This document shows positions 1 to 64,000 of a stretch of DNA of 64,000 nucleotides, one piece after another. Positions within the stretch are counted from its first letter, which is position 1. Every line of letters starts with the position of its first letter. The DNA is from Prostheceraeus crozeri. Taxonomy: Eukaryota; Platyhelminthes; Polycladida; Euryleptidae. The translations under genes and the position numbers were made by a program. The notes beneath the pieces are model-generated. The model was not told the origin of the DNA. It searched no databases and saw nothing but the letters and a program-made list of their open reading frames with translations. The stretch lies in assembly GCA_907163375.1 (NCBI GenBank), contig CAJQUW010001430.1:62001-126000 (forward strand). The letters are read 5' to 3'.

Positions 1-430
1 GATACAAATTCACTGAAAGAAACGGCTTGTTCATATCTGTCTTCGTTTAGACGTGAGACGCCATTTAAGATTTTGGGAGATTGGCGAAAAAACGACAGAG
101 TTAGAATTTTGGACGTTTTGGGTTGTAGCGCCAAAACAAAGCATCGGAGAGCAAAACGGATTTCAGATTTGGAATCAGCGTACAATTCTGCGTCAACATG
201 GTGAGTTTCAAGTCAATCGGAGAGAAAAAATTTCAACATTTTTCGAAAAAACGACAGAGTTAGAATTTTTGCGATGGCTGTGGGCTGTAGAGCCAAAACG
301 AAGCATCGGATGGGAAAACGAAGGACAGATTTGGATTCAGCGTCAAATTCTACATGTGGTGCATTTCCAGCTCAATCGGACCTCTAGAATCGGCGATAGA
401 AGCGTTTTAAGATTTTGGATGATGGATATT
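1..430 (+). repeat. Innermost subterminal repeat units of E0 left side
   Basis: Degenerate copies of the same repeat that forms the 16.1-22.4 kb array, in opposite orientation. Shared words are GAGACGCCATTTAAGATTTT, GAAAAAACGACAGAG and CGAAGCATCGGA. Open frames here are by-products of the repeat, not genes. Confidence 0.8.
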
Positions 431-925
431 ACGTCATCAGCTGATTGCCACAAACTATATAGGCTGGGAACCGACAGAGACTTGTCATTAAGACGAGAGA
501 TTGTCAACGGTAAGTCGTCTCTCTGAGCTCCGATGATAGCTTCGGACATTCCAAATTCCGGGTTTCTGTAAGAAACCAACTTAGAAAATTTCATTGCTGA
601 AGTCAGCTAAGGCGTCAGACTTAGAGGTTCGTCAGGAGATGACCTTCGTCTCCAGGCCATAAAAGACTCCAAAGCTTTAAAGGCTTGTAACTTTGCTTCT
701 ACAAATCCGTTTGACTTGATTCAAAAAAGGTTCGGTCGCTATTGACCTGCCCTAAGTGATAAACTTCTTATAAAATTTCATAAGTAGTGCTAAAAAGTTG
801 AAAAATTTAAACTCACTAGTATTGGAGGGTTTCTGGGGTTTTCGACCCTGCTGAATTCAACTAAGACATTTATAAAGTTGTGGGATGCGAGCTTCGGCTT
901 GGAATTTGCAAACTTTGTAAACAAT
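431..925. repeat. Subterminal linker shared by E0 arms and E1 right end
   Basis: No gene is seen. The same sequence occurs inverted at about 15540-16090 and, more diverged, at about 44500-44990 in E1, always just inside the subterminal repeat. Shared words include GCACTACTTATGAAATTTTA (or its relative) and CGAACCTTTTTTGAATCAA. Confidence 0.7.
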
Positions 926-935
926 TCACCAAACC

Positions 936-990
936 TTCTGATTGGGCGAGCAATCTCGACCATTCTCAGGGTAGGAAAATCACATAAAAC
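936..990 (+). promoter_or_regulatory. TATA promoter of non-coding unit 1
   Basis: An ATTGG box (941-945), a GAG-CAA-TCTC dyad, CCATTC and AGGAAAATC lead into ATAAAA (984-989). The same order and near-identical spacing recurs at 2340-2400. The mirror copy lies at about 15475-15530 on the minus strand. Confidence 0.6.
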
Positions 991-999
991 CCAGTGAGG

Positions 1000-2217
1000 T
1001 GACTTTCAACTACACATTTGCTTTTAGCAAGTGTCATGATGTTGCATGGTACGGAGAGTTCCGCTGTAATATTCCAGTGACAGGGTGTTCCTTCCGGACA
1101 GCGGATAAGATCGTAGTGATGGGTGCAGCAAGGGAGGGAGACTTCGGTAATCTCGACTCTACAACGGTCGTTGCGGTCTCTTTTCTCAACGTAGCACCTT
1201 GAACGCCAATCGGTCGAGTCTTAGCTATCTTGTCACGGGTGGCTTATAAATTCTCCATTGCGAAAACGTCAGCTTTACTTGCTAACAAGTCTCTTACTAT
1301 CAGATCAAGAAGCACTCAACGTGAGCATGGTAAGGAGAAGTTCGGTGTAATACTTCCTTTCGACGGGCGTTCCTGTAAAGGGCGGCGGTGAAACCCGTAG
1401 CTATGTATACCGCAAGGGACATTCGGCAATGGTCAATCTTGTTAAACCTCTCTGCGTCATGTTTGCAAGTGATTGCCTCTGTCTCAACGTAGTATGCATT
1501 CGCGCCAGGGTGACATTTAGCCAGCTGTCGAAGGTTACTTCATAACCTCTCCATTGCACTAATAGTGTGAAGCTCGGCATAAGTGAGGGATAAAATCCTC
1601 CATCACCTTAGGCGGCTTGATATCAGGCTACAGCATGAGTGATGCGGAGATCTTTGATAGTGTACTTCCTGTTGGTGGGTTTGCACGGCGAGCGCTGCCG
1701 CAGATGGAAGGAGGGGTGTGTCATAGTTAAGACCGAAACCACTTAGCCGGTGTTGGGCAACTTTCCCAACGTCATATTTTCTCGCTGGGTCATGAGTGCT
1801 TTAGATGTCTGCAGCAGGTTTTTCAAAATCTCCACTCATCGTTTGATGATTTACAAAGTAGGGCACATGTCAAGTAAAGTTCTCATAATGACGTCTTAAT
1901 CAATTCCTCCTTACTGCATGCTTGTCGTTTCTACACTCCGACTCTAACCTTTTAGAGCATACACATGTAGCACATACTATCCCTATCGAGAAAGTCTCAT
2001 GAGTTCTTTTAAGAACCACTACCTCCTCGTGTCACCTGTGTATATTCCAAGTCGAGAGTTGAGAAACACAGAGGGCATTGACGAAGAAATGATAAATGGA
2101 ATGATATGGGATTTGGACATTCACACGCCAAACGTATACAGCAAACACACTTCTCTCTTCTTTAGTGAGCAAGCTCTGAACACATAAGATACCGTAGTAA
2201 AATCATCAACGAATAAA
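1000..2217 (+). ncRNA. Structured non-coding unit 1 (three paralogous modules)
   Basis: Downstream of the TATA box there is no long conserved ORF. Three modules (about 1010-1260, 1265-1560 and 1570-1790) share a core beginning GTGTAATACTTCC or a relative, then a small hairpin, GGCGG, and further down CTCAACGTAG. The hairpin is TGTTCC-TTCC-GGACA at 1086-1100 and CCT-GTAA-AGG at 1372-1381. A 5' hairpin ACTTG-CTAA-CAAGT lies near 1277-1290. The 3' part has GTTCTT-TT-AAGAAC (2003-2016), and an AATAAA is at 2212-2217. Stems vary while pairing is kept, which favours RNA over protein. Function is unknown; a precursor of small RNAs or a VA-RNA-like decoy are guesses. Confidence 0.5.
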
Positions 2218-2339
2218 TCATATCTCAATAGGAATGTGCATTGACAGATTCAAATAGATGCTCATGCGTTCATAAAAGAGAGTTTGTAACATCAGCATTA
2301 ATTGGAAGTGCGTGGGCGCACTGGAAACTCTTGCTCGTC

Positions 2340-2400
2340 TTGTGATTGGACGAGAGGTCTCATCCATTCACCGCTTAGGAAAATCTTATAAAAGGTAGTG
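2340..2400 (+). promoter_or_regulatory. TATA promoter of non-coding unit 2
   Basis: ATTGG at 2345-2349, a GAG-AGG-TCTC dyad, CCATTC, AGGAAAATC and TATAAAAGG at 2387-2395. It is a paralogue of the promoter at 936-990. Its mirror copy lies at about 14067-14125 on the minus strand. Confidence 0.65.
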
Positions 2401-2409
2401 CACCAGCTC

Positions 2410-3215
2410 TGCTCTTCACATTTATCTTTCACAAGGTGAGTGTTGGTGAGTTCCTGCTATCAGGTTGTTTTGACTTGCTATCAAGTTGAATAGTCTCTTG
2501 CTATCAAGAGATTCACTTCCCCTCATGAAACATATCATCGCTGTAATACCTCCTTTGCTCGAGCGTTCCTTCGGGACGGCGGGTACTGCCGTAGAGGGAT
2601 TGCGTTGCACGGGTTGTTCGTCGTTTGTTAGACCGAAACCTCTGAGCCGTTGCTCATGTTGGGCGTTCGACTTCATACTCAACGTGAAGCTTTCTCTCGC
2701 CAGGTCAGAGTACTTCAGCCATTCGACAAAGGTTAGTCTTCATGATATGGAGGAGAGTGAAATGTAATTCATTAGATGTCACTTGAATGATTGTTCCCAT
2801 GATAAACTTTGATGAGACAGATGAAACACTTATGAAGTATGTGAATTTTATTTTCCGTTGTTTCTCGAACAACGTATTCATATGAAGGACTAAAACTCTA
2901 ACGTTGAACATCTCGTCGGTATGCAACGCAATGCGTCATGTTTGCAAGTGATTGCCTCTGTCTCAACGTAGTAGGCATTCGCGCCAGGGCGACATTTAGC
3001 CAACTGTCGAAGGTTGCCTAAAACTTTCCATTGCATACGTTATGAGAACCATGAGTTCTACCTGTCTCTATCAATGAGACGAATTGATGAATGAAATGAA
3101 ATGGGAGGACACTCACGCGCCACACGCAACATAACACACTTCTCTCTTTTCCGTAGTCTAACAAGCTCTTTACACATGGATCGCAGTCGATTGCTATCCA
3201 TGTATCAGAAGTGTA
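2410..3215 (+). ncRNA. Structured non-coding unit 2
   Basis: Single-module paralogue of unit 1. It starts about 30 bp after the TATA box and carries a possible donor AAG|GTGAGTG near 2435. Three loop-identical hairpins (2453-2511) precede the core GCTGTAATACCTCC and the hairpin GTTCC-TTC-GGGAC (2565-2577), then GGCGG. The 3' end has GTCTC-TATCAAT-GAGAC (3064-3080) and a terminal pairing of CATGGAT with ATCCATG (about 3176-3203). Reading frames exist on both strands but are not kept in the paralogous modules, so I treat the region as non-coding. Confidence 0.5.
2453..2511 (+). other. Three consecutive hairpins with identical CTAT loop
   Basis: CCTG-CTAT-CAGG (2453-2464), ACTTG-CTAT-CAAGT (2473-2486) and TCTCTTG-CTAT-CAAGAGA (2494-2511) are spaced about 20 nt apart. 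Stems are perfect and of different sequence and length (4, 5 and 7 bp), while the loop and its closing G-C pair are constant. The mirror copy is at about 13956-14015. Confidence 0.75.
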
Positions 3216-3394
3216 ATTAAAGCTAGGACATTCCCATAACGACGTCTAAATCTTTCATAACTTTAATAAACTTATAGTTAATAAGACTTAAGGTTTGTCC
3301 TTAAGAGAACAGGTAGTGCCTTCCCACCGGCTATCTTAATTTTATTTAGCACTATTTCATCTACCATCATCACCCATATGCAGTGTTAAAAGAT

Positions 3395-4065
3395 TTACAA
3401 GTTAGACTAAGCGTTCTACTATTTGTAAATGAAAGATATAGTTTCAACAGTTTACAGATTAAAAATAAAGTTTCAAAACTGTGTACGTTAGAAAAAAAGC
3501 TTTATCTGTTTGTATGTTAGAAACAAAATAAAGTTTCAACAGTTTACAAGATAAAAAATAAAGTTTCACCAGTTTACAAGTTAAAAATAAAGTTTCAATA
3601 GTGTGCACGTTAGAAATAAAGTTTTAGGTGTTTGCAAGTTAAAAATAAAGTTTCAATAGTGTGCACGTTAGAAATAAAGTTTTAGCTGTTTGCAAGATAA
3701 AAAATAAAGTTTCATCAATTTACAAGTTAAAAATAAAGTTTCACCAGTGTACAAGTTGGAAACAAAGTTTCAATAGTGTGTATGTTAGAAATATAGCTTT
3801 ATCTGTTTGTATGTTAGAAAGAAAATATAGTTTCAAGAGTTTACAAGTTAGAAATAAAGTTTCAATAGTGTATGCGTTAGAAATAAAGTTTTAGCTGTTT
3901 GTATATCAAAATAAAGTTTCAAGAGTTTACAAGTTAGAAATAAAGTTTCAATAGTGTGTATGTTAGAAATAAAGGTATAACTGTAAAAATAAGATCGCAA
4001 GATTTACTAGTCTACAAGTTAGACTAAGTGTAAATTAAAATTAAAATTATAACTGTTCACGACTT
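3395..4065 (+). repeat. AT-rich minisatellite
   Basis: About 20 imperfect copies of a ~30 bp unit built on GTTAGAAATAAAGTTTCAA / AGTTTTAGCTGTTTG. The apparent 77-residue ORF at 3661-3894 is made of this repeat. The mirror copy is 12525-13165. Confidence 0.9.
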
Positions 4066-4286
4066 AAAGCGTTGATGCGATGATGAACAATTAATAAGCT
4101 GAAAAGTTTTAGATTCACTTTAACATTACCATATGTTTACAGATAGAAATGTATCACAGCAAAGCTACTTCATGAGTTAGTTTGCCAGGAGTGTATCATC
4201 TCAAACTTTTACTCCGTCGTTGAAATTTCATGACGACTTTTTTTGCTAAACGAAGGTTAACACCAAAAGAGCGTAGGGGTGGGTGG

Positions 4287-4295
4287 TATAAAATA
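4287..4295 (+). promoter_or_regulatory. TATA box of the small E0 gene
   Basis: TATAAAATA lies about 38 bp upstream of the first ATG at 4325, in GC-rich surroundings unlike the flanking minisatellite. The mirror copy is near 12263-12271. Confidence 0.55.
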
Positions 4296-4324
4296 CGCCT
4301 ACAGCACTGAGAGAGTTGGAGTGC

Positions 4325-4765
4325 ATGAGCTATGTACATTCTTTTGACGACGAGAGGAGCGATTCAGCCGATGGCGCAGGTAGTTTCCCAGAGCATGGAG
4401 GACATTGTTTAGGTGACTCTAAGGACGTATGTCGAGCTGCCCTTAGTGATAGGCTTCCAACTCATGATGAATGATGATATGCTTACGACCTACATTCAAC
4501 CATTGGTGCATGACACACCCTACCCCACAACGAGCTTGTCTGCTACATTGTATTCATGAGTGTGGCTCAAAGTAGGAAATTGATTGATGAGACTTTGCTG
4601 AAATATCCAAGGCGCGTATTCAAGCATGGTCGCCTACTGTTGGAGTATTATTATCAATGGCGCGACGACACACAACATTTGCCCACCCATGTTTTACCAC
4701 ACCTATCAACGGAAGAATACAATAGAGCTTTAGTCGAGACGGTGAAAGGAGACGATGAGCGCTAG
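4325..4765 (+). pseudogene. Broken small E0 gene of unknown function (left copy)
   Basis: A TATA-driven reading frame starts MSYVHSFDDERSDSADG, is closed by stops in the middle (around 4464-4530), and reopens in the same frame at 4556 as a 69-residue helical, charged segment (MSVAQSRKLIDETLLKYP...). Either three in-frame stops have accumulated or an intron spans the middle. I recognise no family. No counterpart was seen in E1 or E2, where the matching part of the left end is deleted or replaced. Confidence 0.4.
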
Positions 4766-4811
4766 CGGGCGAATGAAGCATCGGCGAGAGTGGGAATCAA
4801 CTTGATGCTAT

Positions 4812-4950
4812 TCTCCAATGAGGATTGTTGTCTAATGAGAATCAAGCATTCCTTTATAAATAGAGAGCCTTCCACAGTGAGAATCATTCCATCGTTGAAT
4901 CGTACAAGTGACGGACGCACATTCTCTCTCTCTCTCTCTCTCTCTCTCTA
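4812..4950 (+). promoter_or_regulatory. Left-end promoter and CT-rich leader
   Basis: CCAATGAG near 4814, TATAAATAG at 4855-4863, then a leader ending in a CT dinucleotide run (about 4922-4948) just before the first exon. The same promoter is at 24790-24840 in E1 and 50545-50578 in E2, so it is a family feature. The CT run is shorter in the right arm. Confidence 0.75.
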
Positions 4951-4976
4951 CATCCCTGTTATATTATCCAACTAAA

Positions 4977-5751
4977 ATGGTAAGTCGCTACTTTCCTTCC
5001 TCTCCTCCCTTGAACGTAAACTTAATACAATCTTTTTTATTTTCAGGCATCTTCTACATCTACTACACTGACAGGACAAAATGGTGGCCAGACGTTACAG
5101 GGTTCGCTACAATCAGATCATCTACAGCTGAGACCAGTGGAAGAAACAACCAAGGTACATAATCCTATACCGCTACAGCGTAAATTTAAACAAGTCTTGC
5201 GTCATGAGGATCACAGCGTAGTACTGCAAACGGGAATGCTCCCTTCCACTGATGTGAAGATATTGAACAATCAGTATGGGGACTACATACTGATCCCCGT
5301 GAGTCCGTACATTCGCCGCCAACTTGACATTATTGAAGAGTACGTGACATTAAATATGGACATTCCTACTCCTCTTGCTCAAGAGTGGAAGGCGAGAGAT
5401 AAAAAGGATACTCCCTATAGAAAGATTTGGGATGGCAATCAAATTTGCCTACCATTATCACATTAGTGTAGTTATTATAAAAAGGATGGAGATCAATCAA
5501 CACCCATCAGATGTGATGAGCTCGGAGAAGGTACTTGGGATATCCTTTTCAAAGTGAATGGGCTATATTATGGTCGAGACAAGGATAATAAAATAGCCTC
5601 TCTCTCCATGCATATGGAATCCATCCTATATATTCCAAAGCCACCCAGCGTAGATGACATTATTGACGAAATCCTTAACAGCAGTGGTACGAAGCGCAAG
5701 TCGGAGAAGAATGCTACCTCAAAACGCAAATCAAAGAAGGAGAATTACTAG
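4977..5751 (+). pseudogene. Left-end intron gene, unknown function (E0 left copy)
   Basis: Exon 1 is only the ATG (4977-4979). A 67-nt intron (4980-5046, GTAAGT...TTTTCAG) follows, and exon 2 opens in phase with GCATCTTCTACATC and runs to 5751, giving a 235-residue product. The intron is inferred from the strong sites, the matching phase and its recurrence in E1 and in the polymerase gene. The Ser/Thr-rich N-terminus is followed by a conserved region and a Lys-rich tail (KRKSKKENY). An in-frame TAG (5464-5466) replaces the Trp codon kept in E1, so this copy is broken. Its place at the element end suggests an early or regulatory role, but no domain is recognised. Confidence 0.6.
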
Positions 5752-5785
5752 TCCTTTCCTAACTCTACCCTATGACAATTCGCTT

Positions 5786-5911
5786 ATGTGCTTTGAGTGT
5801 CGTAGACGTGGTCTTATTAGATACATTTTACTTCTTCGTTGCCATCATATCATTTGTGTACTTTGTCGTGAAAAGCATCGATGTAATTATTCATTTTGTA
5901 ATATGTTATAG
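5786..5911 (+). CDS. Short RING-like Cys/His protein (E0 left copy)
   Basis: A 41-residue ORF with MCFECRRRGLIRYILLLRC followed by HHIICVLC: C-x2-C, C-x-H and C-x2-C spaced like the first part of a RING finger. It lies 34 bp after the preceding gene and is conserved in E1 (25701-25838), but it is too short for a full two-zinc RING. It may be an exon of a larger product. Confidence 0.45.
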   Translation: MCFECRRRGLIRYILLLRCHHIICVLCREKHRCNYSFCNML

Positions 5912-5963
5912 AACGTTTCCTTAGATGTGTAAATTTCCGTTTTAGGCTTCTATCATTATTTTT

Positions 5964-6494
5964 ATGGATTGTGAGGGTGAACCTGTACAGGAGGTCAGTG
6001 CTATTGCTATGAACAATTGGACATATCAGATTGTTAGTGTCTATCATCAACATGCCAACTGCGATCCCAATGTTGATCAATGGGCGAGAAAACACATTCA
6101 TGGACTTAATCTGAAATATTTGCAAGACTATGGCTTTTCTTGTGAGACTGCTCTTCTTATTGACTTTAAACGATGGTTAGCTGCTTTCAATGTTATACGC
6201 ATCTTTTGTAATAATCCTGGTAAGGAGAGGAAAGTATTTCCCAATCTAATCATTGATGATATTTTTCTCCCGCCTTGGGATAGTAGAGTGAATCAACATT
6301 ATCATGAAGTCACGAAACGTTTTAAGGATTTGTGTGTTCCTATTTTGTCTGTTCGTTGTAGTAGCTACGTTCATAACCAATGCTTCTTTCCTCCTTACCT
6401 CAACACTGCCAAAGTCCTGTATGGTTATCATTGCTTGCTATATGACAGTTACCAGCTGTATCTATTTTATCTGTTTCAAACCATTGATTTGTAA
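5964..6494 (+). CDS. DEDDh-type 3'-5' exonuclease-like protein (E0 left copy)
   Basis: 176 residues. The N-terminus MDCEGEPVQE has the D-x-E pattern of exonuclease motif I (D2, E4). HIHGLN around residues 44-49 matches the HGL segment common in DnaQ-like enzymes, and the C-terminus YHCLLYDSYQLYLFY has the H-x4-D spacing of motif III (H156, D161). The motif II aspartate is not certain. DnaQ-fold enzymes trim or proofread DNA 3' ends, a fitting role beside a protein-primed polymerase. The frame is open in both E0 arms and in E1, which argues it stayed functional longer than its neighbours. The assignment rests on motif reading only. Confidence 0.6.
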   Translation: MDCEGEPVQEVSAIAMNNWTYQIVSVYHQHANCDPNVDQWARKHIHGLNLKYLQDYGFSCETALLIDFKRWLAAFNVIRIFCNNPGKERKVFPNLIIDDIFLPPWDSRVNQHYHEVTKRFKDLCVPILSVRCSSYVHNQCFFPPYLNTAKVLYGYHCLLYDSYQLYLFYLFQTIDL

Positions 6495-6649
6495 TGCATG
6501 CTTGTTACAGTTATTCAATAGATGTTATTATGCGAAGAGTTGTTGTTTTCATGCAACGGATGGGTTAGATGAAAGGTGATCATATCTTTTTCAAATGACT
6601 GTGGAACATTGATTTCCATGATAAAGATTTAAACAGTTAGATTCGATGA

Positions 6650-7290
6650 CGAACAAGATTTACTAGTTTGCAAGTTAGACTAAGCGTTCTATTATTTGTA
6701 AATGAAAGATATAGTTTCAACAGTTTACAGATTAAAAATAAAGTTTCAATAGTGTATGTAATAGAAATAAAGTTTAAGCTGTTTGCATGTTAGAAATAAA
6801 ATAAAGTTTCAAGAGTTTACAAGTTAAAAAAAGTTTCAACAGTGTGTACGTTAGAAATAAAGTTTTATCTGTTTGTGAAATGAGATTATAGGATTTACTA
6901 GTTTGCAAGTTAGACTAAGCGTTGTACTATTTGTAAATGAAAGATATAGTTTCAACAGTTTACAGATTTAAAATAAAGTTTCAATAGTGTATGTGTTAGA
7001 AATAAAGTTTTATATGTTTATATGTTAGAAACAAAATGAAGTTTTAACAGTGTGTACGTTAGAAATAAAGTTTTATCTGTTTGTATGTTAGAAATAAAGT
7101 TTTAGCTGTTTGTATGTTAGAAATAAAGTTTTAGCTGCTTGTATGTTAGAAATAAAGGTATAACAGTTTATATGCTAGAAAGAAAGGTATAACTGTTCGT
7201 AAAATAAGATCATAAGATTTACTAGTTTGCAAGTTAGACTAAGCGTTCTACTATTTGTAAATTGAAAATAAAGTTATAACTGTTTACAAG
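6650..7290 (+). repeat. AT-rich minisatellite, second block
   Basis: Same ~30 bp unit as 3395-4065 with a repeated longer word TTTACTAGTTTGCAAGTTAG. Mirror copies are in 9490-9915 and in the spacer. Confidence 0.85.
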
Positions 7291-7695
7291 TTAAAGCGTT
7301 GATGCCATGATGAACAATTAATAAGCTGAGAAGCTTTAGATTCACTTTAACATTACCACATGTTTACAGATAGAAATGTATCACAGCAAAACGCGTTTGT
7401 CAAGTTTGATTCTATCAAGTCAGTACTATACACATTTGATTTACAAAACATGCTTTGAATACTCATACGATGAAGTTCTTACTTTCATTTTAAAACAACA
7501 TTCCGATAAAATGTTCAACTTACATTCTCAACTTTGTATAATACTAAGATATTTGATAATACAACCTCAGAGATTTTCAACTTAGATTTTTATTTACTTC
7601 GCTCAGTCTTTGTCGAAACCTATAAGATACAACCATAGTGTCATAAGACTCATGTGTGCGTTCATGGTAAACACATTAAGAACAAACCGCAATGA
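7291..7695. other. Inner part of left arm, no supported gene
   Basis: It contains a 69-codon open frame (7376-7585) identical in the other arm (9187-9396). Identity follows from the palindrome and is not evidence of coding. The segment 7360-7395 recurs inverted at 7785-7825, making a small nested palindrome. Confidence 0.6.
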
Positions 7696-9078
7696 TGATA
7701 CTTCAAATATGTACAAAACTGAAATTTCAACAACGGAGTAAAAGTTTGAGATGATACACTCCTGGCAAACTAACTCATGAAGTAGTTTTGCTGTGATACA
7801 TTTCTATCTGTAAACATGTGGTAATGTTAAAGTGAATCTAAAGCTTCTCAGCTTCATTAATTGTTCATCATGGCATCAACGCTTTAACTTGTAAATAGTT
7901 ATAATTTTATTTTCAATTTACAAATAGTAGAACGCTTAGTCTAACTTGCAAACTAGTAAACCTTATGATCTTATTTTACGAACAGTTATACCTTTCTTTC
8001 TAGCATATAAACTGTTATACCTTTATTTCTAACATACAAGCAGCTAAAACTTTATTTCTAACATACAAACAGCTAAAACTTTATTTCTAACGTACACACT
8101 GTTGAAGCTTCATTTTGCTTCTAACATATAAACAGATAGAACTTTATTTCTAACACATACACTATTGAAACTTTATTTTAAATCTGTAAACTGTTGAAAC
8201 TATATCTTTCATTTACAAATAGTAGAACGCTTAGTCTAACTTGCAAACTAGTAAATCTTATGATCTTAATTTACAAACCGATAAAACTCTATTTCTAACA
8301 TACACACTGTTGAAACTTCATTTTTAACTTGTAAAAGGTTGAAACTTTATTTTATTTCTAACGCGGAAACGACTAAAACTTTATTTCTAACGTACACACT
8401 GTTGAAACTTTATTTTTAATCTGTAAACTGTTGAAACTATATCTTTCGTTTACAAATAGTAGAACGCTTAGTCTAACTTGCAAACTAGTAAATCTTATGA
8501 TCTCATTTTACAAACCGATGAAACTCTATTTCTGACGCACACACTGTTGAAACTTTATTTTTAACTTCTAAACTCTTGAAACTTTATTTTATTGCTAACA
8601 TGCAAACAGCTTAAACTTTATTTCTAACACATACACTATTGAAACTTTATTTTTTAATCTGTAAACTGTTGAAACTATATCTTTCATTTACAAATAGTAG
8701 AACGCGTAGTATAACTTACAAACTATTAAATCCCGCAATCTCATTTTACAAACAGATAAAACTTTATTTCTAACGTACACACTTTTGAAACTTTATTTTA
8801 ATCTGTAAACTGTTGAAACTATATCTTTCATTTACAAATAGTAGAACGCTTAGTCTAACTTGCAAACTAGTAAATCTTATGATCTCATTTTACAAACAGA
8901 TAAAACTCTATTTCTGACGTACACACTGTTGAAACTTTATTTTTAACTTCTAAACTCTTGAAACTTTATTTTATTGCTAACATGCAAACAGCTTAAACTT
9001 TATTTCTAACACATACACTATTGAAACTTTATTTTTAATCTGTAAACTGTTGAAACTATATCTTGCGGTAAAATACTC
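7696..9078. repeat. AT-rich spacer between palindrome arms
   Basis: Mostly minisatellite in the right-arm orientation, with at least four copies of a longer register marked by GAACGCTTAGTCTAACTTGC. It begins with a copy of the 12340-12480 segment, so the centre of the palindrome is itself patchwork. Confidence 0.75.
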
Positions 9079-9489
9079 ATTGCGGTTTGTTCTTAATGTG
9101 TTTACCATGAACGCACACATGAGTCTTATGACACTATAGTTGTATCTTATAGGTTTCGACAAAGACTGAGCGAAGTAAATAAAAATCTAAGTTGAAAATC
9201 TCTGAGGTTGTATTATCAAATATCTTAGTATTATACAAAGTTGAGAATGTAAGTTGAACATTTTATCGGAATGTTGTTTTAAAATGAAAGTAAGAACTTC
9301 ATCGTATGAGTATTCAAAGCATGTTTTGTAAATCAAATGTGTATAGTACTGACTTGATAGAATCAAACTTGACAAACGCGTTTTGCTGTGATACATTTCT
9401 ATCTGTAAACATGTGGTAATGTTAAAGTGAATCTAAAGCTTCTCAGCTTATTAATTGTTCATCATGGCATCAACGCTTTAACTTGTAAA

Positions 9490-9915
9490 CAGTTATAACT
9501 TTATTTTCAATTTACAAATAGTAGAACGCTTAGTCTAACTTGCAAACTAGTAAATCTTATGATCTTATTTTACGAACAGTTATACCTTTCTTTCTAGCAT
9601 ATAAACTGTTATACCTTTATTTCTAACATACAAGCAGCTAAAACTTTATTTCTAACATACAAACAGCTAAAACTTTATTTCTAACATACGAACAGATAAA
9701 ACTTTATTTCTAACGTGCACACTGTTGAAACTTTTTTTTAACTTGTAAACTCTTGAAACTTTATTTTATTTCTAACATGCAAACAGCTTAAACTTTATTT
9801 CTAACACATACACTATTGAAACTTAATTTTTAATCTCTAAACTGTTGAAACTATATCTTTCATTTACAAATAATAGAACGCTTAGTCTAACTTGCAAACT
9901 AGTAAATCTTGTTCG
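9490..9915 (-). repeat. AT-rich minisatellite, right-arm copy of 6650-7290
   Basis: Reverse-complement of the left-arm block, shorter by several units. This accounts for part of the coordinate drift between arms. Confidence 0.85.
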
Positions 9916-10071
9916 TCATCGAATCTAACTGTTTAAATCTTTATCATGGAAATCAATGTTCCACAGTCATTTGAAAAAGATATGATCACCTTTCATCTAA
10001 CCCATCCATTGCATGAAAACAACAATTTCTTCGCATAATAACATCTATTGAATAACTGTAACAAGCATGCA

Positions 10072-10602
10072 TTACAAATCAATTGTTTGAAACAGATAAA
10101 ATAGATACAGCTGGTAACTGTCATATAGCAAGCAATGATAACCATACAGGACTGTGGCAGTGTTGAGGTAAGGAGGAAAGAAGCATTGGTTATGAACGTA
10201 GCTACTACAACGAACAGACAAAATAGGAACACACAAATCCTTAAAACGTTTCGTGACTTCATGATAATGTTGATTCACTCTACTATCCCAAGGCGGGAGA
10301 AAAATATCATCAATGATTAGATTGGGAAATACTTTCCTCTCCTTACCAGGATTATTATAAAAGATGCGTATAACATTGAAAGCAGCTAACCATCGTTTAA
10401 AGTCAATAAGAAGAGCAGTCTCACAAGAAAAGCCATAGTCTTGCAAATATTTCAGATTAAGTCCATGAATGTGTTTTCTCGACCATTGATCAACATTGGG
10501 ATCGCAGTTGGCATGTTGATGATAGACACTAACAATCTGATATGTCCAATTGTTCATAGCAATAGCACTGACCTCCTGTACAGGTTCACCCTCACAATCC
10601 AT
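10072..10602 (-). CDS. DEDDh-type exonuclease-like protein (E0 right copy)
   Basis: Mirror copy of 5964-6494, 176 residues, open throughout and differing by a few residues, with D2/E4 and H156/D161 kept. The preceding gene and its promoter are duplicated with it. Confidence 0.6.
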   Translation of the reverse strand: MDCEGEPVQEVSAIAMNNWTYQIVSVYHQHANCDPNVDQWSRKHIHGLNLKYLQDYGFSCETALLIDFKRWLAAFNVIRIFYNNPGKERKVFPNLIIDDIFLPPWDSRVNQHYHEVTKRFKDLCVPILSVRCSSYVHNQCFFPPYLNTATVLYGYHCLLYDSYQLYLFYLFQTIDL

Positions 10603-10654
10603 AAAAATGATGATAGAAGCCTAAAACGGAAATTTACACATCTAAGGAAACGTT

Positions 10655-10780
10655 CTATAACATATCACAAAATGAAGAATTACATCGATGCTTTTCACGA
10701 CAAAGTACACAAATGATATGATGGCAACGAAGAAGTAAAATGTATCTAATAAGACCACGTCTACGACACTCAAAGCACAT
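10655..10780 (-). CDS. Short RING-like Cys/His protein (E0 right copy)
   Basis: Mirror copy of 5786-5911 with the same C-x2-C / C-x-H / C-x2-C pattern and small changes near the C-terminus (Asn to Ser, Asn to Asp). Confidence 0.45.
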   Translation of the reverse strand: MCFECRRRGLIRYILLLRCHHIICVLCREKHRCNSSFCDML

Positions 10781-10814
10781 AAGCGAATTGTCATAGGGTA
10801 GAGTTAGGAAAGGA

Positions 10815-11589
10815 CTAGTAATTCTCCTTCTTTGATTTGCGTTTTGAGGTAGCATTCTTCTCCGACTTGCGCTTCGTACCACTGCTGTTAAGGATTTCGT
10901 CAATAATGTCATCTACGCTGGGTGGCTTTGGAATATATAGGATGGATTCCATATGCATGGAGAGAGAGGCTATTTTATTATCCTTGTCTCGACCATAATA
11001 TAGCCCATTCACTTTGAAAAGGATATCCCAAGTACCTTCTCCGAGCTCATCACATCTGATGGGTGTTGATTGATCTCCATCCTTTTTATAATAACTACAC
11101 TAATGTGATAATGGTAGGCAAATTTGATTGCCATCCCAAATCTTTCTATAGGGAGTATCCTTTTTATCTCTCGCCTTCCACTCTTGAGCAAGAGGAGTAG
11201 GAATGTCCATATTTAATGTCACGTACTCTTCAATAATGTCAAGTTGGTGGCGAATGTACGGACTCACGGGGATCAGTATGTAGTCCCCATACTGATTGTT
11301 CAATATCTTCACATCAGTGGAAGGGAGCATTCCCGTTTGCAGTACTACGCTGTGATCCTCATGACGCAAGACTTGTTTAAATTTACGCTGTAGCGGTATA
11401 GGATTATGTACCTTGGTTGTTTCTTCCACTGGTCTCAGCTGTAGATGATCTGATTGTAGCGAACCCTGTAACGTCTGGCCACCATTTTGTCCTGTCAGTG
11501 TAGTAGATGTAGAAGATGCCTGAAAATAAAAAAGATTGTATTAAGTTTACGTTCAAGGGAGGAGAGGAAGGAAAGTAGCGACTTACCAT
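10815..11589 (-). pseudogene. Left-end intron gene, unknown function (E0 right copy)
   Basis: Mirror copy of 4977-5751: ATG exon at 11589-11587, a 67-nt intron (11586-11520) and exon 2 from 11519 to 10815. It carries the same in-frame stop after LPLSH, so the stop predates the arm duplication or was copied by gene conversion. Confidence 0.6.
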
Positions 11590-11609
11590 TTTAGTTGGAT
11601 AATATAACA

Positions 11610-11755
11610 GGGATGTAGAGAGAGAGAGAGAGAGAATGTGCGTCCGTCACTTGTACGATTCAACGATGGAATGATTCTCACTGTGGAAGGCTCTCTATTT
11701 ATAAAGGAATGCTTGATTCTCATTAGACAACAATCCTCATTGGAGAATAGCATCA
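11610..11755 (-). promoter_or_regulatory. Left-end promoter, right-arm copy
   Basis: Mirror of 4812-4950, with the TATA box TATAAATAG on the minus strand near 11695-11703 and a shorter GA/CT run at about 11617-11636. Confidence 0.7.
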
Positions 11756-11792
11756 AGTTGATTCCCACTCTCGCCGATGCTTCATTCGCCCG

Positions 11793-12233
11793 CTAGCGCT
11801 CATCGTCTCCTTTCACCGTCTCGACTAAAGCTCTATTGTATTCTTCCGTTGATAGGTGTGGTAAAACATGGGTGGGCAAATGTTGTGTGTCGTCGCGCCA
11901 TTGATAATAATACTCCAACAGTAGGCGACCATGCTTGAATACGCGCCTTGGATATTTCAGCAAAGTCTCATCAATCAATTTCCTACTTTGAGCCACACTC
12001 ATGAATACAATGTAGCAGACAAGCTCGTTGTGGGGTAGGGTGTGTCATGCACCAATGGTTGAATGTAGGTCGTAAGCATATCATCATTCATCATGAGTTG
12101 GAAGCCTATCACTAAGGGCAGCTCGACATACGTCCTTAGAGTCACCTAAACAATGTCCTCCATGCTCTGGGAAACTACCTGCGCCATCGGCTGAATCGCT
12201 CCTCTCGTCGTCAAAAGAATGTACATAGCTCAT
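11793..12233 (-). pseudogene. Broken small E0 gene (right copy)
   Basis: Mirror of 4325-4765. The 69-residue C-terminal frame (12002-11793) is identical and the internal stops are shared. Confidence 0.4.
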
Positions 12234-12524
12234 GCACTCCAACTCTCTCAGTGCTGTAGGCGTATTTTATACCACCCACCCCTACGCTCTTTTGGTGTTA
12301 ACCTTCGTTTAGCAAAAAAGTCGTCATGAAATTTCAACGACGGAGTAAAAGTTTGAGATGATACACTCCTGGCAAACTAACTCATGAAGTAGCTTTGCTG
12401 TGATACATTTCTATCTGTAAACATATGGTAATGTTAAAGTGAATCTAAAACTTTTCAGCTTATTAATTGTTCATCATCGCATCAACGCTTTAAGTCGTGA
12501 ACAGTTATAATTTTAATTTTAATT

Positions 12525-13165
12525 TACACTTAGTCTAACTTGTAGACTAGTAAATCTTGCGATCTTATTTTTACAGTTATACCTTTATTTCTAACATACA
12601 CACTATTGAAACTTTATTTCTAACTTGTAAACTCTTGAAACTTTATTTTGATATACAAACAGCTAAAACTTTATTTCTAACGCATACACTATTGAAACTT
12701 TATTTCTAACTTGTAAACTCTTGAAACTATATTTTCTTTCTAACATACAAACAGATAAAGCTATATTTCTAACATACACACTATTGAAACTTTGTTTCTA
12801 ACTTGTACACTGGTGAAACTTTATTTTTAACTTATAAACTGGTGAAACTTTATTTTTAATCTTGCAAACAGCTAAAACTTTATTTCTAACGTGCACACTA
12901 TTGAAACTTTATTTTTAACTTGCAAACACCTAAAACTTTATTTCTAACGTGCACACTATTGAAACTTTATTTTTAACTTGTAAACTGGTGAAACTTTATT
13001 TTTTATCTTGTAAACTGTTGAAACTTTATTTTGTTTCTAACATACAAACAGATAAAGCTCGATTTCTAACGTACACATTGTTGAAACTTTATTTTTAATC
13101 TGTAAACTGTTGAAACTATATCTTTCATTTACAAATAGTAGAACGCTTAGTCTAACTTGTAAATC
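12525..13165 (-). repeat. AT-rich minisatellite, right-arm copy of 3395-4065
   Basis: Same ~30 bp unit in reverse orientation, with small unit-number differences from the left copy. Confidence 0.85.
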
Positions 13166-13239
13166 TTATAACACTTCATATGGGTGATGATGGTAGATGA
13201 AATAGTGATAAATTAAATTAAGATAGCTTACACTTCTGA

Positions 13240-14057
13240 TACAGGGATAGCAATCGACTGCGATCCATGTGTAAAGAGCTTGTTAGACTACGGAAAAGAG
13301 AGAAGTGTGTTATGTTGCGTGTGGCGCGTGAGTGTCCTCCCATTTCATTTCATTCATCAATTCGTCTCATTGATAGAGACAGGTAGAACTGATGGTTCTC
13401 ATCACGTATGCAATGGAAAGTTTATAAGGCAACCTTCGACAGTTGGCTAAATGTCACCCTGGCGCGAATGCCTACTACGTTGAGACAGAGACAATTACTT
13501 GCAAACATGACGCATTGCGTTGCATACCGACGAGATGTTCAACGTTAGAGTTTTAGTCCTTCATATGAATACGTTGTTCGAGAAACAACGGAAAATAAAA
13601 TTCACATACTTCATCTAAACATGTACGTACTTCATAAGTGTTTCATCTGTCTCATCAAAGTTTATCATGGGAACAATCATTCAAGTGACATCTAATGAAT
13701 TACATTTCACTCTCCTCCATATCATAAAGACTAACCTTTGTCGAATGGCTGAAGTACTCTGACCTGGCGAGAGAAAGCTTCACGTTGAGTATGAAGTCGA
13801 ACGCCCAACATGAGCAACGGCTCAGAGGTTTCGGTCTAACAAACGACGAACAACCCGTGCAACGCAATCCCTCTACGGCAGTACCCGCCGTCCCGAAGGA
13901 ACGCTCGAGCAAAGGAGGTATTACAGCGATGATATGTTTCATGAGGGGAAGTGAATCTCTTGATAGCAAGAGACTATTCAACTTGATAGCAAGTCAAAAC
14001 AACCTGATAGCAGGAGCTCACCAACACTCACCTTGTGAAAGATAAATGTGAAGAGCA
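13240..14057 (-). ncRNA. Structured non-coding unit 2, right-arm copy
   Basis: Mirror of 2410-3215 with all three CTAT-loop hairpins intact. It lacks the ~115 bp segment present in the left arm at about 3219-3335. Confidence 0.5.
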
Positions 14058-14246
14058 GAGCTGGTGCACTACCTTTTATAAGATTTTCCTAAGCGGTGAA
14101 TGGATGAGACCTCTCGTCCAATCACAAGACGAGCAAGAGTTTCCAGTGCGCCCACGCACTTCCAATTAATGCTGTTACAAACTCTCTTTTATGAACGCAT
14201 GAGCATCTATTTGAATCTGTCAATGTAGATTCCTATTGAGATATGA

Positions 14247-15464
14247 TTTATTCGTTGATGATTTTACTACGGTATCTTATGTGTTCAGAGCTTGCTCACT
14301 AAAGAAGAGAGAAGTGTGTTTGCTGTATACGTTTGGCGTGTGAATGTCCAAATCCCATATCATTCCATTTATCATTTCTTCGTCAATGCCCTCTGTGTTT
14401 CTCAACTCTCGACTTGGAATATACACAGGTGACACGAGGAGGTAGTGGTTCTTAAAAGAACTCATGAGACTTTCTCGATAGGGATAGTATGTGCTACATG
14501 TGTATGCTCTAAAAGGTTAGAGTTGGAGTGTAGAAACGACAAGCATGCAGTAAGGAGGAATTGATTAAGACGTCATTATGAGAACTTTACTTGACATGTG
14601 CCCTACTTTGTAAATCATCAAACGATGAGTGGAGATTTTGAAAAACCTGCTGCAGACATCTAAAGCACTCATGACCAAGCGAGAAAATATGACGTTGGGA
14701 AAGTTGCCCAACACCGGCTAAGTGGTTTCTGTCTTAACTATGACACACCCCTCCTTCCATCTGCGGCAGCGCTCGCCGTGCAAACACACCAACAGGAAGT
14801 AAACTATCAAAGATCTCCGCATCACTCATGCTGTAGCCTGATATCAAGCCGCCTAAGGTGATGGAGGATTTTATCCCTCACTTATACCGAGCTTCACACT
14901 ATTAGTGCAATGGAGAGGTTATGAAGTAACCTTCGACAGCTGGCTAAATGTCACCCTGGCGCGAATGCATACTACGTTGAGACAGAGGCAATCACTTGCA
15001 AACATGACGCAGAGAGGTTTAACAAGATTGACCATTGCCGAATGTCCCTTGCGGTATACATAGCTACGGGTTTCACCGCCGCCCTTTACAGGAACGCCCG
15101 TCGAAAGGAAGTATTACACCGAACTTCTCCTTACCATGCTCACGTTGAGTGCTTCTTGATCTGATAGTAAGAGACTTGTTAGCAAGTAAAGCTGACGTTT
15201 TCGCAATGGAGAATTTATAAGCCACCCGTGACAAGATAGCTAAGACTCGACCGATTGGCGTTCAAGGTGCTACGTTGAGAAAAGAGACCGCAACGACCGT
15301 TGTAGAGTCGAGATTACCGAAGTCTCCCTCCCTTGCTGCACCCATCACTACGATCTTATCCGCTGTCCGGAAGGAACACCCTGTCACTGGAATATTACAG
15401 CGGAACTCTCCGTACCATGCAACATCATGACACTTGCTAAAAGCAAATGTGTAGTTGAAAGTCA
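14247..15464 (-). ncRNA. Structured non-coding unit 1, right-arm copy
   Basis: Mirror of 1000-2217, preceded on the minus strand by the same ATTGG / AGGAAAATC / ATAAAA promoter at about 15475-15530. Confidence 0.5.
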
Positions 15465-15539
15465 CCTCACTGGGTTTTATGTGATTTTCCTACCCTGAGA
15501 ATGGTCGAGATTGCTCGCCCAATCAGAAGGTTTGGTGAA

Positions 15540-16090
15540 TTGTTTACAAAGTTTGCAAATTCCAAGCCGAAGCTCGCATCCCACAACTTTATAAATGTCT
15601 TAGTTGAATTCAGCAGGGTCGAAAACCCCAGAAACCCTCCAATACTAGTGAGTTTAAATTTTTCAACTTTTTAGCACTACTTATGAAATTTTATAAGAAG
15701 TCTATCACTTAGGGCAGGTCAATAGCGACCGAACCTTTTTTGAATCAAGTCAAACGGATTTGTAGAAGCAAAGTTACAAGCCTTTAAAGCTTTGGAGTCT
15801 TTTATGGCCTGGAGACGAAGGCCATCTCCTGACGAACCTCTAAGTCTGACTGACGCCTTAGCTGACTTCAGCAATGAAATTTTCTAAGTTGGTTTCTTAC
15901 AGAAACCCGGAATTTGGAATGTCCGAAGCTATCATCGGAGCTCAGAGAGACGACTTACCGTTGACAATCTCTCGTCTTAATGACAAGTCTCTGTCGGTTC
16001 CCAGCCTATATAGTTTGTGGCGATCAGCTGATGACGTAATATCCATCATCCAAAATCTTAAAACGCTTCTATCGCCGATTCTAGAGGTCC
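15540..16090. repeat. Subterminal linker, right-arm copy
   Basis: Mirror of 431-925; no gene seen. It is related to 44500-44990. Confidence 0.7.
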
Positions 16091-16125
16091 GATTGAGCTG
16101 GAAATGCACCACATGTAGAATTTGA

Positions 16126-19100
16126 CGCTGAATCCAAATCTGTCCTTCGTTTTCCCATCCGATGCTTCGTTTTGGCTCTACAGCCCACAGCCATCGCAAA
16201 AATTCTAACTCTGTCGTTTTTTCGAAAAATGTTGAAATTTTTTCTCTCCGATTGACTTGAAACCCACCATGTTGACGCAGAATTGTACGCTGATTCCAAA
16301 TCTGAAATCCGTTTTGCTCTCCGATGCTTCGTTTTGGCTCTACAGCCGACAGCCATCGCAAAAATTCTAACTGTCGTTTTTCTGAGAAATTAAGAAAAGT
16401 TTTTTCTCTCCGATTGCTTTCAAATTCATCATATCGATGCAGAATTTGACGCTCATTCCGAATCTGAAATCCGTTTTGCTCTCTGATGCTTCGTTTTGAG
16501 GCTACAGCCCAAAACGTCCAAAATTCTAACTCTGTCGTTTTTCGCCAATCTCCCAAAATCTTAAATGGCGTCTCACATCAAAACGAAGACAGATATGAAC
16601 AAGCCGTTGCTTTCAGTGAATTTGTATCACTCGTAGCTTTCAAACGAGCTATTGCACGACTTTCTACGATTACTAGAAGGAAAATTGGAAGATCGGTGCC
16701 GGGGGGGGGGGGCGTCAGCGAAAATTATTTCTCTCCCATTGCTTTCAAATTCACCATGTAGATGCAGAATTTGACGCTGATTCCGAATCTCAAATCCGTT
16801 TTGCTCTCCGATGCTTTGTTTTGGCGCTACAACCCAAAACGTCCAAAATTCTAACTCTGTCGTTTTTTCGCCAATCTCCCATAATCTTAAATGGCGTCTC
16901 ACATCAAAACGAAGACAGATATGAAAAAGCCGTTGCTTTCAGTGAATTTGCATCACTCGTAGCTTTCAAACGAGCTATTGCACGACTTTCTACGATTACT
17001 AGAAGGAAAATTGGAAGATCGGTGCCGGGGGGGGGGGGGGCGTCAGCGAAAATTATTTCTCTCCCATTGCTTTCAAATTCACCATATAGATGCAGAATTT
17101 GACGCTGATTCCGAATCTCAAATCCGTTTTGCTCTCCGATGCTTTGTTTTGGCGCTACAACCCAAAACGTCCAAAATTCTAACTCTGTCGGTTTTCGCCA
17201 ATCTCCCATAATCTTAAATGGCGTCTCACATCTAAACGAAGACAGATATGAACAAGCCGTTGCTTTCAGTGAATTTGTCTCACTCTTAGCTTTCAAACGA
17301 GCTATGGCACGACTTTCTACGATCACTAGAAGGAAAATTGGAAGATCGGTGCCGGGGGGGGGGGGCGTGAGCGAAAATTATTTCTCTCCCATTGCTTTCA
17401 AATTCACCATATAGATGCAGAATTTGACGCTGATTCCGAATCTCAAATCCGTTTTGCTCTCCGATGCTTTGTTTTGGCGCTACAACCCAAAACGTCCAAA
17501 ATTCTATCTCTGTCGTTTTTTCGCCAATCTCCCATAATCTTAAATGGCGTCTCACATCTAAACGAAGACAGATATGAAGAAGCCGTTGCTTTCAGTGAAT
17601 TTGTCTCACTCGTAGCTTTCAAACGAGGTATTGCACGACTTTCTACGATCACTAGAAGGAAAATTGGAAGATCGGTGCCGGGGGCGTGGGGGGGGGCGTG
17701 AGCGAAAATTATTTCTCTCCCATTGCTTTCAAATTCACCATATAGATGCAGAATTTGACGCTGATTCCGAATCTCAAATCCGTTTTGCTCTCCGATGCTT
17801 TGTTTTGGCGCTACAACCCAAAACGTCCAAAATTCTAACTCTGTCGTTTTTTCGCCAATCTCCCAAAATCTTAAATGGCGTCTCACATCAAAACGAAGAC
17901 AGATATGAACAAGCCGTTTCTTTCAGTGAATTTGTCTCACTCTTAGCTTTCAAACGAGCTATGGCACGACTTTCTACGATTACTAGAACCAAAATTGGAA
18001 GATCGGTGCCGGGGGGGGGGGGGGGGCGCGTCAGCGAAAATTATTTCTCTCCCATTGCTTTCAAATTCACCATATAGATGCAGAATTTGACGCTGATTCC
18101 GAATCTCAAATCCGTTTTGCTCTCCGATGCTTTGTTTTGGCGCTACAACCCAAAACGTCCAAAATTCTAACTCTGTCGGTTTTCGCCAATCTCCCATAAT
18201 CTTAAATGGCGTCTCACATCAAAACGAAGACAGATATGAACAAGCCGTTGCTTTCAGTGAATTTGCATCACTCGTAGCTTTCAAACGAGCTATTGCACGA
18301 CTTTCTACGATCACTAGAAGGAAAATTGGAAGATCGGTGCCGGGGGGGGGGGGGGGCGTCAGCGAAAATTATTTCTCTCCCATTGCTTTCAAATTCACCA
18401 TATAGATGCAGAATTTGACGCTGATTCCGAATCTCAAATCCGTTTTGCTCTCCGATGCTTTGTTTTGGCGCTACAACCCAAAACGTCCAAAATTCTAACT
18501 CTGTCGGTTTTCGCCAATCTCCCAAAATCTTAAATGGCGTCTCGCATCAAAACGAAGACAGATATGAACAAGCCGTTGCTTTCAGTGAATTTGCATCACT
18601 CGTAGCTTTCAAACAAGCTATTGCACGACTTTCTACGATTACTAGAAGGAAAATTGGAAGATCGGTGCCGGGGGGGGGGGCGTCAGCGAAAATTATTTCT
18701 CTCCCATTGCTTTCAAATTCACCATGTAGATGCAGAATTTGACGCTGATTCCGAATCTCAAATCCGTTTTGCTCTCCGATGCTTTGTTTTGGCGCTACAA
18801 CCCAAAACGTCCAAAATTCTAACTCTGTCGGTTTTCGCCAATCTCCCAAAATCTTAAATGGCGTCTCACATCAAAACGAAGACAGATATGAACAAGCCGT
18901 TGCTTTCAGTGAATTTGCATCACTCGTAGCTTTCAAACGAGCTATTGCACGACTTTCTACGATTACTAGAAGGAAAATTGGAAGATCGGTGCCGGGGGGG
19001 GGGGGGCGTCAGCGAAAATTATTTCTCTCCCATTGCTTTCAAATTCACCATACCGATGCAGAATTTCACGCTGATTCCAAATCTGAAATCCGTTTTCCCA

Positions 19101-22100
19101 TCCGATGCTTCGTTTTGAAGCTACAGCCCAAAACGTCCAAAATTCTAACTCTGTCGTTTTTCGCCAATCTCCCATAATCTTAAATGGCGTCTCACATCTA
19201 AACGAAGACAGATATGAACAAGCCGTTGCTTTCAGTGAATTTGTCTCACTCGTAGCTTTCAAACGAGGTATTGCACGACTTTCTACGATCACTAGAAGGA
19301 AAATTGGAAGATCGGTGCCGGGGGCGGGGGGGGCGTGAGCGAAAATTATTTCTCTCCCATTGCTTTCAAATTCACCATATAGATGCAGAATTTGACGCTG
19401 ATTCCGAATCTCAAATCCGTTTTGCTCTCCGATGCTTTGTTTTGGCGCTACAACCCAAAACGTCCAAAATTCTAACTCTGTCGGTTTTCGCCAATCTCCC
19501 AAAATCTTAAATGGCGTCTCACATCTAAACGAAGACAGATATGAACAAGCCGTTGCTTTCAGTGAATTTGTCTCACTCGTAGCTTTCAAACGAGCTATTG
19601 CACGACTTTCTACGATTACTAGAAGGAAAATTGGAAGATCGGTGCCGGGGGGGGGGGGCGTCAGCGAAAATTATTTCTCTCCCATTGCTTTCAAATTCAC
19701 CATATAGATGCAGAATTTGACGCTGATTCCGAATCTCAAATCCGTTTTGCTCTCCGATGCTTTGTTTTGGCGCTACAACCCAAAACGTCCAAAATTCTAA
19801 CTCTGTCGTTTTTTCGCCAATCTCCCATAATCTTAAATGGCGTCTCACATCTAAACGAAGACAGATATGAACAAGCCGTTGCTTTCAGTGAATTTGTCTC
19901 ACTCGTAGCTTTCAAACGAGGTATTGCACGACTTTCTACGATTACTAGAAGGAAAATTGGAAGATCGGTGCCGGGGGGGGGGCGTCAGCGAAAATTATTT
20001 CTCTCTGATTGCTTTCAAATTCACCATACAGATGCAGAATTGTACGCTGATTCCAAATCTGACATCCGTTTTTCTCCGATGCTTTGTTTTGGCGCTACAA
20101 CCCAAAACGTCCAAAATTCTAACTCTGTCGGTTTTCGCCAATCTCCCAAAATCTTAAATGGCGTCTCACATCAAAACGAAGACAGATATGAACAAGCCGT
20201 TGCTTTCAGTGAATTTGCATCACTCGTAGCTTTCAAACGAGCTATTGCACGACTTTCTACGATTACTAGAAGGAAAATTGGAAGATCGGTGCCGGGGGGG
20301 GGGGCGTCAGCGAAAATTATTTCTCTCCCATTGCTTTCAAATTCACCATATAGATGCAGAATTTGACGCTGATTCCGAATCTCAAATCCGTTTTGCTCTC
20401 CGATGCTTTGTTTTGGCGCTACAACCCAAAACGTCCAAAATTCTAACTCTGTCGTTTTTCGCCAATCTCCCATAATCTTAAATGGCGTCTCACATCTAAA
20501 CGAAGACAGATATGAACAAGCCGATTCTTTCAGTGAATTTGTCTCACTCTTAGCTTTCAAACGAGCTATGGCACGACAAAATCCGTCCACTAGAAGCAAA
20601 GTTGGAAGGTCGGTGCCGAGGGGGGGGGGGACGTCAGCGAAAATTTTTTCTCTCCGATTGCTTTCAAATTCACCATATAGATGCAGAATTTCACGCTGAA
20701 TCCGAATCTGAAATCCGTTTTCCCATCCGATGCTTCGTTTTGGCGCTACAACCCAAAACGTCCAAAATTCTAACTCTGTCGTTTTTCGCCAATCTCCCAA
20801 AATCTTAAATGGCGTCTCACATCTAAACGAAGACAGATATGAACAAGCCGTTTCTTTCAGTGAATTTGTCTCACTCTTAGCTTTCAAACGAGCTATTGCA
20901 CGACTTTCTACGATTACTAGAAGGAAAATTGGAAGATCGGTGCCGGGGGGGGGGGCGTCAGCGAAAATTATTTCTCTCCCATTGCTTTCAAATTCACCAT
21001 ATAGATGCAGAATTTGACGCTGATTCCGAATCTCAAATCCGTTTTGCTCTCCGATGCTTTGTTTTGGCGCTACAACCCAAAACGTCCAAAATTCTAACTC
21101 TGTCGGTTTTCGCCAATCTCCCATAATCTTAAATGGCGTCTCACATCTAAACGAAGACAGATATGAACAAGCCGTTGCTTTCAGTGAATTTGTCTCACTC
21201 GTAGCTTTCAAACGAGGTATTGCACGACTTTCTACGATTACTAGAAGGAAAATTGGAAGATCGGTGCCGGGGGGGGGGGCGTCAGCGAAAATTATTTCTC
21301 TCCCATTGCTTTCAAATTCACCATATAGATGCAGAATTTGACGCTGATTCCGAATCTCAAATCCGTTTTGCTCTCCGATGCTTTGTTTTGGCGCTACAAC
21401 CCAAAACGTCCAAAATTCTAACTCTGTCGTTTTTTCGCCAATCTCCCATAATCTTAAATGGCGTCTCACATCAAAACGAAGACAGATATGAAAAAGCCGT
21501 TGCTTTCAGTGAATTTGCATCACTCGTAGCTTTCAAACGAGCTATTGCACGACTTTCTACGATTACTAGAAGGAAAATTGGAAGATCGGTGCCGGGGGGG
21601 GGGGCGTCAGCGAAAATTATTTCTCTCCCATTGCTTTCAAATTCACCATATAGATGCAGAATTTGACGCTGATTCCGAATCTCAAATCCGTTTTGCTCTC
21701 CGATGCTTTGTTTTGGCGCTACAACCCAAAACGTCCAAAATTCTAACTCTGTCGGTTTTCGCCAATCTCCCAAAATCTTAAATGGCGTCTCACATCAAAA
21801 CGAAGACAGATATGAACAAGCCGTTGCTTTCAGTGAATTTGCATCACTCGTAGTTTTCAAACAAGCTATTGCACGACTTTCTACGATTACTAGAAGGAAA
21901 ATTGGAAGATCGGTGCCGGGGGGGGGGGGGCGTCAGCGAAAATTTTTTCTCTCCGATTGCTTTCAAATTCACCATACCGATGCAGAATTTGACGCTGATT
22001 CCAAATCTGAAATCCGTTTTCCCATCCGATGCTTTGTTTTGGCGCTACAACCCAAAACGTCCAAAATTCTAACTCTGTCGTTTTTCGCCAATCTCCCAAA

Positions 22101-22380
22101 ATCTTAAATGGCGTCTCACATCTAAACGAAGACAGATATGAACAAGCCGTTGCTTTCAGTGAATTTGTCTCACTCTTAGCTTTCAAACGAGCTATTGCAC
22201 GACTTTCTACGATCACTAGAAGGAAAATTGGAAGATCGGTGACGGGGGGGGGGCGGGGGGGGGGCGTCAGCGAAAATTATTTCTCTCCGATTGCTTTCAA
22301 ATTCACCATAGAGATGCAGAATTGTACGCTGATTCCAAATCTGACATCCGTTTTTCTCCGATGCTTTGTTTTGGCGCTAC
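16126..22380 (-). repeat. Subterminal tandem array, ~325 bp unit with poly-G tracts
   Basis: After a degenerate start (16126-16690), about 18 units follow at ~325 bp spacing. Each has GATCGGTGCCGGGG extended to a run of roughly 9-17 G (near 16700, 17025, 17350, 17680, 18010, 18340 and so on to 22245), followed by CGTCAGCGAAAATT. The unit recurs singly in the E1 and E2 terminal regions, so this is an expanded part of the family's terminal repeat. Open frames up to 432 codons here are repeat artefacts. Two or three unit subtypes alternate, differing for example at GTTTTGCTCTCCGATGC versus GTTTTCCCATCCGATGC. Confidence 0.92.
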
Positions 22381-22879
22381 AACCCAAAAAGTCCAAATTT
22401 CACTCTCCCGTACCTCCTTTATCCTCAAAACACACTCACTCCACCACGTCAACCTGGCTGGTCGGCCAAGTCAACCTAGTCGGTCAGCAAAGTCAACCTG
22501 GACGGTCGGCCTGGTCAACCTGGACGGTCGGCCTGGTCAACCTGGTCGGTCGGCCAAGTCAGCCTGGACGGTCGGCCACGTCAACCTGGACGGTCGACCA
22601 CGCCAACCTGGACGGTCGGCCAAGACAACCTCTCACTCCAACCTGTGCGGCCGGCCAAGGTGGCGCGCTGTGTTTGTATGGGAGCTAGCCACTTCGAGGC
22701 GCGCTGTGTTTGTATGGGAGCTAGCCATTTCGAGGCGCGCTGTGTTTGTATGGGACCCACCCCATTTCGAGGCGCGCGTGTTTGTATTGAACCCACCCCA
22801 TTTCGGGGCGCGCGTGTTTGTATTGGACCCACCCTATTTCGAGGCGCGCTGTGTTTGTATTGGACCTTTACTGACTACT
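22381..22879. repeat. GC-rich right terminus of E0
   Basis: Short direct repeats of ~24 bp (GTCAACCTGGACGGTCGGCC and variants, about 22440-22640) are followed by ~60 bp repeats with GAGGCGCGCTGTGTTTGTAT (22668-22860), ending in TTTACTGACTACT. The first repeat is related to 23960-24010 and 49120-49165 at the E1 ends, and the second to GGCGCTGTGTTTATTGTGG near the E1 terminus. Confidence 0.75.
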
Positions 22880-23906
22880 TTTATATACGAGACCCGATGC
22901 AAATTCATCCTCATTCCCATGCCTCTGGTATGTAGAGATTCAAGTCACATAGAAAAACAATATATACTACATGCTACTGTCAAATAACTGTTATCAGCAA
23001 TACCAGTCGTGAATATTTCTTTTTAATGGAGTGGCATTTATCTAGATTAGAATTATTATGAATTTTGTGAGTTTTAGCAACAGTTCACGGTTTGACATCA
23101 GGCCCGTGAAATAAAAAAATAAAAATTGCTCACTATAAAAATAAGCAATTTCTTAAATAAACAACTTAAATTCAACTTGGTTTTGGCTATTTTCATGGTC
23201 AGATAATGAAGCAGCCACAGCGAACATTTATTTAATTACCTCGCGTAAAATACATCTTGAATACCTTTTAATTATTGATTGCTCATTGTGCAAACATCGC
23301 TCATCTGGCTAGGCAATTCTTTGAATTTGTTCAAACAAAAGAACTGATACACTCGTATATAGGCCTACTGCATTGCAATTAAGTTTCTATTGGTATAATT
23401 AGCATTGATTTGTAATAGCCCTAAATTTCAATGGATAAGATCGATGAGCTCTAGCACGTATAAGGCCTATTGCTATAGTCAAACTCTGCCTATCCCTTAC
23501 CTATTCAAAGTCATTAAATTGTAGACAGAGGATTGCATAAGCTTAAAGTCAATACCTACGGTTCCGGATATGCATTAGGCCAAATTTTAGACTCCTTATT
23601 CATCTGCATCTTCAAGTAAGCTTAGGCCTAGGCTGTAATTTACAGGCCTAGCACGATATAAGTAGCCTAATATCATACCGGCTTGTACATGGCCTTGGTC
23701 CCTATATTAAATTTCTAATTGGGCCTAAGCCTACATGTATAATTATAGGCCTATGAATGTGATAAAGCTATACTGCGCGTGATAAGCTTTTAGAAATTAG
23801 CTTTTTCCTTAGAACGATTTAGAAATCATGATGTAGACTATTACCGTATAACATCTTTTAGTTTTGCATTTGGTATCCATGCAATGCCTTGGCAAGCATT
23901 TAGCTT
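22880..23906. other. Host spacer between E0 and E1
   Basis: About 1 kb of AT-rich sequence with AGGCCTAGG-like words and no gene. Its last ~100 bp (from about 23800) is similar in inverted orientation to 49280-49400 beyond the other end of E1. TAGCTT at 23901-23906 is the left target duplication of E1. Confidence 0.65.
23901..23906. other. Left target-site duplication of E1 (TAGCTT)
   Basis: It abuts the AGTAGT terminus. The right partner is TAGTTT with one mismatch. Confidence 0.6.
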
Positions 23907-24480
23907 AGTAGTAGTAGTAAGTAAACCTCCACAATAAATACAGCGCCCCCCCTCGGGAGAGACTGTCTTGGCCGACCGTCCAGGTTGACTTGGGCGGCCG
24001 ACCAGGTTGTCGTGTTAGAGATTCAGATTTTGGAAATGGGTGAAAACCGGCGAAGTTAGAATTTGTAAAAATCGCGTGCGACCGAAGGTTCGGATGTGAA
24101 AACGGAGGTCAGATTCGGATTCAGCGTCAAATTCTGCATCGGTATGGTGAATTTGAAAGCCATCGGAAAGAAAAAATTTTGAGGACGTCCCCCCCTCGGC
24201 AGCGTTCCTTCCAACCCTGGTTCTAGAGATCGTAGAAAGTCGTGCAATAGCTCGTTTGAAAGCTAAGAGTGAGACAAATTCAGTGGAAGAAACGGCTTGT
24301 CCATATCTGCCTTCGTTTAGATGTGAGACGCCATTTAAGATTTGGGAAATATTAGAAATTGGCGAAAAAACGACAGAGTTAGCGGCGAATTTGGGATGTT
24401 TTGGGCTCTAGCGGCTAAACGACAGCTCCAATGGCAGATCTGAGACCAGATTTGGAATCAGCGTCAAATTCTGCATCGGC
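23907..24480. repeat. Left terminal inverted repeat of E1
   Basis: It matches the complement of 45001-45305 plus 48777-49219: CAGCGCC, the GTCGGCC direct-repeat words, GAAGGTTCGG, and the G-run marked by GACGTCCCCCCCTCGG. Further degenerate subterminal units run on to about 24780. Confidence 0.85.
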
Positions 24481-24787
24481 ATGGTGAATTTGAAAGCCAT
24501 CGGAGAGAAAAAATTTTGAGGGCACCCCCCTCTGGACTAGATTTCGATCTTGGCTTGTAGGAATGGTAGAGAGTCGTGAAATAGCTCGTTTGGAAGCTAA
24601 GAGTGAGACAAATTCAGTGGAAGAAACGGCTTGTTCATATTTGCTTTTGTTTAGATGTGAGACGCCATTGAAAATTTTGGAAATTGGTGAAAAACGACAG
24701 AGTTAGAATTTTCCAAAAACAGCTCTAGCGGGCGAACGAAGGCTCGGATGGGTAAACGGAGAACAGATTTGGAATCAGCTTGATGTT

Positions 24788-24840
24788 ATTGTCCAATGAG
24801 GATCATCATTCAATGAGAATCATGCATTTCTCTATAAATA
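24788..24840 (+). promoter_or_regulatory. Left-end promoter of E1
   Basis: CCAATGAG near 24792 and TATAAATA at 24833-24840, homologous to 4812-4863 and 50545-50578. Confidence 0.7.
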
Positions 24841-24933
24841 ATGAGACTTGAGAGTGACAATCATTCTATCTTTGAATCATATAAGTGACGGACGCACGTT
24901 CTCTCAGCTCATCTATCCTGCTTTTCAACTAGA

Positions 24934-25666
24934 ATGGTAAGTCGGAAAACTTCCCTCCACCTTTCTTGAGTGTTTACCTAATCGCATCTTTCCGCTTTGA
25001 GGCTTATACATCACTTACCAGACTAGATGCTGATGTCCAGACGGTGCAAGGTTCGCTACAATCAAACCATCTACTGTTGAGACCGGTGGAGGAGACAAAT
25101 TTAGACAAGGCATACACTATTACGATCATGCTATAGCACCGGAAACGGGAATGATCCCTTCCACAGACGTGAGTGTGAAGAGGAATCAGTATGGAGACTA
25201 CGTCATCATTCCTGTAGCTCCATACATACGTCGCCAGCTTGACATTATTGAAGAATTTGTGACACTAAATATGGATAGCCCGACTGCCCTTGACGAAGTG
25301 TGGAGAGCGAGAGATGACAAGGATACACCATATAAAAAGATATGGGAAGGTGAACGACTTTCTCTACCACTATCGCATTGGTGCTCTTACTATCGAAAGG
25401 ATGGAGAACAAATAACACCCATCAGGTGTGAAGAGCTCGCAGAAGGCACTTGGAATATTCGTTTCACAATAACCGGAATATGTTATGGCTATCATAAAGA
25501 TAATAAATTGGCCTCTATAGCGATGCATACTCAATCCATCCTACATATACCAAAGCAGCCAGATGTTAATAACATTATTGATCAAATCCTCAACGAGAAC
25601 GGTGGGAAGCACAAGTCAGAGAACAATGTTACCGGAAAACGCAAATCAAAGACGGAGAATCGCTAA
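24934..25666 (+). pseudogene. Left-end intron gene, unknown function (E1 copy)
   Basis: ATG exon at 24934-24936, donor GTAAGT at 24937, and a decayed acceptor (TTTGAG before GCTTAT, exon 2 from 25002). A deletion inside the N-terminal region breaks the frame before 25151. From there 171 residues are open and keep the Trp that is a stop in E0 (LPLSHWCSYY), plus the Lys-rich end. The core region PYIRRQLDIIEEFVTLNMD is nearly unchanged, so it was under constraint. I do not recognise the family. Confidence 0.6.
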
Positions 25667-25700
25667 TCCTTCCCTATCTCTACCTTATGACAATTCGCTT

Positions 25701-25838
25701 ATGTGCTTTGAGTGTCGTAGACGTGGTCTTATCAGATACATTTTACTTCTTCGCTGTCATCATGTTATTTGTGTATTTTGTCGTGACAGCATCGTTGCAC
25801 TTCTTCATATTGTAATATGTTATAGAACGTTTCCTTAG
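25701..25838 (+). CDS. Short RING-like Cys/His protein (E1 copy)
   Basis: 45 residues with MCFECRRRGLIRY and CHHVICVFCRD, the same partial RING pattern as 5786-5911. It lies between the intron gene and the exonuclease in both elements. It could be a zinc-binding regulator, but its size argues against a complete RING. Confidence 0.45.
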   Translation: MCFECRRRGLIRYILLLRCHHVICVFCRDSIVALLHIVICYRTFP

Positions 25839-25877
25839 ATGTGTAAATTTCCGTTTTAGTCATCCACCATCATTTCT

Positions 25878-26408
25878 ATGGATTGTGAGGGTGAACCTGT
25901 ACAGGAGCTCAGTTCTATTGCCATGGACAATTGCTCATATCAGATTGTTAGTGTCTATCATCATCATGCCAAGTGTGATCCCAAAGCTGATGGATGGGCG
26001 AGAAAACATATTCATGGACTTAATCAACAATATTTACAAGACTTTGGTCTTCCTAGTGAAAGTGCTCTTCTTATTGACTTTAAAAGATGGCTAGCAGCCT
26101 TCAATGTTATACGTATCTTTTGTAATGATTCCTCCAAGGAGAGAAAGCTTTTTCCTAATCTAGTCATTAATGATATTCTACTTCCACTTTGGGATAGTAG
26201 AGTTAATCAACACTATCATGAAGTTACGAAACGTTTCAAGGAACTGAGTGTTCCCATTTCAAATGTTCGTTGTAGTAGTTACATTCATAATCAATGTTCT
26301 TTTCCTCCTTACCTCAACACTGCCAAAGTAGGGTTTGGTTTTCATTGCTCTCCGTATGATGGTTACCAACTGTATCTATTTTATTTGTTTCAAACCCAAA
26401 ATTTGTAA
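25878..26408 (+). CDS. DEDDh-type 3'-5' exonuclease-like protein (E1 copy)
   Basis: 176 residues, open throughout. Motif I is D2-x-E4 (MDCEGEPVQEL). HIHGLN sits at 44-49, D67 or D84 could serve motif II, and H156-x4-D161 (FHCSPYDGYQLYLFY) gives motif III. Length and layout fit a minimal DnaQ-fold enzyme. It lies upstream of the PolB-N-terminal-like gene, supporting a link to DNA replication or repair. The weak point is the undefined motif II residue. Confidence 0.65.
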   Translation: MDCEGEPVQELSSIAMDNCSYQIVSVYHHHAKCDPKADGWARKHIHGLNQQYLQDFGLPSESALLIDFKRWLAAFNVIRIFCNDSSKERKLFPNLVINDILLPLWDSRVNQHYHEVTKRFKELSVPISNVRCSSYIHNQCSFPPYLNTAKVGFGFHCSPYDGYQLYLFYLFQTQNL

Positions 26409-26522
26409 TGCATGCTTGAAGAAGTCATTCAATTAAAGCTTTATGTAAAGACTTGCTGTTTTGCATGCAATTGGAGGAAGAGATGCATGATGACAATGTC
26501 TTTCTGAAATGATTGTGGAGCA

Positions 26523-26907
26523 TTGCATTTTCATAGGCAAAGTTTAAAAGTGACTATTCAAGATTATGTGATAACATTTCATAAAGATGAGATTAACATC
26601 AAATCAGCTATTGGTGATGCTAGCACACTGTTTTTGAAGTTAATGGATACGTTTTCTGATAAAATTGTAATGGCGCGATTAGTTGCGAAAATTCATTTCG
26701 GTCATTTTGGGAAAGAAGAGGTAGAAGATCGGTTCTTCCACTTTGCTTCCTATTCAATGGAAGTTGTAGATAATCTTGAAGAATTTTTTGAAAGACATAT
26801 GGGAAAAATTGCTCAACGTCTTGATGCATTTAACTATCATGGGTAGCAGTCTAGTGATTGAAGTAATTTCACATATTCACATTCAACTTTCTATAAAAGA
26901 AACTTAA
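26523..26907 (+). pseudogene. Protein resembling the N-terminal module of the element's PolB (E1 copy)
   Basis: About 125 residues. The segment EVVDNLEEFFERHMGKIAQR followed by LDAFNYHG and, after a frameshift, VIE..I..IHIQL parallels the polymerase segment near 40100-40250 (EVVD, then I.KFNERDGGLIFDGVESA). This suggests a stand-alone paralogue of a PolB N-terminal region, perhaps a dimerisation or protein-contact module. One extra base near 26848 breaks this copy, which would otherwise end at 26907. The E2 copy (51031-51391) is open. The true start is not clear in either. Confidence 0.5.
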
Positions 26908-26909
26908 AA

Positions 26910-27233
26910 ATGCAACGGTACTTGATCGTAGCACAATTGGTTTTCGAGTTATGTTTACTTACTCTCGAAGTATATTCCTTCTGCACATGCGTCTATTATT
27001 TAGAAAAGGCTAGCAAGTTCATGTCGTCAAAGAGACTTGCTTTAGAAGTTGTTAGTAAGAGTGAAAATATGTGTGATGTATGTAAGCGAAAGGATGGAAG
27101 TGAAAAACGCATCTTTAAGAGATGTAAGCATACTTTCTGCCAGCGCTGTTTCATACGCTGCTGTATTCAACTTTGTCAATGTAGCCACTGTGATATAGCT
27201 CATTTTGAGTGTCAGTTCTGCCATAAAAGTTAG
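26910..27233 (+). CDS. Membrane-anchored RING-like protein (E1 copy)
   Basis: 107 residues, open. A hydrophobic stretch at residues 4-30 (LIVAQLVFELCLLTLEVYS) looks like a signal-anchor. The C-terminal half has C-x2-C, C-x-H, C-x2-C, C-x2-C spacing (CDVCKRKDG, CKHTFCQRC, CSHC, CQFC), a compact RING or related zinc fold. RING proteins are commonly E3 ubiquitin ligases; here that is inference. It starts 2 nt after the end of the preceding gene, in the same transcription direction. Confidence 0.6.
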   Translation: MQRYLIVAQLVFELCLLTLEVYSFCTCVYYLEKASKFMSSKRLALEVVSKSENMCDVCKRKDGSEKRIFKRCKHTFCQRCFIRCCIQLCQCSHCDIAHFECQFCHKS

Positions 27234-27268
27234 TACCTATGCAAATATGGAAAGCTCAAGTTGTGACA

Positions 27269-27634
27269 ATGGTAAAGAGAAAAATGGCGAGACGTAAAAT
27301 TCGAAAGTCTTCAAAGTTTTCTGGAGCCATTCGAGCTCTTCAACGAATGAAAGGAAATCATCGATATAATGCTATACGACATGCTAATGATAAATTTTTT
27401 CGAGAAATTGTTTCTCATGTGAGAAGTTTGAGGACAAAGAAATTATCACCACAACAACGAAAGTTACTTAAGCGATATACTACAAAATTACGATTAATCT
27501 CCAATCCTAAAATCATTCTTCAAAGAAAGCGGAAAACTCTGTCACAAAAGGGTGGCTTCCTTTCAGCAATACTTCCGATGTTAGCTCCTGTAGTGGGCAA
27601 CGTATTGGGTAATATCTTTGGCTTTAAGCGTTGA
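27269..27634 (+). CDS. Basic protein with C-terminal amphipathic segment (E1 copy)
   Basis: 121 residues, open. A strongly basic N-terminal two-thirds (VKRKMARRKIRKSSKF) is followed by LSQKGGF and a hydrophobic tail (LSAILPMLAPVVGNVLGNIF). Small basic proteins with a QKGG/QRGG junction and a hydrophobic end recur in Polintons. They have been compared with adenovirus capsid-interior proteins that bind DNA or disturb membranes. The GG site could be cut by the element protease. An in-frame ATG at 27284 matches the E2 start at 51770 and may be the true start. Confidence 0.6.
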   Translation: MVKRKMARRKIRKSSKFSGAIRALQRMKGNHRYNAIRHANDKFFREIVSHVRSLRTKKLSPQQRKLLKRYTTKLRLISNPKIILQRKRKTLSQKGGFLSAILPMLAPVVGNVLGNIFGFKR

Positions 27635-27665
27635 TTATGCAAATGTTTAGTCTCAAAGTATTAGT

Positions 27666-28282
27666 TTGGATTTCAGACTTCAATGTGATAAAGTTCTGAC
27701 TGTATGAGGTTCATCCCATGCAGGTAAAACTGTTTTCACTCTGAATTTGCTAGACAGAAGAAACGAATTGTTTAGGGAACCTATCAACCGAGTGATTTGG
27801 TGTTATGGTATTTATCAGCCGTCGATCTTTCAGGAATTGCAACGTCGTAACTTATTCGAAATGAAGGAATTATTCGAGCTGATAAGATAGAGTCCAACGA
27901 TGTCGTTGTATTGGATGATCTATTGAAGGAAGGCAAGAATTCTAAAGACGTTACAGATATTTTCACTCGCGTAGCACATCACGAAAGGTGCTTTATAATC
28001 TATATCACGCAAAATTTGTTTCCTGATGGGAAAGAAGCCCGCACACGAAACCTGAATACGCACTATTACGCTATCTTTAAGAATCCACGAGATAGAAGTC
28101 AATTTGAAATTTTAGCGCGACAAGTTGCACCCAGAGGATCAAAAGCCTTAATTGAAATTTTTCAAGCAGCACCTGAAAAACAACACGGTTACTTATTCAT
28201 TGACTTTACACAAGAGTGTCCTGAAGAATTTAGATTTCGAAGTGATATCTTGAAAAGGCCTATGATTATCTACAAACTATGA
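27666..28282 (+). pseudogene. FtsK/HerA-type genome-packaging ATPase (E1 copy)
   Basis: Homologue of the E2 gene at 52167-52784. The Walker A region SSHAGKT and the Walker B region (DVVVLDDLL) are visible, but the start codon is changed to TTG (27666), a TGA precedes the P-loop, and a frameshift sits near 27855. The 3' part (27911-28282) is open and ends FRSDILKRPMIIYKL. This family pumps the genome into preformed capsids in Polintons and related large DNA viruses. The stop codon overlaps the next gene's ATG (ATGA). Confidence 0.85.
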
Positions 28283-28997
28283 GCTCCTATTCTCGCATGA
28301 TTGTTATTCCTCAGGATGAATATGTGCAATTGACTGCTTTACAGCAAGTAAAGCAACCTCTAGCAAATGAAATTTATAAGAAAGAACTGGATTATCAGGA
28401 AAATGCACATATTAAAGATCATATCGCGCAGTTTTTTTACAATCAGAAACTGTTGAAGAATTGAAAAGTTTGAAGAATAAGATGCGTGACTCTGTTTCGA
28501 CTGCTACACCTTAAGCATCTCGTGCACATGCAATAGCTCTTTTCAACAGCATTGAACCATATCTCAATGTGAATGATGGAGGTGAAATCATTACAGATGA
28601 TGATAAAATTGTTAGCGCTTCGCGTTATGAAGACTTGGTTCAGTATGCAACGCGTAGAAAACGTCGAGAAGGTTATGTCCCACATGGTTGTCCATATTTT
28701 CTTCAACTATTGAAAAAGCATAATGTTCCGAAATTTGCATTGAAAAATGAAACATTGAAAGAACTTGATTCTACTTCATAAGTTGGTACTACTTCAAAAG
28801 TTAATTCTGTTCCTAAAATTAGGAGTGTTACAATGCCAAGAAATTGGTTTAAGAGTTCACCTTCTGAATCTCCTTCCACACTTGCTAAGAAAAAAAGAGA
28901 AAGAGAACGACGTAGATCTACACCCTCTAAGCAAACAAGAGGAAGAGATAGACGTAGACGATCTGCACCAAAGAAATATATGTTTTCAGACTATTAA
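28279..28997 (+). pseudogene. Polinton conserved protein with basic SR-like tail (E1 copy)
   Basis: About 238 residues reconstructed over one frameshift near 28438 and two in-frame stops (near 28513 and 28779). The start MSSYSRMIVIPQDEYVQL overlaps the ATPase stop by 4 nt. The middle (GGEIITDDDKIVSASRYEDL and GYVPHGCPYFLQLLKK) and the Arg/Ser-rich end (RERERRRSTPSKQTR, ending KKYMFSDY) resemble a conserved Polinton protein of unknown role in this gene position. It is truncated in E2 by a deletion after about 37 codons. Confidence 0.55.
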
Positions 28998-28998
28998 T

Positions 28999-29163
28999 AT
29001 GAAGCAGATGTGTTGCATGCCATGTAATGAACCGCCGGAATTGCATGTTGATGTAACATGTACTTGCTGTGCCAGCTCTTACAGTGAGACTCCTAAGCAA
29101 TGTGAACATAAACGTAAATCTGCTAAATCTTATGGCTGTTGTGGCAAGAAAGCAAAAACATGA
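28999..29163 (+). CDS. Small Cys-rich protein
   Basis: 54 residues with paired cysteines (MCCMPC, CTCC, CEHKRK, GCCGKK) and a basic end, and no signal peptide. It starts one base after the preceding stop, and its own stop overlaps the integrase ATG (ATGA at 29160-29163). It is absent from E2 through a deletion. Zinc binding is likely; function is unknown. Confidence 0.45.
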   Translation: MKQMCCMPCNEPPELHVDVTCTCCASSYSETPKQCEHKRKSAKSYGCCGKKAKT

Positions 29164-30246
29164 GAAGAAAGAGAATGAGTCAGTCGTCATCACATGAACT
29201 TTTAAAGTCAATCTATTATGATGTAAAACATCCGGCAGGATTTGCATCTATAAAAAAATGTCAAAAGCGAGTGGTCTTCCGCAATCACAAGTTAAACAAT
29301 GTTAAAGGGTCAGGATACCTATACACTCCACAAACAAGTGAAAAAGAAGTACCGTACCCGTCATTATATTACTCATGACATTGATGAACAGTGGCAGGCA
29401 GATTTGTGTGACGTTGCCTCCATTTCAAAACATAACTCGGGAAATAATTTTATTTTGACAGTAATTGATATTTTCTCGCGATATGCGTGGGCTCAACCTT
29501 TAAAAACTAAAGAAGGTAAACGAGTAGCAAAGGCATTCCAGTCAATTTTCCAAGAGGGTCGCATTCCAAAGAGAATTCAGAGTGATCAAGGAAAAGAGTT
29601 CGAAAATCAGCATGTGGGAAGATTGTTTGAGAGATATGACATTGAGTTGTTTAGTGTAAAGAGTGCCTATAAGGCTGCATTAGTTGAACGTTTTAACCGC
29701 ACATTGAATAATCGCTTGTGGCGACATTTTACTGCCAACTTAACACAAAATTGGACAAAGATTCTACAAGATACGGTACATGCCTACAATCACTCTGTGC
29801 ATAGCTCTATTGGTCTCAGACCAGCAGATGTGAATGCTGACAATGTAGATGAAGTGCGTAAAACATTCCAACGTAAGCGTAATAATGCAAAAAGTGATGT
29901 AAAAATAGGCGATAAATATCGCATATCAAAAGTGAAGAGTGCTTTTGCCAAAGGTTATCTCCCGAATTGGACAGAAGAAATTTTTACAGTTTCAAACATC
30001 AATAAAAAAGACTCTCCCACAACGTACAAGTTAAAAGATTACGATAATGAAGAAATGGATGGCAGCTTTTACCGTGATGAGATTGAGGCAGTCACTGAAA
30101 GTGAAACATATTTAGTAGAGAAAATCATCCATTGCAAAAACGTCAAGGCGAGGAATAGTGTCTTGTTAAATTGTCTCGGTTATCCTTCAAGTATGAACTC
30201 TTGGATGCGTCGAGCAGACGTTTTTCATCAAAGTGATCGCAAGTGA
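29160..30246 (+). pseudogene. Retroviral-type integrase with chromodomain (E1 copy)
   Basis: The N-terminal region (IYYDVKHPAGFASIKK) is typical of Polinton integrases. A frameshift at an A-run near 29256 separates it from the catalytic core. The core has D in DEQWQADLCD, D in IQSDQGKEFEN and E in AALVERFNR, with 33 residues between the last two, slightly short of D35E. The C-terminal chromodomain starts YLVEKIIH and ends GYPSSMNSWMRRAD. The enzyme would insert the element with 6-bp duplications. The chromodomain (likely histone targeting) is degenerate here but well kept in E2. Confidence 0.9.
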
Positions 30247-30286
30247 TTTATGCAAAACTATAACTTGAGAGTTCAAGATTTAAGTA

Positions 30287-30767
30287 ATGAATCCGACTGT
30301 ATCGTTTTATTCACGTCCCTCTTATGTAAGTGGCGCGGGTACAATTTACTGTGGTGCTCGCCGTCAACGTGGAGGTAGTATATTTGGCGCGCTGAAATCT
30401 GTTGTAACTCCTCTCTTATCTACTGTCGGAAAAACTTTAAAACGATCTGTTTTAAGTAATGCTGTTGGCTTTGCTGGCGATGTTTTCAATGATATTGCCA
30501 GTGGAAAAAATATAAAGAGTTATATCCTTATGAAGGACTGTACTAAATTGTGGGAAGGAATTCGGTTTAAGAACATTACAGGAATCCTTAACTCGTAATC
30601 AACAAAAGAAAGCACCTAGACGAATGAATGCTAGAAGAAAAAGAAAACAGCGTGGAACTGGTAAGAGGCGAACTTCACGCAAATCTAAGAAAAGGTATTC
30701 ACGCAAACGCCGCCCGCGCTCTAATCCTTCATCGCGTGCTAAACGACGACGCTGTCATAACTTCTAA
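30287..30767 (+). pseudogene. Basic virion-core-like protein (E1 copy)
   Basis: The N-terminus MNPTVSFYSRPSYVSG leads to ARRQRGGSIFGALKSV, a QRGG junction common in Polinton core-type proteins, then an amphipathic region. A frameshift near 30540 precedes the very basic end (KRRPRSNPSSRAKRRRCHNF). The intact E2 copy has 151 residues. Condensation of the genome in the particle is the likely role, by analogy with adenovirus core proteins. Confidence 0.65.
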
Positions 30768-30844
30768 TCATAGAGTGTAAAACTTCAAATTTTGTTTGCT
30801 TGATCAACAAGCGATACAGACAGATATTCTTAGTTCAACAAGCG

Positions 30845-32071
30845 ATGCAGACAGATATTCTTAGTTCAAGTATTGTAGATTATCATCCTCGAACTGCTGA
30901 GAACACTGGCCCAATTGAATTTGGCATTCCTGGCGATAGTGATGACTACATTGATTTAAGTTATGCGATGGTTGATGTGCGGTTCAGAATTCAGCAAGCA
31001 GATGGTACTAACATCGATGCTACACATAAAGTTGGTCTGAACAATTTACCGCTGGCAACACTATTTCGTGATGTTTCTCTAACTATTGGAGAGGAACAGG
31101 TAGAAGGTGGACAAAGCGATTATCCCTATAAAGCATATTTTAATGCCCTATCACAGTTTCATCCGTCAGCACAAAAGAGTCATATGGAAGCAATGGGATG
31201 GTATAGAGATCAAGCAACACAATTTGATAGTGAGACAAACGCTGGTTTTGTAAAGTGATCTGCTTTGATTAAAGATAGAAAGTATGTCAGCTATATGGTC
31301 CACTAATCTTGACTTCTTCAGACAGTCAAAGTTTTTACTCTGTAATACCAGCATACGAGTCAAACTTACATTGAACAAGTCTGAATTTTTGTTGAATGCA
31401 TATGCTAAAGTTGTCAATTTTAAAATCCGTGTGGAAGATCTTGCGCTATACATTCGTCGAGTGGTAGCTAATCCAAGTGTAATTAGAGGACATGCTGAGG
31501 GTCTTAACCGTAGCAATGCTATTTATCCCAATCAACATACAAAGCTTCTCACATTTACTATTCTTAAAGATCAAAAGAGTTTTATGAAAGATGGTTTATT
31601 TCCATCAGAAGCACCAAAACTCCTAATGGTAGCAATGGTTGAAAATGATGCATTCAATAGCAATGTCAGGAAGAATCCTTTCAACTTCAAACACAACAGT
31701 TTGAGCGAAATTGCTTTACGTGTAAATGGTGTCAGTCATCCTGGACCGCCCTATAGACCAAACTTCTCTTATCAATTTTTGCGCAGGCATGTTGACAATA
31801 TGAATGTCTTTGGCTTTTAAAACACAGACGACACCAACGGGCTTACAATGAAAGAGTTAAGAATGGCTATACTATTTATGCATTTGATTTGACTGCCGAC
31901 AGTGATATTAGTGCACTTTATCGTCTAGCTAACGTTCCTCATAATGTTCGCTTGGATCTGGAGTTTCAAACAACGCTAGCTGCGACGATCAATGTATTGA
32001 TTAATGCAGTTTTTGATTCAAATATTGAAATAACTAAGTATCGTGACGTGATTCTTCACTATAATCGTTAA
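30845..32071 (+). pseudogene. Major capsid protein, double jelly-roll type (E1 copy)
   Basis: About 410 residues over three breaks: CGA to TGA near 31256, a frameshift near 31285, TAC to TAA near 31818, and a frameshift near 31855. Landmarks are SSIVDYHPRTAENTG, GLNNLPLATLFRDVSLTIG, EGGQSDYPYKAYF and TKYRDVILHYNR. Proteins of this type are often labelled F54H12.2-like in animal genomes and were recognised as Polinton capsid proteins. The ATG used is 30845; a local duplication of about 50 bp just upstream repeats the start region. The TAA stop overlaps the protease ATG (TAATG). Confidence 0.75.
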
Positions 32072-32532
32072 TGAGTTGGTTAAACGCTGACGATATTAAA
32101 GCCAAAGTACAGCGTAATGTAGATGAAGCTACGTTGAAAGCTTCTGATAATGTCTATTCGCTAGATACCCTACCAACTGCAGTAAAACAGTATCCCATCT
32201 CTATTGTATTGAACACTCAGTCAAAGAATTTCGAAGGTGAACATTGGAAAGCTATCTTTATTGGAAAAGACAGACGCTGTGAACTATTTGACTCTCTTGC
32301 TCAACCTCCAAATATACCAACACAGCAGTGGCTGAGAAAACATACTCGTCAATATCAACGAAATGATCGCATACTACAACATCCACTTTCATCAACTTGT
32401 GGTGCTTTTGTATTGTACTTCATCTTAAAACGTTTGCATGCACGTCAATTTAAATCTGTTATTCAAAAGTTTTCATGTAACCCATCTTCTAATGAAAAGA
32501 TGATTTGTAAGTTCTATAATGATTTGAAATAA
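32071..32532 (+). CDS. PRO: Adenain-type cysteine protease (E1 copy)
   Basis: 153 residues, open. The catalytic set is visible in the order typical of the adenovirus/Ulp1-like fold: H58 in GEHWKAIFIG, D74 in ELFDSLAQPP, Q103 in ILQHPLS and C110 in STCGAFVLYF. It would mature capsid and core proteins, and QRGG/QKGG sites in the neighbouring basic proteins are candidate substrates. Its start overlaps the capsid-gene stop. The same length and residues in E2 show it was kept longer than most genes here. Confidence 0.9.
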   Translation: MSWLNADDIKAKVQRNVDEATLKASDNVYSLDTLPTAVKQYPISIVLNTQSKNFEGEHWKAIFIGKDRRCELFDSLAQPPNIPTQQWLRKHTRQYQRNDRILQHPLSSTCGAFVLYFILKRLHARQFKSVIQKFSCNPSSNEKMICKFYNDLK

Positions 32533-32543
32533 AACATCATATT

Positions 32544-32565
32544 GGAATAAAAATTGTTTTATTTC
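32544..32565. terminator. Convergent polyadenylation signals, protease / TBP-like gene
   Basis: AATAAA on the plus strand (32546-32551) and AATAAA on the minus strand (32563-32558) are interleaved; the minus signal overlaps the TBP-like stop codon. Confidence 0.6.
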
Positions 32566-33104
32566 ACAATCCGCTGGGTATGTACATATTCGATTAAATG
32601 GTCTAGGATTGTATCTGCTTGTACTTCTGATTTCAGTCCACTAATGATAACTTTACTGTTGCGGAAGATTGCAATGTGTACAGGATTCCAACGATTAATG
32701 AGAGCTGCGGGAAAACGTTCTGGCTCATAACACAAATTGTAGCTGCTGCTATGAATCTTTGAAAACGATACATTTTCACTCAATTGAGTAGAGATCACCA
32801 TGTTGTTCACAGTCAGATTTGACATCACACACTTCTCCCTCTTCCATATCCGACGTAGTAGCTTCTGCAGTTCTAAGCGCATTAACCGCTCCGATGAATG
32901 AGAAAGGGCGCCGAGAATTTGTACCGTCCCGTTTGGAAAGAGTTGAAGGTCCCGTAAATTGCTCATCTTCACCAGTAACATTTGCGGTCGACCCGGATAA
33001 TACTAGCTGTTTGGAATTACTTGATGTAATGTTGCGAGATCGATATTGGTATAGAGTCTGATGAGGCGGAGAATGTTGACGATGGTGCAACGATGACGTC
33101 TCAT
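32559..33104 (-). pseudogene. TBP core-like transcription factor (E1 copy)
   Basis: From ATG at 33104 one frame runs 181 codons, the size of a TATA-binding-protein core, with a single internal TAG (33005-33003, codon 34). The two halves align with each other as TBP repeats do. Repeat 1 has TIVNILRLIRLYTNIDLATL, YYPGRPQMLLVKM and LQLFPNGTVQILGALS. Repeat 2 has MVISTQLSENVSF, YEPERFPAALI and IAIFRNSKVIISGLKS. The second half carries the YxPERFPAxI...F.(N/S)GK...TGxKS pattern of the family. It is likely an element-encoded factor recognising its own TATA promoters. It is convergent with the protease and its N-terminal half overlaps the PC4-like B frame. Confidence 0.78.
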
Positions 33105-33430
33105 GATGAAGAAATGAGTAAATAGAGCGATGTATCTTCCTTTTATACTTTTTCCCAACTACCTTGATGAAATGTGAAGCAGATAGAAAGTTGGGAATGA
33201 TAGATTTGTATTCGTTGCTTTTTAAGTCGCAACCATATGCGATTTCCCATGCGTGAATGTCTTTTCATATAGAAGTATTTCAAGTCCTTCATGATATGAT
33301 TTAGGCACTGAAAATGTCGATATGATAAAGCAAATTCTCTTCTCATATTTCCAGTATAGTCTTTGAAATGAACGTTTTGATCATAATCAATCTCAACATG
33401 TTGTAGGGAATCTAATTTCCAACTCTTCAT
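32776..33430 (-). pseudogene. PC4-like DNA-binding protein B with acidic tail (E1 copy)
   Basis: The start MKSWKLDSLQHVEIDYDQNV (33430) is followed by VHFKDYTGN.RREFALSYRHF, a strand-strand-helix pattern resembling the PC4/Sub1 single-stranded-DNA-binding fold, and by a second block ending SWEKYKR..HRSIYSF. One extra A near 33153 shifts the frame. The continuation to 32776 is an acidic, low-complexity tail (TGEDEQFTGPSTLSKRDG, SDMEEGEVCDVKSD) read in a different frame over the TBP-like gene. PC4 proteins act as transcription coactivators. The family assignment is from pattern only. Confidence 0.45.
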
Positions 33431-33466
33431 GATGGAGCGTAACATTGTGTTGAAGGTGGTGTCTGA

Positions 33467-33835
33467 TTAAGATTTGCATAGCAAAGAGATGAACTCTCGA
33501 CGAATAAATGACATATTGGAGTGATGCATCCATCTTTTATATTTTTCCCAATTGTATTTGCGAAATGAAAAATAGATTGAGGAATAAGAATGACAGATTT
33601 GAATTTCATTTCTGAAATTTTGAAGCCAAACTTGACTACCCAAAGAGATGAATTTTAGCGTTTCAAAATATTCCAAATCCCTCATGATGTCATTAAGATT
33701 AAAAAATTGTCGCCATGTTAATGTAATTCCTCTCGATGTATTTCCATGAGAATTTTTGAAATGAACGTTTCCATTGCGATCAACTTTGATGTATTGTTGA
33801 GAATCCAAAATCCAAGTCTTCATGATGTTATGCAA
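33467..33835 (-). CDS. PC4-like DNA-binding protein A (E1 copy)
   Basis: 122 residues, open, from 33835 or the in-frame ATG at 33823 (MKTWILDSQQYIKVDRNGNV). It is a paralogue of protein B and shares NVHFKNSHGNTSRGITLTWR, IWL/VWLQ and the SF.K.NWEKYKR..H block. Basic residues in the RGITLTWRQF segment are where PC4 contacts DNA. It is divergent from the next plus-strand gene, whose ATG is 33 bp away, so one short AT-rich region must serve both. Confidence 0.5.
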   Translation of the reverse strand: MHNIMKTWILDSQQYIKVDRNGNVHFKNSHGNTSRGITLTWRQFFNLNDIMRDLEYFETLKFISLGSQVWLQNFRNEIQICHSYSSIYFSFRKYNWEKYKRWMHHSNMSFIRREFISLLCKS

Positions 33836-33867
33836 ATTGGTAATATATAGATCACCAGAATATGAAA
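33836..33867. promoter_or_regulatory. Divergent promoter between PC4-like A and virion-type gene 1
   Basis: Only about 32 bp separate the two start codons. TAATATATAG lies inside. E2 has the same compact arrangement at 58888-58910. Confidence 0.45.
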
Positions 33868-35264
33868 ATGTCGTTTTACTATATTCTGCTTAGCAATGCA
33901 GCAACAAATAGATTTGCCAGTAATCGTGCCGCAATCTGTTGTACTCCCATTGATAATATACAACAGCTGAATGGAGAGTGGGAAGTAGGGGTCACACAAC
34001 TTGTTCATAGTAACTGTGTCTATACTTTTGATCATAAGGTGATGACTATTAATATGAGACGCACATTTGCTTACCAATGTGAAAAGGGTTGCCGAGTATA
34101 CATTCCACAATGGCCGAAGAAAGATCTTCTATCATGTCAGAAATTCGTTTATGATTTCCAGAATAAAGCGTGTAAACACATTGTTCAATTTACTCCACAC
34201 AATGGTGATCACAATTATGTACATCATGTAGTTGATAAAGATTGGATTGTTGCTTTGAGTTCCAGTTTAAGAAATGATTTAGGTTACCTCGCCAGCACCT
34301 TAACAAGCTATGATAATTGCAACGTTAATTGCCACCCAAGTGGTCATAAACAGTTAATATATCGAGAGGAAGCTTTTTATGTAGATCTTATTCCAAGAAA
34401 TGAGAACACGTTGGTGAAGAAGATTGTGATGAAACCAAGAAAGACAAACATGACTCCTGAAACATTATTGAAGAAATTTAATTATCTCCTTCGAGTTGAT
34501 GGTAAACAAGTGGCAACATTGACTTATCTCAAATCATCTAATCATATTGCAATAAGTAAATTAAATGATGATGATCTAGTATTAGTTTGTTCAAAAGATT
34601 TTCATCAGTTCTTACGACATACTTCTGCAGCTGTTCATGGAAAATTTGATGTGCAACATTTGCCATGTGAAAGGTCAAATTAATTTGATACAGAATGGTC
34701 CGTATCTTTATACAGAAAGCGTATAGAGCCTGTAGGTGGTACCTTACATGAAACAAGAGTGTTGATGCCTCGCATTATAACTTCAGTTAAATTGGTTATC
34801 GATTATTTGAATGAAGTGATTAATGAGCAACATATTTCATTTCTGAAAAAGAAGATGCTTTGTCTCTCACTGTAAGTGTGAAAGATATTGAACTAATTAT
34901 GGATAAAACTCTAATGAACATTTTGGGTTTTGATCAAAATATCTTTGCAAGTGGTACTGTAACCAAAGCTAGCGCAGACATGTCGCTATCGCGTCGTATT
35001 AACTATTTTCAGATATATTCCAATATTGGTGAAGATGTACGTGTGGGAGATGTTGAAGCTCCCCTGCTAGCAATGATACCATATCAACCAAAAAGATGCA
35101 GTATTTTATCTGAGCATACTTTCAAGAAAGTGCATTATACAAAGCTGAAATCAAACTACATCCCACAAATTGATATTGAAATTTATGACGATGCTGGTGC
35201 GTTGATTCCTTTTCATTAAGATGCTGTAACAAGTATCACACTCCATTTCCGAATGAAGAGTTAA
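33868..35264 (+). pseudogene. Conserved Polinton virion-type protein 1 (E1 copy)
   Basis: About 465 residues with an in-frame stop at 34681, a frameshift near 34850 and a stop near 35218. The start MSFYYILLSNAATNRFASNR and GEWEVGVTQL mirror the start of the next gene, and the C-terminal third (FQIYSNIGEDVRVGD, then PQIDIEIYDDAGALIPFH and ITLHFR) is a signature common in Polintons. Location among late genes and abundance of beta-strand-like segments suggest a structural protein such as a minor capsid or spike component; the role is not established. Confidence 0.55.
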
Positions 35265-35303
35265 TGCAAAAGTATGCTAATATATTTTTCCAATGTGAAT
35301 AAT

Positions 35304-36797
35304 ATGGAAAGTGAAAATACAGATTCGTTTCTAGTATACTTACCCAGCAATGCTTCTATGAAAGAATTTCCTAATAATAAACCATCAGACTTTCCAGTAG
35401 AATTAAATCGCTCACTACATCTAGAAGGCGAATGGGAGGTGGGCGTTTCTAGTATTTGCCATGATAGCAACATTCAGAATGTGAATGATTTGGAAGAAAT
35501 GATATTGACTCCTCGCATCCATGATGGAATAACGATGAATAATACATTCCAGTCCCCATACAAGTTAACGTCAGATGGAAAGTGGAACTATGAATGGATT
35601 CAGATAAAATCAGATTATTATGGTCCATTTGGGAATGAGAAAATTATTCAATAGTGGCAATACTTCGATCACAAAGTTTATGAGTTTAATATCTATCATT
35701 GGAATGGAAGACAGTTCCTTTGCTTTCATTATTTTACTGAAGGTCTTATACTGAGGTTGGATAATGAATTCTCTCCACATCTCGGTTTTGGGCACGGTCT
35801 ACATCTAACGTGAATTGTTACTGCAAATGTCAAAAAAGTTTATTCAAAACGAATCAACAAATTTCATTATAAATTTAAAATGTTTGATGATGTTGTAGAA
35901 CGTGAAGATCACATCATTTTGAAAAAGCGTGGTGTTCAACCTTTATCACTTACTGAGTTAGTAAAACGATGGAATGAGACTGTTGGTAAGAAGTATGGAG
36001 AGAAGATTATGGCGGAGAAGGATAAGTTGGTTATTCAGAAATATAATGACAAACTTACAGTTCATTTCTCTCCAACCTTGCGTCATTTTGTAAGACATCC
36101 ATCACCTATTATTGGAAGCGGTGTGGTGTATGCTTCTCATGAATATCACATTAAAGCTGATTCAGTTAATGATGAATGGTGGGTGGACATCTATGGTGAT
36201 CGCATCAAGAAAATTTACCAGTCTTATCAGGAATCTAAAGTTGGTATCAATATAATGCCGCGTCTATATCATACAGTTGAAAGCTTCATTCATGTAATAA
36301 ATCCTTATATACAACAGAAGTTGAAGCATGTGATGAAAATAAATATGATGTAAAGACACACCACATTTCGTTTTCAATTGAAAATCAACGAGTTGTTCTG
36401 AAACTGGGTGATGACATTCAATGTCAATTGAGCAAAAATTTGAAAAAACTGTTTGGTTTTTCAATGCTACAAAATAAGTTTACTGCTGCGCATACGATTG
36501 GTATAGAAACACCAATGACACTTGATAAACATGAACAACACCTTTACATTCAAAGTGATTTGATTCCACCTATTTCTGTTGGCGAGGAAAAAAGAACACA
36601 TTTTACGTGATTTCATTCATGATAAAGATGCTTTATATAGAATAGTCGAGAAGATGTTTCAACCTATTTTCTACCATCCTGTTATCAAACAAACTATACC
36701 ATCTATTTCTATCAAAATTACAAATGGTCTACATGAGTGCATCCATGTCAAAGATACTAAATCCCTCGTAACTTTAGTGTTTCGGAAAACAAAGTGA
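35304..36797 (+). pseudogene. Conserved Polinton virion-type protein 2 (E1 copy)
   Basis: About 490 residues in several frames (breaks near 35654, 35815, 36352 and 36590). The N-terminus has the LPSNAS....FP.N...F.VEL pattern and LEGEWEVGVSSICHD. The end ISIKITNGLHECIHVKDTKS followed by LVTLVFRKTK matches the C-terminal signature of the preceding paralogue. Relative to E2 about 30 bp are missing near 35650. It is a likely tandem duplicate of the preceding gene with a related virion role. Confidence 0.5.
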
Positions 36798-36804
36798 AGT
36801 CATT

Positions 36805-36830
36805 GTAAAATTTTATTGAAATAAAAATAT
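36805..36830. terminator. Convergent polyadenylation signals, virion-type gene 2 / PolB
   Basis: AATAAA on plus (36820-36825) and on minus (36817-36812). The 36798-37078 gap holds no gene. Confidence 0.55.
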
Positions 36831-37078
36831 ATGTATGAAAAAGTCTTTTCACAGATATAGGGGGAATGGGCTGACTGTAGGCATCTATTCACAAGGAAGT
36901 GCAATCTAAAGCGATACATAAAACAACAATGAATGTCAGCAAAAGCATCATCAAAATAATAATTTGAGACTGAATCTATTTACACATCTCCTGAATGTGG
37001 TAGTGTGAGTTTAATTCTTTTGGATAGTGATATATTTGTATCAGGATGACCATGTGGATGAGATATGTTATGTTCTAT

Positions 37079-40000
37079 TCAACACCTCTTATCCCCCCAC
37101 GCTGAAAGTGCTCGCTTTCTAAATGTATGAGTTTTTACCTCATGCGTGTTTGATTTTAAGATGGTCATGTTGACAAACGTTGCGCACTTATTTTTAAAGG
37201 CCTTCTTATAGACCCTATGTTTCATATTTACAACAATCGACTTAGATATGCCTCTTGCGCGTTTAATACTGTTACTGGAGTCTTTTGGTTTCATAGAATA
37301 CATTTTAGGACGAAGAAGAATCATTTCTTTAATTTCTTTTCCTGCCATTTCATCTTTGAAGCATCCTAATTTTGCTTTATTTTTAGTAGAGTATAGTGGG
37401 TGATCTGTAGGATAAATTGATGTATCAAAATATTTTTCTAAAGATTTTCCTACTTCATTGAAATTTAACTCTCTCTGAGCAGCGATACTTAAAAGGAAAC
37501 TGTCTGTATCACCACTCAGCAAACGCACGTCTTTAATTAGAAGACATGGTTTTAATATTCTATAGAGGAGTCGATGCATTTCAAGCTTGGAATAATCTAA
37601 TACAGCTTGTTCAATGTAGATGGGCTTGCAGAACTCTACTTCTGATTTTATCATTTTAACACCAACCAATTCATCATCTATAATATCTCTATCAATAGAG
37701 AGAGGTGATGCCGCTAACTTTTGAAATTTATCATTATGATTCACAAGTTTATAGTTTATACGTTTTCTAACATCCTCCATCGTCTTACCAAAAAGACTAC
37801 TATTCTTATATTCATAAAAATCTTTTTCAAAATTATTTTGGGCTAGTGTACGTTTCTGGCTGTCACTATCAATATATGGTTTCAGAAAGGCTTTCTGTCT
37901 AAATTTGATAATGCGGTGAACTGTTTTTAAAATCATGCCCATTTCTAAATAAAATTTTAAGATGGAAAAGTGGACTAGATAATTTTCTTTATCAAATTGA
38001 GCAAGCAAGAGTTTACGACAAGGCTTATACTTAGGTTGTCCACTCCCTTCTAAATCTTTATGAAATTGTTTCATAAAGTCCGAAAACATATCTTCAGTCA
38101 CTTCACCTGATTCGGGCGCAAGTGGAAAATCCACAGTTTTATTTTTAATACTATTTGGATAGATGAGATCTACCTCAAAAAAATAATATCCCCAATCACC
38201 ATCATCTGGAATAGCTAGTATGTTTGAAGGATTGGAGAAATTTTGAATTTCACTATCACCTAGCCAGCTAAACTCAGAGTGAGGTACAGGTTTGGATAGT
38301 GACCTACCATATAAATTATTCTGGTCATAGTACTTTAGATGAATCTGGTCATCATCTACTACTTTTGATTTTATTTGATGTCTATTTACAAATGTGAGTC
38401 CACCACGAATTCCTCGCTCAAATAAATTATACATCTCTGGATCTTGCAAAAGATGGATGGTCTCTCCAGTCATTTTAAAAGCAGACTGGAATGACATGGC
38501 TGGAAGACTGACAAAGTGGATAGGGTCTAATTTATCTTCTTCTAATGTCACTCGTCGAAACTCCTGAAATACATCAGCCAGCAAAAATACATCTAATTTT
38601 AGATAGGCGATCATATAATCGCTAAACGTTTGACAGTCAAATTTTGTACATGCAACTTGAGTATGATTGTAATCTACTGCCTTACATTCTATACCAGTGA
38701 AATCATTTTTAAATTTATATATTGATGGAAGAGAAGTCTCACTAAGTTTAGAAATGTTGTCAAAGTATGCATATGGAAACAGTTCTTTGCATGTGATGAC
38801 TTCATCTGTCAAGTTAGGATATTGTTTCTTCAAATTTTGAGTTAGTGGAAGAGACTTAAGATTTTGAACGAGAGATGCTAGTGATAAAGTCATGAATTGA
38901 TAGGAATCTAAAAATTTTATATCAAAGTAGACTGTCTTATTTTCTTTAGTCTTATCAACTGGTACTTTTGCTATCATGGACATAAACTTTTCTCTCGTTT
39001 GAGGCATAACATTCATCAACCACCCCTTCATTTTTCTTAACCCCTTTTATTATCATATGGCTGTCATTGCCTTTGAAGTTATGAAGATTTACGGGTAGAG
39101 TGCGCCGTTTCATTCTTAGAGAAAAATTGCATCTTGAACAGAGTGCGTTTCTAAATTCACCAGTGATGTGATCATGGTCGCGCACTTTCTTAGTTTTACC
39201 CTCATCAAACGTTTTATTACATTTTGAGCAGACTTTACAACTTTCAAATTTTACCTGATCATGTGCTGTCATATTTAATGATCTGTGATAGAGTTCACTG
39301 TCACCTTTTTGTTGAAATTTACTAGCACTTTCCAGGAATTGCAAGAATTTGTGTATACAATCCTCACCTTGCCAGACGTACATTTTATTATTTTTATTTT
39401 GGAAATGATCATGTCATACCTCATAACAGGATTTGGCTGCTGGCTTGTGGATGTTATCATCAATATAGCATTCGATTTCAGCATAGATGACACAAAGAGG
39501 ACTTAATTCACTACCATTTTCTCTATATGAAAAGATTTTATCTTTGGGCATGCGTTCCATTTGCAATTTACCTCGCTTACACCATTCAATATGCGTTTGA
39601 AATTTATCTTTTGAGCAGAAGGATCTCATACAACGGTCACCCATGAAATGCTCCCCCTTTTGGATGTTAAGTGGGAATATAGTCGAGGTTGACAACACGA
39701 TCATAAGTTGATGAACGTTAGTTGTAGCGTACACCTTTAAGTCCTTTTCGCCAGACGTGAACAACTATTTTAATTTCATTTACTTTTTTAAATTTCTCCA
39801 TATCTTTCAATTTCATATCTTCACTATTGCAGTCATCAAATTTCAATTCATTCTCCCATTGATGATATTTGATTTTACGGAAACGGCTGTTCTGTACATC
39901 ATGATAGTGGAGAATGGATAAAACCGCATACATTGCGATTCACAATCTATAGACATGACTGCTTTCATATCTTTTAACGTTTTTGGAAGATTGAAGGAGC

Positions 40001-40876
40001 CTAGTCCACTGTAATTTTCTAATAGAGTAATTTCAAACATGGCAGATTCTACACCATCAAAAATCAGACCACCATCGCGCTCGTTAAATTTATCAATATT
40101 TGATTTTAGCCCTTGAATGTGAAAATTTAACCATGCTTCTTTATCTACTACCTCTGTAGCAGGAGAGGAGGGTATGTGAAACTCCAACTGCACTATTCCG
40201 CCAGTATGATGGTCAACTTTAACATATTTTATTTTAAGATAGATGAGCGCTTTCATTCTAAAGTTGTCTAAAATTCTAAAGAGCGCATCTATCAATGTTG
40301 AATTTTGATGAAGCCACTACGGAAAATCAGCAATGGTTTCTGAGGACTCCATATGGTAATTTCTCACTACATTATTGACCGACACTTCAGTGAGCCGGAT
40401 AGAGGAGGTGCTGTTACTATAACTATCATTTGTATGCGTGTGGGGAAGTCTATGTGAAGATAATTCAAAACGTGTTTCAAAAGATAGAGTGCAAAAGTCG
40501 CAAGTAAAGGAGACATGTTGAATAGAATCATCCTCACCTCGGGAGATTGATGATGTTTTGGGTTGACATACACGTTGTCTGATATGTCGGCGAGATCACG
40601 CTTCCTTGTATAGACGTGACCACAATCAGCACATTCCCGCTGATTAGATTCCCGCGACTGACCGCCTGAGCTGGTACTAACATCACCTGAAAGAGAAATC
40701 ATTCTATCATCTCTATTAAAGTTATAGTTTATTGTTGCAACCTACCTTCACTTAACAGCTCTAAAGATTCCTCGAGAAGGGAGCGTTTTGGTGATGAAGT
40801 AGATGCCTGAAATTGAGAAAGATGCTATTAGCCAAACGTTTGAGGGAGATGAGTGAGGAAATCTTCAACTTACCAT
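37079..40876 (-). pseudogene. POLB: Protein-primed family B DNA polymerase (E1 copy)
   Basis: Exon 1 is the ATG alone (40876-40874), intron 1 is 67 nt (40873-40807), exon 2 is 40806-40746, intron 2 is 59 nt (40745-40687), then the body. Order of parts: two C2H2 fingers (CADCGHVYTRKRDL and, one frame over, CDFCTLSFETRFELSSH), a PolB-N module (EVVDKEAW...FNERDGGLIFDG), an exonuclease I-like EIECYI, and an HNH-like zinc segment (CKVCSKC ... RDHDHITGEFRNALCSRCN). Then follow HNFKGNDSH, YMIAYLKLDVFLLAD, motif A (YYDQNNLYGRSLS), FGKTMEDVRKR and motif C (SGDTDSF). Frameshifts occur near 40580, 40320, 39900, 39720, 39420 and 39010. The 650-codon catalytic part (39031-37079) is open. It copies the element from a protein-primed end. 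Confidence 0.9.
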
Positions 40877-41107
40877 TTCAACGAAATCAAGTTTAAGTAT
40901 GATACTTTAGTGTCAGAAAGTTGTATAGTTTATCAAAATAGAGACTTCACTTATTCTCAACACGTCTCAAATATAGAATGAAAAATAAGTCTGCTTCCCC
41001 CCTTTTATATACTCTCATACTCGGCATTCATTGGCTATTCATTTGATTGGCTACTTACTTGTACTTAAGCACTAAGAAATCAAGTTTGTAGCATACAATT
41101 TGAAGTC
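40877..41107. promoter_or_regulatory. Bidirectional promoter, PolB / right-end acidic gene
   Basis: On the minus strand two CCAAT boxes (ATTGG at 41030-41034 and 41046-41050) precede GTATATAAAAG (41013-41003), about 130 bp before the PolB ATG. This is the same box order as in the left-end promoter. The plus-strand gene starts at 41108. Confidence 0.65.
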
Positions 41108-41516
41108 ATGAATTCACCAACAGCAACACTCTCCGTGAATACATCAACTTGCCCTCCCGCTCCAAAGAAGGTGAAGTTGGAGAAGAAGAAAACAGTGGAG
41201 GATTTAGCAAGCTTGGAGTATCCGACTCTGACTGAGGAAGAGGAGATGGAAATGGTGTGAGGTGGAACTATATAACAAGGAGGTCCTACTATATAACAAG
41301 AAGGATGTGTCGAAAGAGAATGATATCAGCCTTCTCCATGACATAAGAAGATGGTATAGTCCATCGTCTCAACCCAGGAACAAGATTGAATGGGAGAATG
41401 TATTTGGTGTATTGGCTGCAGCCGAGGAAAAACTGCGACAGCTGAAATGCAGGTGTGATAACTGTGAATCACTGTGGGACAATGTGACTCCAGAAGAGCT
41501 TCTAAATTATTTGTAA
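41108..41516 (+). pseudogene. Right-end acidic small protein, unknown
   Basis: Starts MNSPTATLSVNTSTCPPAPK with a Lys-rich KKVKLEKKK (possible nuclear signal), then EEEEMEMV. One extra T near 41258 shifts into the frame holding YNKKDVSKENDISLLHDIRR and a Cys motif CRCDNCESLW, ending EELLNYL at 41516. About 136 residues. It is divergent from PolB. No family recognised. Confidence 0.5.
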
Positions 41517-41768
41517 TTTCTGAATATATGTTTCACTTGTTATATCTGTCTGTTTTCACTTGTTTCTGGGTAATGTAGTCATCAACATCATAGTGAAAAA
41601 TCTAATCATTTGACAGCTCAGTATAAATCATAGCAGCTGATAATAGATACAATCATTCTTTCCTAGGTACTACCTCTATTACTGAGGATAAATGATAAAG
41701 GGATTGAATATAAAAAAAACAGAGACATGTAGTTCTTTAGATTTATTCACAATTGAAGTACATATACT

Positions 41769-42005
41769 TTATAGCGAGGAAAAGTCAAGTGGAAGAACCT
41801 CTAAGTCTTTGTAAACTTTGTAGCACCTTAGTCGTTTAGGGGCATCTGGCGTTTTTCTCACACGTGTTGTCTTCGGTGTCCATTCTTCGTCTATCCAGAC
41901 AATTCTTACAGTCTTGTCTTTGTCGTAAGTCTCCTTCTGTCCACACTTGCCTTCATCCCACTCATTGATGATCACAAAATTACTTGATGTTTCTGACTTT
42001 GCCAT
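41769..42005 (-). CDS. Right-end small protein, inverted paralogue pair (minus member)
   Basis: 78 residues, open: MAKSETSSNFVIINEWDEGK ... VRIVWIDEEWTPKTTRVRKT ending LPLDFSSL. A paralogue lies divergently at 42183-42433 and shares INEWDxxKC, IVW.D..(W/F)TPKT and the short 5' leader CATTCACATTATACGAA. Function unknown; the acidic/aromatic core with TPKT could be a nucleic-acid mimic, but that is a guess. Confidence 0.5.
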   Translation of the reverse strand: MAKSETSSNFVIINEWDEGKCGQKETYDKDKTVRIVWIDEEWTPKTTRVRKTPDAPKRLRCYKVYKDLEVLPLDFSSL

Positions 42006-42182
42006 GTTAGACTCCTAGTTCGTATAATGTGAATGAGATGTGTTACAATCTTCTGAGATATATAGTCTTCATTCAAATTAGAATAATTCTGATCGGCTGT
42101 TGAGGGACTCATTGTTAAATAACTATATAATTGAAACGATTGCAGGACTTTTCATTCACATTATACGAAGTAGCAGACTGAC

Positions 42183-42433
42183 ATGTCAAACTCTCAAGCA
42201 TTGGAAATATTTAACCAAATATTTGAAGTCATTGACGAGTGGGATCAAGACAAGTGTGAACAGGAGGAGGAGACCAGCGAGAAACTCGTCGTCATTGAAA
42301 AATTGTGTGGACTGATGGTGAATTCACGCCAAAAACGAAAAATAGAAATAGAGTGAAAAATAGACCTACATACTACATGTCTTTGTTTTTGCAATGTATT
42401 GATTTAGAAATGGAAATAAAGGAAAGAATTTAG
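42183..42433 (+). pseudogene. Right-end small protein, inverted paralogue pair (plus member)
   Basis: MSNSQALEIFNQIFEVIDEW then DQDKCEQEEE in one frame. Near 42298 the homology moves to another frame (IVWTDGEFTPKTKNRNRV) ending at 42433. It is a duplicated, inverted copy of 41769-42005 including its upstream segment. Confidence 0.45.
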
Positions 42434-42529
42434 ATCTGGTGTTAATTGTATACATGGTTCCGAATATCATCACATTTATTTTCGGTCTAATTTTCTATCA
42501 AAAGAGATCGTATCATTAGTAAAGAGAGA

Positions 42530-42915
42530 AGATGTATATGTTTGCTTGTGGCGCAAGAGTGACCTCCCATTTCATCCCATCATCATTTAGCCTCAATGAT
42601 AGAGGCAGTTCTTAAGAGAACTCATGATTCATTCTCAGATAACGTATGCAATGGAGAATTTAAAAAGTAACCTGCGGCAGATAGCTAAGACTCAACCGAC
42701 TGGCGTTCAAAGTGCTACGTTGAGCGAAGAGACCACGACGACCGTTGGAAAGTCGGATTAATGAAGTCTCAAGCCCTTGCCACACTCATCACTACGATAT
42801 CATCCGCTGTCTCAAGAGAGATCGCCCACCAACAGGAAGAATAATACCGAAATTCTCCGCACCATGCACCGTTAGAGTTGACTGATAACAGATGCAACTT
42901 TGTGACTATATTTTT
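42530..42915 (-). ncRNA. Structured non-coding unit of E1, homologous to E0 unit 1
   Basis: On the minus strand it matches E0 module 1: GCATGGTGCGGAGAA, a core with CTTCCTGTTGGTGGGCG, ACAGCGGATGATATCGTAGTG, GCTCAACGTAGCAC and, at the 3' side, the hairpin GCCTC-TATCATT-GAGGC (42606-42590) next to AGTTCT-CTTA-AGAACT (42622-42607). Compared with GTCTC-TATCAAT-GAGAC in E0, one base pair has changed on both sides. This places the RNA family at the right end of the complete element. Confidence 0.5.
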
Positions 42916-43107
42916 TATATTTGTGTGATAGATTCAGTCAGACCGAAGTCTGTCCAGGGCAAACCACGTGGAGGTACTATCACTTTTTGCCCCATGGTGG
43001 CCTCTTAAAGGCCGTTGGTTCGTTCACGTTGCATCTGAAAAATAGAAAGAAAATAGATAAATTTATATTCAAGTGATGGAGATGATATTAACTTACCATA
43101 AATTAAC

Positions 43108-43933
43108 TTAATCGCTTCGTTGAACCTTCGATGGCGGTGGATGGGGAAGGTATTTGGCCGGCAGTTTCCGCTTGCGGTGGCGCAATTCCCTAATGTTAAC
43201 ATCATGCTTGATAGAGATGTGTAGGCAGCGCAACTCTGCCATCGCTCCATCGTAGCACTCGAATGTGGTGTCCAGGTCCTCACTTTCAATTATTATATTG
43301 TCCACAATTCTGCTGTTGACGACGGAAAGGTGGAGCGTTGTTCGTCTCTCTTTCTTTTGACTTTTAGTGAGGCTTATTTTGAGTTGCTCAAGTTTTAACT
43401 TGAACGTCTCTTCCTGAGCTTTTAGTGTCTTTATGTAGGTGGCCTGCTCAGTGACACGTTTTTTCGCTGCTAAGCGCTCTTTCGCGGAAAGGTTCCAAAT
43501 TTAGAATTTGCGTCTTCAGGGCCCGAATCTGAGCTACCTGACCCTTGAGATGAAAATTTTCGTCCCTAACAGCCGAACATTCGTTCTGACAACGAGCCAG
43601 TTCGTCCTTCAATTTGGTAAGTGCGTACTCCTGGCTCACTTTTGCGACCTGGGCATCTTTGTTCCAGGTCGCTGTGTGCTGCTTGATCCCCTTCTTTACT
43701 GGGGAAGACTGCTGCGTGATCGCTTTCATTATAGGGGAAGACTGGTTTGATGGTTTTCCTATGTCTTCCACTATCCTATCATTGACGACCTCCTCAGAAT
43801 CGGAGTCGTCTGAGATTTCCGATCCACTTAGTTGTTCTGTAGTGGTCGGTGCAGCAGGAGATAAAATATTTGCGATCGCATCTTGTAGCGCTGCGTCTAG
43901 ATCGACTGTTGTTTCGAAGTAGGGTGCGATCAC
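43108..43933 (-). pseudogene. Coiled-coil protein at E1 right end
   Basis: About 275 residues over one frameshift near 43495. An acidic N-terminal part (GSEISDDSDSEEVVND) leads into long heptad-like stretches (TKLKDELARCQNECSAVRDE, KAQEETFKLKLEQLKISLTK) and a basic end (RELRHRKRKLPAKYLPHPPP). The start codon is not resolved; the frame remains open upstream of 43933. No homologue is visible in the part of E2 seen. It may be a structural or regulatory accessory protein. Confidence 0.4.
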
Positions 43934-43939
43934 TTTGCC

Positions 43940-44499
43940 GATGTGCGATGTTGTATAATTACTAGCCTTCTTGATCGGACATAAGGCGTGAGCGGCGTAA
44001 AATGCCTAATAGTCGTTGCCTTTTAAAAATTTTAGGCGATGTGTGCAGCCGGAAACAACACCTCTTTCTTCATGAATATGAGGCGTGTTTTTGTATTTAT
44101 TTATGTGGCGTTTAAATTCGCCGCCTCTCTTAATTTCTGCGTAAGAACATTTTTTGAATAAAAACCTGGAATTTCCTCCCATTTTTTGTAAAGGAAGGAT
44201 GAAATAGAATTACTACTTATATCATTTATATTTTTAACGAATGAATACATTGACAATCATTTTAAAAATCCAACTAATATGTCATTCAATACTTGAGGAT
44301 AGACAAGCTAGGCTGATGAATCCGTTACAGGCACTACTCAGAGGGGATCTTATCCCGACTCCAAGGCCTCGGCCCTCAAATCCAACCTCCCGCGGACAGA
44401 GCGTGCGTCGTACACTGTGTTGGTATTCAGACCCCGATTTTGACATGAAAACCGGTGGAGTTATTTACATCAGGAAGCAAGTCTCGAGCCGAATCTCGC
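43940..44499. other. No supported gene
   Basis: AT-rich at first, then moderately GC-rich. A 91-codon open frame (44241-44516) has no support. It leads into the subterminal linker. Confidence 0.5.
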
Positions 44500-44990
44500 C
44501 TCTGACAACTTTATAAAGGTCTTTATTGAAATCAGAAGGCTTGAAAACCCCGAAAAATTGCCAAAAATAGCGAATTTTAATGTTGCATCATTTAGTACTA
44601 CTTATGAAATAGTCTGTAAATATAGGTCTGATCAATAGCTATCGAACCTTTTTTGAATCAACTCAATCGGTGTACTAGAACCGAAGATACACCGTTTATA
44701 AGTATTGGACCTACTTGATCAAAGTTATCACGAGCCATATACTGGCTAACCTTTAAGTCTGACGCCTTAGCTGATATCAGCAATGAAATTTTCTAAGTCG
44801 GAAACCTGATTTTGAAGTTTCCGATGCTATCATCGGAGCTCCGGAGAGACAACCTACCTCTGTCAATCTCTCGTCTTAATGAGATTTTTCATTCGGTTGC
44901 CAGCTTATATGGTTTGTGGCGATCAGCTGATGAAGTAATCTCAATCATCCAAAACTTTAAACGCTTCTATCTCCGATTCTAGAGGTCCGA
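44500..44990. repeat. Subterminal linker of E1
   Basis: Diverged copy of 15540-16090, with GACGCCTTAGCTGA.ATCAGC and GAAATTTTCTAAGT in common, ending at the start of the right terminal repeat. Confidence 0.7.
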
Positions 44991-45741
44991 TTAAGCTGGA
45001 AATCACCCTACCGATGCAGAGTTCGACGCTGATTCCAAATCTGGTCTCAGATCTGCCATTGGAGCTGCCGTTTAGCCGCTAGAGCCCAAAACATCCCAAA
45101 TTCGCCGTTAACTCTGTCGTTTTTTCGCCAATTTTCAATATTTCCCAAATCTTAAATGGCGTCTCACATCTAAACGAAGGCAGATATGGACAAGCCGTTT
45201 CTTCCACTGAATTTGTCTCACTCTTATAGCTTTCAAACGACCTATTGCACGATTTTCTACGATCACTAGAACCAGAGTTGGAAGCAACGCTGCCGAGGGG
45301 GGGGGTAGGGTGGTCCAAAATACAAAATTTCCGAAATCGCTTTCACTCCCATAACGCCCTTGTTCCAAATGCTAAATACAGTCTGTGATTGAATTTTGAG
45401 GACTATTGCATCAAATTAAGAGGTCGCGCTCAAGTAATAGATATGATTACTATAATAGTTTACACATTGATTTTTTTCTGATTTTCAAATTCACACTTTT
45501 AAAATTGAACATCATACTAATAGCCTATAAGCTAACAAATCTGATATGTATTTATTTAGCTTTTGCTTGATTATGTAAAAGACAGAAAACAAATATATTT
45601 GAATTACGAAAAATGAGTATATTTCAGAAATATTCAAACTATGCTGTCAATACTACTTTAATATCTAAGAGCATAATACACACACAACTGTAATTCTTAC
45701 CAAGTAGGCTACATAAACAAGTTAACTTACTAAACGTCCCA

Positions 45742-47801
45742 TCACTTTTTCACAAAAGCAGATTTTTTGAATTCAGAAAACTGCTTTCGATGATGTTCAA
45801 CCGATTGCAGAAGATTTTGCCGCATCTCAGGATCTTTCGTCACCTTGTCACAGTAGTCCTCGATAAGTTTCACGGCACGCTCCGCGCCATCGTTAACAAC
45901 TTTCACGTGCATAACAACATTTCTTGCGAACGAAAAGTCTGCATTTTCGTTCCATGTGTCCACTGGTTCATAAAGCCAGTTTGTGTCAATATTGAGAGCT
46001 TGAAATATGAGCCATGATTTCTGTTCTATGAGGTTGACCAGGCTGACAGTCTCAATAATGAGTTCTAAAAATTTTGGTTTACCTTTCTTCATCACAGATT
46101 GCTTTTGACATGATAGAGGTTTCACTTCAAGTAACCTATTTGCCATTTCGGATTTTGTAGCAGCAGGAACATTAGTTCCAAATAAACTCAGCGTCAACAT
46201 TTCTGGAGTTAAATACCATAGATGATTCTTTAATTTGTCAAGAGCTGCTGTGGCAATCTGAGAATCAATCAGCTTGAATCGATGAAGATCTATATAAAGT
46301 CGAATATCATTCGCTGGAGCATGAGCAGCACACTCAGAGGAATCGAACCATGAAGCTGTATATAACAGACAGTTAAAAATTGCGAGTCTATTCAACTTTT
46401 CAATGAAATCCTCCGAGTAATCAAGTTGACAGGAAAATATCAGCATTTTCCCAAAGTACAGTACTCTTGACATCCACCTTGCGTGATGAATGGGACCAGG
46501 TTTCCTCAACACATCAGGGTTTAGCTCTCCCAGAAGTACCAACGCTACATTGATCATCTCCCTATAATCATCACGACAGAAGCGACCAGGAATATTTTGA
46601 AGACGCTCAATAATTAGATTCTTTCTGATGTTAAGCCATGTTGATTCTGGAAGCCTGACAAGTCTTCCCATCGACTGTCTAATGAGTCCCACTTGTTTTT
46701 GAACGTTTTGAACAATGGATTGTCTGGGGCAGTGGATTTTCCAAAAATAGAAGAGCAGACTACGGCTTCAATAACCTCCATAGTATGATGACAACATGCC
46801 AACCACAGACATTTCCTATTCAAAAGTCGTTCTAATATAACAGCAGCACCGTTGAAAACGCCAGTATTAGAAGAAGTCGTGTCAAAACAAAGTGCAAAGT
46901 GCGAATAATTGTCTTTTGGATAGACCAAACCGATCAGCAACACCTGAAGATGAATGTACATAATTTTATATGATTTATCTAATTTCATAAAATCGTATAC
47001 GCACCTGTCACAGACTTAGTGAGAATTCTTTTTGGAAGCGTGACGGATACATATTCTGTATCAGTTTCCTTGGACGAAGAACTTTTACGCGAATGTTTCA
47101 TGAATGGTTTGTACAACGTGGTAGGCTCATTACCGGCAATATCTTCCTGTTCGCTATTACTAGCGCTACTGTTTTCCATGGTTGTTTCGAGTAGTCGCTT
47201 TCTTTCCTCTTCTTTTTCTCTGCGAATCTCACATTTTTCGTTTCTTTCCTTTTTGCGTTTCTCTTTGAGGCCAAGTTCCACATCTATACCAGACATACGC
47301 TGCTCTCGAACATCTTCACGCTGGATTATCAAGAAGTTGATGTCCTCTTGAATTGTCATTATCTCCAAAGCATTCTGATGTGCTACGTCAAATAACTCCG
47401 GTGAACATAGACTCATGCATACGAGCAGAATCACTTTTCTTGTATTTATTCTTTTTCAAATCATTGTACTTCGTTACCAATCTCGTTAGCTTTGAAATTG
47501 CTTTTTCTGTCATCATTGTTGGTATTCGCGCTCTGTTCCAGAAACCCAAGACCTCTTCTAATGTTGCTTTGCAACTCTCGCGAGCAGTCTGATTCAACTC
47601 TACATGATGATACATGTATTTTAGCAGCACGTCATGTTTAGATGGCAAACCTTGAGTTTTGATGGTTATGGTAGATATTCCGATCAGCCAGCAATCGGAC
47701 CTGATCGTAGCTTTCGAGCCATATCTACAAAGAAAATATCGATATTGAATATAGGTACATGTACTGCGACAGGATATGCATGTGTACAGCAAGTGTTTCA
47801 T
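45742..47801 (-). pseudogene. Broken transposase-like gene of a widespread invertebrate family
   Basis: Segments in order: ARIPTMMTEKAISKLTRLV (47801-47388), LFDVAHQNALEIM with a charged coiled-coil (47434-46985), CFDTTSSNTGVFNGAAVILE and CLWLACCHHTMEVIEA (46988-46614), and an end with NDGAERAVKLIEDYCDKVTK (46692-45742). I recognise these from repeated, mostly unnamed invertebrate sequences. The conserved D in FDTTSSNTG and the HH..E motif suggest an RNase H-like transposase, but the superfamily is not settled. A 60-bp intron with GTGCGT donor and CTTCAG acceptor is at about 47006-46947. Frameshifts (near 47410 and 46650) and a missing middle show it is dead. Confidence 0.6.
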
Positions 47802-48757
47802 TATACATTATCAATTCATGAAAACTTCTATTTTAACCACTAAAAAATATAAAAATATTATTCTGGTAAACAGACATGCAGGGTAATACGAATAAAATCC
47901 CCAACAATAAGTACATGTAATTTTTTATTATTATTTATTTTGTAATGGATTTATTAATTGAACCAACCATCAATATTATATTGCCTAAGATCCCCGAATT
48001 TATTAATTATTTATTCTGTAACGAATCGCTTAAGAAACATTCGTTTGCCGGCAGGTGTGATATGTTGATGGCTGAGATCCATTACTTGTTAGTCTATACA
48101 TATGGATGAATAATATGTGGTTGAACAAATGCGTTACTTCATTATATCTTTGCTGAGAAAATATAGTTAGCTTATCATTAGGTAGATATCATCTCTTATT
48201 GTTGGATAAGAATTTTTCTATCACTATCGGCTCGAGTTTATACATGTACAATTAGATGATCTCAAATAAACTCACCTTGATTGCACGGATTGATGAACAG
48301 TTGATACGAGTGTGTACGAAACAGGGTGTAGATAGCAGTCGGAGAAAAACACAAGACGAGTTCAATGTACAGTATAAGCTTATTCAGGCCGACACCTCAG
48401 GGAACGAATGGCATTGAAAGCGCAAGATAACTGAACTCTATTATGTGAAAGGTGTATTTGACCGCTCGGTTGCAAGTTCTTTAATCAATAAATCATTTCC
48501 TTCCATTCTGTTCACTCATAGACGTGCGCTTCATACAGAAGTGACTCATAACACGCAAGAAGTTGTATTACGATTCATAAAATGACGCTCGAAGAAACGC
48601 GAAGTCTGACTACTCCTGAATTCGATACTTGGGCGCGACCGCTAAATACTCTCCGATGGAGCTGAAATTTGAACTGGAATTCCAAAACATGAATTGGAAC
48701 AAGAAAATAAAGGGAGCGAGGCGAATTTTGAATGTTTTATTTTTCCCGAATATTTGT
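47802..48757. other. 5' region of the inserted transposon, no gene
   Basis: AT-rich sequence upstream of the broken transposase-like gene; nothing further is recognised. Confidence 0.5.
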
Positions 48758-49219
48758 GGACCACCCTAGGGGGGGGACGTCCTCAAAATTTTTTCTCTCC
48801 GATGGCTTTCAAATTCACTCTACCGATGCGGAATTTGACGCTGAATCCGAATCTGCCCTCCGTTTTCTCGTCCGATGCTTCGTTTTGGCTCTACAGCCCA
48901 AAACATTCCAAATTCGCCGTTAACTCTGTCGTTTTTCCGAAAAATTATGAACATTTTTTCTCTCCGATGGCTTTCAAATTCACCATGCCCATGCGGAATT
49001 TCACGCTGAATCCAAATCTGACCTCCGTTTTTACATCCGAACCTTCGGTCGCACGCGAATTTTACAAATTCTAACTTTGCCGGTTTTCACCCATTTCCAA
49101 AATCTGAATCTCTAACACGACAACCTGGTCGGCCGCCCAAGTCAACCTGGACGCTCGGCCAAGACAGTCTCTCCCGAGGGGAGGCGCTGTGTTTATTGTG
49201 GAGGTTTACTTACTACTCT

Positions 49220-49225
49220 TAGTTT
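49220..49225. other. Right target-site duplication of E1 (TAGTTT)
   Basis: It directly follows the right terminus ...TTACTTACTACTCT; see the left partner at 23901. Confidence 0.6.
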
Positions 49226-49533
49226 ACGAGTATAGGCATATAGGCTATGTCATACGCCTATACATACCTACATGCAGCCAACCAAGGCCCTGGATGGTTA
49301 CCAAATGCAAAACTAGAAGATGTTATACGGTAATAATTTACAACAGGATCTCTAAATCATTCAATCTAGACTTAGTCAATAGTTGGTAACCTGCGTTCTA
49401 CAGAGTTATAGCTTAAACCTAGCTACCTAAAAAGTAGGCCTTAGGCCTGTAGTCTAACTACCGATGCATCACTGTTTATTGCTCACAGGTTTGCACTAAA
49501 ATTACCAGCTTAATACCTAGGCCATCACAATCG
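49226..49533. other. Host spacer between E1 and E2
   Basis: About 310 bp with AGGCCTTAGGCCT and no gene. 49280-49400 resembles, inverted, the sequence just left of E1. Confidence 0.6.
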
Positions 49534-49556
49534 GTCGGCAGTAGTAATAAAACGGC

Positions 49557-49852
49557 GAACACCCGACCGGCGGCCCCCCTCTGGAACGTCAGAGTTGCAA
49601 GAGGTTGCGCTCTCCAAGGTGTCGTGGTGTGCCGGCCAGGCTGGAGTGGTGTGCCGGCCAGGCTGCGAGTCCGCTCCCATCGTGTTTCTCGTCAAACGTT
49701 GGGTGAACACCCGACCGGCGCCCCCCCTCTGGAACGTCAGAGTTGCCAGAGGTTGCGCTCTCCAAGGTGTCGTGGTGTGCCGGCCAGGCTGGCGTGGTGT
49801 GCCGGCCAGGCTGCGAGGCCGCTCCCATCGTGTTTCTCGTCAAACGTTGGGT
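49557..49852 (+). repeat. Two 148-bp direct repeats at the E2 left end
   Basis: GAACACCCGACCGGCG starts each unit (49557 and 49705) and a third partial copy at 49853. Inside each unit GTGTGCCGGCCAGGCTG occurs twice. Very GC-rich compared with the rest. Confidence 0.9.
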
Positions 49853-49899
49853 GAACACCCGACCGGCGCCCCCCCCTCCCCTCGATAAAACGACAGAGT

Positions 49900-50520
49900 G
49901 TCGTGGTGGACTTGGGCGACCGCCAGGTTTTGACTTGGTGCTATAGCGTGTTAGGATTTTCGTGAAATCTGATAAATTTTGTGTTGAAAATGGGATGTTT
50001 CGAGTGGAAGCAGTACTCGGAGGACTTTGCAAATGTGATTTTTGGACTCAGCGTGAAATTCTGCATCTGTGGTTTGATTTCCAGCTCAATCGGCGAGAAA
50101 AAATGTTCAACTTCGGAAAAACGACAGAGTTAGAATGTGGGTTGGTTTTGGGCTGTAGAGTCAAAACGAAGCATCGGATGGGAAAACGGAGGCCAGATTC
50201 CGATTCAGCGTCAAATTCTGCATCTGTATGGTGAATTTGAAAGCAATCGGAGAGAAAAAAGTTTCGCTGACGTCCCCGCGGCACCGATCTTCCAATTTTG
50301 GTTCTAGTGATCGTAGAAAGCTCGTTTGAAAGCTAAGAGTGAGACAAATTCAGTGAAAGAAACGGCTTGTTCATATCTGTCTTCGTTTAGATGTGAGACG
50401 CCATTCAAGATTTGGGAGATTGGCGAAAAAACGACAGAGTTAGAATTTCACAAGAAACAGCTCCAGCGGGCGAACGAAGGCTCGGATTGGTAAATGGAGG
50501 CCAGATTTGGAATCAGCTTG
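49900..50520. repeat. E2 subterminal repeat region
   Basis: Single degenerate units of the same subterminal repeat as in E0 and E1 (GAGACGCCATTCAAGATTTG, GAAAAAACGACAGAG, GACGTCCCCGCGGCACCGAT), leading into the promoter. Confidence 0.8.
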
Positions 50521-50542
50521 GTGTTATTGTCTAATGAGGATC

Positions 50543-50640
50543 ATCATCCAATGAGAATCAAGCAATTCTCTATAAATAGCGAGCCTTCCACAGTGGGAAT
50601 CATGCCATCGTTGAATCGCACGAGTGACGGACGCCCCCCA
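50543..50640 (+). promoter_or_regulatory. Left-end promoter of E2, leader cut by a deletion
   Basis: CCAATGAG near 50548 and TATAAATAG at 50571-50579 are kept. At GTGACGGACGC the leader is joined directly to the middle of the exonuclease gene, so the intron gene and RING ORF are gone. Confidence 0.75.
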
Positions 50641-50901
50641 GTATTTCCCAATCTAATCATTGATGATATTTTGCTCCCGCCATGGGATAGTAGAGTGAAT
50701 CAACATTATCATGAAGTCACGAAACGTTTTAAGGATTTGTGTGTTCCTATTTTGTCTGTTCGTTGTAGTAGCTACGTTCATAACCAATGCTTCTTTCCTC
50801 CTTACCTCAACACTGCCAAAGTCCTGTATGGTTATCATTGCTTGCTGTATGCTAGTTACCAGCTGTATCTATTTTATCTGTTTCAAACCATTGATTTATA
50901 A
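50641..50901 (+). pseudogene. Exonuclease-like gene, 3' fragment (E2)
   Basis: Only the C-terminal half remains (FPNLIIDDILLPPWDSRVNQ to FQTIDL), including H-x4-D (YHCLLYASY, with D changed to A). It cannot be active. It is nearly identical to the E0 sequence, closer than to E1. Confidence 0.85.
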
Positions 50902-51030
50902 TGCATGCTTGTTACAGTCATTCAATAAATGTTACTATGAGAAGAGTTGTTGTGTTCATGCAATGGATAGGTTAGATGAAGGGCGATCATGTCTTTCTCA
51001 AACGACTGCGGAACATTACATTTATATAGG

Positions 51031-51391
51031 CAAAGGAGATGTTCAAGATTATGTGATAAATTTTCATAAAGATGAGACCGACATCGAAGCAGTGGTCGAT
51101 GATGCTAGCACTCTATTTCTAGAGTTAATGAATACATTCTCTGATAGCATTGTCATGGCGCGATTAGTTGCGAAAGTTAAGTTTAGTCATTTTGGAAAGG
51201 AAGAGGTGGAGAGTCGCTCTTTCCATTTTGCTTCTTATTCAATGGAAGTGGTAGATCACCCCGAAGAATTTTTTAAAAGACATATGATAAAAATTGCTGA
51301 ACGTCTTAACGCATTTAACCATCATGGCAGCAGTCCAGTGATTGAAGCGATTTTAGATATTCACATTCAACTTTCTATAAAGAAAAATTGA
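51031..51391 (+). CDS. Protein resembling the PolB N-terminal module (E2 copy)
   Basis: Open frame through VQDYVINFHKDETDIEAVVD and FHFASYSMEVVDHPEEFFKR to ERLNAFNHHGSSPVIEAILD and IHIQLSIKKN. The start is not clear: an upstream in-frame ATG lies at 50964 and a possible splice acceptor TATAG is near 51030. It matches 26523-26907 and the PolB N-terminal part, and ends 2 nt before the next ATG. Confidence 0.5.
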
Positions 51392-51393
51392 AA

Positions 51394-51750
51394 ATGCAGT
51401 GGTACTTGATTGTAGCACAACTGGTTTTCGAGCTATGTCTGATCACTCTCGAAGTATATTCCTTCTGTACATGCGTCTATTATTTAGAAAAGGCTAGCAA
51501 ATTCATATCTTAAAAAGGACTTGCTATAGACATCAGTAACGGTGAAACTATGTGTTGCGATGTATGCAAGCGAAAGGATGGAAATGAAAAGCGCATCTTC
51601 AGGAGATGTAAGCATGCTTTTTGTCAACGCTGTTTCATACGTAATTGCATTCAACTTTGCAAATGTAACCACTGTGATATTGCTCATTTCGAGTGTCACT
51701 TATGCCGCAATAGTTCGCACCTATGCAAATGTGGTAAAGACAGGTTTTAG
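51394..51750 (+). pseudogene. Membrane-anchored RING-like protein (E2 copy)
   Basis: Homologue of 26910-27233 with one in-frame TAA (51511-51513) between the membrane segment and the zinc domain. The zinc domain (CDVCKRKDG, CKHAFCQRC, CNHC, CHLC) is intact, and the C-terminus is longer than in E1 with an extra CKCGK. Confidence 0.6.
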
Positions 51751-51769
51751 CAAAGACTAACACGAAAAA

Positions 51770-52135
51770 ATGGCGAAACGTAAAATGACGAAGCGTAAAA
51801 GTCAAAAGTCTTCAAAGTTTTCTTCAGCCATTCAAGCTCTCCGACGAATGAAAGCAAATCAGCGATACAATGCTATACGACATGCTAACGATAAATTCAT
51901 TCGTGAAATTATTTCTCATGTGAGAAAGTTGAGGACGAAGAAATTAGCACCAAAACAACGAAAGTTACTTATTCGATATGCTACAAAATTGCGTTTCATC
52001 TCCAATCCTAAAGTCACCCTTCAAAGAATGAGGGAAACTCTAACACAAAAGGGCGGTTTCCTTCCAGCGTTACTACCGATGCTAGCTCCTATCGTGGGCA
52101 ACGTATTGGGTAATATATTTGGCTCTAGACGTTAA
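51770..52135 (+). CDS. Basic protein with C-terminal amphipathic segment (E2 copy)
   Basis: 121 residues from MAKRKMTKRKSQKSSKF to LGNIFGSRR, with TQKGGFLPALLPMLAPIVG. Co-linear with 27269-27634 and open, consistent with a virion-interior protein. Confidence 0.65.
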   Translation: MAKRKMTKRKSQKSSKFSSAIQALRRMKANQRYNAIRHANDKFIREIISHVRKLRTKKLAPKQRKLLIRYATKLRFISNPKVTLQRMRETLTQKGGFLPALLPMLAPIVGNVLGNIFGSRR

Positions 52136-52166
52136 TTATGCAAATGTTGAATCTCAAAGTATTATA

Positions 52167-52784
52167 ATGAATTTCAGACTTCAATGTGATAAAGTTCTGA
52201 CTGTATCAGGTCCATCTCATGCAGGTAAAACTGTTTTCACGCTGAATTTATTGGACAAAAGAAGGGAGTTGTTTAAGGAACCTATCAATCGAGTGATTTG
52301 GTGTTATGGTATTTATCAACCGTCGCTGTTTCAGGAATTGCAAAGTCGTAACTTTATTCGACATGAAGGAATTATTCCCGTGGATAAACTTCAGTCTAAT
52401 GATGTTGTTGTATTGGATGATCTATTAAAAGAAAGTAAGAATTCCAAAGATGTTACAGATATGTTCACTCGCGCAGCACATCATAAAAGGTGCTTTATCA
52501 TCTATATCACACAAAATTTGTTTCCTGATGGAAAAGAAGCTCGTACACGAAACCTGAATACACACTATTATGCTATTTTCAAAAATCCGCGAGATAAAAG
52601 TCAATTTGAAATTTTAGCGCGACAAGTTGCACACAGAGGATCAAAAGCCTTAATTGAAATTTTTTAAGCAGCTACTGAAAAACCACACGGTTACTTATTC
52701 ATTGACTTTACGCAAGAGTGTCCGGAAGAATTTAGATTTCGAAGTGATATTTTGAAAACTCCCATGATTATCTACAAACTATGA
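52167..52784 (+). pseudogene. FtsK/HerA-type genome-packaging ATPase (E2 copy)
   Basis: 205 codons from MNFRLQCDKVLTVSGPSHAG. Walker A is GPSHAGKT, Walker B is VVVLDDLL, and YITQNLFPDG follows in the sensor position. A single TAA (52665-52667, probably from CAA) lies 39 codons before the natural end. The next gene's ATG overlaps the terminal TGA. Confidence 0.88.
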
Positions 52785-52897
52785 GTTCTTATTCTCGCAC
52801 GATTGTTATTCCTCAGGATAAATATGTACAATTGACTGCCATGCAGCAAGTAAAGCAACCTCTTGCAAATCAAATGTATAGGAAAGAAATAGATTAA
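52781..52897 (+). pseudogene. 5' fragment of the SR-like-tailed protein gene (E2)
   Basis: MSSYSRTIVIPQDKYVQLTA continues to a stop at 52897. The remainder and the Cys-rich gene are deleted, fusing this region to the integrase 5' end. Confidence 0.7.
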
Positions 52898-53119
52898 AGA
52901 GTTAGGAAAAAGAGGAGGAAAAAGAGTCAGTCGTCATCGGCTGAGCGTTTGAAGTCAATCTATTATGATGTATAAAACATCCAGCAGGATTTGCATTGAT
53001 CAAGAAATTGTCAAAAGCGAGTTGTCTTCCACAATCACAAGTGAAACGATGGTTAAAGGTTCAGGCTACCTATACACTCCACAAACAAGCGAAAAAGAAG
53101 TACCGTACCCGTCATTATG

Positions 53120-54509
53120 CAGGGTGAGTCAAAAAAACGTTATTTACCTTTTGTGGGATATCTGTTATAAGTTACAATAAAATGCAACAACAGGCGGTTA
53201 TGAACATTGAAAAAGCTGCTCCTCACAAGCTGTGGTTACAACAGCGACTCAAACTGAGCACCTTCCTGCTGAATGCAAAGAGAGCATCGTCGAACAAATG
53301 AGTCATAGGCCTTCATGCAGGCGTTAGATGTGAAAGAAGTAATTTCCTCTCGAATGCAGGCTGTCAGTTATCTCGTATTTCTTGGCAGTCGCGCATACAC
53401 TCGGTCTCTTAACGCTCCCCACAGGAAGAAGTCGCAAACAGTAAGGTCTGGAGAACGGGGTGGCCACTCAACTGGTCCTGTTCGACCAATCCACCGACCC
53501 GTCAGATTTTCGTCGAGGATTCTTCGACTTGCGTTGCTGTAGTGGGGAGGGGCTCCATCCTGTTGATAGAATCTGCTCTGGTTTTTGTTTCGTCGCAAGA
53601 AGGGAATAACATGCTGTTTCAGAACATTGCAGTACCGATCGCTGTTCATCGTTAGTTCACTGATGTCGTAACTCAGCACTTCAGTATGGTCTGTCATGGC
53701 CCATACAGTGACAGATCTCCGGTCATGAAGCTTTTTGACGAAAGCTTTAGGGTTCTCAGTGCTCCAGTAGTGCAGATTGTGCTTATTTACAATTCCATTC
53801 ACATGAAAGACAGCTTCGTCGGAAAAAACTATTCGGAGATGGAATTGAAGATGCTGAAGTGAGGAATTGAGGATCCATTGAAAGAAGTCGAGACGTCGGT
53901 CGTGATCGTCATCTGAGAGTTCCTGGACGAAGGTTGGCTTATAGGGATGATACTTTTTCTTATGAAGACAGCGAACGACGCTACTTTGCGAGACTCCAAG
54001 CGTGTTGCTTATGCGACGCGTAGAAACGTTGGGGTCATCTTCAATTATCGGCTTGATGGAGGTAAAGATATCGTCACCTGTAGCCGTCACTGGACGACCA
54101 CTTCCATTTTCACTCTTATTCATATCCCCATACGTAAGGAACCAACGATGGACTGTCGGTGGAGGTGGGGCTTCCTCATGAAATTCATCCATGTATTTTC
54201 TCCTTGCTTCGGACACATTGTTGAATGTAACCGCCCATGCAACAAGCCTTGCCTTCCTTTCCATCATAGTTTGGCATGAATGAAGCACTAAATGAATACT
54301 TGTACATACACTTGTATAAACTATGTACAGAAGCCATTCGTTCGATGATATGAATTCGAATTTTTTTGAACTTAGAGCATTGATTTGGTGCTTGGATATG
54401 GAAAATAAAACCATAGAAATTCAATCAGTCAACTTGAGAAAGAAATCAGAATGACAATTCGGATAGATTTTTCACAAACTTTAAATAACGTTTTTTTTGA
54501 CTCACCCTG
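53120..54509 (-). mobile_element. mariner element, DD41D type
   Basis: 1390 bp with terminal repeats starting CAGGGTGAGTCAAAAAAACG and ending with its complement, flanked by TA on the right (54510-54511) and TG (a changed TA) on the left. It occupies a site that is uninterrupted in E1. Confidence 0.92.
53236..54267 (-). pseudogene. mariner transposase (DD41D)
   Basis: 343 codons from MMERKARLVAWAV with a single in-frame TAA at 53370-53368. A paired helix-turn-helix region precedes the catalytic FSDEAVF, YQQDGAPPHY and SPDLTVCDFFLWG. 41 residues lie between the second and third Asp, as in the rosa-type branch of Tc1/mariner. One stop only, so the insertion is young relative to the decay of its host element. 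Confidence 0.88.
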
Positions 54510-55430
54510 TATTGTTCATGACATTGATGAACAGTGGCAAGCAGATTTGTGTGATGTCGCCTCCATTTCAAAACATAACTCGGGTAATAATTTCATTTTG
54601 ACAGTAATTGATATTTTCTCGCGATATGCGTGGGCTCAACCTTTAAAAACTAAAGAAGGGAAAGGAGTAGCAAAAGCATTCCAAACAATTTTTCGAGAAG
54701 GTCGCATTCCAAAAAGAATTCAGAGTGATCAAGGAAAAGAGTTCGAAAATCAGCATGTGAGAAGATTATTTGAGAGGCATGACATTGAGTTGTTTAGTGT
54801 AAAGAGTGCTTATAAAGCTGCACTCGTTGAACGTTTTAATCTCAAATTAAAAAATCGCTTGTGGCTACATTTTACTGCCAACTTGACACAAAATTGGACA
54901 GAGGTTCTACAAGATACACTCCATGCCTACAATCACTCTATCCATCGTTCTATTGGACTCAGACCAGTAGATGTAAATGCTGACAATGTAGATAAAGTGC
55001 GCGAATCATTCCAACGTAAACGCACTCATGTGAAAAGTGATGTGAAAATTGGTGATAAAGTTCGTATCTCAAAAGTGAAGAGTGTTTTTGCTAATGGGTA
55101 CCTTTCGAATTGGACAGAGGAGGTATTTACAGTATCAAGGATTGATCAAAAAGACTCTTACACCACCTACAAGTTGAAAGATTGCGATAATGAAGAAATT
55201 GAGGGTAGCTTTTACCGCGATGAGATTGAGGTAGTCACTGAAAGTGAAACATATTTGGTAGAGAAAATCATTCGATGTAAAAAACGACAAGGTGAAGAAT
55301 GGTGTCTTGTTAAATGGACTGGTTATCCTTCAAGTATGAACTCTTGGATGCGTCGTGCCGACATCTTTCATCTAAGTGATCGACAGTGATTCATGCAAAG
55401 TTGTAACTAACAATGTTTAGGGTTTGAGCT

Positions 55431-55886
55431 ATGAATCCAACTGCCTCATTTTTTTCACGACCCTCCTATGTAAGTGGTGGAAGACAAATTTACATCGGCG
55501 CTCGCCGCCAACGTGGAGGTAGCATACTTGTTGCACTGAAATCTGTTGTAGCACCTCTCATATCCAATGTCGGTAGATCTTTAAAACGAAATGTTTTAAG
55601 TTATGCCGTTGGCTTTGCTGGTGATGTTGCTAGTGATCTTTCCAGAGGTAGAAGTTTTAAGAGCAGTTTGTTGAATCGTGGGAAGGAACGCGGTTTAAAA
55701 ACATTGAAGCAGACCTTTGCTGGTGTTACTCAAGGAAAGAAATCGCCTAAACGAATGAGTAAAGGAAGAAGGAAACATCGCGGAGCTGGTAAGGTGCGAT
55801 CTTCAGTCAAAAGGCATTCACGCAAACGTCGCAGAGGCTCTAATAATTCATCAGGCGCTAAACGACGACGCTGCCATAACTTCTAA
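55431..55886 (+). CDS. Basic virion-core-like protein (E2 copy)
   Basis: 151 residues, open. MNPTASFFSRPSYVSGGRQ, then ARRQRGGS (candidate protease site), an amphipathic middle, and a long basic tail (KRHSRKRRRGSNNSSGAKRR). It stands between integrase and capsid gene as in E1. Confidence 0.65.
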   Translation: MNPTASFFSRPSYVSGGRQIYIGARRQRGGSILVALKSVVAPLISNVGRSLKRNVLSYAVGFAGDVASDLSRGRSFKSSLLNRGKERGLKTLKQTFAGVTQGKKSPKRMSKGRRKHRGAGKVRSSVKRHSRKRRRGSNNSSGAKRRRCHNF

Positions 55887-55911
55887 TCATGTAGTGTAAA
55901 ACTTCCGGGTT

Positions 55912-57157
55912 TTGTTTGATCAACAAGCCATACAGACAGATATTCTTAGTTCAAGTATTGTAGATTATCATCCTCGAACAGCTGAGAATGCTGGCCGCAT
56001 TGAATTTGTTATTCCTGGTGGTAGTGATGACTACATAGATTTGAGTTATGCGATGCTTGATTTCAGGTTTAGAATTCAGCAAGCAGATGGAACTGCTATT
56101 GACGATACACATAAAGTTGGACTGAACAATTTACCATTGACTACATTACTTCGCGATGTTTCTCTAACGATTGGAGAGCAGCAGGTGGAAGGTGGTCAAA
56201 GCGATTATCCCTATAAATCATACTTCAATCATGTATCACAGTTTCATCCAGCAGCACAAAAAAGTCATATGGAAGCCATGGGATGGTACAGAGATGAAGC
56301 AGGAAAATTTGATGTTGAAACAAACAGTGGCTTTGTAAAGCGATCTGCTATGATTAAAGATAGTAAAGTATGTCAGCTATATGGTCCGCTGAATTTAGAC
56401 TTCTATAGACAGTCAAAGTTTTTACTCTGTAATACCAGCATGCGACTGAAGCTGACATTGAATAAGCCTGAATTTGTGCTGAATGCATTTGGTAAAGTTG
56501 ACAATTTTAGAATTCATGTGGAAGATATTGCACTTTACATTCGTCCAAGTTCATCCAAGTTTCATTAGAGGACATGCTGAAGGTCTTAACCGCCAAAATG
56601 CCATTTACCCCGTTCAGCATACAAGGCTTCTCACCTTTACAATTCCGAAAGATCAAAAGAGTTTCATGAACGATGGCCTCTTTCCATCGGAAGCACCGAA
56701 GCTCCTCATGGTGGCAATGGTTGAAAATGATGCATTTAATGGTAATATAAAGAAGAATCCTTTCAATTTTAAACACAATCAGTTAAGTGAAATTGCTTTA
56801 CGTGTAAATGCTGTGAGTCATCCTGGTCCACCCGACAAACCAGATTTTGCTGCGGATCAATTTATGCGCAGTTATGTTGATTTTATGGATGTCTTTGGCT
56901 TTTACAATACGGATGACACCAACGGACTCACTATGAAAGAGTTTAAGAGTGGCTATACTATTTATGCATTTGATTTGACTGCTGACAGCGATATTAGTGC
57001 ACCCTATCGTCAAGCGAACGTGCCTCATAATATTCGTTTGGATTTGACGTTCAAAAGAACGCTACCTGAGACGATCAATGTATTAATTTATGCAGTCTTC
57101 GATTCAAACATTGAAATTACAAAGTATCGTGACGTGATTCTTCAGTATAATCGTTAA
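55912..57157 (+). pseudogene. Major capsid protein, double jelly-roll type (E2 copy)
   Basis: Two frames joined by a 5-nt length change near 56548 (first 55912-56568, second 56570-57157). It is otherwise intact, with the same landmarks as E1 and without the E1 stops. No ATG is present where E1 has one (ATA instead), so the start is unresolved; an upstream exon or near-cognate start is possible. The stop overlaps the protease start (TAATG). Confidence 0.75.
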
Positions 57158-57618
57158 TGAGTTGGTTGACTGCTGACGATATTAAGACTAAAGTGCAGCG
57201 TAATGCAGATGAAGCGACGTTGAAAGCTTTCGATAATGTCTATTCGCTCGATACCTTACCACCTGCAGTAAATCACTATCCCATCTTTATTGTGCTAAAC
57301 ACTCATTCGCAGAATTTAGGCGGTGAGCATTGGAAAGCGATCTTTATTGGAGAAGACCGACGTGGTGAACTATTTGACTCTCTTGCTCAACCTCCAAATA
57401 TACCAACACAGCAGTGGTTGAGAAAACATACGCGTCAATATCAGCGAAATGAACGCATACTACAACATCCACTTTCATCAACGTGTGGTGCTTTTGTACT
57501 GTACTTCATCTTAAAACGTTTACATGTATCTCGATTTGTATCTGTCATTCAAAACTTTTCATGTAATCCATCCTCTAATGAAAAAATGATTTGTAAGTTC
57601 TATCATGATTTGAAATAA
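57157..57618 (+). CDS. PRO: Adenain-type cysteine protease (E2 copy)
   Basis: 153 residues, open, with H58 (GEHWKAIFIGE), D74 (LFDSLAQ), Q103 and C110 (STCGAFVLYF) all kept. Most of the differences from E1 avoid the catalytic residues, as expected under past selection. Confidence 0.9.
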   Translation: MSWLTADDIKTKVQRNADEATLKAFDNVYSLDTLPPAVNHYPIFIVLNTHSQNLGGEHWKAIFIGEDRRGELFDSLAQPPNIPTQQWLRKHTRQYQRNERILQHPLSSTCGAFVLYFILKRLHVSRFVSVIQNFSCNPSSNEKMICKFYHDLK

Positions 57619-57644
57619 AAACATCATGTTGGAAAAATTGTTTT

Positions 57645-58165
57645 TTATTTTACAATCCGCTGGGTACGTACATACTCGATCAGATAGTCTAGGATCACAT
57701 TTGCTTGTACATGAGATTTTAGTCCAGTGATTATCACTTTACTATTATGAAAGATTGCAACATGCACAAGTAACCAACAACTAATGAGAGCTGCAGGAAA
57801 AAGTTCGGGTTCATAACACAAATTGTAACTGCTGGTACGAATTTTCAAAAATGATACACTTTCATTGAATTGAGTAGAGATCACCACATTGTCCACAGTC
57901 AGATTCGACATCACACACCTCTCCCTCTTCCATATCCGACGTAGTAGTCTCTGTAGCTCTAAGCTCATTGACTGCGCCGATGAATGAGAAAGGGCGCCGA
58001 GAATATGTACAGTTTCATTTGGGAAGAGTTGAAGATTCCGTGAATTGTTCATCTTCACCACTAACATTTGAGTTCGACCCGTTGGTGTAATGTTGTGAGA
58101 TCGATTTTGGTGTAGAGTCTGAAGCGACGGAGAATGTTGACGATGGTGTAGCGATGGCGCTTCAT
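57645..58165 (-). pseudogene. TBP core-like transcription factor (E2 copy)
   Basis: It starts at 58165 (MKRHRYTIVNILRRFRLYTK). A 25-nt deletion relative to E1 near 58085 moves the remainder out of frame. The rest keeps GRTQMLVVKMNN, LQLFPNETVHILGALS, YEPELFPAALIS and IFHNSKVIITGLKS. The 521-nt span plus 25 equals the 546 nt of E1, so the ancestral 181-codon size is supported by both copies. Confidence 0.75.
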
Positions 58166-58496
58166 GATGAAAGAATGAGTAAATTGAGCGATGTACCTTC
58201 CTTTTATACTTTTCCCAACTACCTTGATGAAATGTGAAGTTAGTATGAAGTTGAGAATGATAGAGTTGAATTCGCCGTTTGTTGACGCGCAACCAGATGC
58301 GATTTCCAACATTTCCAATACGTGAATGTCTTTTCATATAGAAGTATTTCAAATCCTTCATGATATGATGTAGAGATTGAAAATGACTATAAGATAAAGC
58401 AAACTCTCTTCTCACATTTCCAGTTGAATCTTTGAAATATACGTTTCGATCATTATCCGTTTCAATACGTTGTGGGGAATCTTATTTCCAACTCAT
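58015..58496 (-). pseudogene. PC4-like protein B (E2 copy)
   Basis: Starts MSWK at 58496 with an immediate TAA, then VYFKDSTGNVRREFALSYSH and HQGSWEKYKRKVHRSIYSFF in frame. The acidic tail (SGEDEQFTESSTLPK) lies in the frame that the 25-nt deletion disconnects; it ends at 58015. Confidence 0.45.
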
Positions 58497-58518
58497 GGTG
58501 CGTGATAGTCATGTCTGA

Positions 58519-58887
58519 TTAAGATTTGCATAGTAGGGCGATGAACTCACGACGAATAAATGTCATGATGGAGCGATGTATGTATCTTCTATACTTCTCA
58601 CAATTGTATTTGCGAAATGAGAAACAGTTTGCGGAATGAGAATGGCAGATTTGAATTTCATTGTTGCGACGTTGAAGCCAAACTTGATCACCCAAGGAGA
58701 TGAATCTTAATGTTTCAAAATATTCCAAATCCGTCATGATATCATTGAGGCTGACAAATGGTCGCCATGTTAATGTAATACCTCTTGCAGTATGACCATG
58801 AGAATTTTTGAAATGTACGTTTCCATTACGATCAACTCTGATATATTGTAGAGAGTCCAAAATCCAAGTCTTCATGATGTTATGCAA
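58519..58887 (-). CDS. PC4-like protein A (E2 copy)
   Basis: 122 residues, open, co-linear with 33835-33467: MKTWILDSLQYIRVDRNGNV, HTARGITLTWRPFVSLNDIM, NCEKYRRYIHRSIMTFIRRE. Conserved length and few changes suggest long-kept function. Confidence 0.5.
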   Translation of the reverse strand: MHNIMKTWILDSLQYIRVDRNGNVHFKNSHGHTARGITLTWRPFVSLNDIMTDLEYFETLRFISLGDQVWLQRRNNEIQICHSHSANCFSFRKYNCEKYRRYIHRSIMTFIRREFIALLCKS

Positions 58888-58910
58888 AGTTGCAGATCAG
58901 CAATATAAAA

Positions 58911-60314
58911 ATGTCGTTTTATCATATTTTGCTTAGCAATGCGGCCACAAAGAGATTTGGTAATAATCGAGCCGCACTCTTTTCTACACCCATTGATCAT
59001 GCACAACAGCTAAATGGAAAGTGGGAAGTGGGTGTCACTCAACTTGCTCATAGCAACTGTGTCTATACTTTTGATCATGAGGTGATGACTATTAATATGA
59101 GACGTACAGAGGCTTATCAGTGTGAAGAAGGTTGTCGAGTTTACATTCCACAGTGGTCAAAGAAAGATCTTTTATCATGTAAAAGTTTGCATATGATTTC
59201 CTGAATAAAGAGGGTAGACACATCATCCATTTTTCTCCGCACAATTATGATCATAATTATGTACATCATGTAGTTGAGAAAGATTGGATTGTTGGTTTAA
59301 GTCCAAGTTTAAGAAATGATTTAGGTTACCTCGCTAGCGCCTTAACAAGCTATGATAATTATAACGCTAATTACCACCCAAGTGGTTGTTAAGATTTGAT
59401 TTACAAAGAGAAAGCTTTTTATGTGGATCTTATTCCGAAAAATGAAAAGACATTGGTGAAGAAGATTGTGATTAAGCAAAGAAGACAAACATGGCCCTGA
59501 AACATTAGTGAAGAAATTTAATTTTCTCCTTCGAGTTGATGGTAAACAAGTGGCAACATTAACTTATACGAAATCAACGGATCAAATCGTCATTAGTAAA
59601 TTAGATGATGATGATCTAGTATTAGTTTGTTCAGAAGATTTTCTTCAGTTCTTGCGATATCGCTCTGCAGCCGTTCAAGGAAAATTTGATATGCGCTATT
59701 TGAAATGTGATGGGTCAAATCAAGTTGATTCAGAATGGTCCGTATCTTTATACAGAAAGTGTGTAGAGCCTTTCAGTGGAATCTCACTTAGAACAAGAGT
59801 GTTGACACCACGCATGATAACTTCAGTTAAGATGGCAATAGATTATTTGAATGAAGTGATTCAAGATGAACATAATTCGTTTTCTGAAAAAGAAGGCGTG
59901 CCATCTCTTCGTGTTAGCGGGAAAAATATTGAGCTGATCATGGACAATACCCTAAAGGACATTTTGGGCTTTGATTAAAATACGTTTAAAAGTGGTACTG
60001 TAACAAAAGCTAGCGCGGATCTATCATTATTAACTATTATCTAACGTATTAACTATTTTCAGTTATATTCCAATATTGGGGAAGATGTGCGTGTGGGAGA
60101 TGCTGAAGCTCCACCTTTAGCAATGATACCATACCAACCAAAAAGCATTAGCATTATATCGGAGCACACTTTTAAGAAAGTGCATTATACAGACCTGAAA
60201 TCAAACTATATACCACAGATTGATATTGCCATATATGACGATGCTGGCGCGTTGATTCCTTTTCATAAAGACGCTGTGACAAGTATCACACTCCATTTCC
60301 GAATGAAGAGTTAA
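58911..60314 (+). pseudogene. Conserved Polinton virion-type protein 1 (E2 copy)
   Basis: Starts MSFYHILLSNAATKRFGNNR. Frameshifts lie near 59175 and 59480, with a stop near 59390. The stretch 59508-59978 is open (a TAA ends it), a short duplication near 60040 repeats TATTAACTATT, and the C-terminal signature (YIPQIDIAIYDDAGALIPFH, ITLHFRMKS) is intact. Confidence 0.55.
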
Positions 60315-60350
60315 TGTAAACGCATTCATTTCTTCTCCAATGTGATTAGT

Positions 60351-61870
60351 ATGGAAAGTGAAAATACAGATTCGTTTCTAGTATACTTACCCAGCAATGC
60401 TTCTATGGATAAATTTCCCAAAAATAAACCATCAGACTTTCAAGTAGAATTAAATCGTTCACTACATTTAGAAGGTGAATGGGATGTTGGCGTTTCTAGT
60501 ATTTGCCATGATAGCAATATACAGAATGTGAATGATGTGGAAGAAATGATATTGACTCCTCGCACCCATGATGGAATAACGATGAATAATGCATTCCAGT
60601 TCCCATACAATTTAACGTCAGATGGAAAGTGGAACTATGAATGGATTCAGATAAAATCAGATTATTATGGTCCATTTGGGAATGAGAAAATTATTAAGGC
60701 ATTCAATAGTGGTAATACTTCCATCATGAAGAATAAGGATCAGAAAGTTTATGAGTTTACTATCTATCATTGGAGTGGGAGACAGTTCCTTCGCTTTCAT
60801 TCTTTTACTAAAGGTCTTACACTGAGGTTGGATAATGAATTCTATCCACATCTCGGTTTTGGCCATGGATTACATCTATCGTCAATTGCTACTGCAAATG
60901 TCAAAAAAGTTTATTCAAATCGAATCAACAAATTTCACTATAAATTTAAAATATTTGATGAAGATGTTGTAGAATGTGAAGAACGCATCATTTTGAAAAA
61001 TCGTGGTGTTCAACCTTTATCACTTATTGAGTTAGTAAAACGATAGAATGAGACTGTGGGCAAGAAGTATGGAGAGAAAATCATGGCGGACAAAAATAAG
61101 TTGGTTATTCAGAAATATAATGACAAACTTACAGTTTATTTCTCTCCAACCTTGCGTCATTTTGTAAGACATTATACACCTATTATTGGAAGCGGTGTGG
61201 TGTATGCTTCTCATGAATATTACACTAAAGCTGATTCAGTTAATGATGAATGGTGGGTGGACATCTATGGTGATCGCATCAAGAAAATTTACTGGTCTTA
61301 TCAAGAATCTAAAGTTGGTATCAATATAATGCCGCGTCTATATCATACAGTTGAAAGCTTCATTCATGTAGTAAATCCTTATATACAACAGAAGTTGAAG
61401 CATGTGATGAAAATAAATATGATGTAAAGACACACCACATTTCGTTTTCAATTGAAAATCAACGCGTTGTTCTGAAACTGGGTGATGACATTCAATGTCA
61501 ATTGAGTAAAAATTTGAAAAAACTCTTTGGTTTTTCAATGCTACAAAATATGTTTACTGCTGCGCATACGATTGGTATAGAAACACCAATGACACTTGAT
61601 AAACATGAACAACACCTTTACATTCAAAGTGATTTGATTCTACCTATTTCTGTTGGCGAGAAAAAAGAATACATTTTAAGTGATTTCATTCATGATAAAG
61701 ACGCTTCATATGGAATAGTCGAGAAGATGTTTGAATCTATTTTCTATCATCCCGTCGTCAAACAAATGATACCCCCTATTGCTATCAAAATTACCAATGG
61801 TTTACAAGAGTGCATCCATGTGAAAGATACTAAATCCCTCATAACGTTAGTGTTTCGGAAAACAAAGTGA
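60351..61870 (+). pseudogene. Conserved Polinton virion-type protein 2 (E2 copy)
   Basis: MESENTDSFLVYLPSNASMD to LVTLVFR-like end (LITLVFRKTK), about 505 residues over a TAG at 61044-61046 and a frameshift near 61425. More complete than E1 in the 60690-60740 region. Confidence 0.55.
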
Positions 61871-62052
61871 AGTCATTGTGATATGTTTATTGAAATAAAA
61901 CTATGTATATGAAAAAAATTTTCACAGATATAGGGGGAATGGGCTGACTGTAAGCATATATTCACAAGGAAGTGCAATCTAAAGCGATACATAAAACAGC
62001 AATATTTATCTACAGAAATCAGCATGAAAATACTAAGTTAAGGATGATTATG
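61871..62052. terminator. Convergent intergenic region, virion-type gene 2 / PolB (E2)
   Basis: GAAATAAAAC after the plus-strand stop and TTTATTG for the minus strand near 61885; no gene seen. Confidence 0.5.
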
Positions 62053-64000
62053 CTAAGACGTCTCCTGAATGTGGTAGTGTGAGTTTAATTTTTTTGGTGG
62101 TGGTATGTTTGTATCAGGATGTCCATGTGGAAGAGATATGTTATGTTCTAACCAGCACCTCTTATCCTCCCATGCTGAAAGCGCCCGTTTCCTAAAAGTA
62201 TGAGTTTTGATCTCATGCGACTTACATTTTAAGATTGTCATATTGACAAACGTTATATTTTTATTTCTATAGTCCTTCTTATAGGACCGATGTTTTTAAT
62301 TTTGTGAACAATGGATTTTGATATGCCTTTAGCGCGCTTAATACTATCGTCCTTATCCTTTAATTTCATACTGTACATTTTTGGGCGGAGGAGAATCATT
62401 TCATCTATTTCCTTCCCTGCTGTCTCATCCTTAAAGCAGCCAAGTTTTGCCTTATTTTTGATGGAGTATAGTGGGTGATCAGTAGGATAATTTGATGTAT
62501 CAAAATAGCTTTCTAAAGATTTTCCTACTTCATTGAAATTTAAATGTTTTTGAGTGGTAATACCTAAGAAGAAACTATCTGTATCACCACCCAACAAACG
62601 AACCTCTTCTACGAGAGGACATGGTTTTAGTATTTTATAAAAGAATTGGTACATTTCAAGCTTAGAGTAATCTAGTACAGCTTGGCCAATATAGATGGGC
62701 TTGCACAACTCAACTTCAGATTTTATTGTTTTAACACCTACAAGGTCCTCATCGATAATGTCTCTATCGATGAATAGAGGTGATGAGACCAATTTCTTAA
62801 ATTTTTTAACATCATTGACTAGTTTATAGTTTACACGTTTTCTAACATCCTGCATCGTCTTACCAAAAAGACTATTATTCTTATACTTATAAAAATCTTT
62901 TTCAAAATTATTTTGGGCTAGTGCACGTTTCTGGATGTTACTATCAATATAAGGTTTGAGGAAGGCTTTCTGTCTAAATTTAATAATGCGGTGAACTCTT
63001 TCTAAAATCATGCCCATTTCTAAATGAAATTTTAAGATGCTAAAGTGAACTAGATAGTTTTCCTTATCATATTGGGTGAGTAAAAGTTTGCGGCAAGGCT
63101 TATAGTCGGGTTGACCGCATGATTCTAAATCTTTATGAAATTGTTTCATGAAGTCGGAAAACATATCTTTGGTCACTTCACTTGATTCGGGTGCGAGTGG
63201 AAAATCTACGGTTTTATGTTTAATATTATTTGGATAGATTAGATCTATATCAAAATAATATCCCCAATCACCTTCATCTGGAATTGCTAGTATGTTAGAA
63301 GGGTTGGAGAGATGCTGATTTTCACTATCACCTAACCAGCTAAACTCAGAGTGAGGGAGTGGTTTGGATAGTGAACTACCACATAAATTATTTTGGTCAT
63401 AATACTTACGATGATTCTGATCATCGCTTACTAATTTTGATTTTAACCTATGTTTATTTACAAATGTGAGACCACCGCGAATTCCTCGCTCAAATAAATT
63501 ATACATCTCTGGATCTTGTAAGAGATGAATGGTCTCACCAGTCATTTTAAAAGCAGACTTAAATGACATGGCTGGCAGACTGACAAAGTGGACGGGATCT
63601 TACTTATCTTCTTCTAATGCCACTCGTCGAAACTCCTGAAATACATCAGCCAGCAAAAATACATCTAACTTAAGATAGGCAATCATATATTCGCCAAATG
63701 TATGGCAGTCAAATTTTATCCATGCATCTTGTGCATGATCATAATCTTCGGTCTTACATTCTTCGCCGGTCAAATCATTTTTAAATTTATCTATGGTTGG
63801 AAGAGAAGTCTCGCCGAGTTTACTAATCGCATCAAAATATGCATATGGAAAGACTCCTTTCTGTGTGATGACTTCATCGGTTAGATTTGGATATTGTTTC
63901 TTAAGATTTTGTGTTAGTGGAAGAGACTTTAGATTTTGTACGAGAGAGGCCAGTGATGCAGTCATAAATTGATAGGAATCTAAAAATTTTATATCAAAAT
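62053..64000 (-). pseudogene. POLB: Protein-primed family B DNA polymerase, C-terminal part (E2 copy)
   Basis: Enters from the right window edge. Visible are YMIAYLKLDVFLLADVFQEF, a stop near 63601 (TTA to TAA), YYDQNNLCG (motif A), FGKTMQDVRKR, GGDTDSFFLG (motif C) and GCFKDETAGKEI. A frameshift near 62270 precedes the C-terminal end (HTFRKRALSAWEDKRC). It is convergent with the plus-strand genes as in E1. Confidence 0.9.

Follow-up and report, generated by a model that had tools for sequence, protein, structure and literature searches.

A divergent TATA-binding protein gene in a Polinton-type element of a polyclad flatworm, with a predicted part in promoter choice

Polintons are generally assumed to depend on host transcription. 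Several other viruses encode TATA-binding proteins (TBPs) of their own, and the nearest working parallel to the case considered here is ORF24 of KSHV. In the excerpts of PMC12529657 that deal with it, ORF24 is a herpesvirus TBP mimic that works with TATTWAA late promoters, in which all four DNA-wedging phenylalanines are present and the TFIIB-contact glutamates are absent; a further C-terminal domain also binds DNA, and the protein acts in a six-protein complex. A TBP is found in 59% of mirusviruses (excerpt of PMC10132985), and a TBP-type factor is described for a poxvirus (PMC12917281). TBPs of giant viruses are treated in passages of PMC11464507 and PMC12085832, the latter crediting CpV-BQ1 with one TBP and two TFIIBs. 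As a rule, according to the relevant passage of PMC7221094, viral TBPs diverge at their TFIIB contacts, and many giant viruses and mirusviruses encode their own TFIIB as well. Is there then a Polinton with a TBP? The original prediction for the present locus knew of no standard Polinton gene list that includes one, and we found none either: among the literature matches listed there is no TBP of a Polinton, Maverick or adintovirus, which does not prove absence from print. The matching passages of papers that name both Polinton and TBP (PMC11464507, PMC12085832) refer to giant-virus TBPs. The words TATA and TBP are absent from PMC11071296, PMC4642659, PMC10120064 and PMC10328495, and in PMC11071308 the word TATA is absent and the count for TBP is 0.

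The window, by which we mean the whole 64,000-nt stretch of Prostheceraeus crozeri DNA that was analysed, holds two copies, E1 and E2, of an element of about 21 kb (Table 1). As in Polintons and Mavericks, E1 has an integrase, a Ulp1-type protease and terminal inverted repeats, together with weak signals for an ATPase (PF04665, E = 0.046; phrog_6891, 0.0035; an FtsK/A32-type packaging ATPase was sought) and for core protein X (PF05829, 0.0013, under the cut-off). E1 and E2 also carry a TBP gene, which none of the papers found reports for that group. Segments 26151-28394 and 29367-38926 of E1 align with E2 at 84%. A minus-strand ORF of 650 aa (37079-39031) we take tentatively, from its DTDS motif, to be a DNA polymerase of the protein-primed B type; it has no polymerase match in Pfam, PHROG or PDB, and the candidate ORFs for a jelly-roll capsid have no match in Pfam or PHROG. 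Adjoining the presumed polymerase ORF is an endonuclease VII domain (38955-39383; PF02945, 5.9e-08, above the cut-off). A Tc1/mariner-like transposase ORF (53368-54414; PF01498, 4.3e-06, under the cut-off) breaks up E2 and splits its integrase region. A tandem array at 16394-22401 consists of 18 copies of 324 bp, and its units share about 79-83% identity with the terminal inverted repeat of E1; the ends of E1-type elements seem to have given rise to this satellite array, or the reverse.

Table 1. Positions in the window of the features of element copies E1 and E2
Feature	E1	E2	Strand	Remarks
Left terminal inverted repeat	24189..24490		+	94.7% to right arm
Right terminal inverted repeat	45000..45303		-	~300 nt
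ATGCAAA box before core-protein-X-like gene	27239..27245	51723-51729	+	
ATGCAAA box before ATPase-like gene	27637..27643	52138-52144	+	E1 start by homology, without ATG
rve (retrovirus-type) integrase	29299..30246		+	PF00665, 2.5e-11, 44.2 bits (cut-off 32.6)
ATGCAAA box before ORF30287	30250..30256	55393-55399	+	
Ulp1-type protease	32071..32532	57157-57618	+	PF02902; E1 3.9e-05, 24.0 bits (cut-off 20.7); E2 19.3 bits, under cut-off
TBP-family gene	32559..33104	57645..58165	-	E1 181 codons + stop, single in-frame TAG at codon 34; E2 single frameshift
Initiator-like TCATTY	33112-33117	58173-58178	-	TCATTT in E1, TCATTC in E2; its A 32 nt past first T of TATA box
TATA box TATAAAAG	33140..33147	58201..58208	-	43 nt 5' of TBP start codon
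Gene B	33143..33445		-	adjoins TBP; paralogue of gene A (alignment A2); ATG at 33430
Gene A	33467..33835	58519..58887	-	predicted PUR/PC4/Whirly-type fold; E1 ATG at 33823
ATGCAAA box before gene B	33473..33479	58525-58531	-	
ATGCAAA box before ORF33868	33830..33836	58882-58888	+	between divergent genes
ATGCAAA box before ORF35304	35264..35270		+	E2 variant ATGTAAA, 37 nt before start

To judge from its sequence, the minus-strand frame at 32559-33104 is the TBP gene of a Polinton-type element. The frame was noted to run for 181 codons on the minus strand, as it does from 33104 to 32559, and the gene to be present in both copies with one simple lesion apiece, which proved to be an in-frame stop in E1 and a frameshift in E2. 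In the latter, the intact relative P0001 (see below) aligns by tblastn with 58165-58073 and 58127-57648, in differing frames. The proposed membership of the TBP family also held, since both open pieces match PF00352, the Pfam TBP family, above its cut-off of 22.9 bits (E1, 140 aa, 6.8e-12, 45.5 bits; E2, 4.2e-10, 39.8 bits). When the E1 piece is compared with PDB sequences, 35 of the 38 matches (E up to 10) are TBPs, 34 of them named as TBP, TFIID or fusions and one entered as ECU04_1440 protein. Searches by tblastn with nine relatives as queries found two copies only, and no third, within the window. The dN/dS ratio between the TBP pieces of E1 and E2 is 0.27 (bootstrap 0.15-0.50; 140 codons), akin to the ratios of gene A (0.24) and the protease (0.19), which argues that the TBP gene was under purifying selection before the two copies decayed.

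Comparison of the E1 piece with 5.8 billion proteins gave five relatives out of 13 candidates, among them P0001, which is intact at 184 aa, and with P0001 as query 39 proteins (P0001 itself counted) were obtained out of 54 candidates. All 39 match PF00352; two bear the JGI name 'TATA-box binding protein' and the other 37 are nameless. A profile of the 39 retrieves 35 PDB sequences (E up to 0.1; best 3.2e-26), all of them TBPs, including one under the name ECU04_1440 protein. P0001 has no PHROG match at E up to 0.01, and scores 72.8 bits against PF00352 (cut-off 22.9) in two stretches. These two stretches agree with the earlier suggestion that the protein consists of two self-aligning halves; plain pairwise alignment of the halves of P0001 does not, as its score of 31 is not above the shuffles (mean 24, largest 44). 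The saddle fold by which the prediction was to be checked is indeed the fold predicted for P0001, with about 19-26% identity to cellular TBPs in structure alignment, and giant-virus TBPs are present among the structure matches.

How do these proteins relate to the TBPs of cells? A tree of 48 rows sets E1, E2 and 38 of the 39 relatives apart from seven cellular TBPs and P0043, with support of 93/95, just under the tool's star. Within it, E1 and E2 are mutually closest (97/80) and P0001 is next (99/93). The separation from cellular TBPs is seen for all relatives except P0043, a member of alignment A1 and an outlier, with an end branch of 2.7, a place on the cellular side and the fourth wedge phenylalanine kept. 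The tree does not place the origin of the family among the seven cellular TBPs included. That the gene is a recently captured fragment of a host TBP or TRF, or a functionless passenger in the element, would accord with the breakage of both window copies, and is at odds with the equal position of the gene in two diverged copies, with the dN/dS of 0.27, with the intact state of P0001 and with the split in the tree, short of the star as it is; this reading was already disfavoured and we give it hardly any credence. The search for intact homologues in other Polintons succeeded for the protein, in P0001, and yielded no Polinton locus: scans of IMG/VR gave zero confirmed loci, whether P0001, alignment A1 or the 650-aa ORF of the minus strand was the query, and a genome-contig scan with A1 gave three, all Lokiarchaeota TBPs, so that the genomic context of the family is known from the window alone.

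The residues with which TBP touches DNA have been assigned, and we give them here in human numbering, with the core as in 1cdw, and count them over the 39 relatives. Of the four DNA-wedging phenylalanines, F210, F284 and F301 are retained in all 39, and F193 is replaced by Pro in 35 of the 36 relatives covered, the exception being P0043. N163 is Asn in all 26 relatives covered, N253 and V255 are each kept in 38 of 39, and T309 in every one. In the N-lobe groove, T218 is replaced by Leu in 36/39 and V216 by Gln in 39/39. The TFIIB-contact glutamates are retained, E280 in 38 relatives (the remaining one has Asp) and E282 in all. By our own mapping, R231, R235 and K239 are positions of the published N-lobe basic patch for TFIIA, TAF1 and Mot1; R231 is Arg in 9/39, and Arg or Lys occurs at R235 in 9/39 and at K239 in 24 of the 32 covered. 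With conserved glutamates and C-lobe residues on the one side and changed N-lobe residues on the other, this TBP family has a canonical C-terminal lobe, the dock for TFIIB, and a remodelled N-terminal one. Given the Pro at F193 and the altered N-lobe groove, canonical TATA binding by the element TBP does not seem assured. One might think of such a protein as a decoy, which would occupy host TFIIB or host TATA boxes and dampen host transcription without selecting any promoters of the element. Retention of the TFIIB-contact glutamates beside an altered DNA-binding N-lobe would suit a decoy; the three wedge phenylalanines, invariant in 39 of 39, speak rather for DNA bending, the TBP gene shares its cassette with genes for predicted single-strand binders, and we consider interference of this kind improbable.

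The original prediction placed the gene beside TATA promoters of the element. For the TBP gene itself this stands, as a TATA box with an initiator-like sequence precedes it in both copies. For the other genes it does not, as no other promoter-placed TATAWAW is conserved between E1 and E2. In the plus-strand alignments from 24600 on, four TATAWAW sites are common to the two copies, of which only that of the TBP gene is promoter-placed, the other three being within reading frames (for site 35868, as judged from the frame at the corresponding E2 site). General use of TATA boxes by the element genes was dropped as an explanation with this count of one in four. A scan for TATA plus initiator gave five matches in E1, two of which overlap as one site, against 0.3 expected (reached in 0/200 shuffles), one match in E2 (reached by 27/200 shuffles) and two in the flank 1-24199 (7/200 shuffles). 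Outside E1 and E2, identical TATA plus initiator sites occur on opposite strands at 4855 and 11703, each followed by a 61-codon frame; they are perhaps two copies of another repeat. The promoter of the TBP gene may also have left a trace in the relatives. Eight of these have frames extending 5' of an HFFxM start, and six of the eight are long enough to cover residues -15 to -13, which read SIK in four, YIK and PIN; the E1 DNA there reads S-I-K. Such residues are as expected from a TATA box read through at equal spacing, and in this sense all six relatives that reach far enough upstream appear to fit, in a count read from protein only, in which two of the six, P0014 and P0016, are nearly identical. 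The frame of P0018 also extends 5' of the start, and lies outside the count because HFFxM was required.

What, then, precedes the other genes? In both copies, ATGCAAA stands before five of the nine genes tested and RTGYAAA before six, always on the sense strand and 29-49 nt 5' of the start codon; the reverse complement of ATGCAAA is absent from the tested upstream windows. The test comprised nine gene pairs, the integrase and the capsid-candidate gene being left out because their starts are unclear. The three genes without a box are those for the protease, gene A and TBP; gene A has the box at 33830 in reverse orientation, 7-13 nt before its start. Not one 7-mer preceded more than two genes in both copies in any of 1,000 shuffles. 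ATGCAAA is the most enriched of 13,303 7-mers in the upstream windows, which hold 11 of its 20 occurrences in 1.8% of the sequence; the binomial value of 1e-14 ignores the relatedness of the copies and the prior noticing of the motif. All 10 occurrences of TATGCAAA fall within the two elements, which make up 30.4 kb; the remaining 33.6 kb of the window has none. Taken over all positions, ATGCAAA is just slightly more frequent than expected (34 against 20.9 in the whole window, reached in 0/100 shuffles; 12 against 7.3 in E1; 8 against 5.6 in E2), so that the signal is one of position. No initiator is evident near the boxes. A 3'-end signal was also considered, because several boxes come after a stop codon, and is opposed by the site at 33830 between divergent genes.

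Is the box a target of the element TBP? N163 and N253 lie at the centre of the TBP groove, where on structural grounds a box with a central G:C step fits poorly. As both residues are retained, the mid-box G:C step of RTGYAAA counts against the box as a TBP target. In the main rival to our reading, the TBP would be a real Polinton transcription factor for ordinary TATA boxes, that of its own gene and perhaps those of the host, and RTGYAAA a POU-octamer-like sequence read by a host factor and unconnected with the TBP. ATGCAAAT is the known POU octamer (abstract of PMC5999741), three of the four wedge phenylalanines are retained, and among conserved TATA boxes that of the TBP gene alone is promoter-placed, as would fit self-regulation. 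Against this, any of T, A, G and C can follow ATGCAAA and RTGTAAA forms are present, so that the full octamer is not conserved; the distance from box to start (29-49 nt) resembles that of the TATA box (43 nt); and the N-lobe is remodelled. We regard this division of labour between element and host as rather unlikely.

The reading that we prefer, with a probability of about one half, is that the divergent TBP belongs to the Polinton and directs the host's TFIIB and RNA polymerase II towards the promoters of the element. Host TBP would first read the TATA/initiator promoter in front of the viral TBP gene. The product of this gene, its TFIIB-holding half kept and its N-terminal half changed, would then recognise the other promoters of the element, most likely through RTGYAAA as candidate target, and would pass them on to the TFIIB and polymerase II of the host. 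Use of host TFIIB is favoured by the conserved glutamates together with the outcome of a Pfam scan (E up to 0.1) of 30 ORF pieces, a subset of the ORFs, among which the TFIIB family had no match. The neighbouring proteins, of putative PUR/PC4 type, would either bind single strands once these are opened or serve as co-activators. Their fold is that of a model of gene A, to which Foldseek by itself gave no support, and is carried over to gene B as the probable fold of a paralogue. Linkage of TBP and gene A beyond the window is favoured by longest contigs of 1,771 and 12,876 nt, sizes common to the relatives of both. Should the element have a self-made promoter switch, it would consist of a TATGYAAA-type box private to the element, placed on its genes for packaging, core and accessory proteins, with PUR/PC4-type partners from the same cassette; this is a tentative proposal, and the odds lean against it. 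Against the preferred reading stand, besides the changed wedge and groove residues, the central G:C step and the want of an evident initiator at the boxes, the broken state of both window copies, the fit of RTGYAAA to the host POU octamer and the three of nine genes without the box.

If the reading is true, a dedicated TBP with contacts for host TFIIB would be a minimal takeover of promoter choice by a small DNA virus, where giant viruses pair a TBP and a TFIIB that are both their own and herpesviruses rely on a six-protein complex. Through the candidate private box the promoter model is directly testable, and the family offers a natural experiment in how the two halves of a TBP diverge separately. 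With the cellular TBPs of archaea and eukaryotes (PF00352), the element TBP shares a predicted two-repeat saddle, three of the four wedge phenylalanines and the TFIIB-contact glutamates; it differs from them by the Pro at the fourth wedge, by the altered N-lobe groove and by its place on a mobile element. Unlike the TBPs of mirusviruses and giant viruses, it keeps its TFIIB contacts, with no TFIIB among the scanned ORFs. The likeness to KSHV ORF24 is that of a viral TBP-like protein joined with a non-canonical TATA-like box, here a candidate one. Unlike ORF24, the element TBP is a bare TBP core, with three phenylalanines and both glutamates, and its manner of recruiting polymerase would differ.
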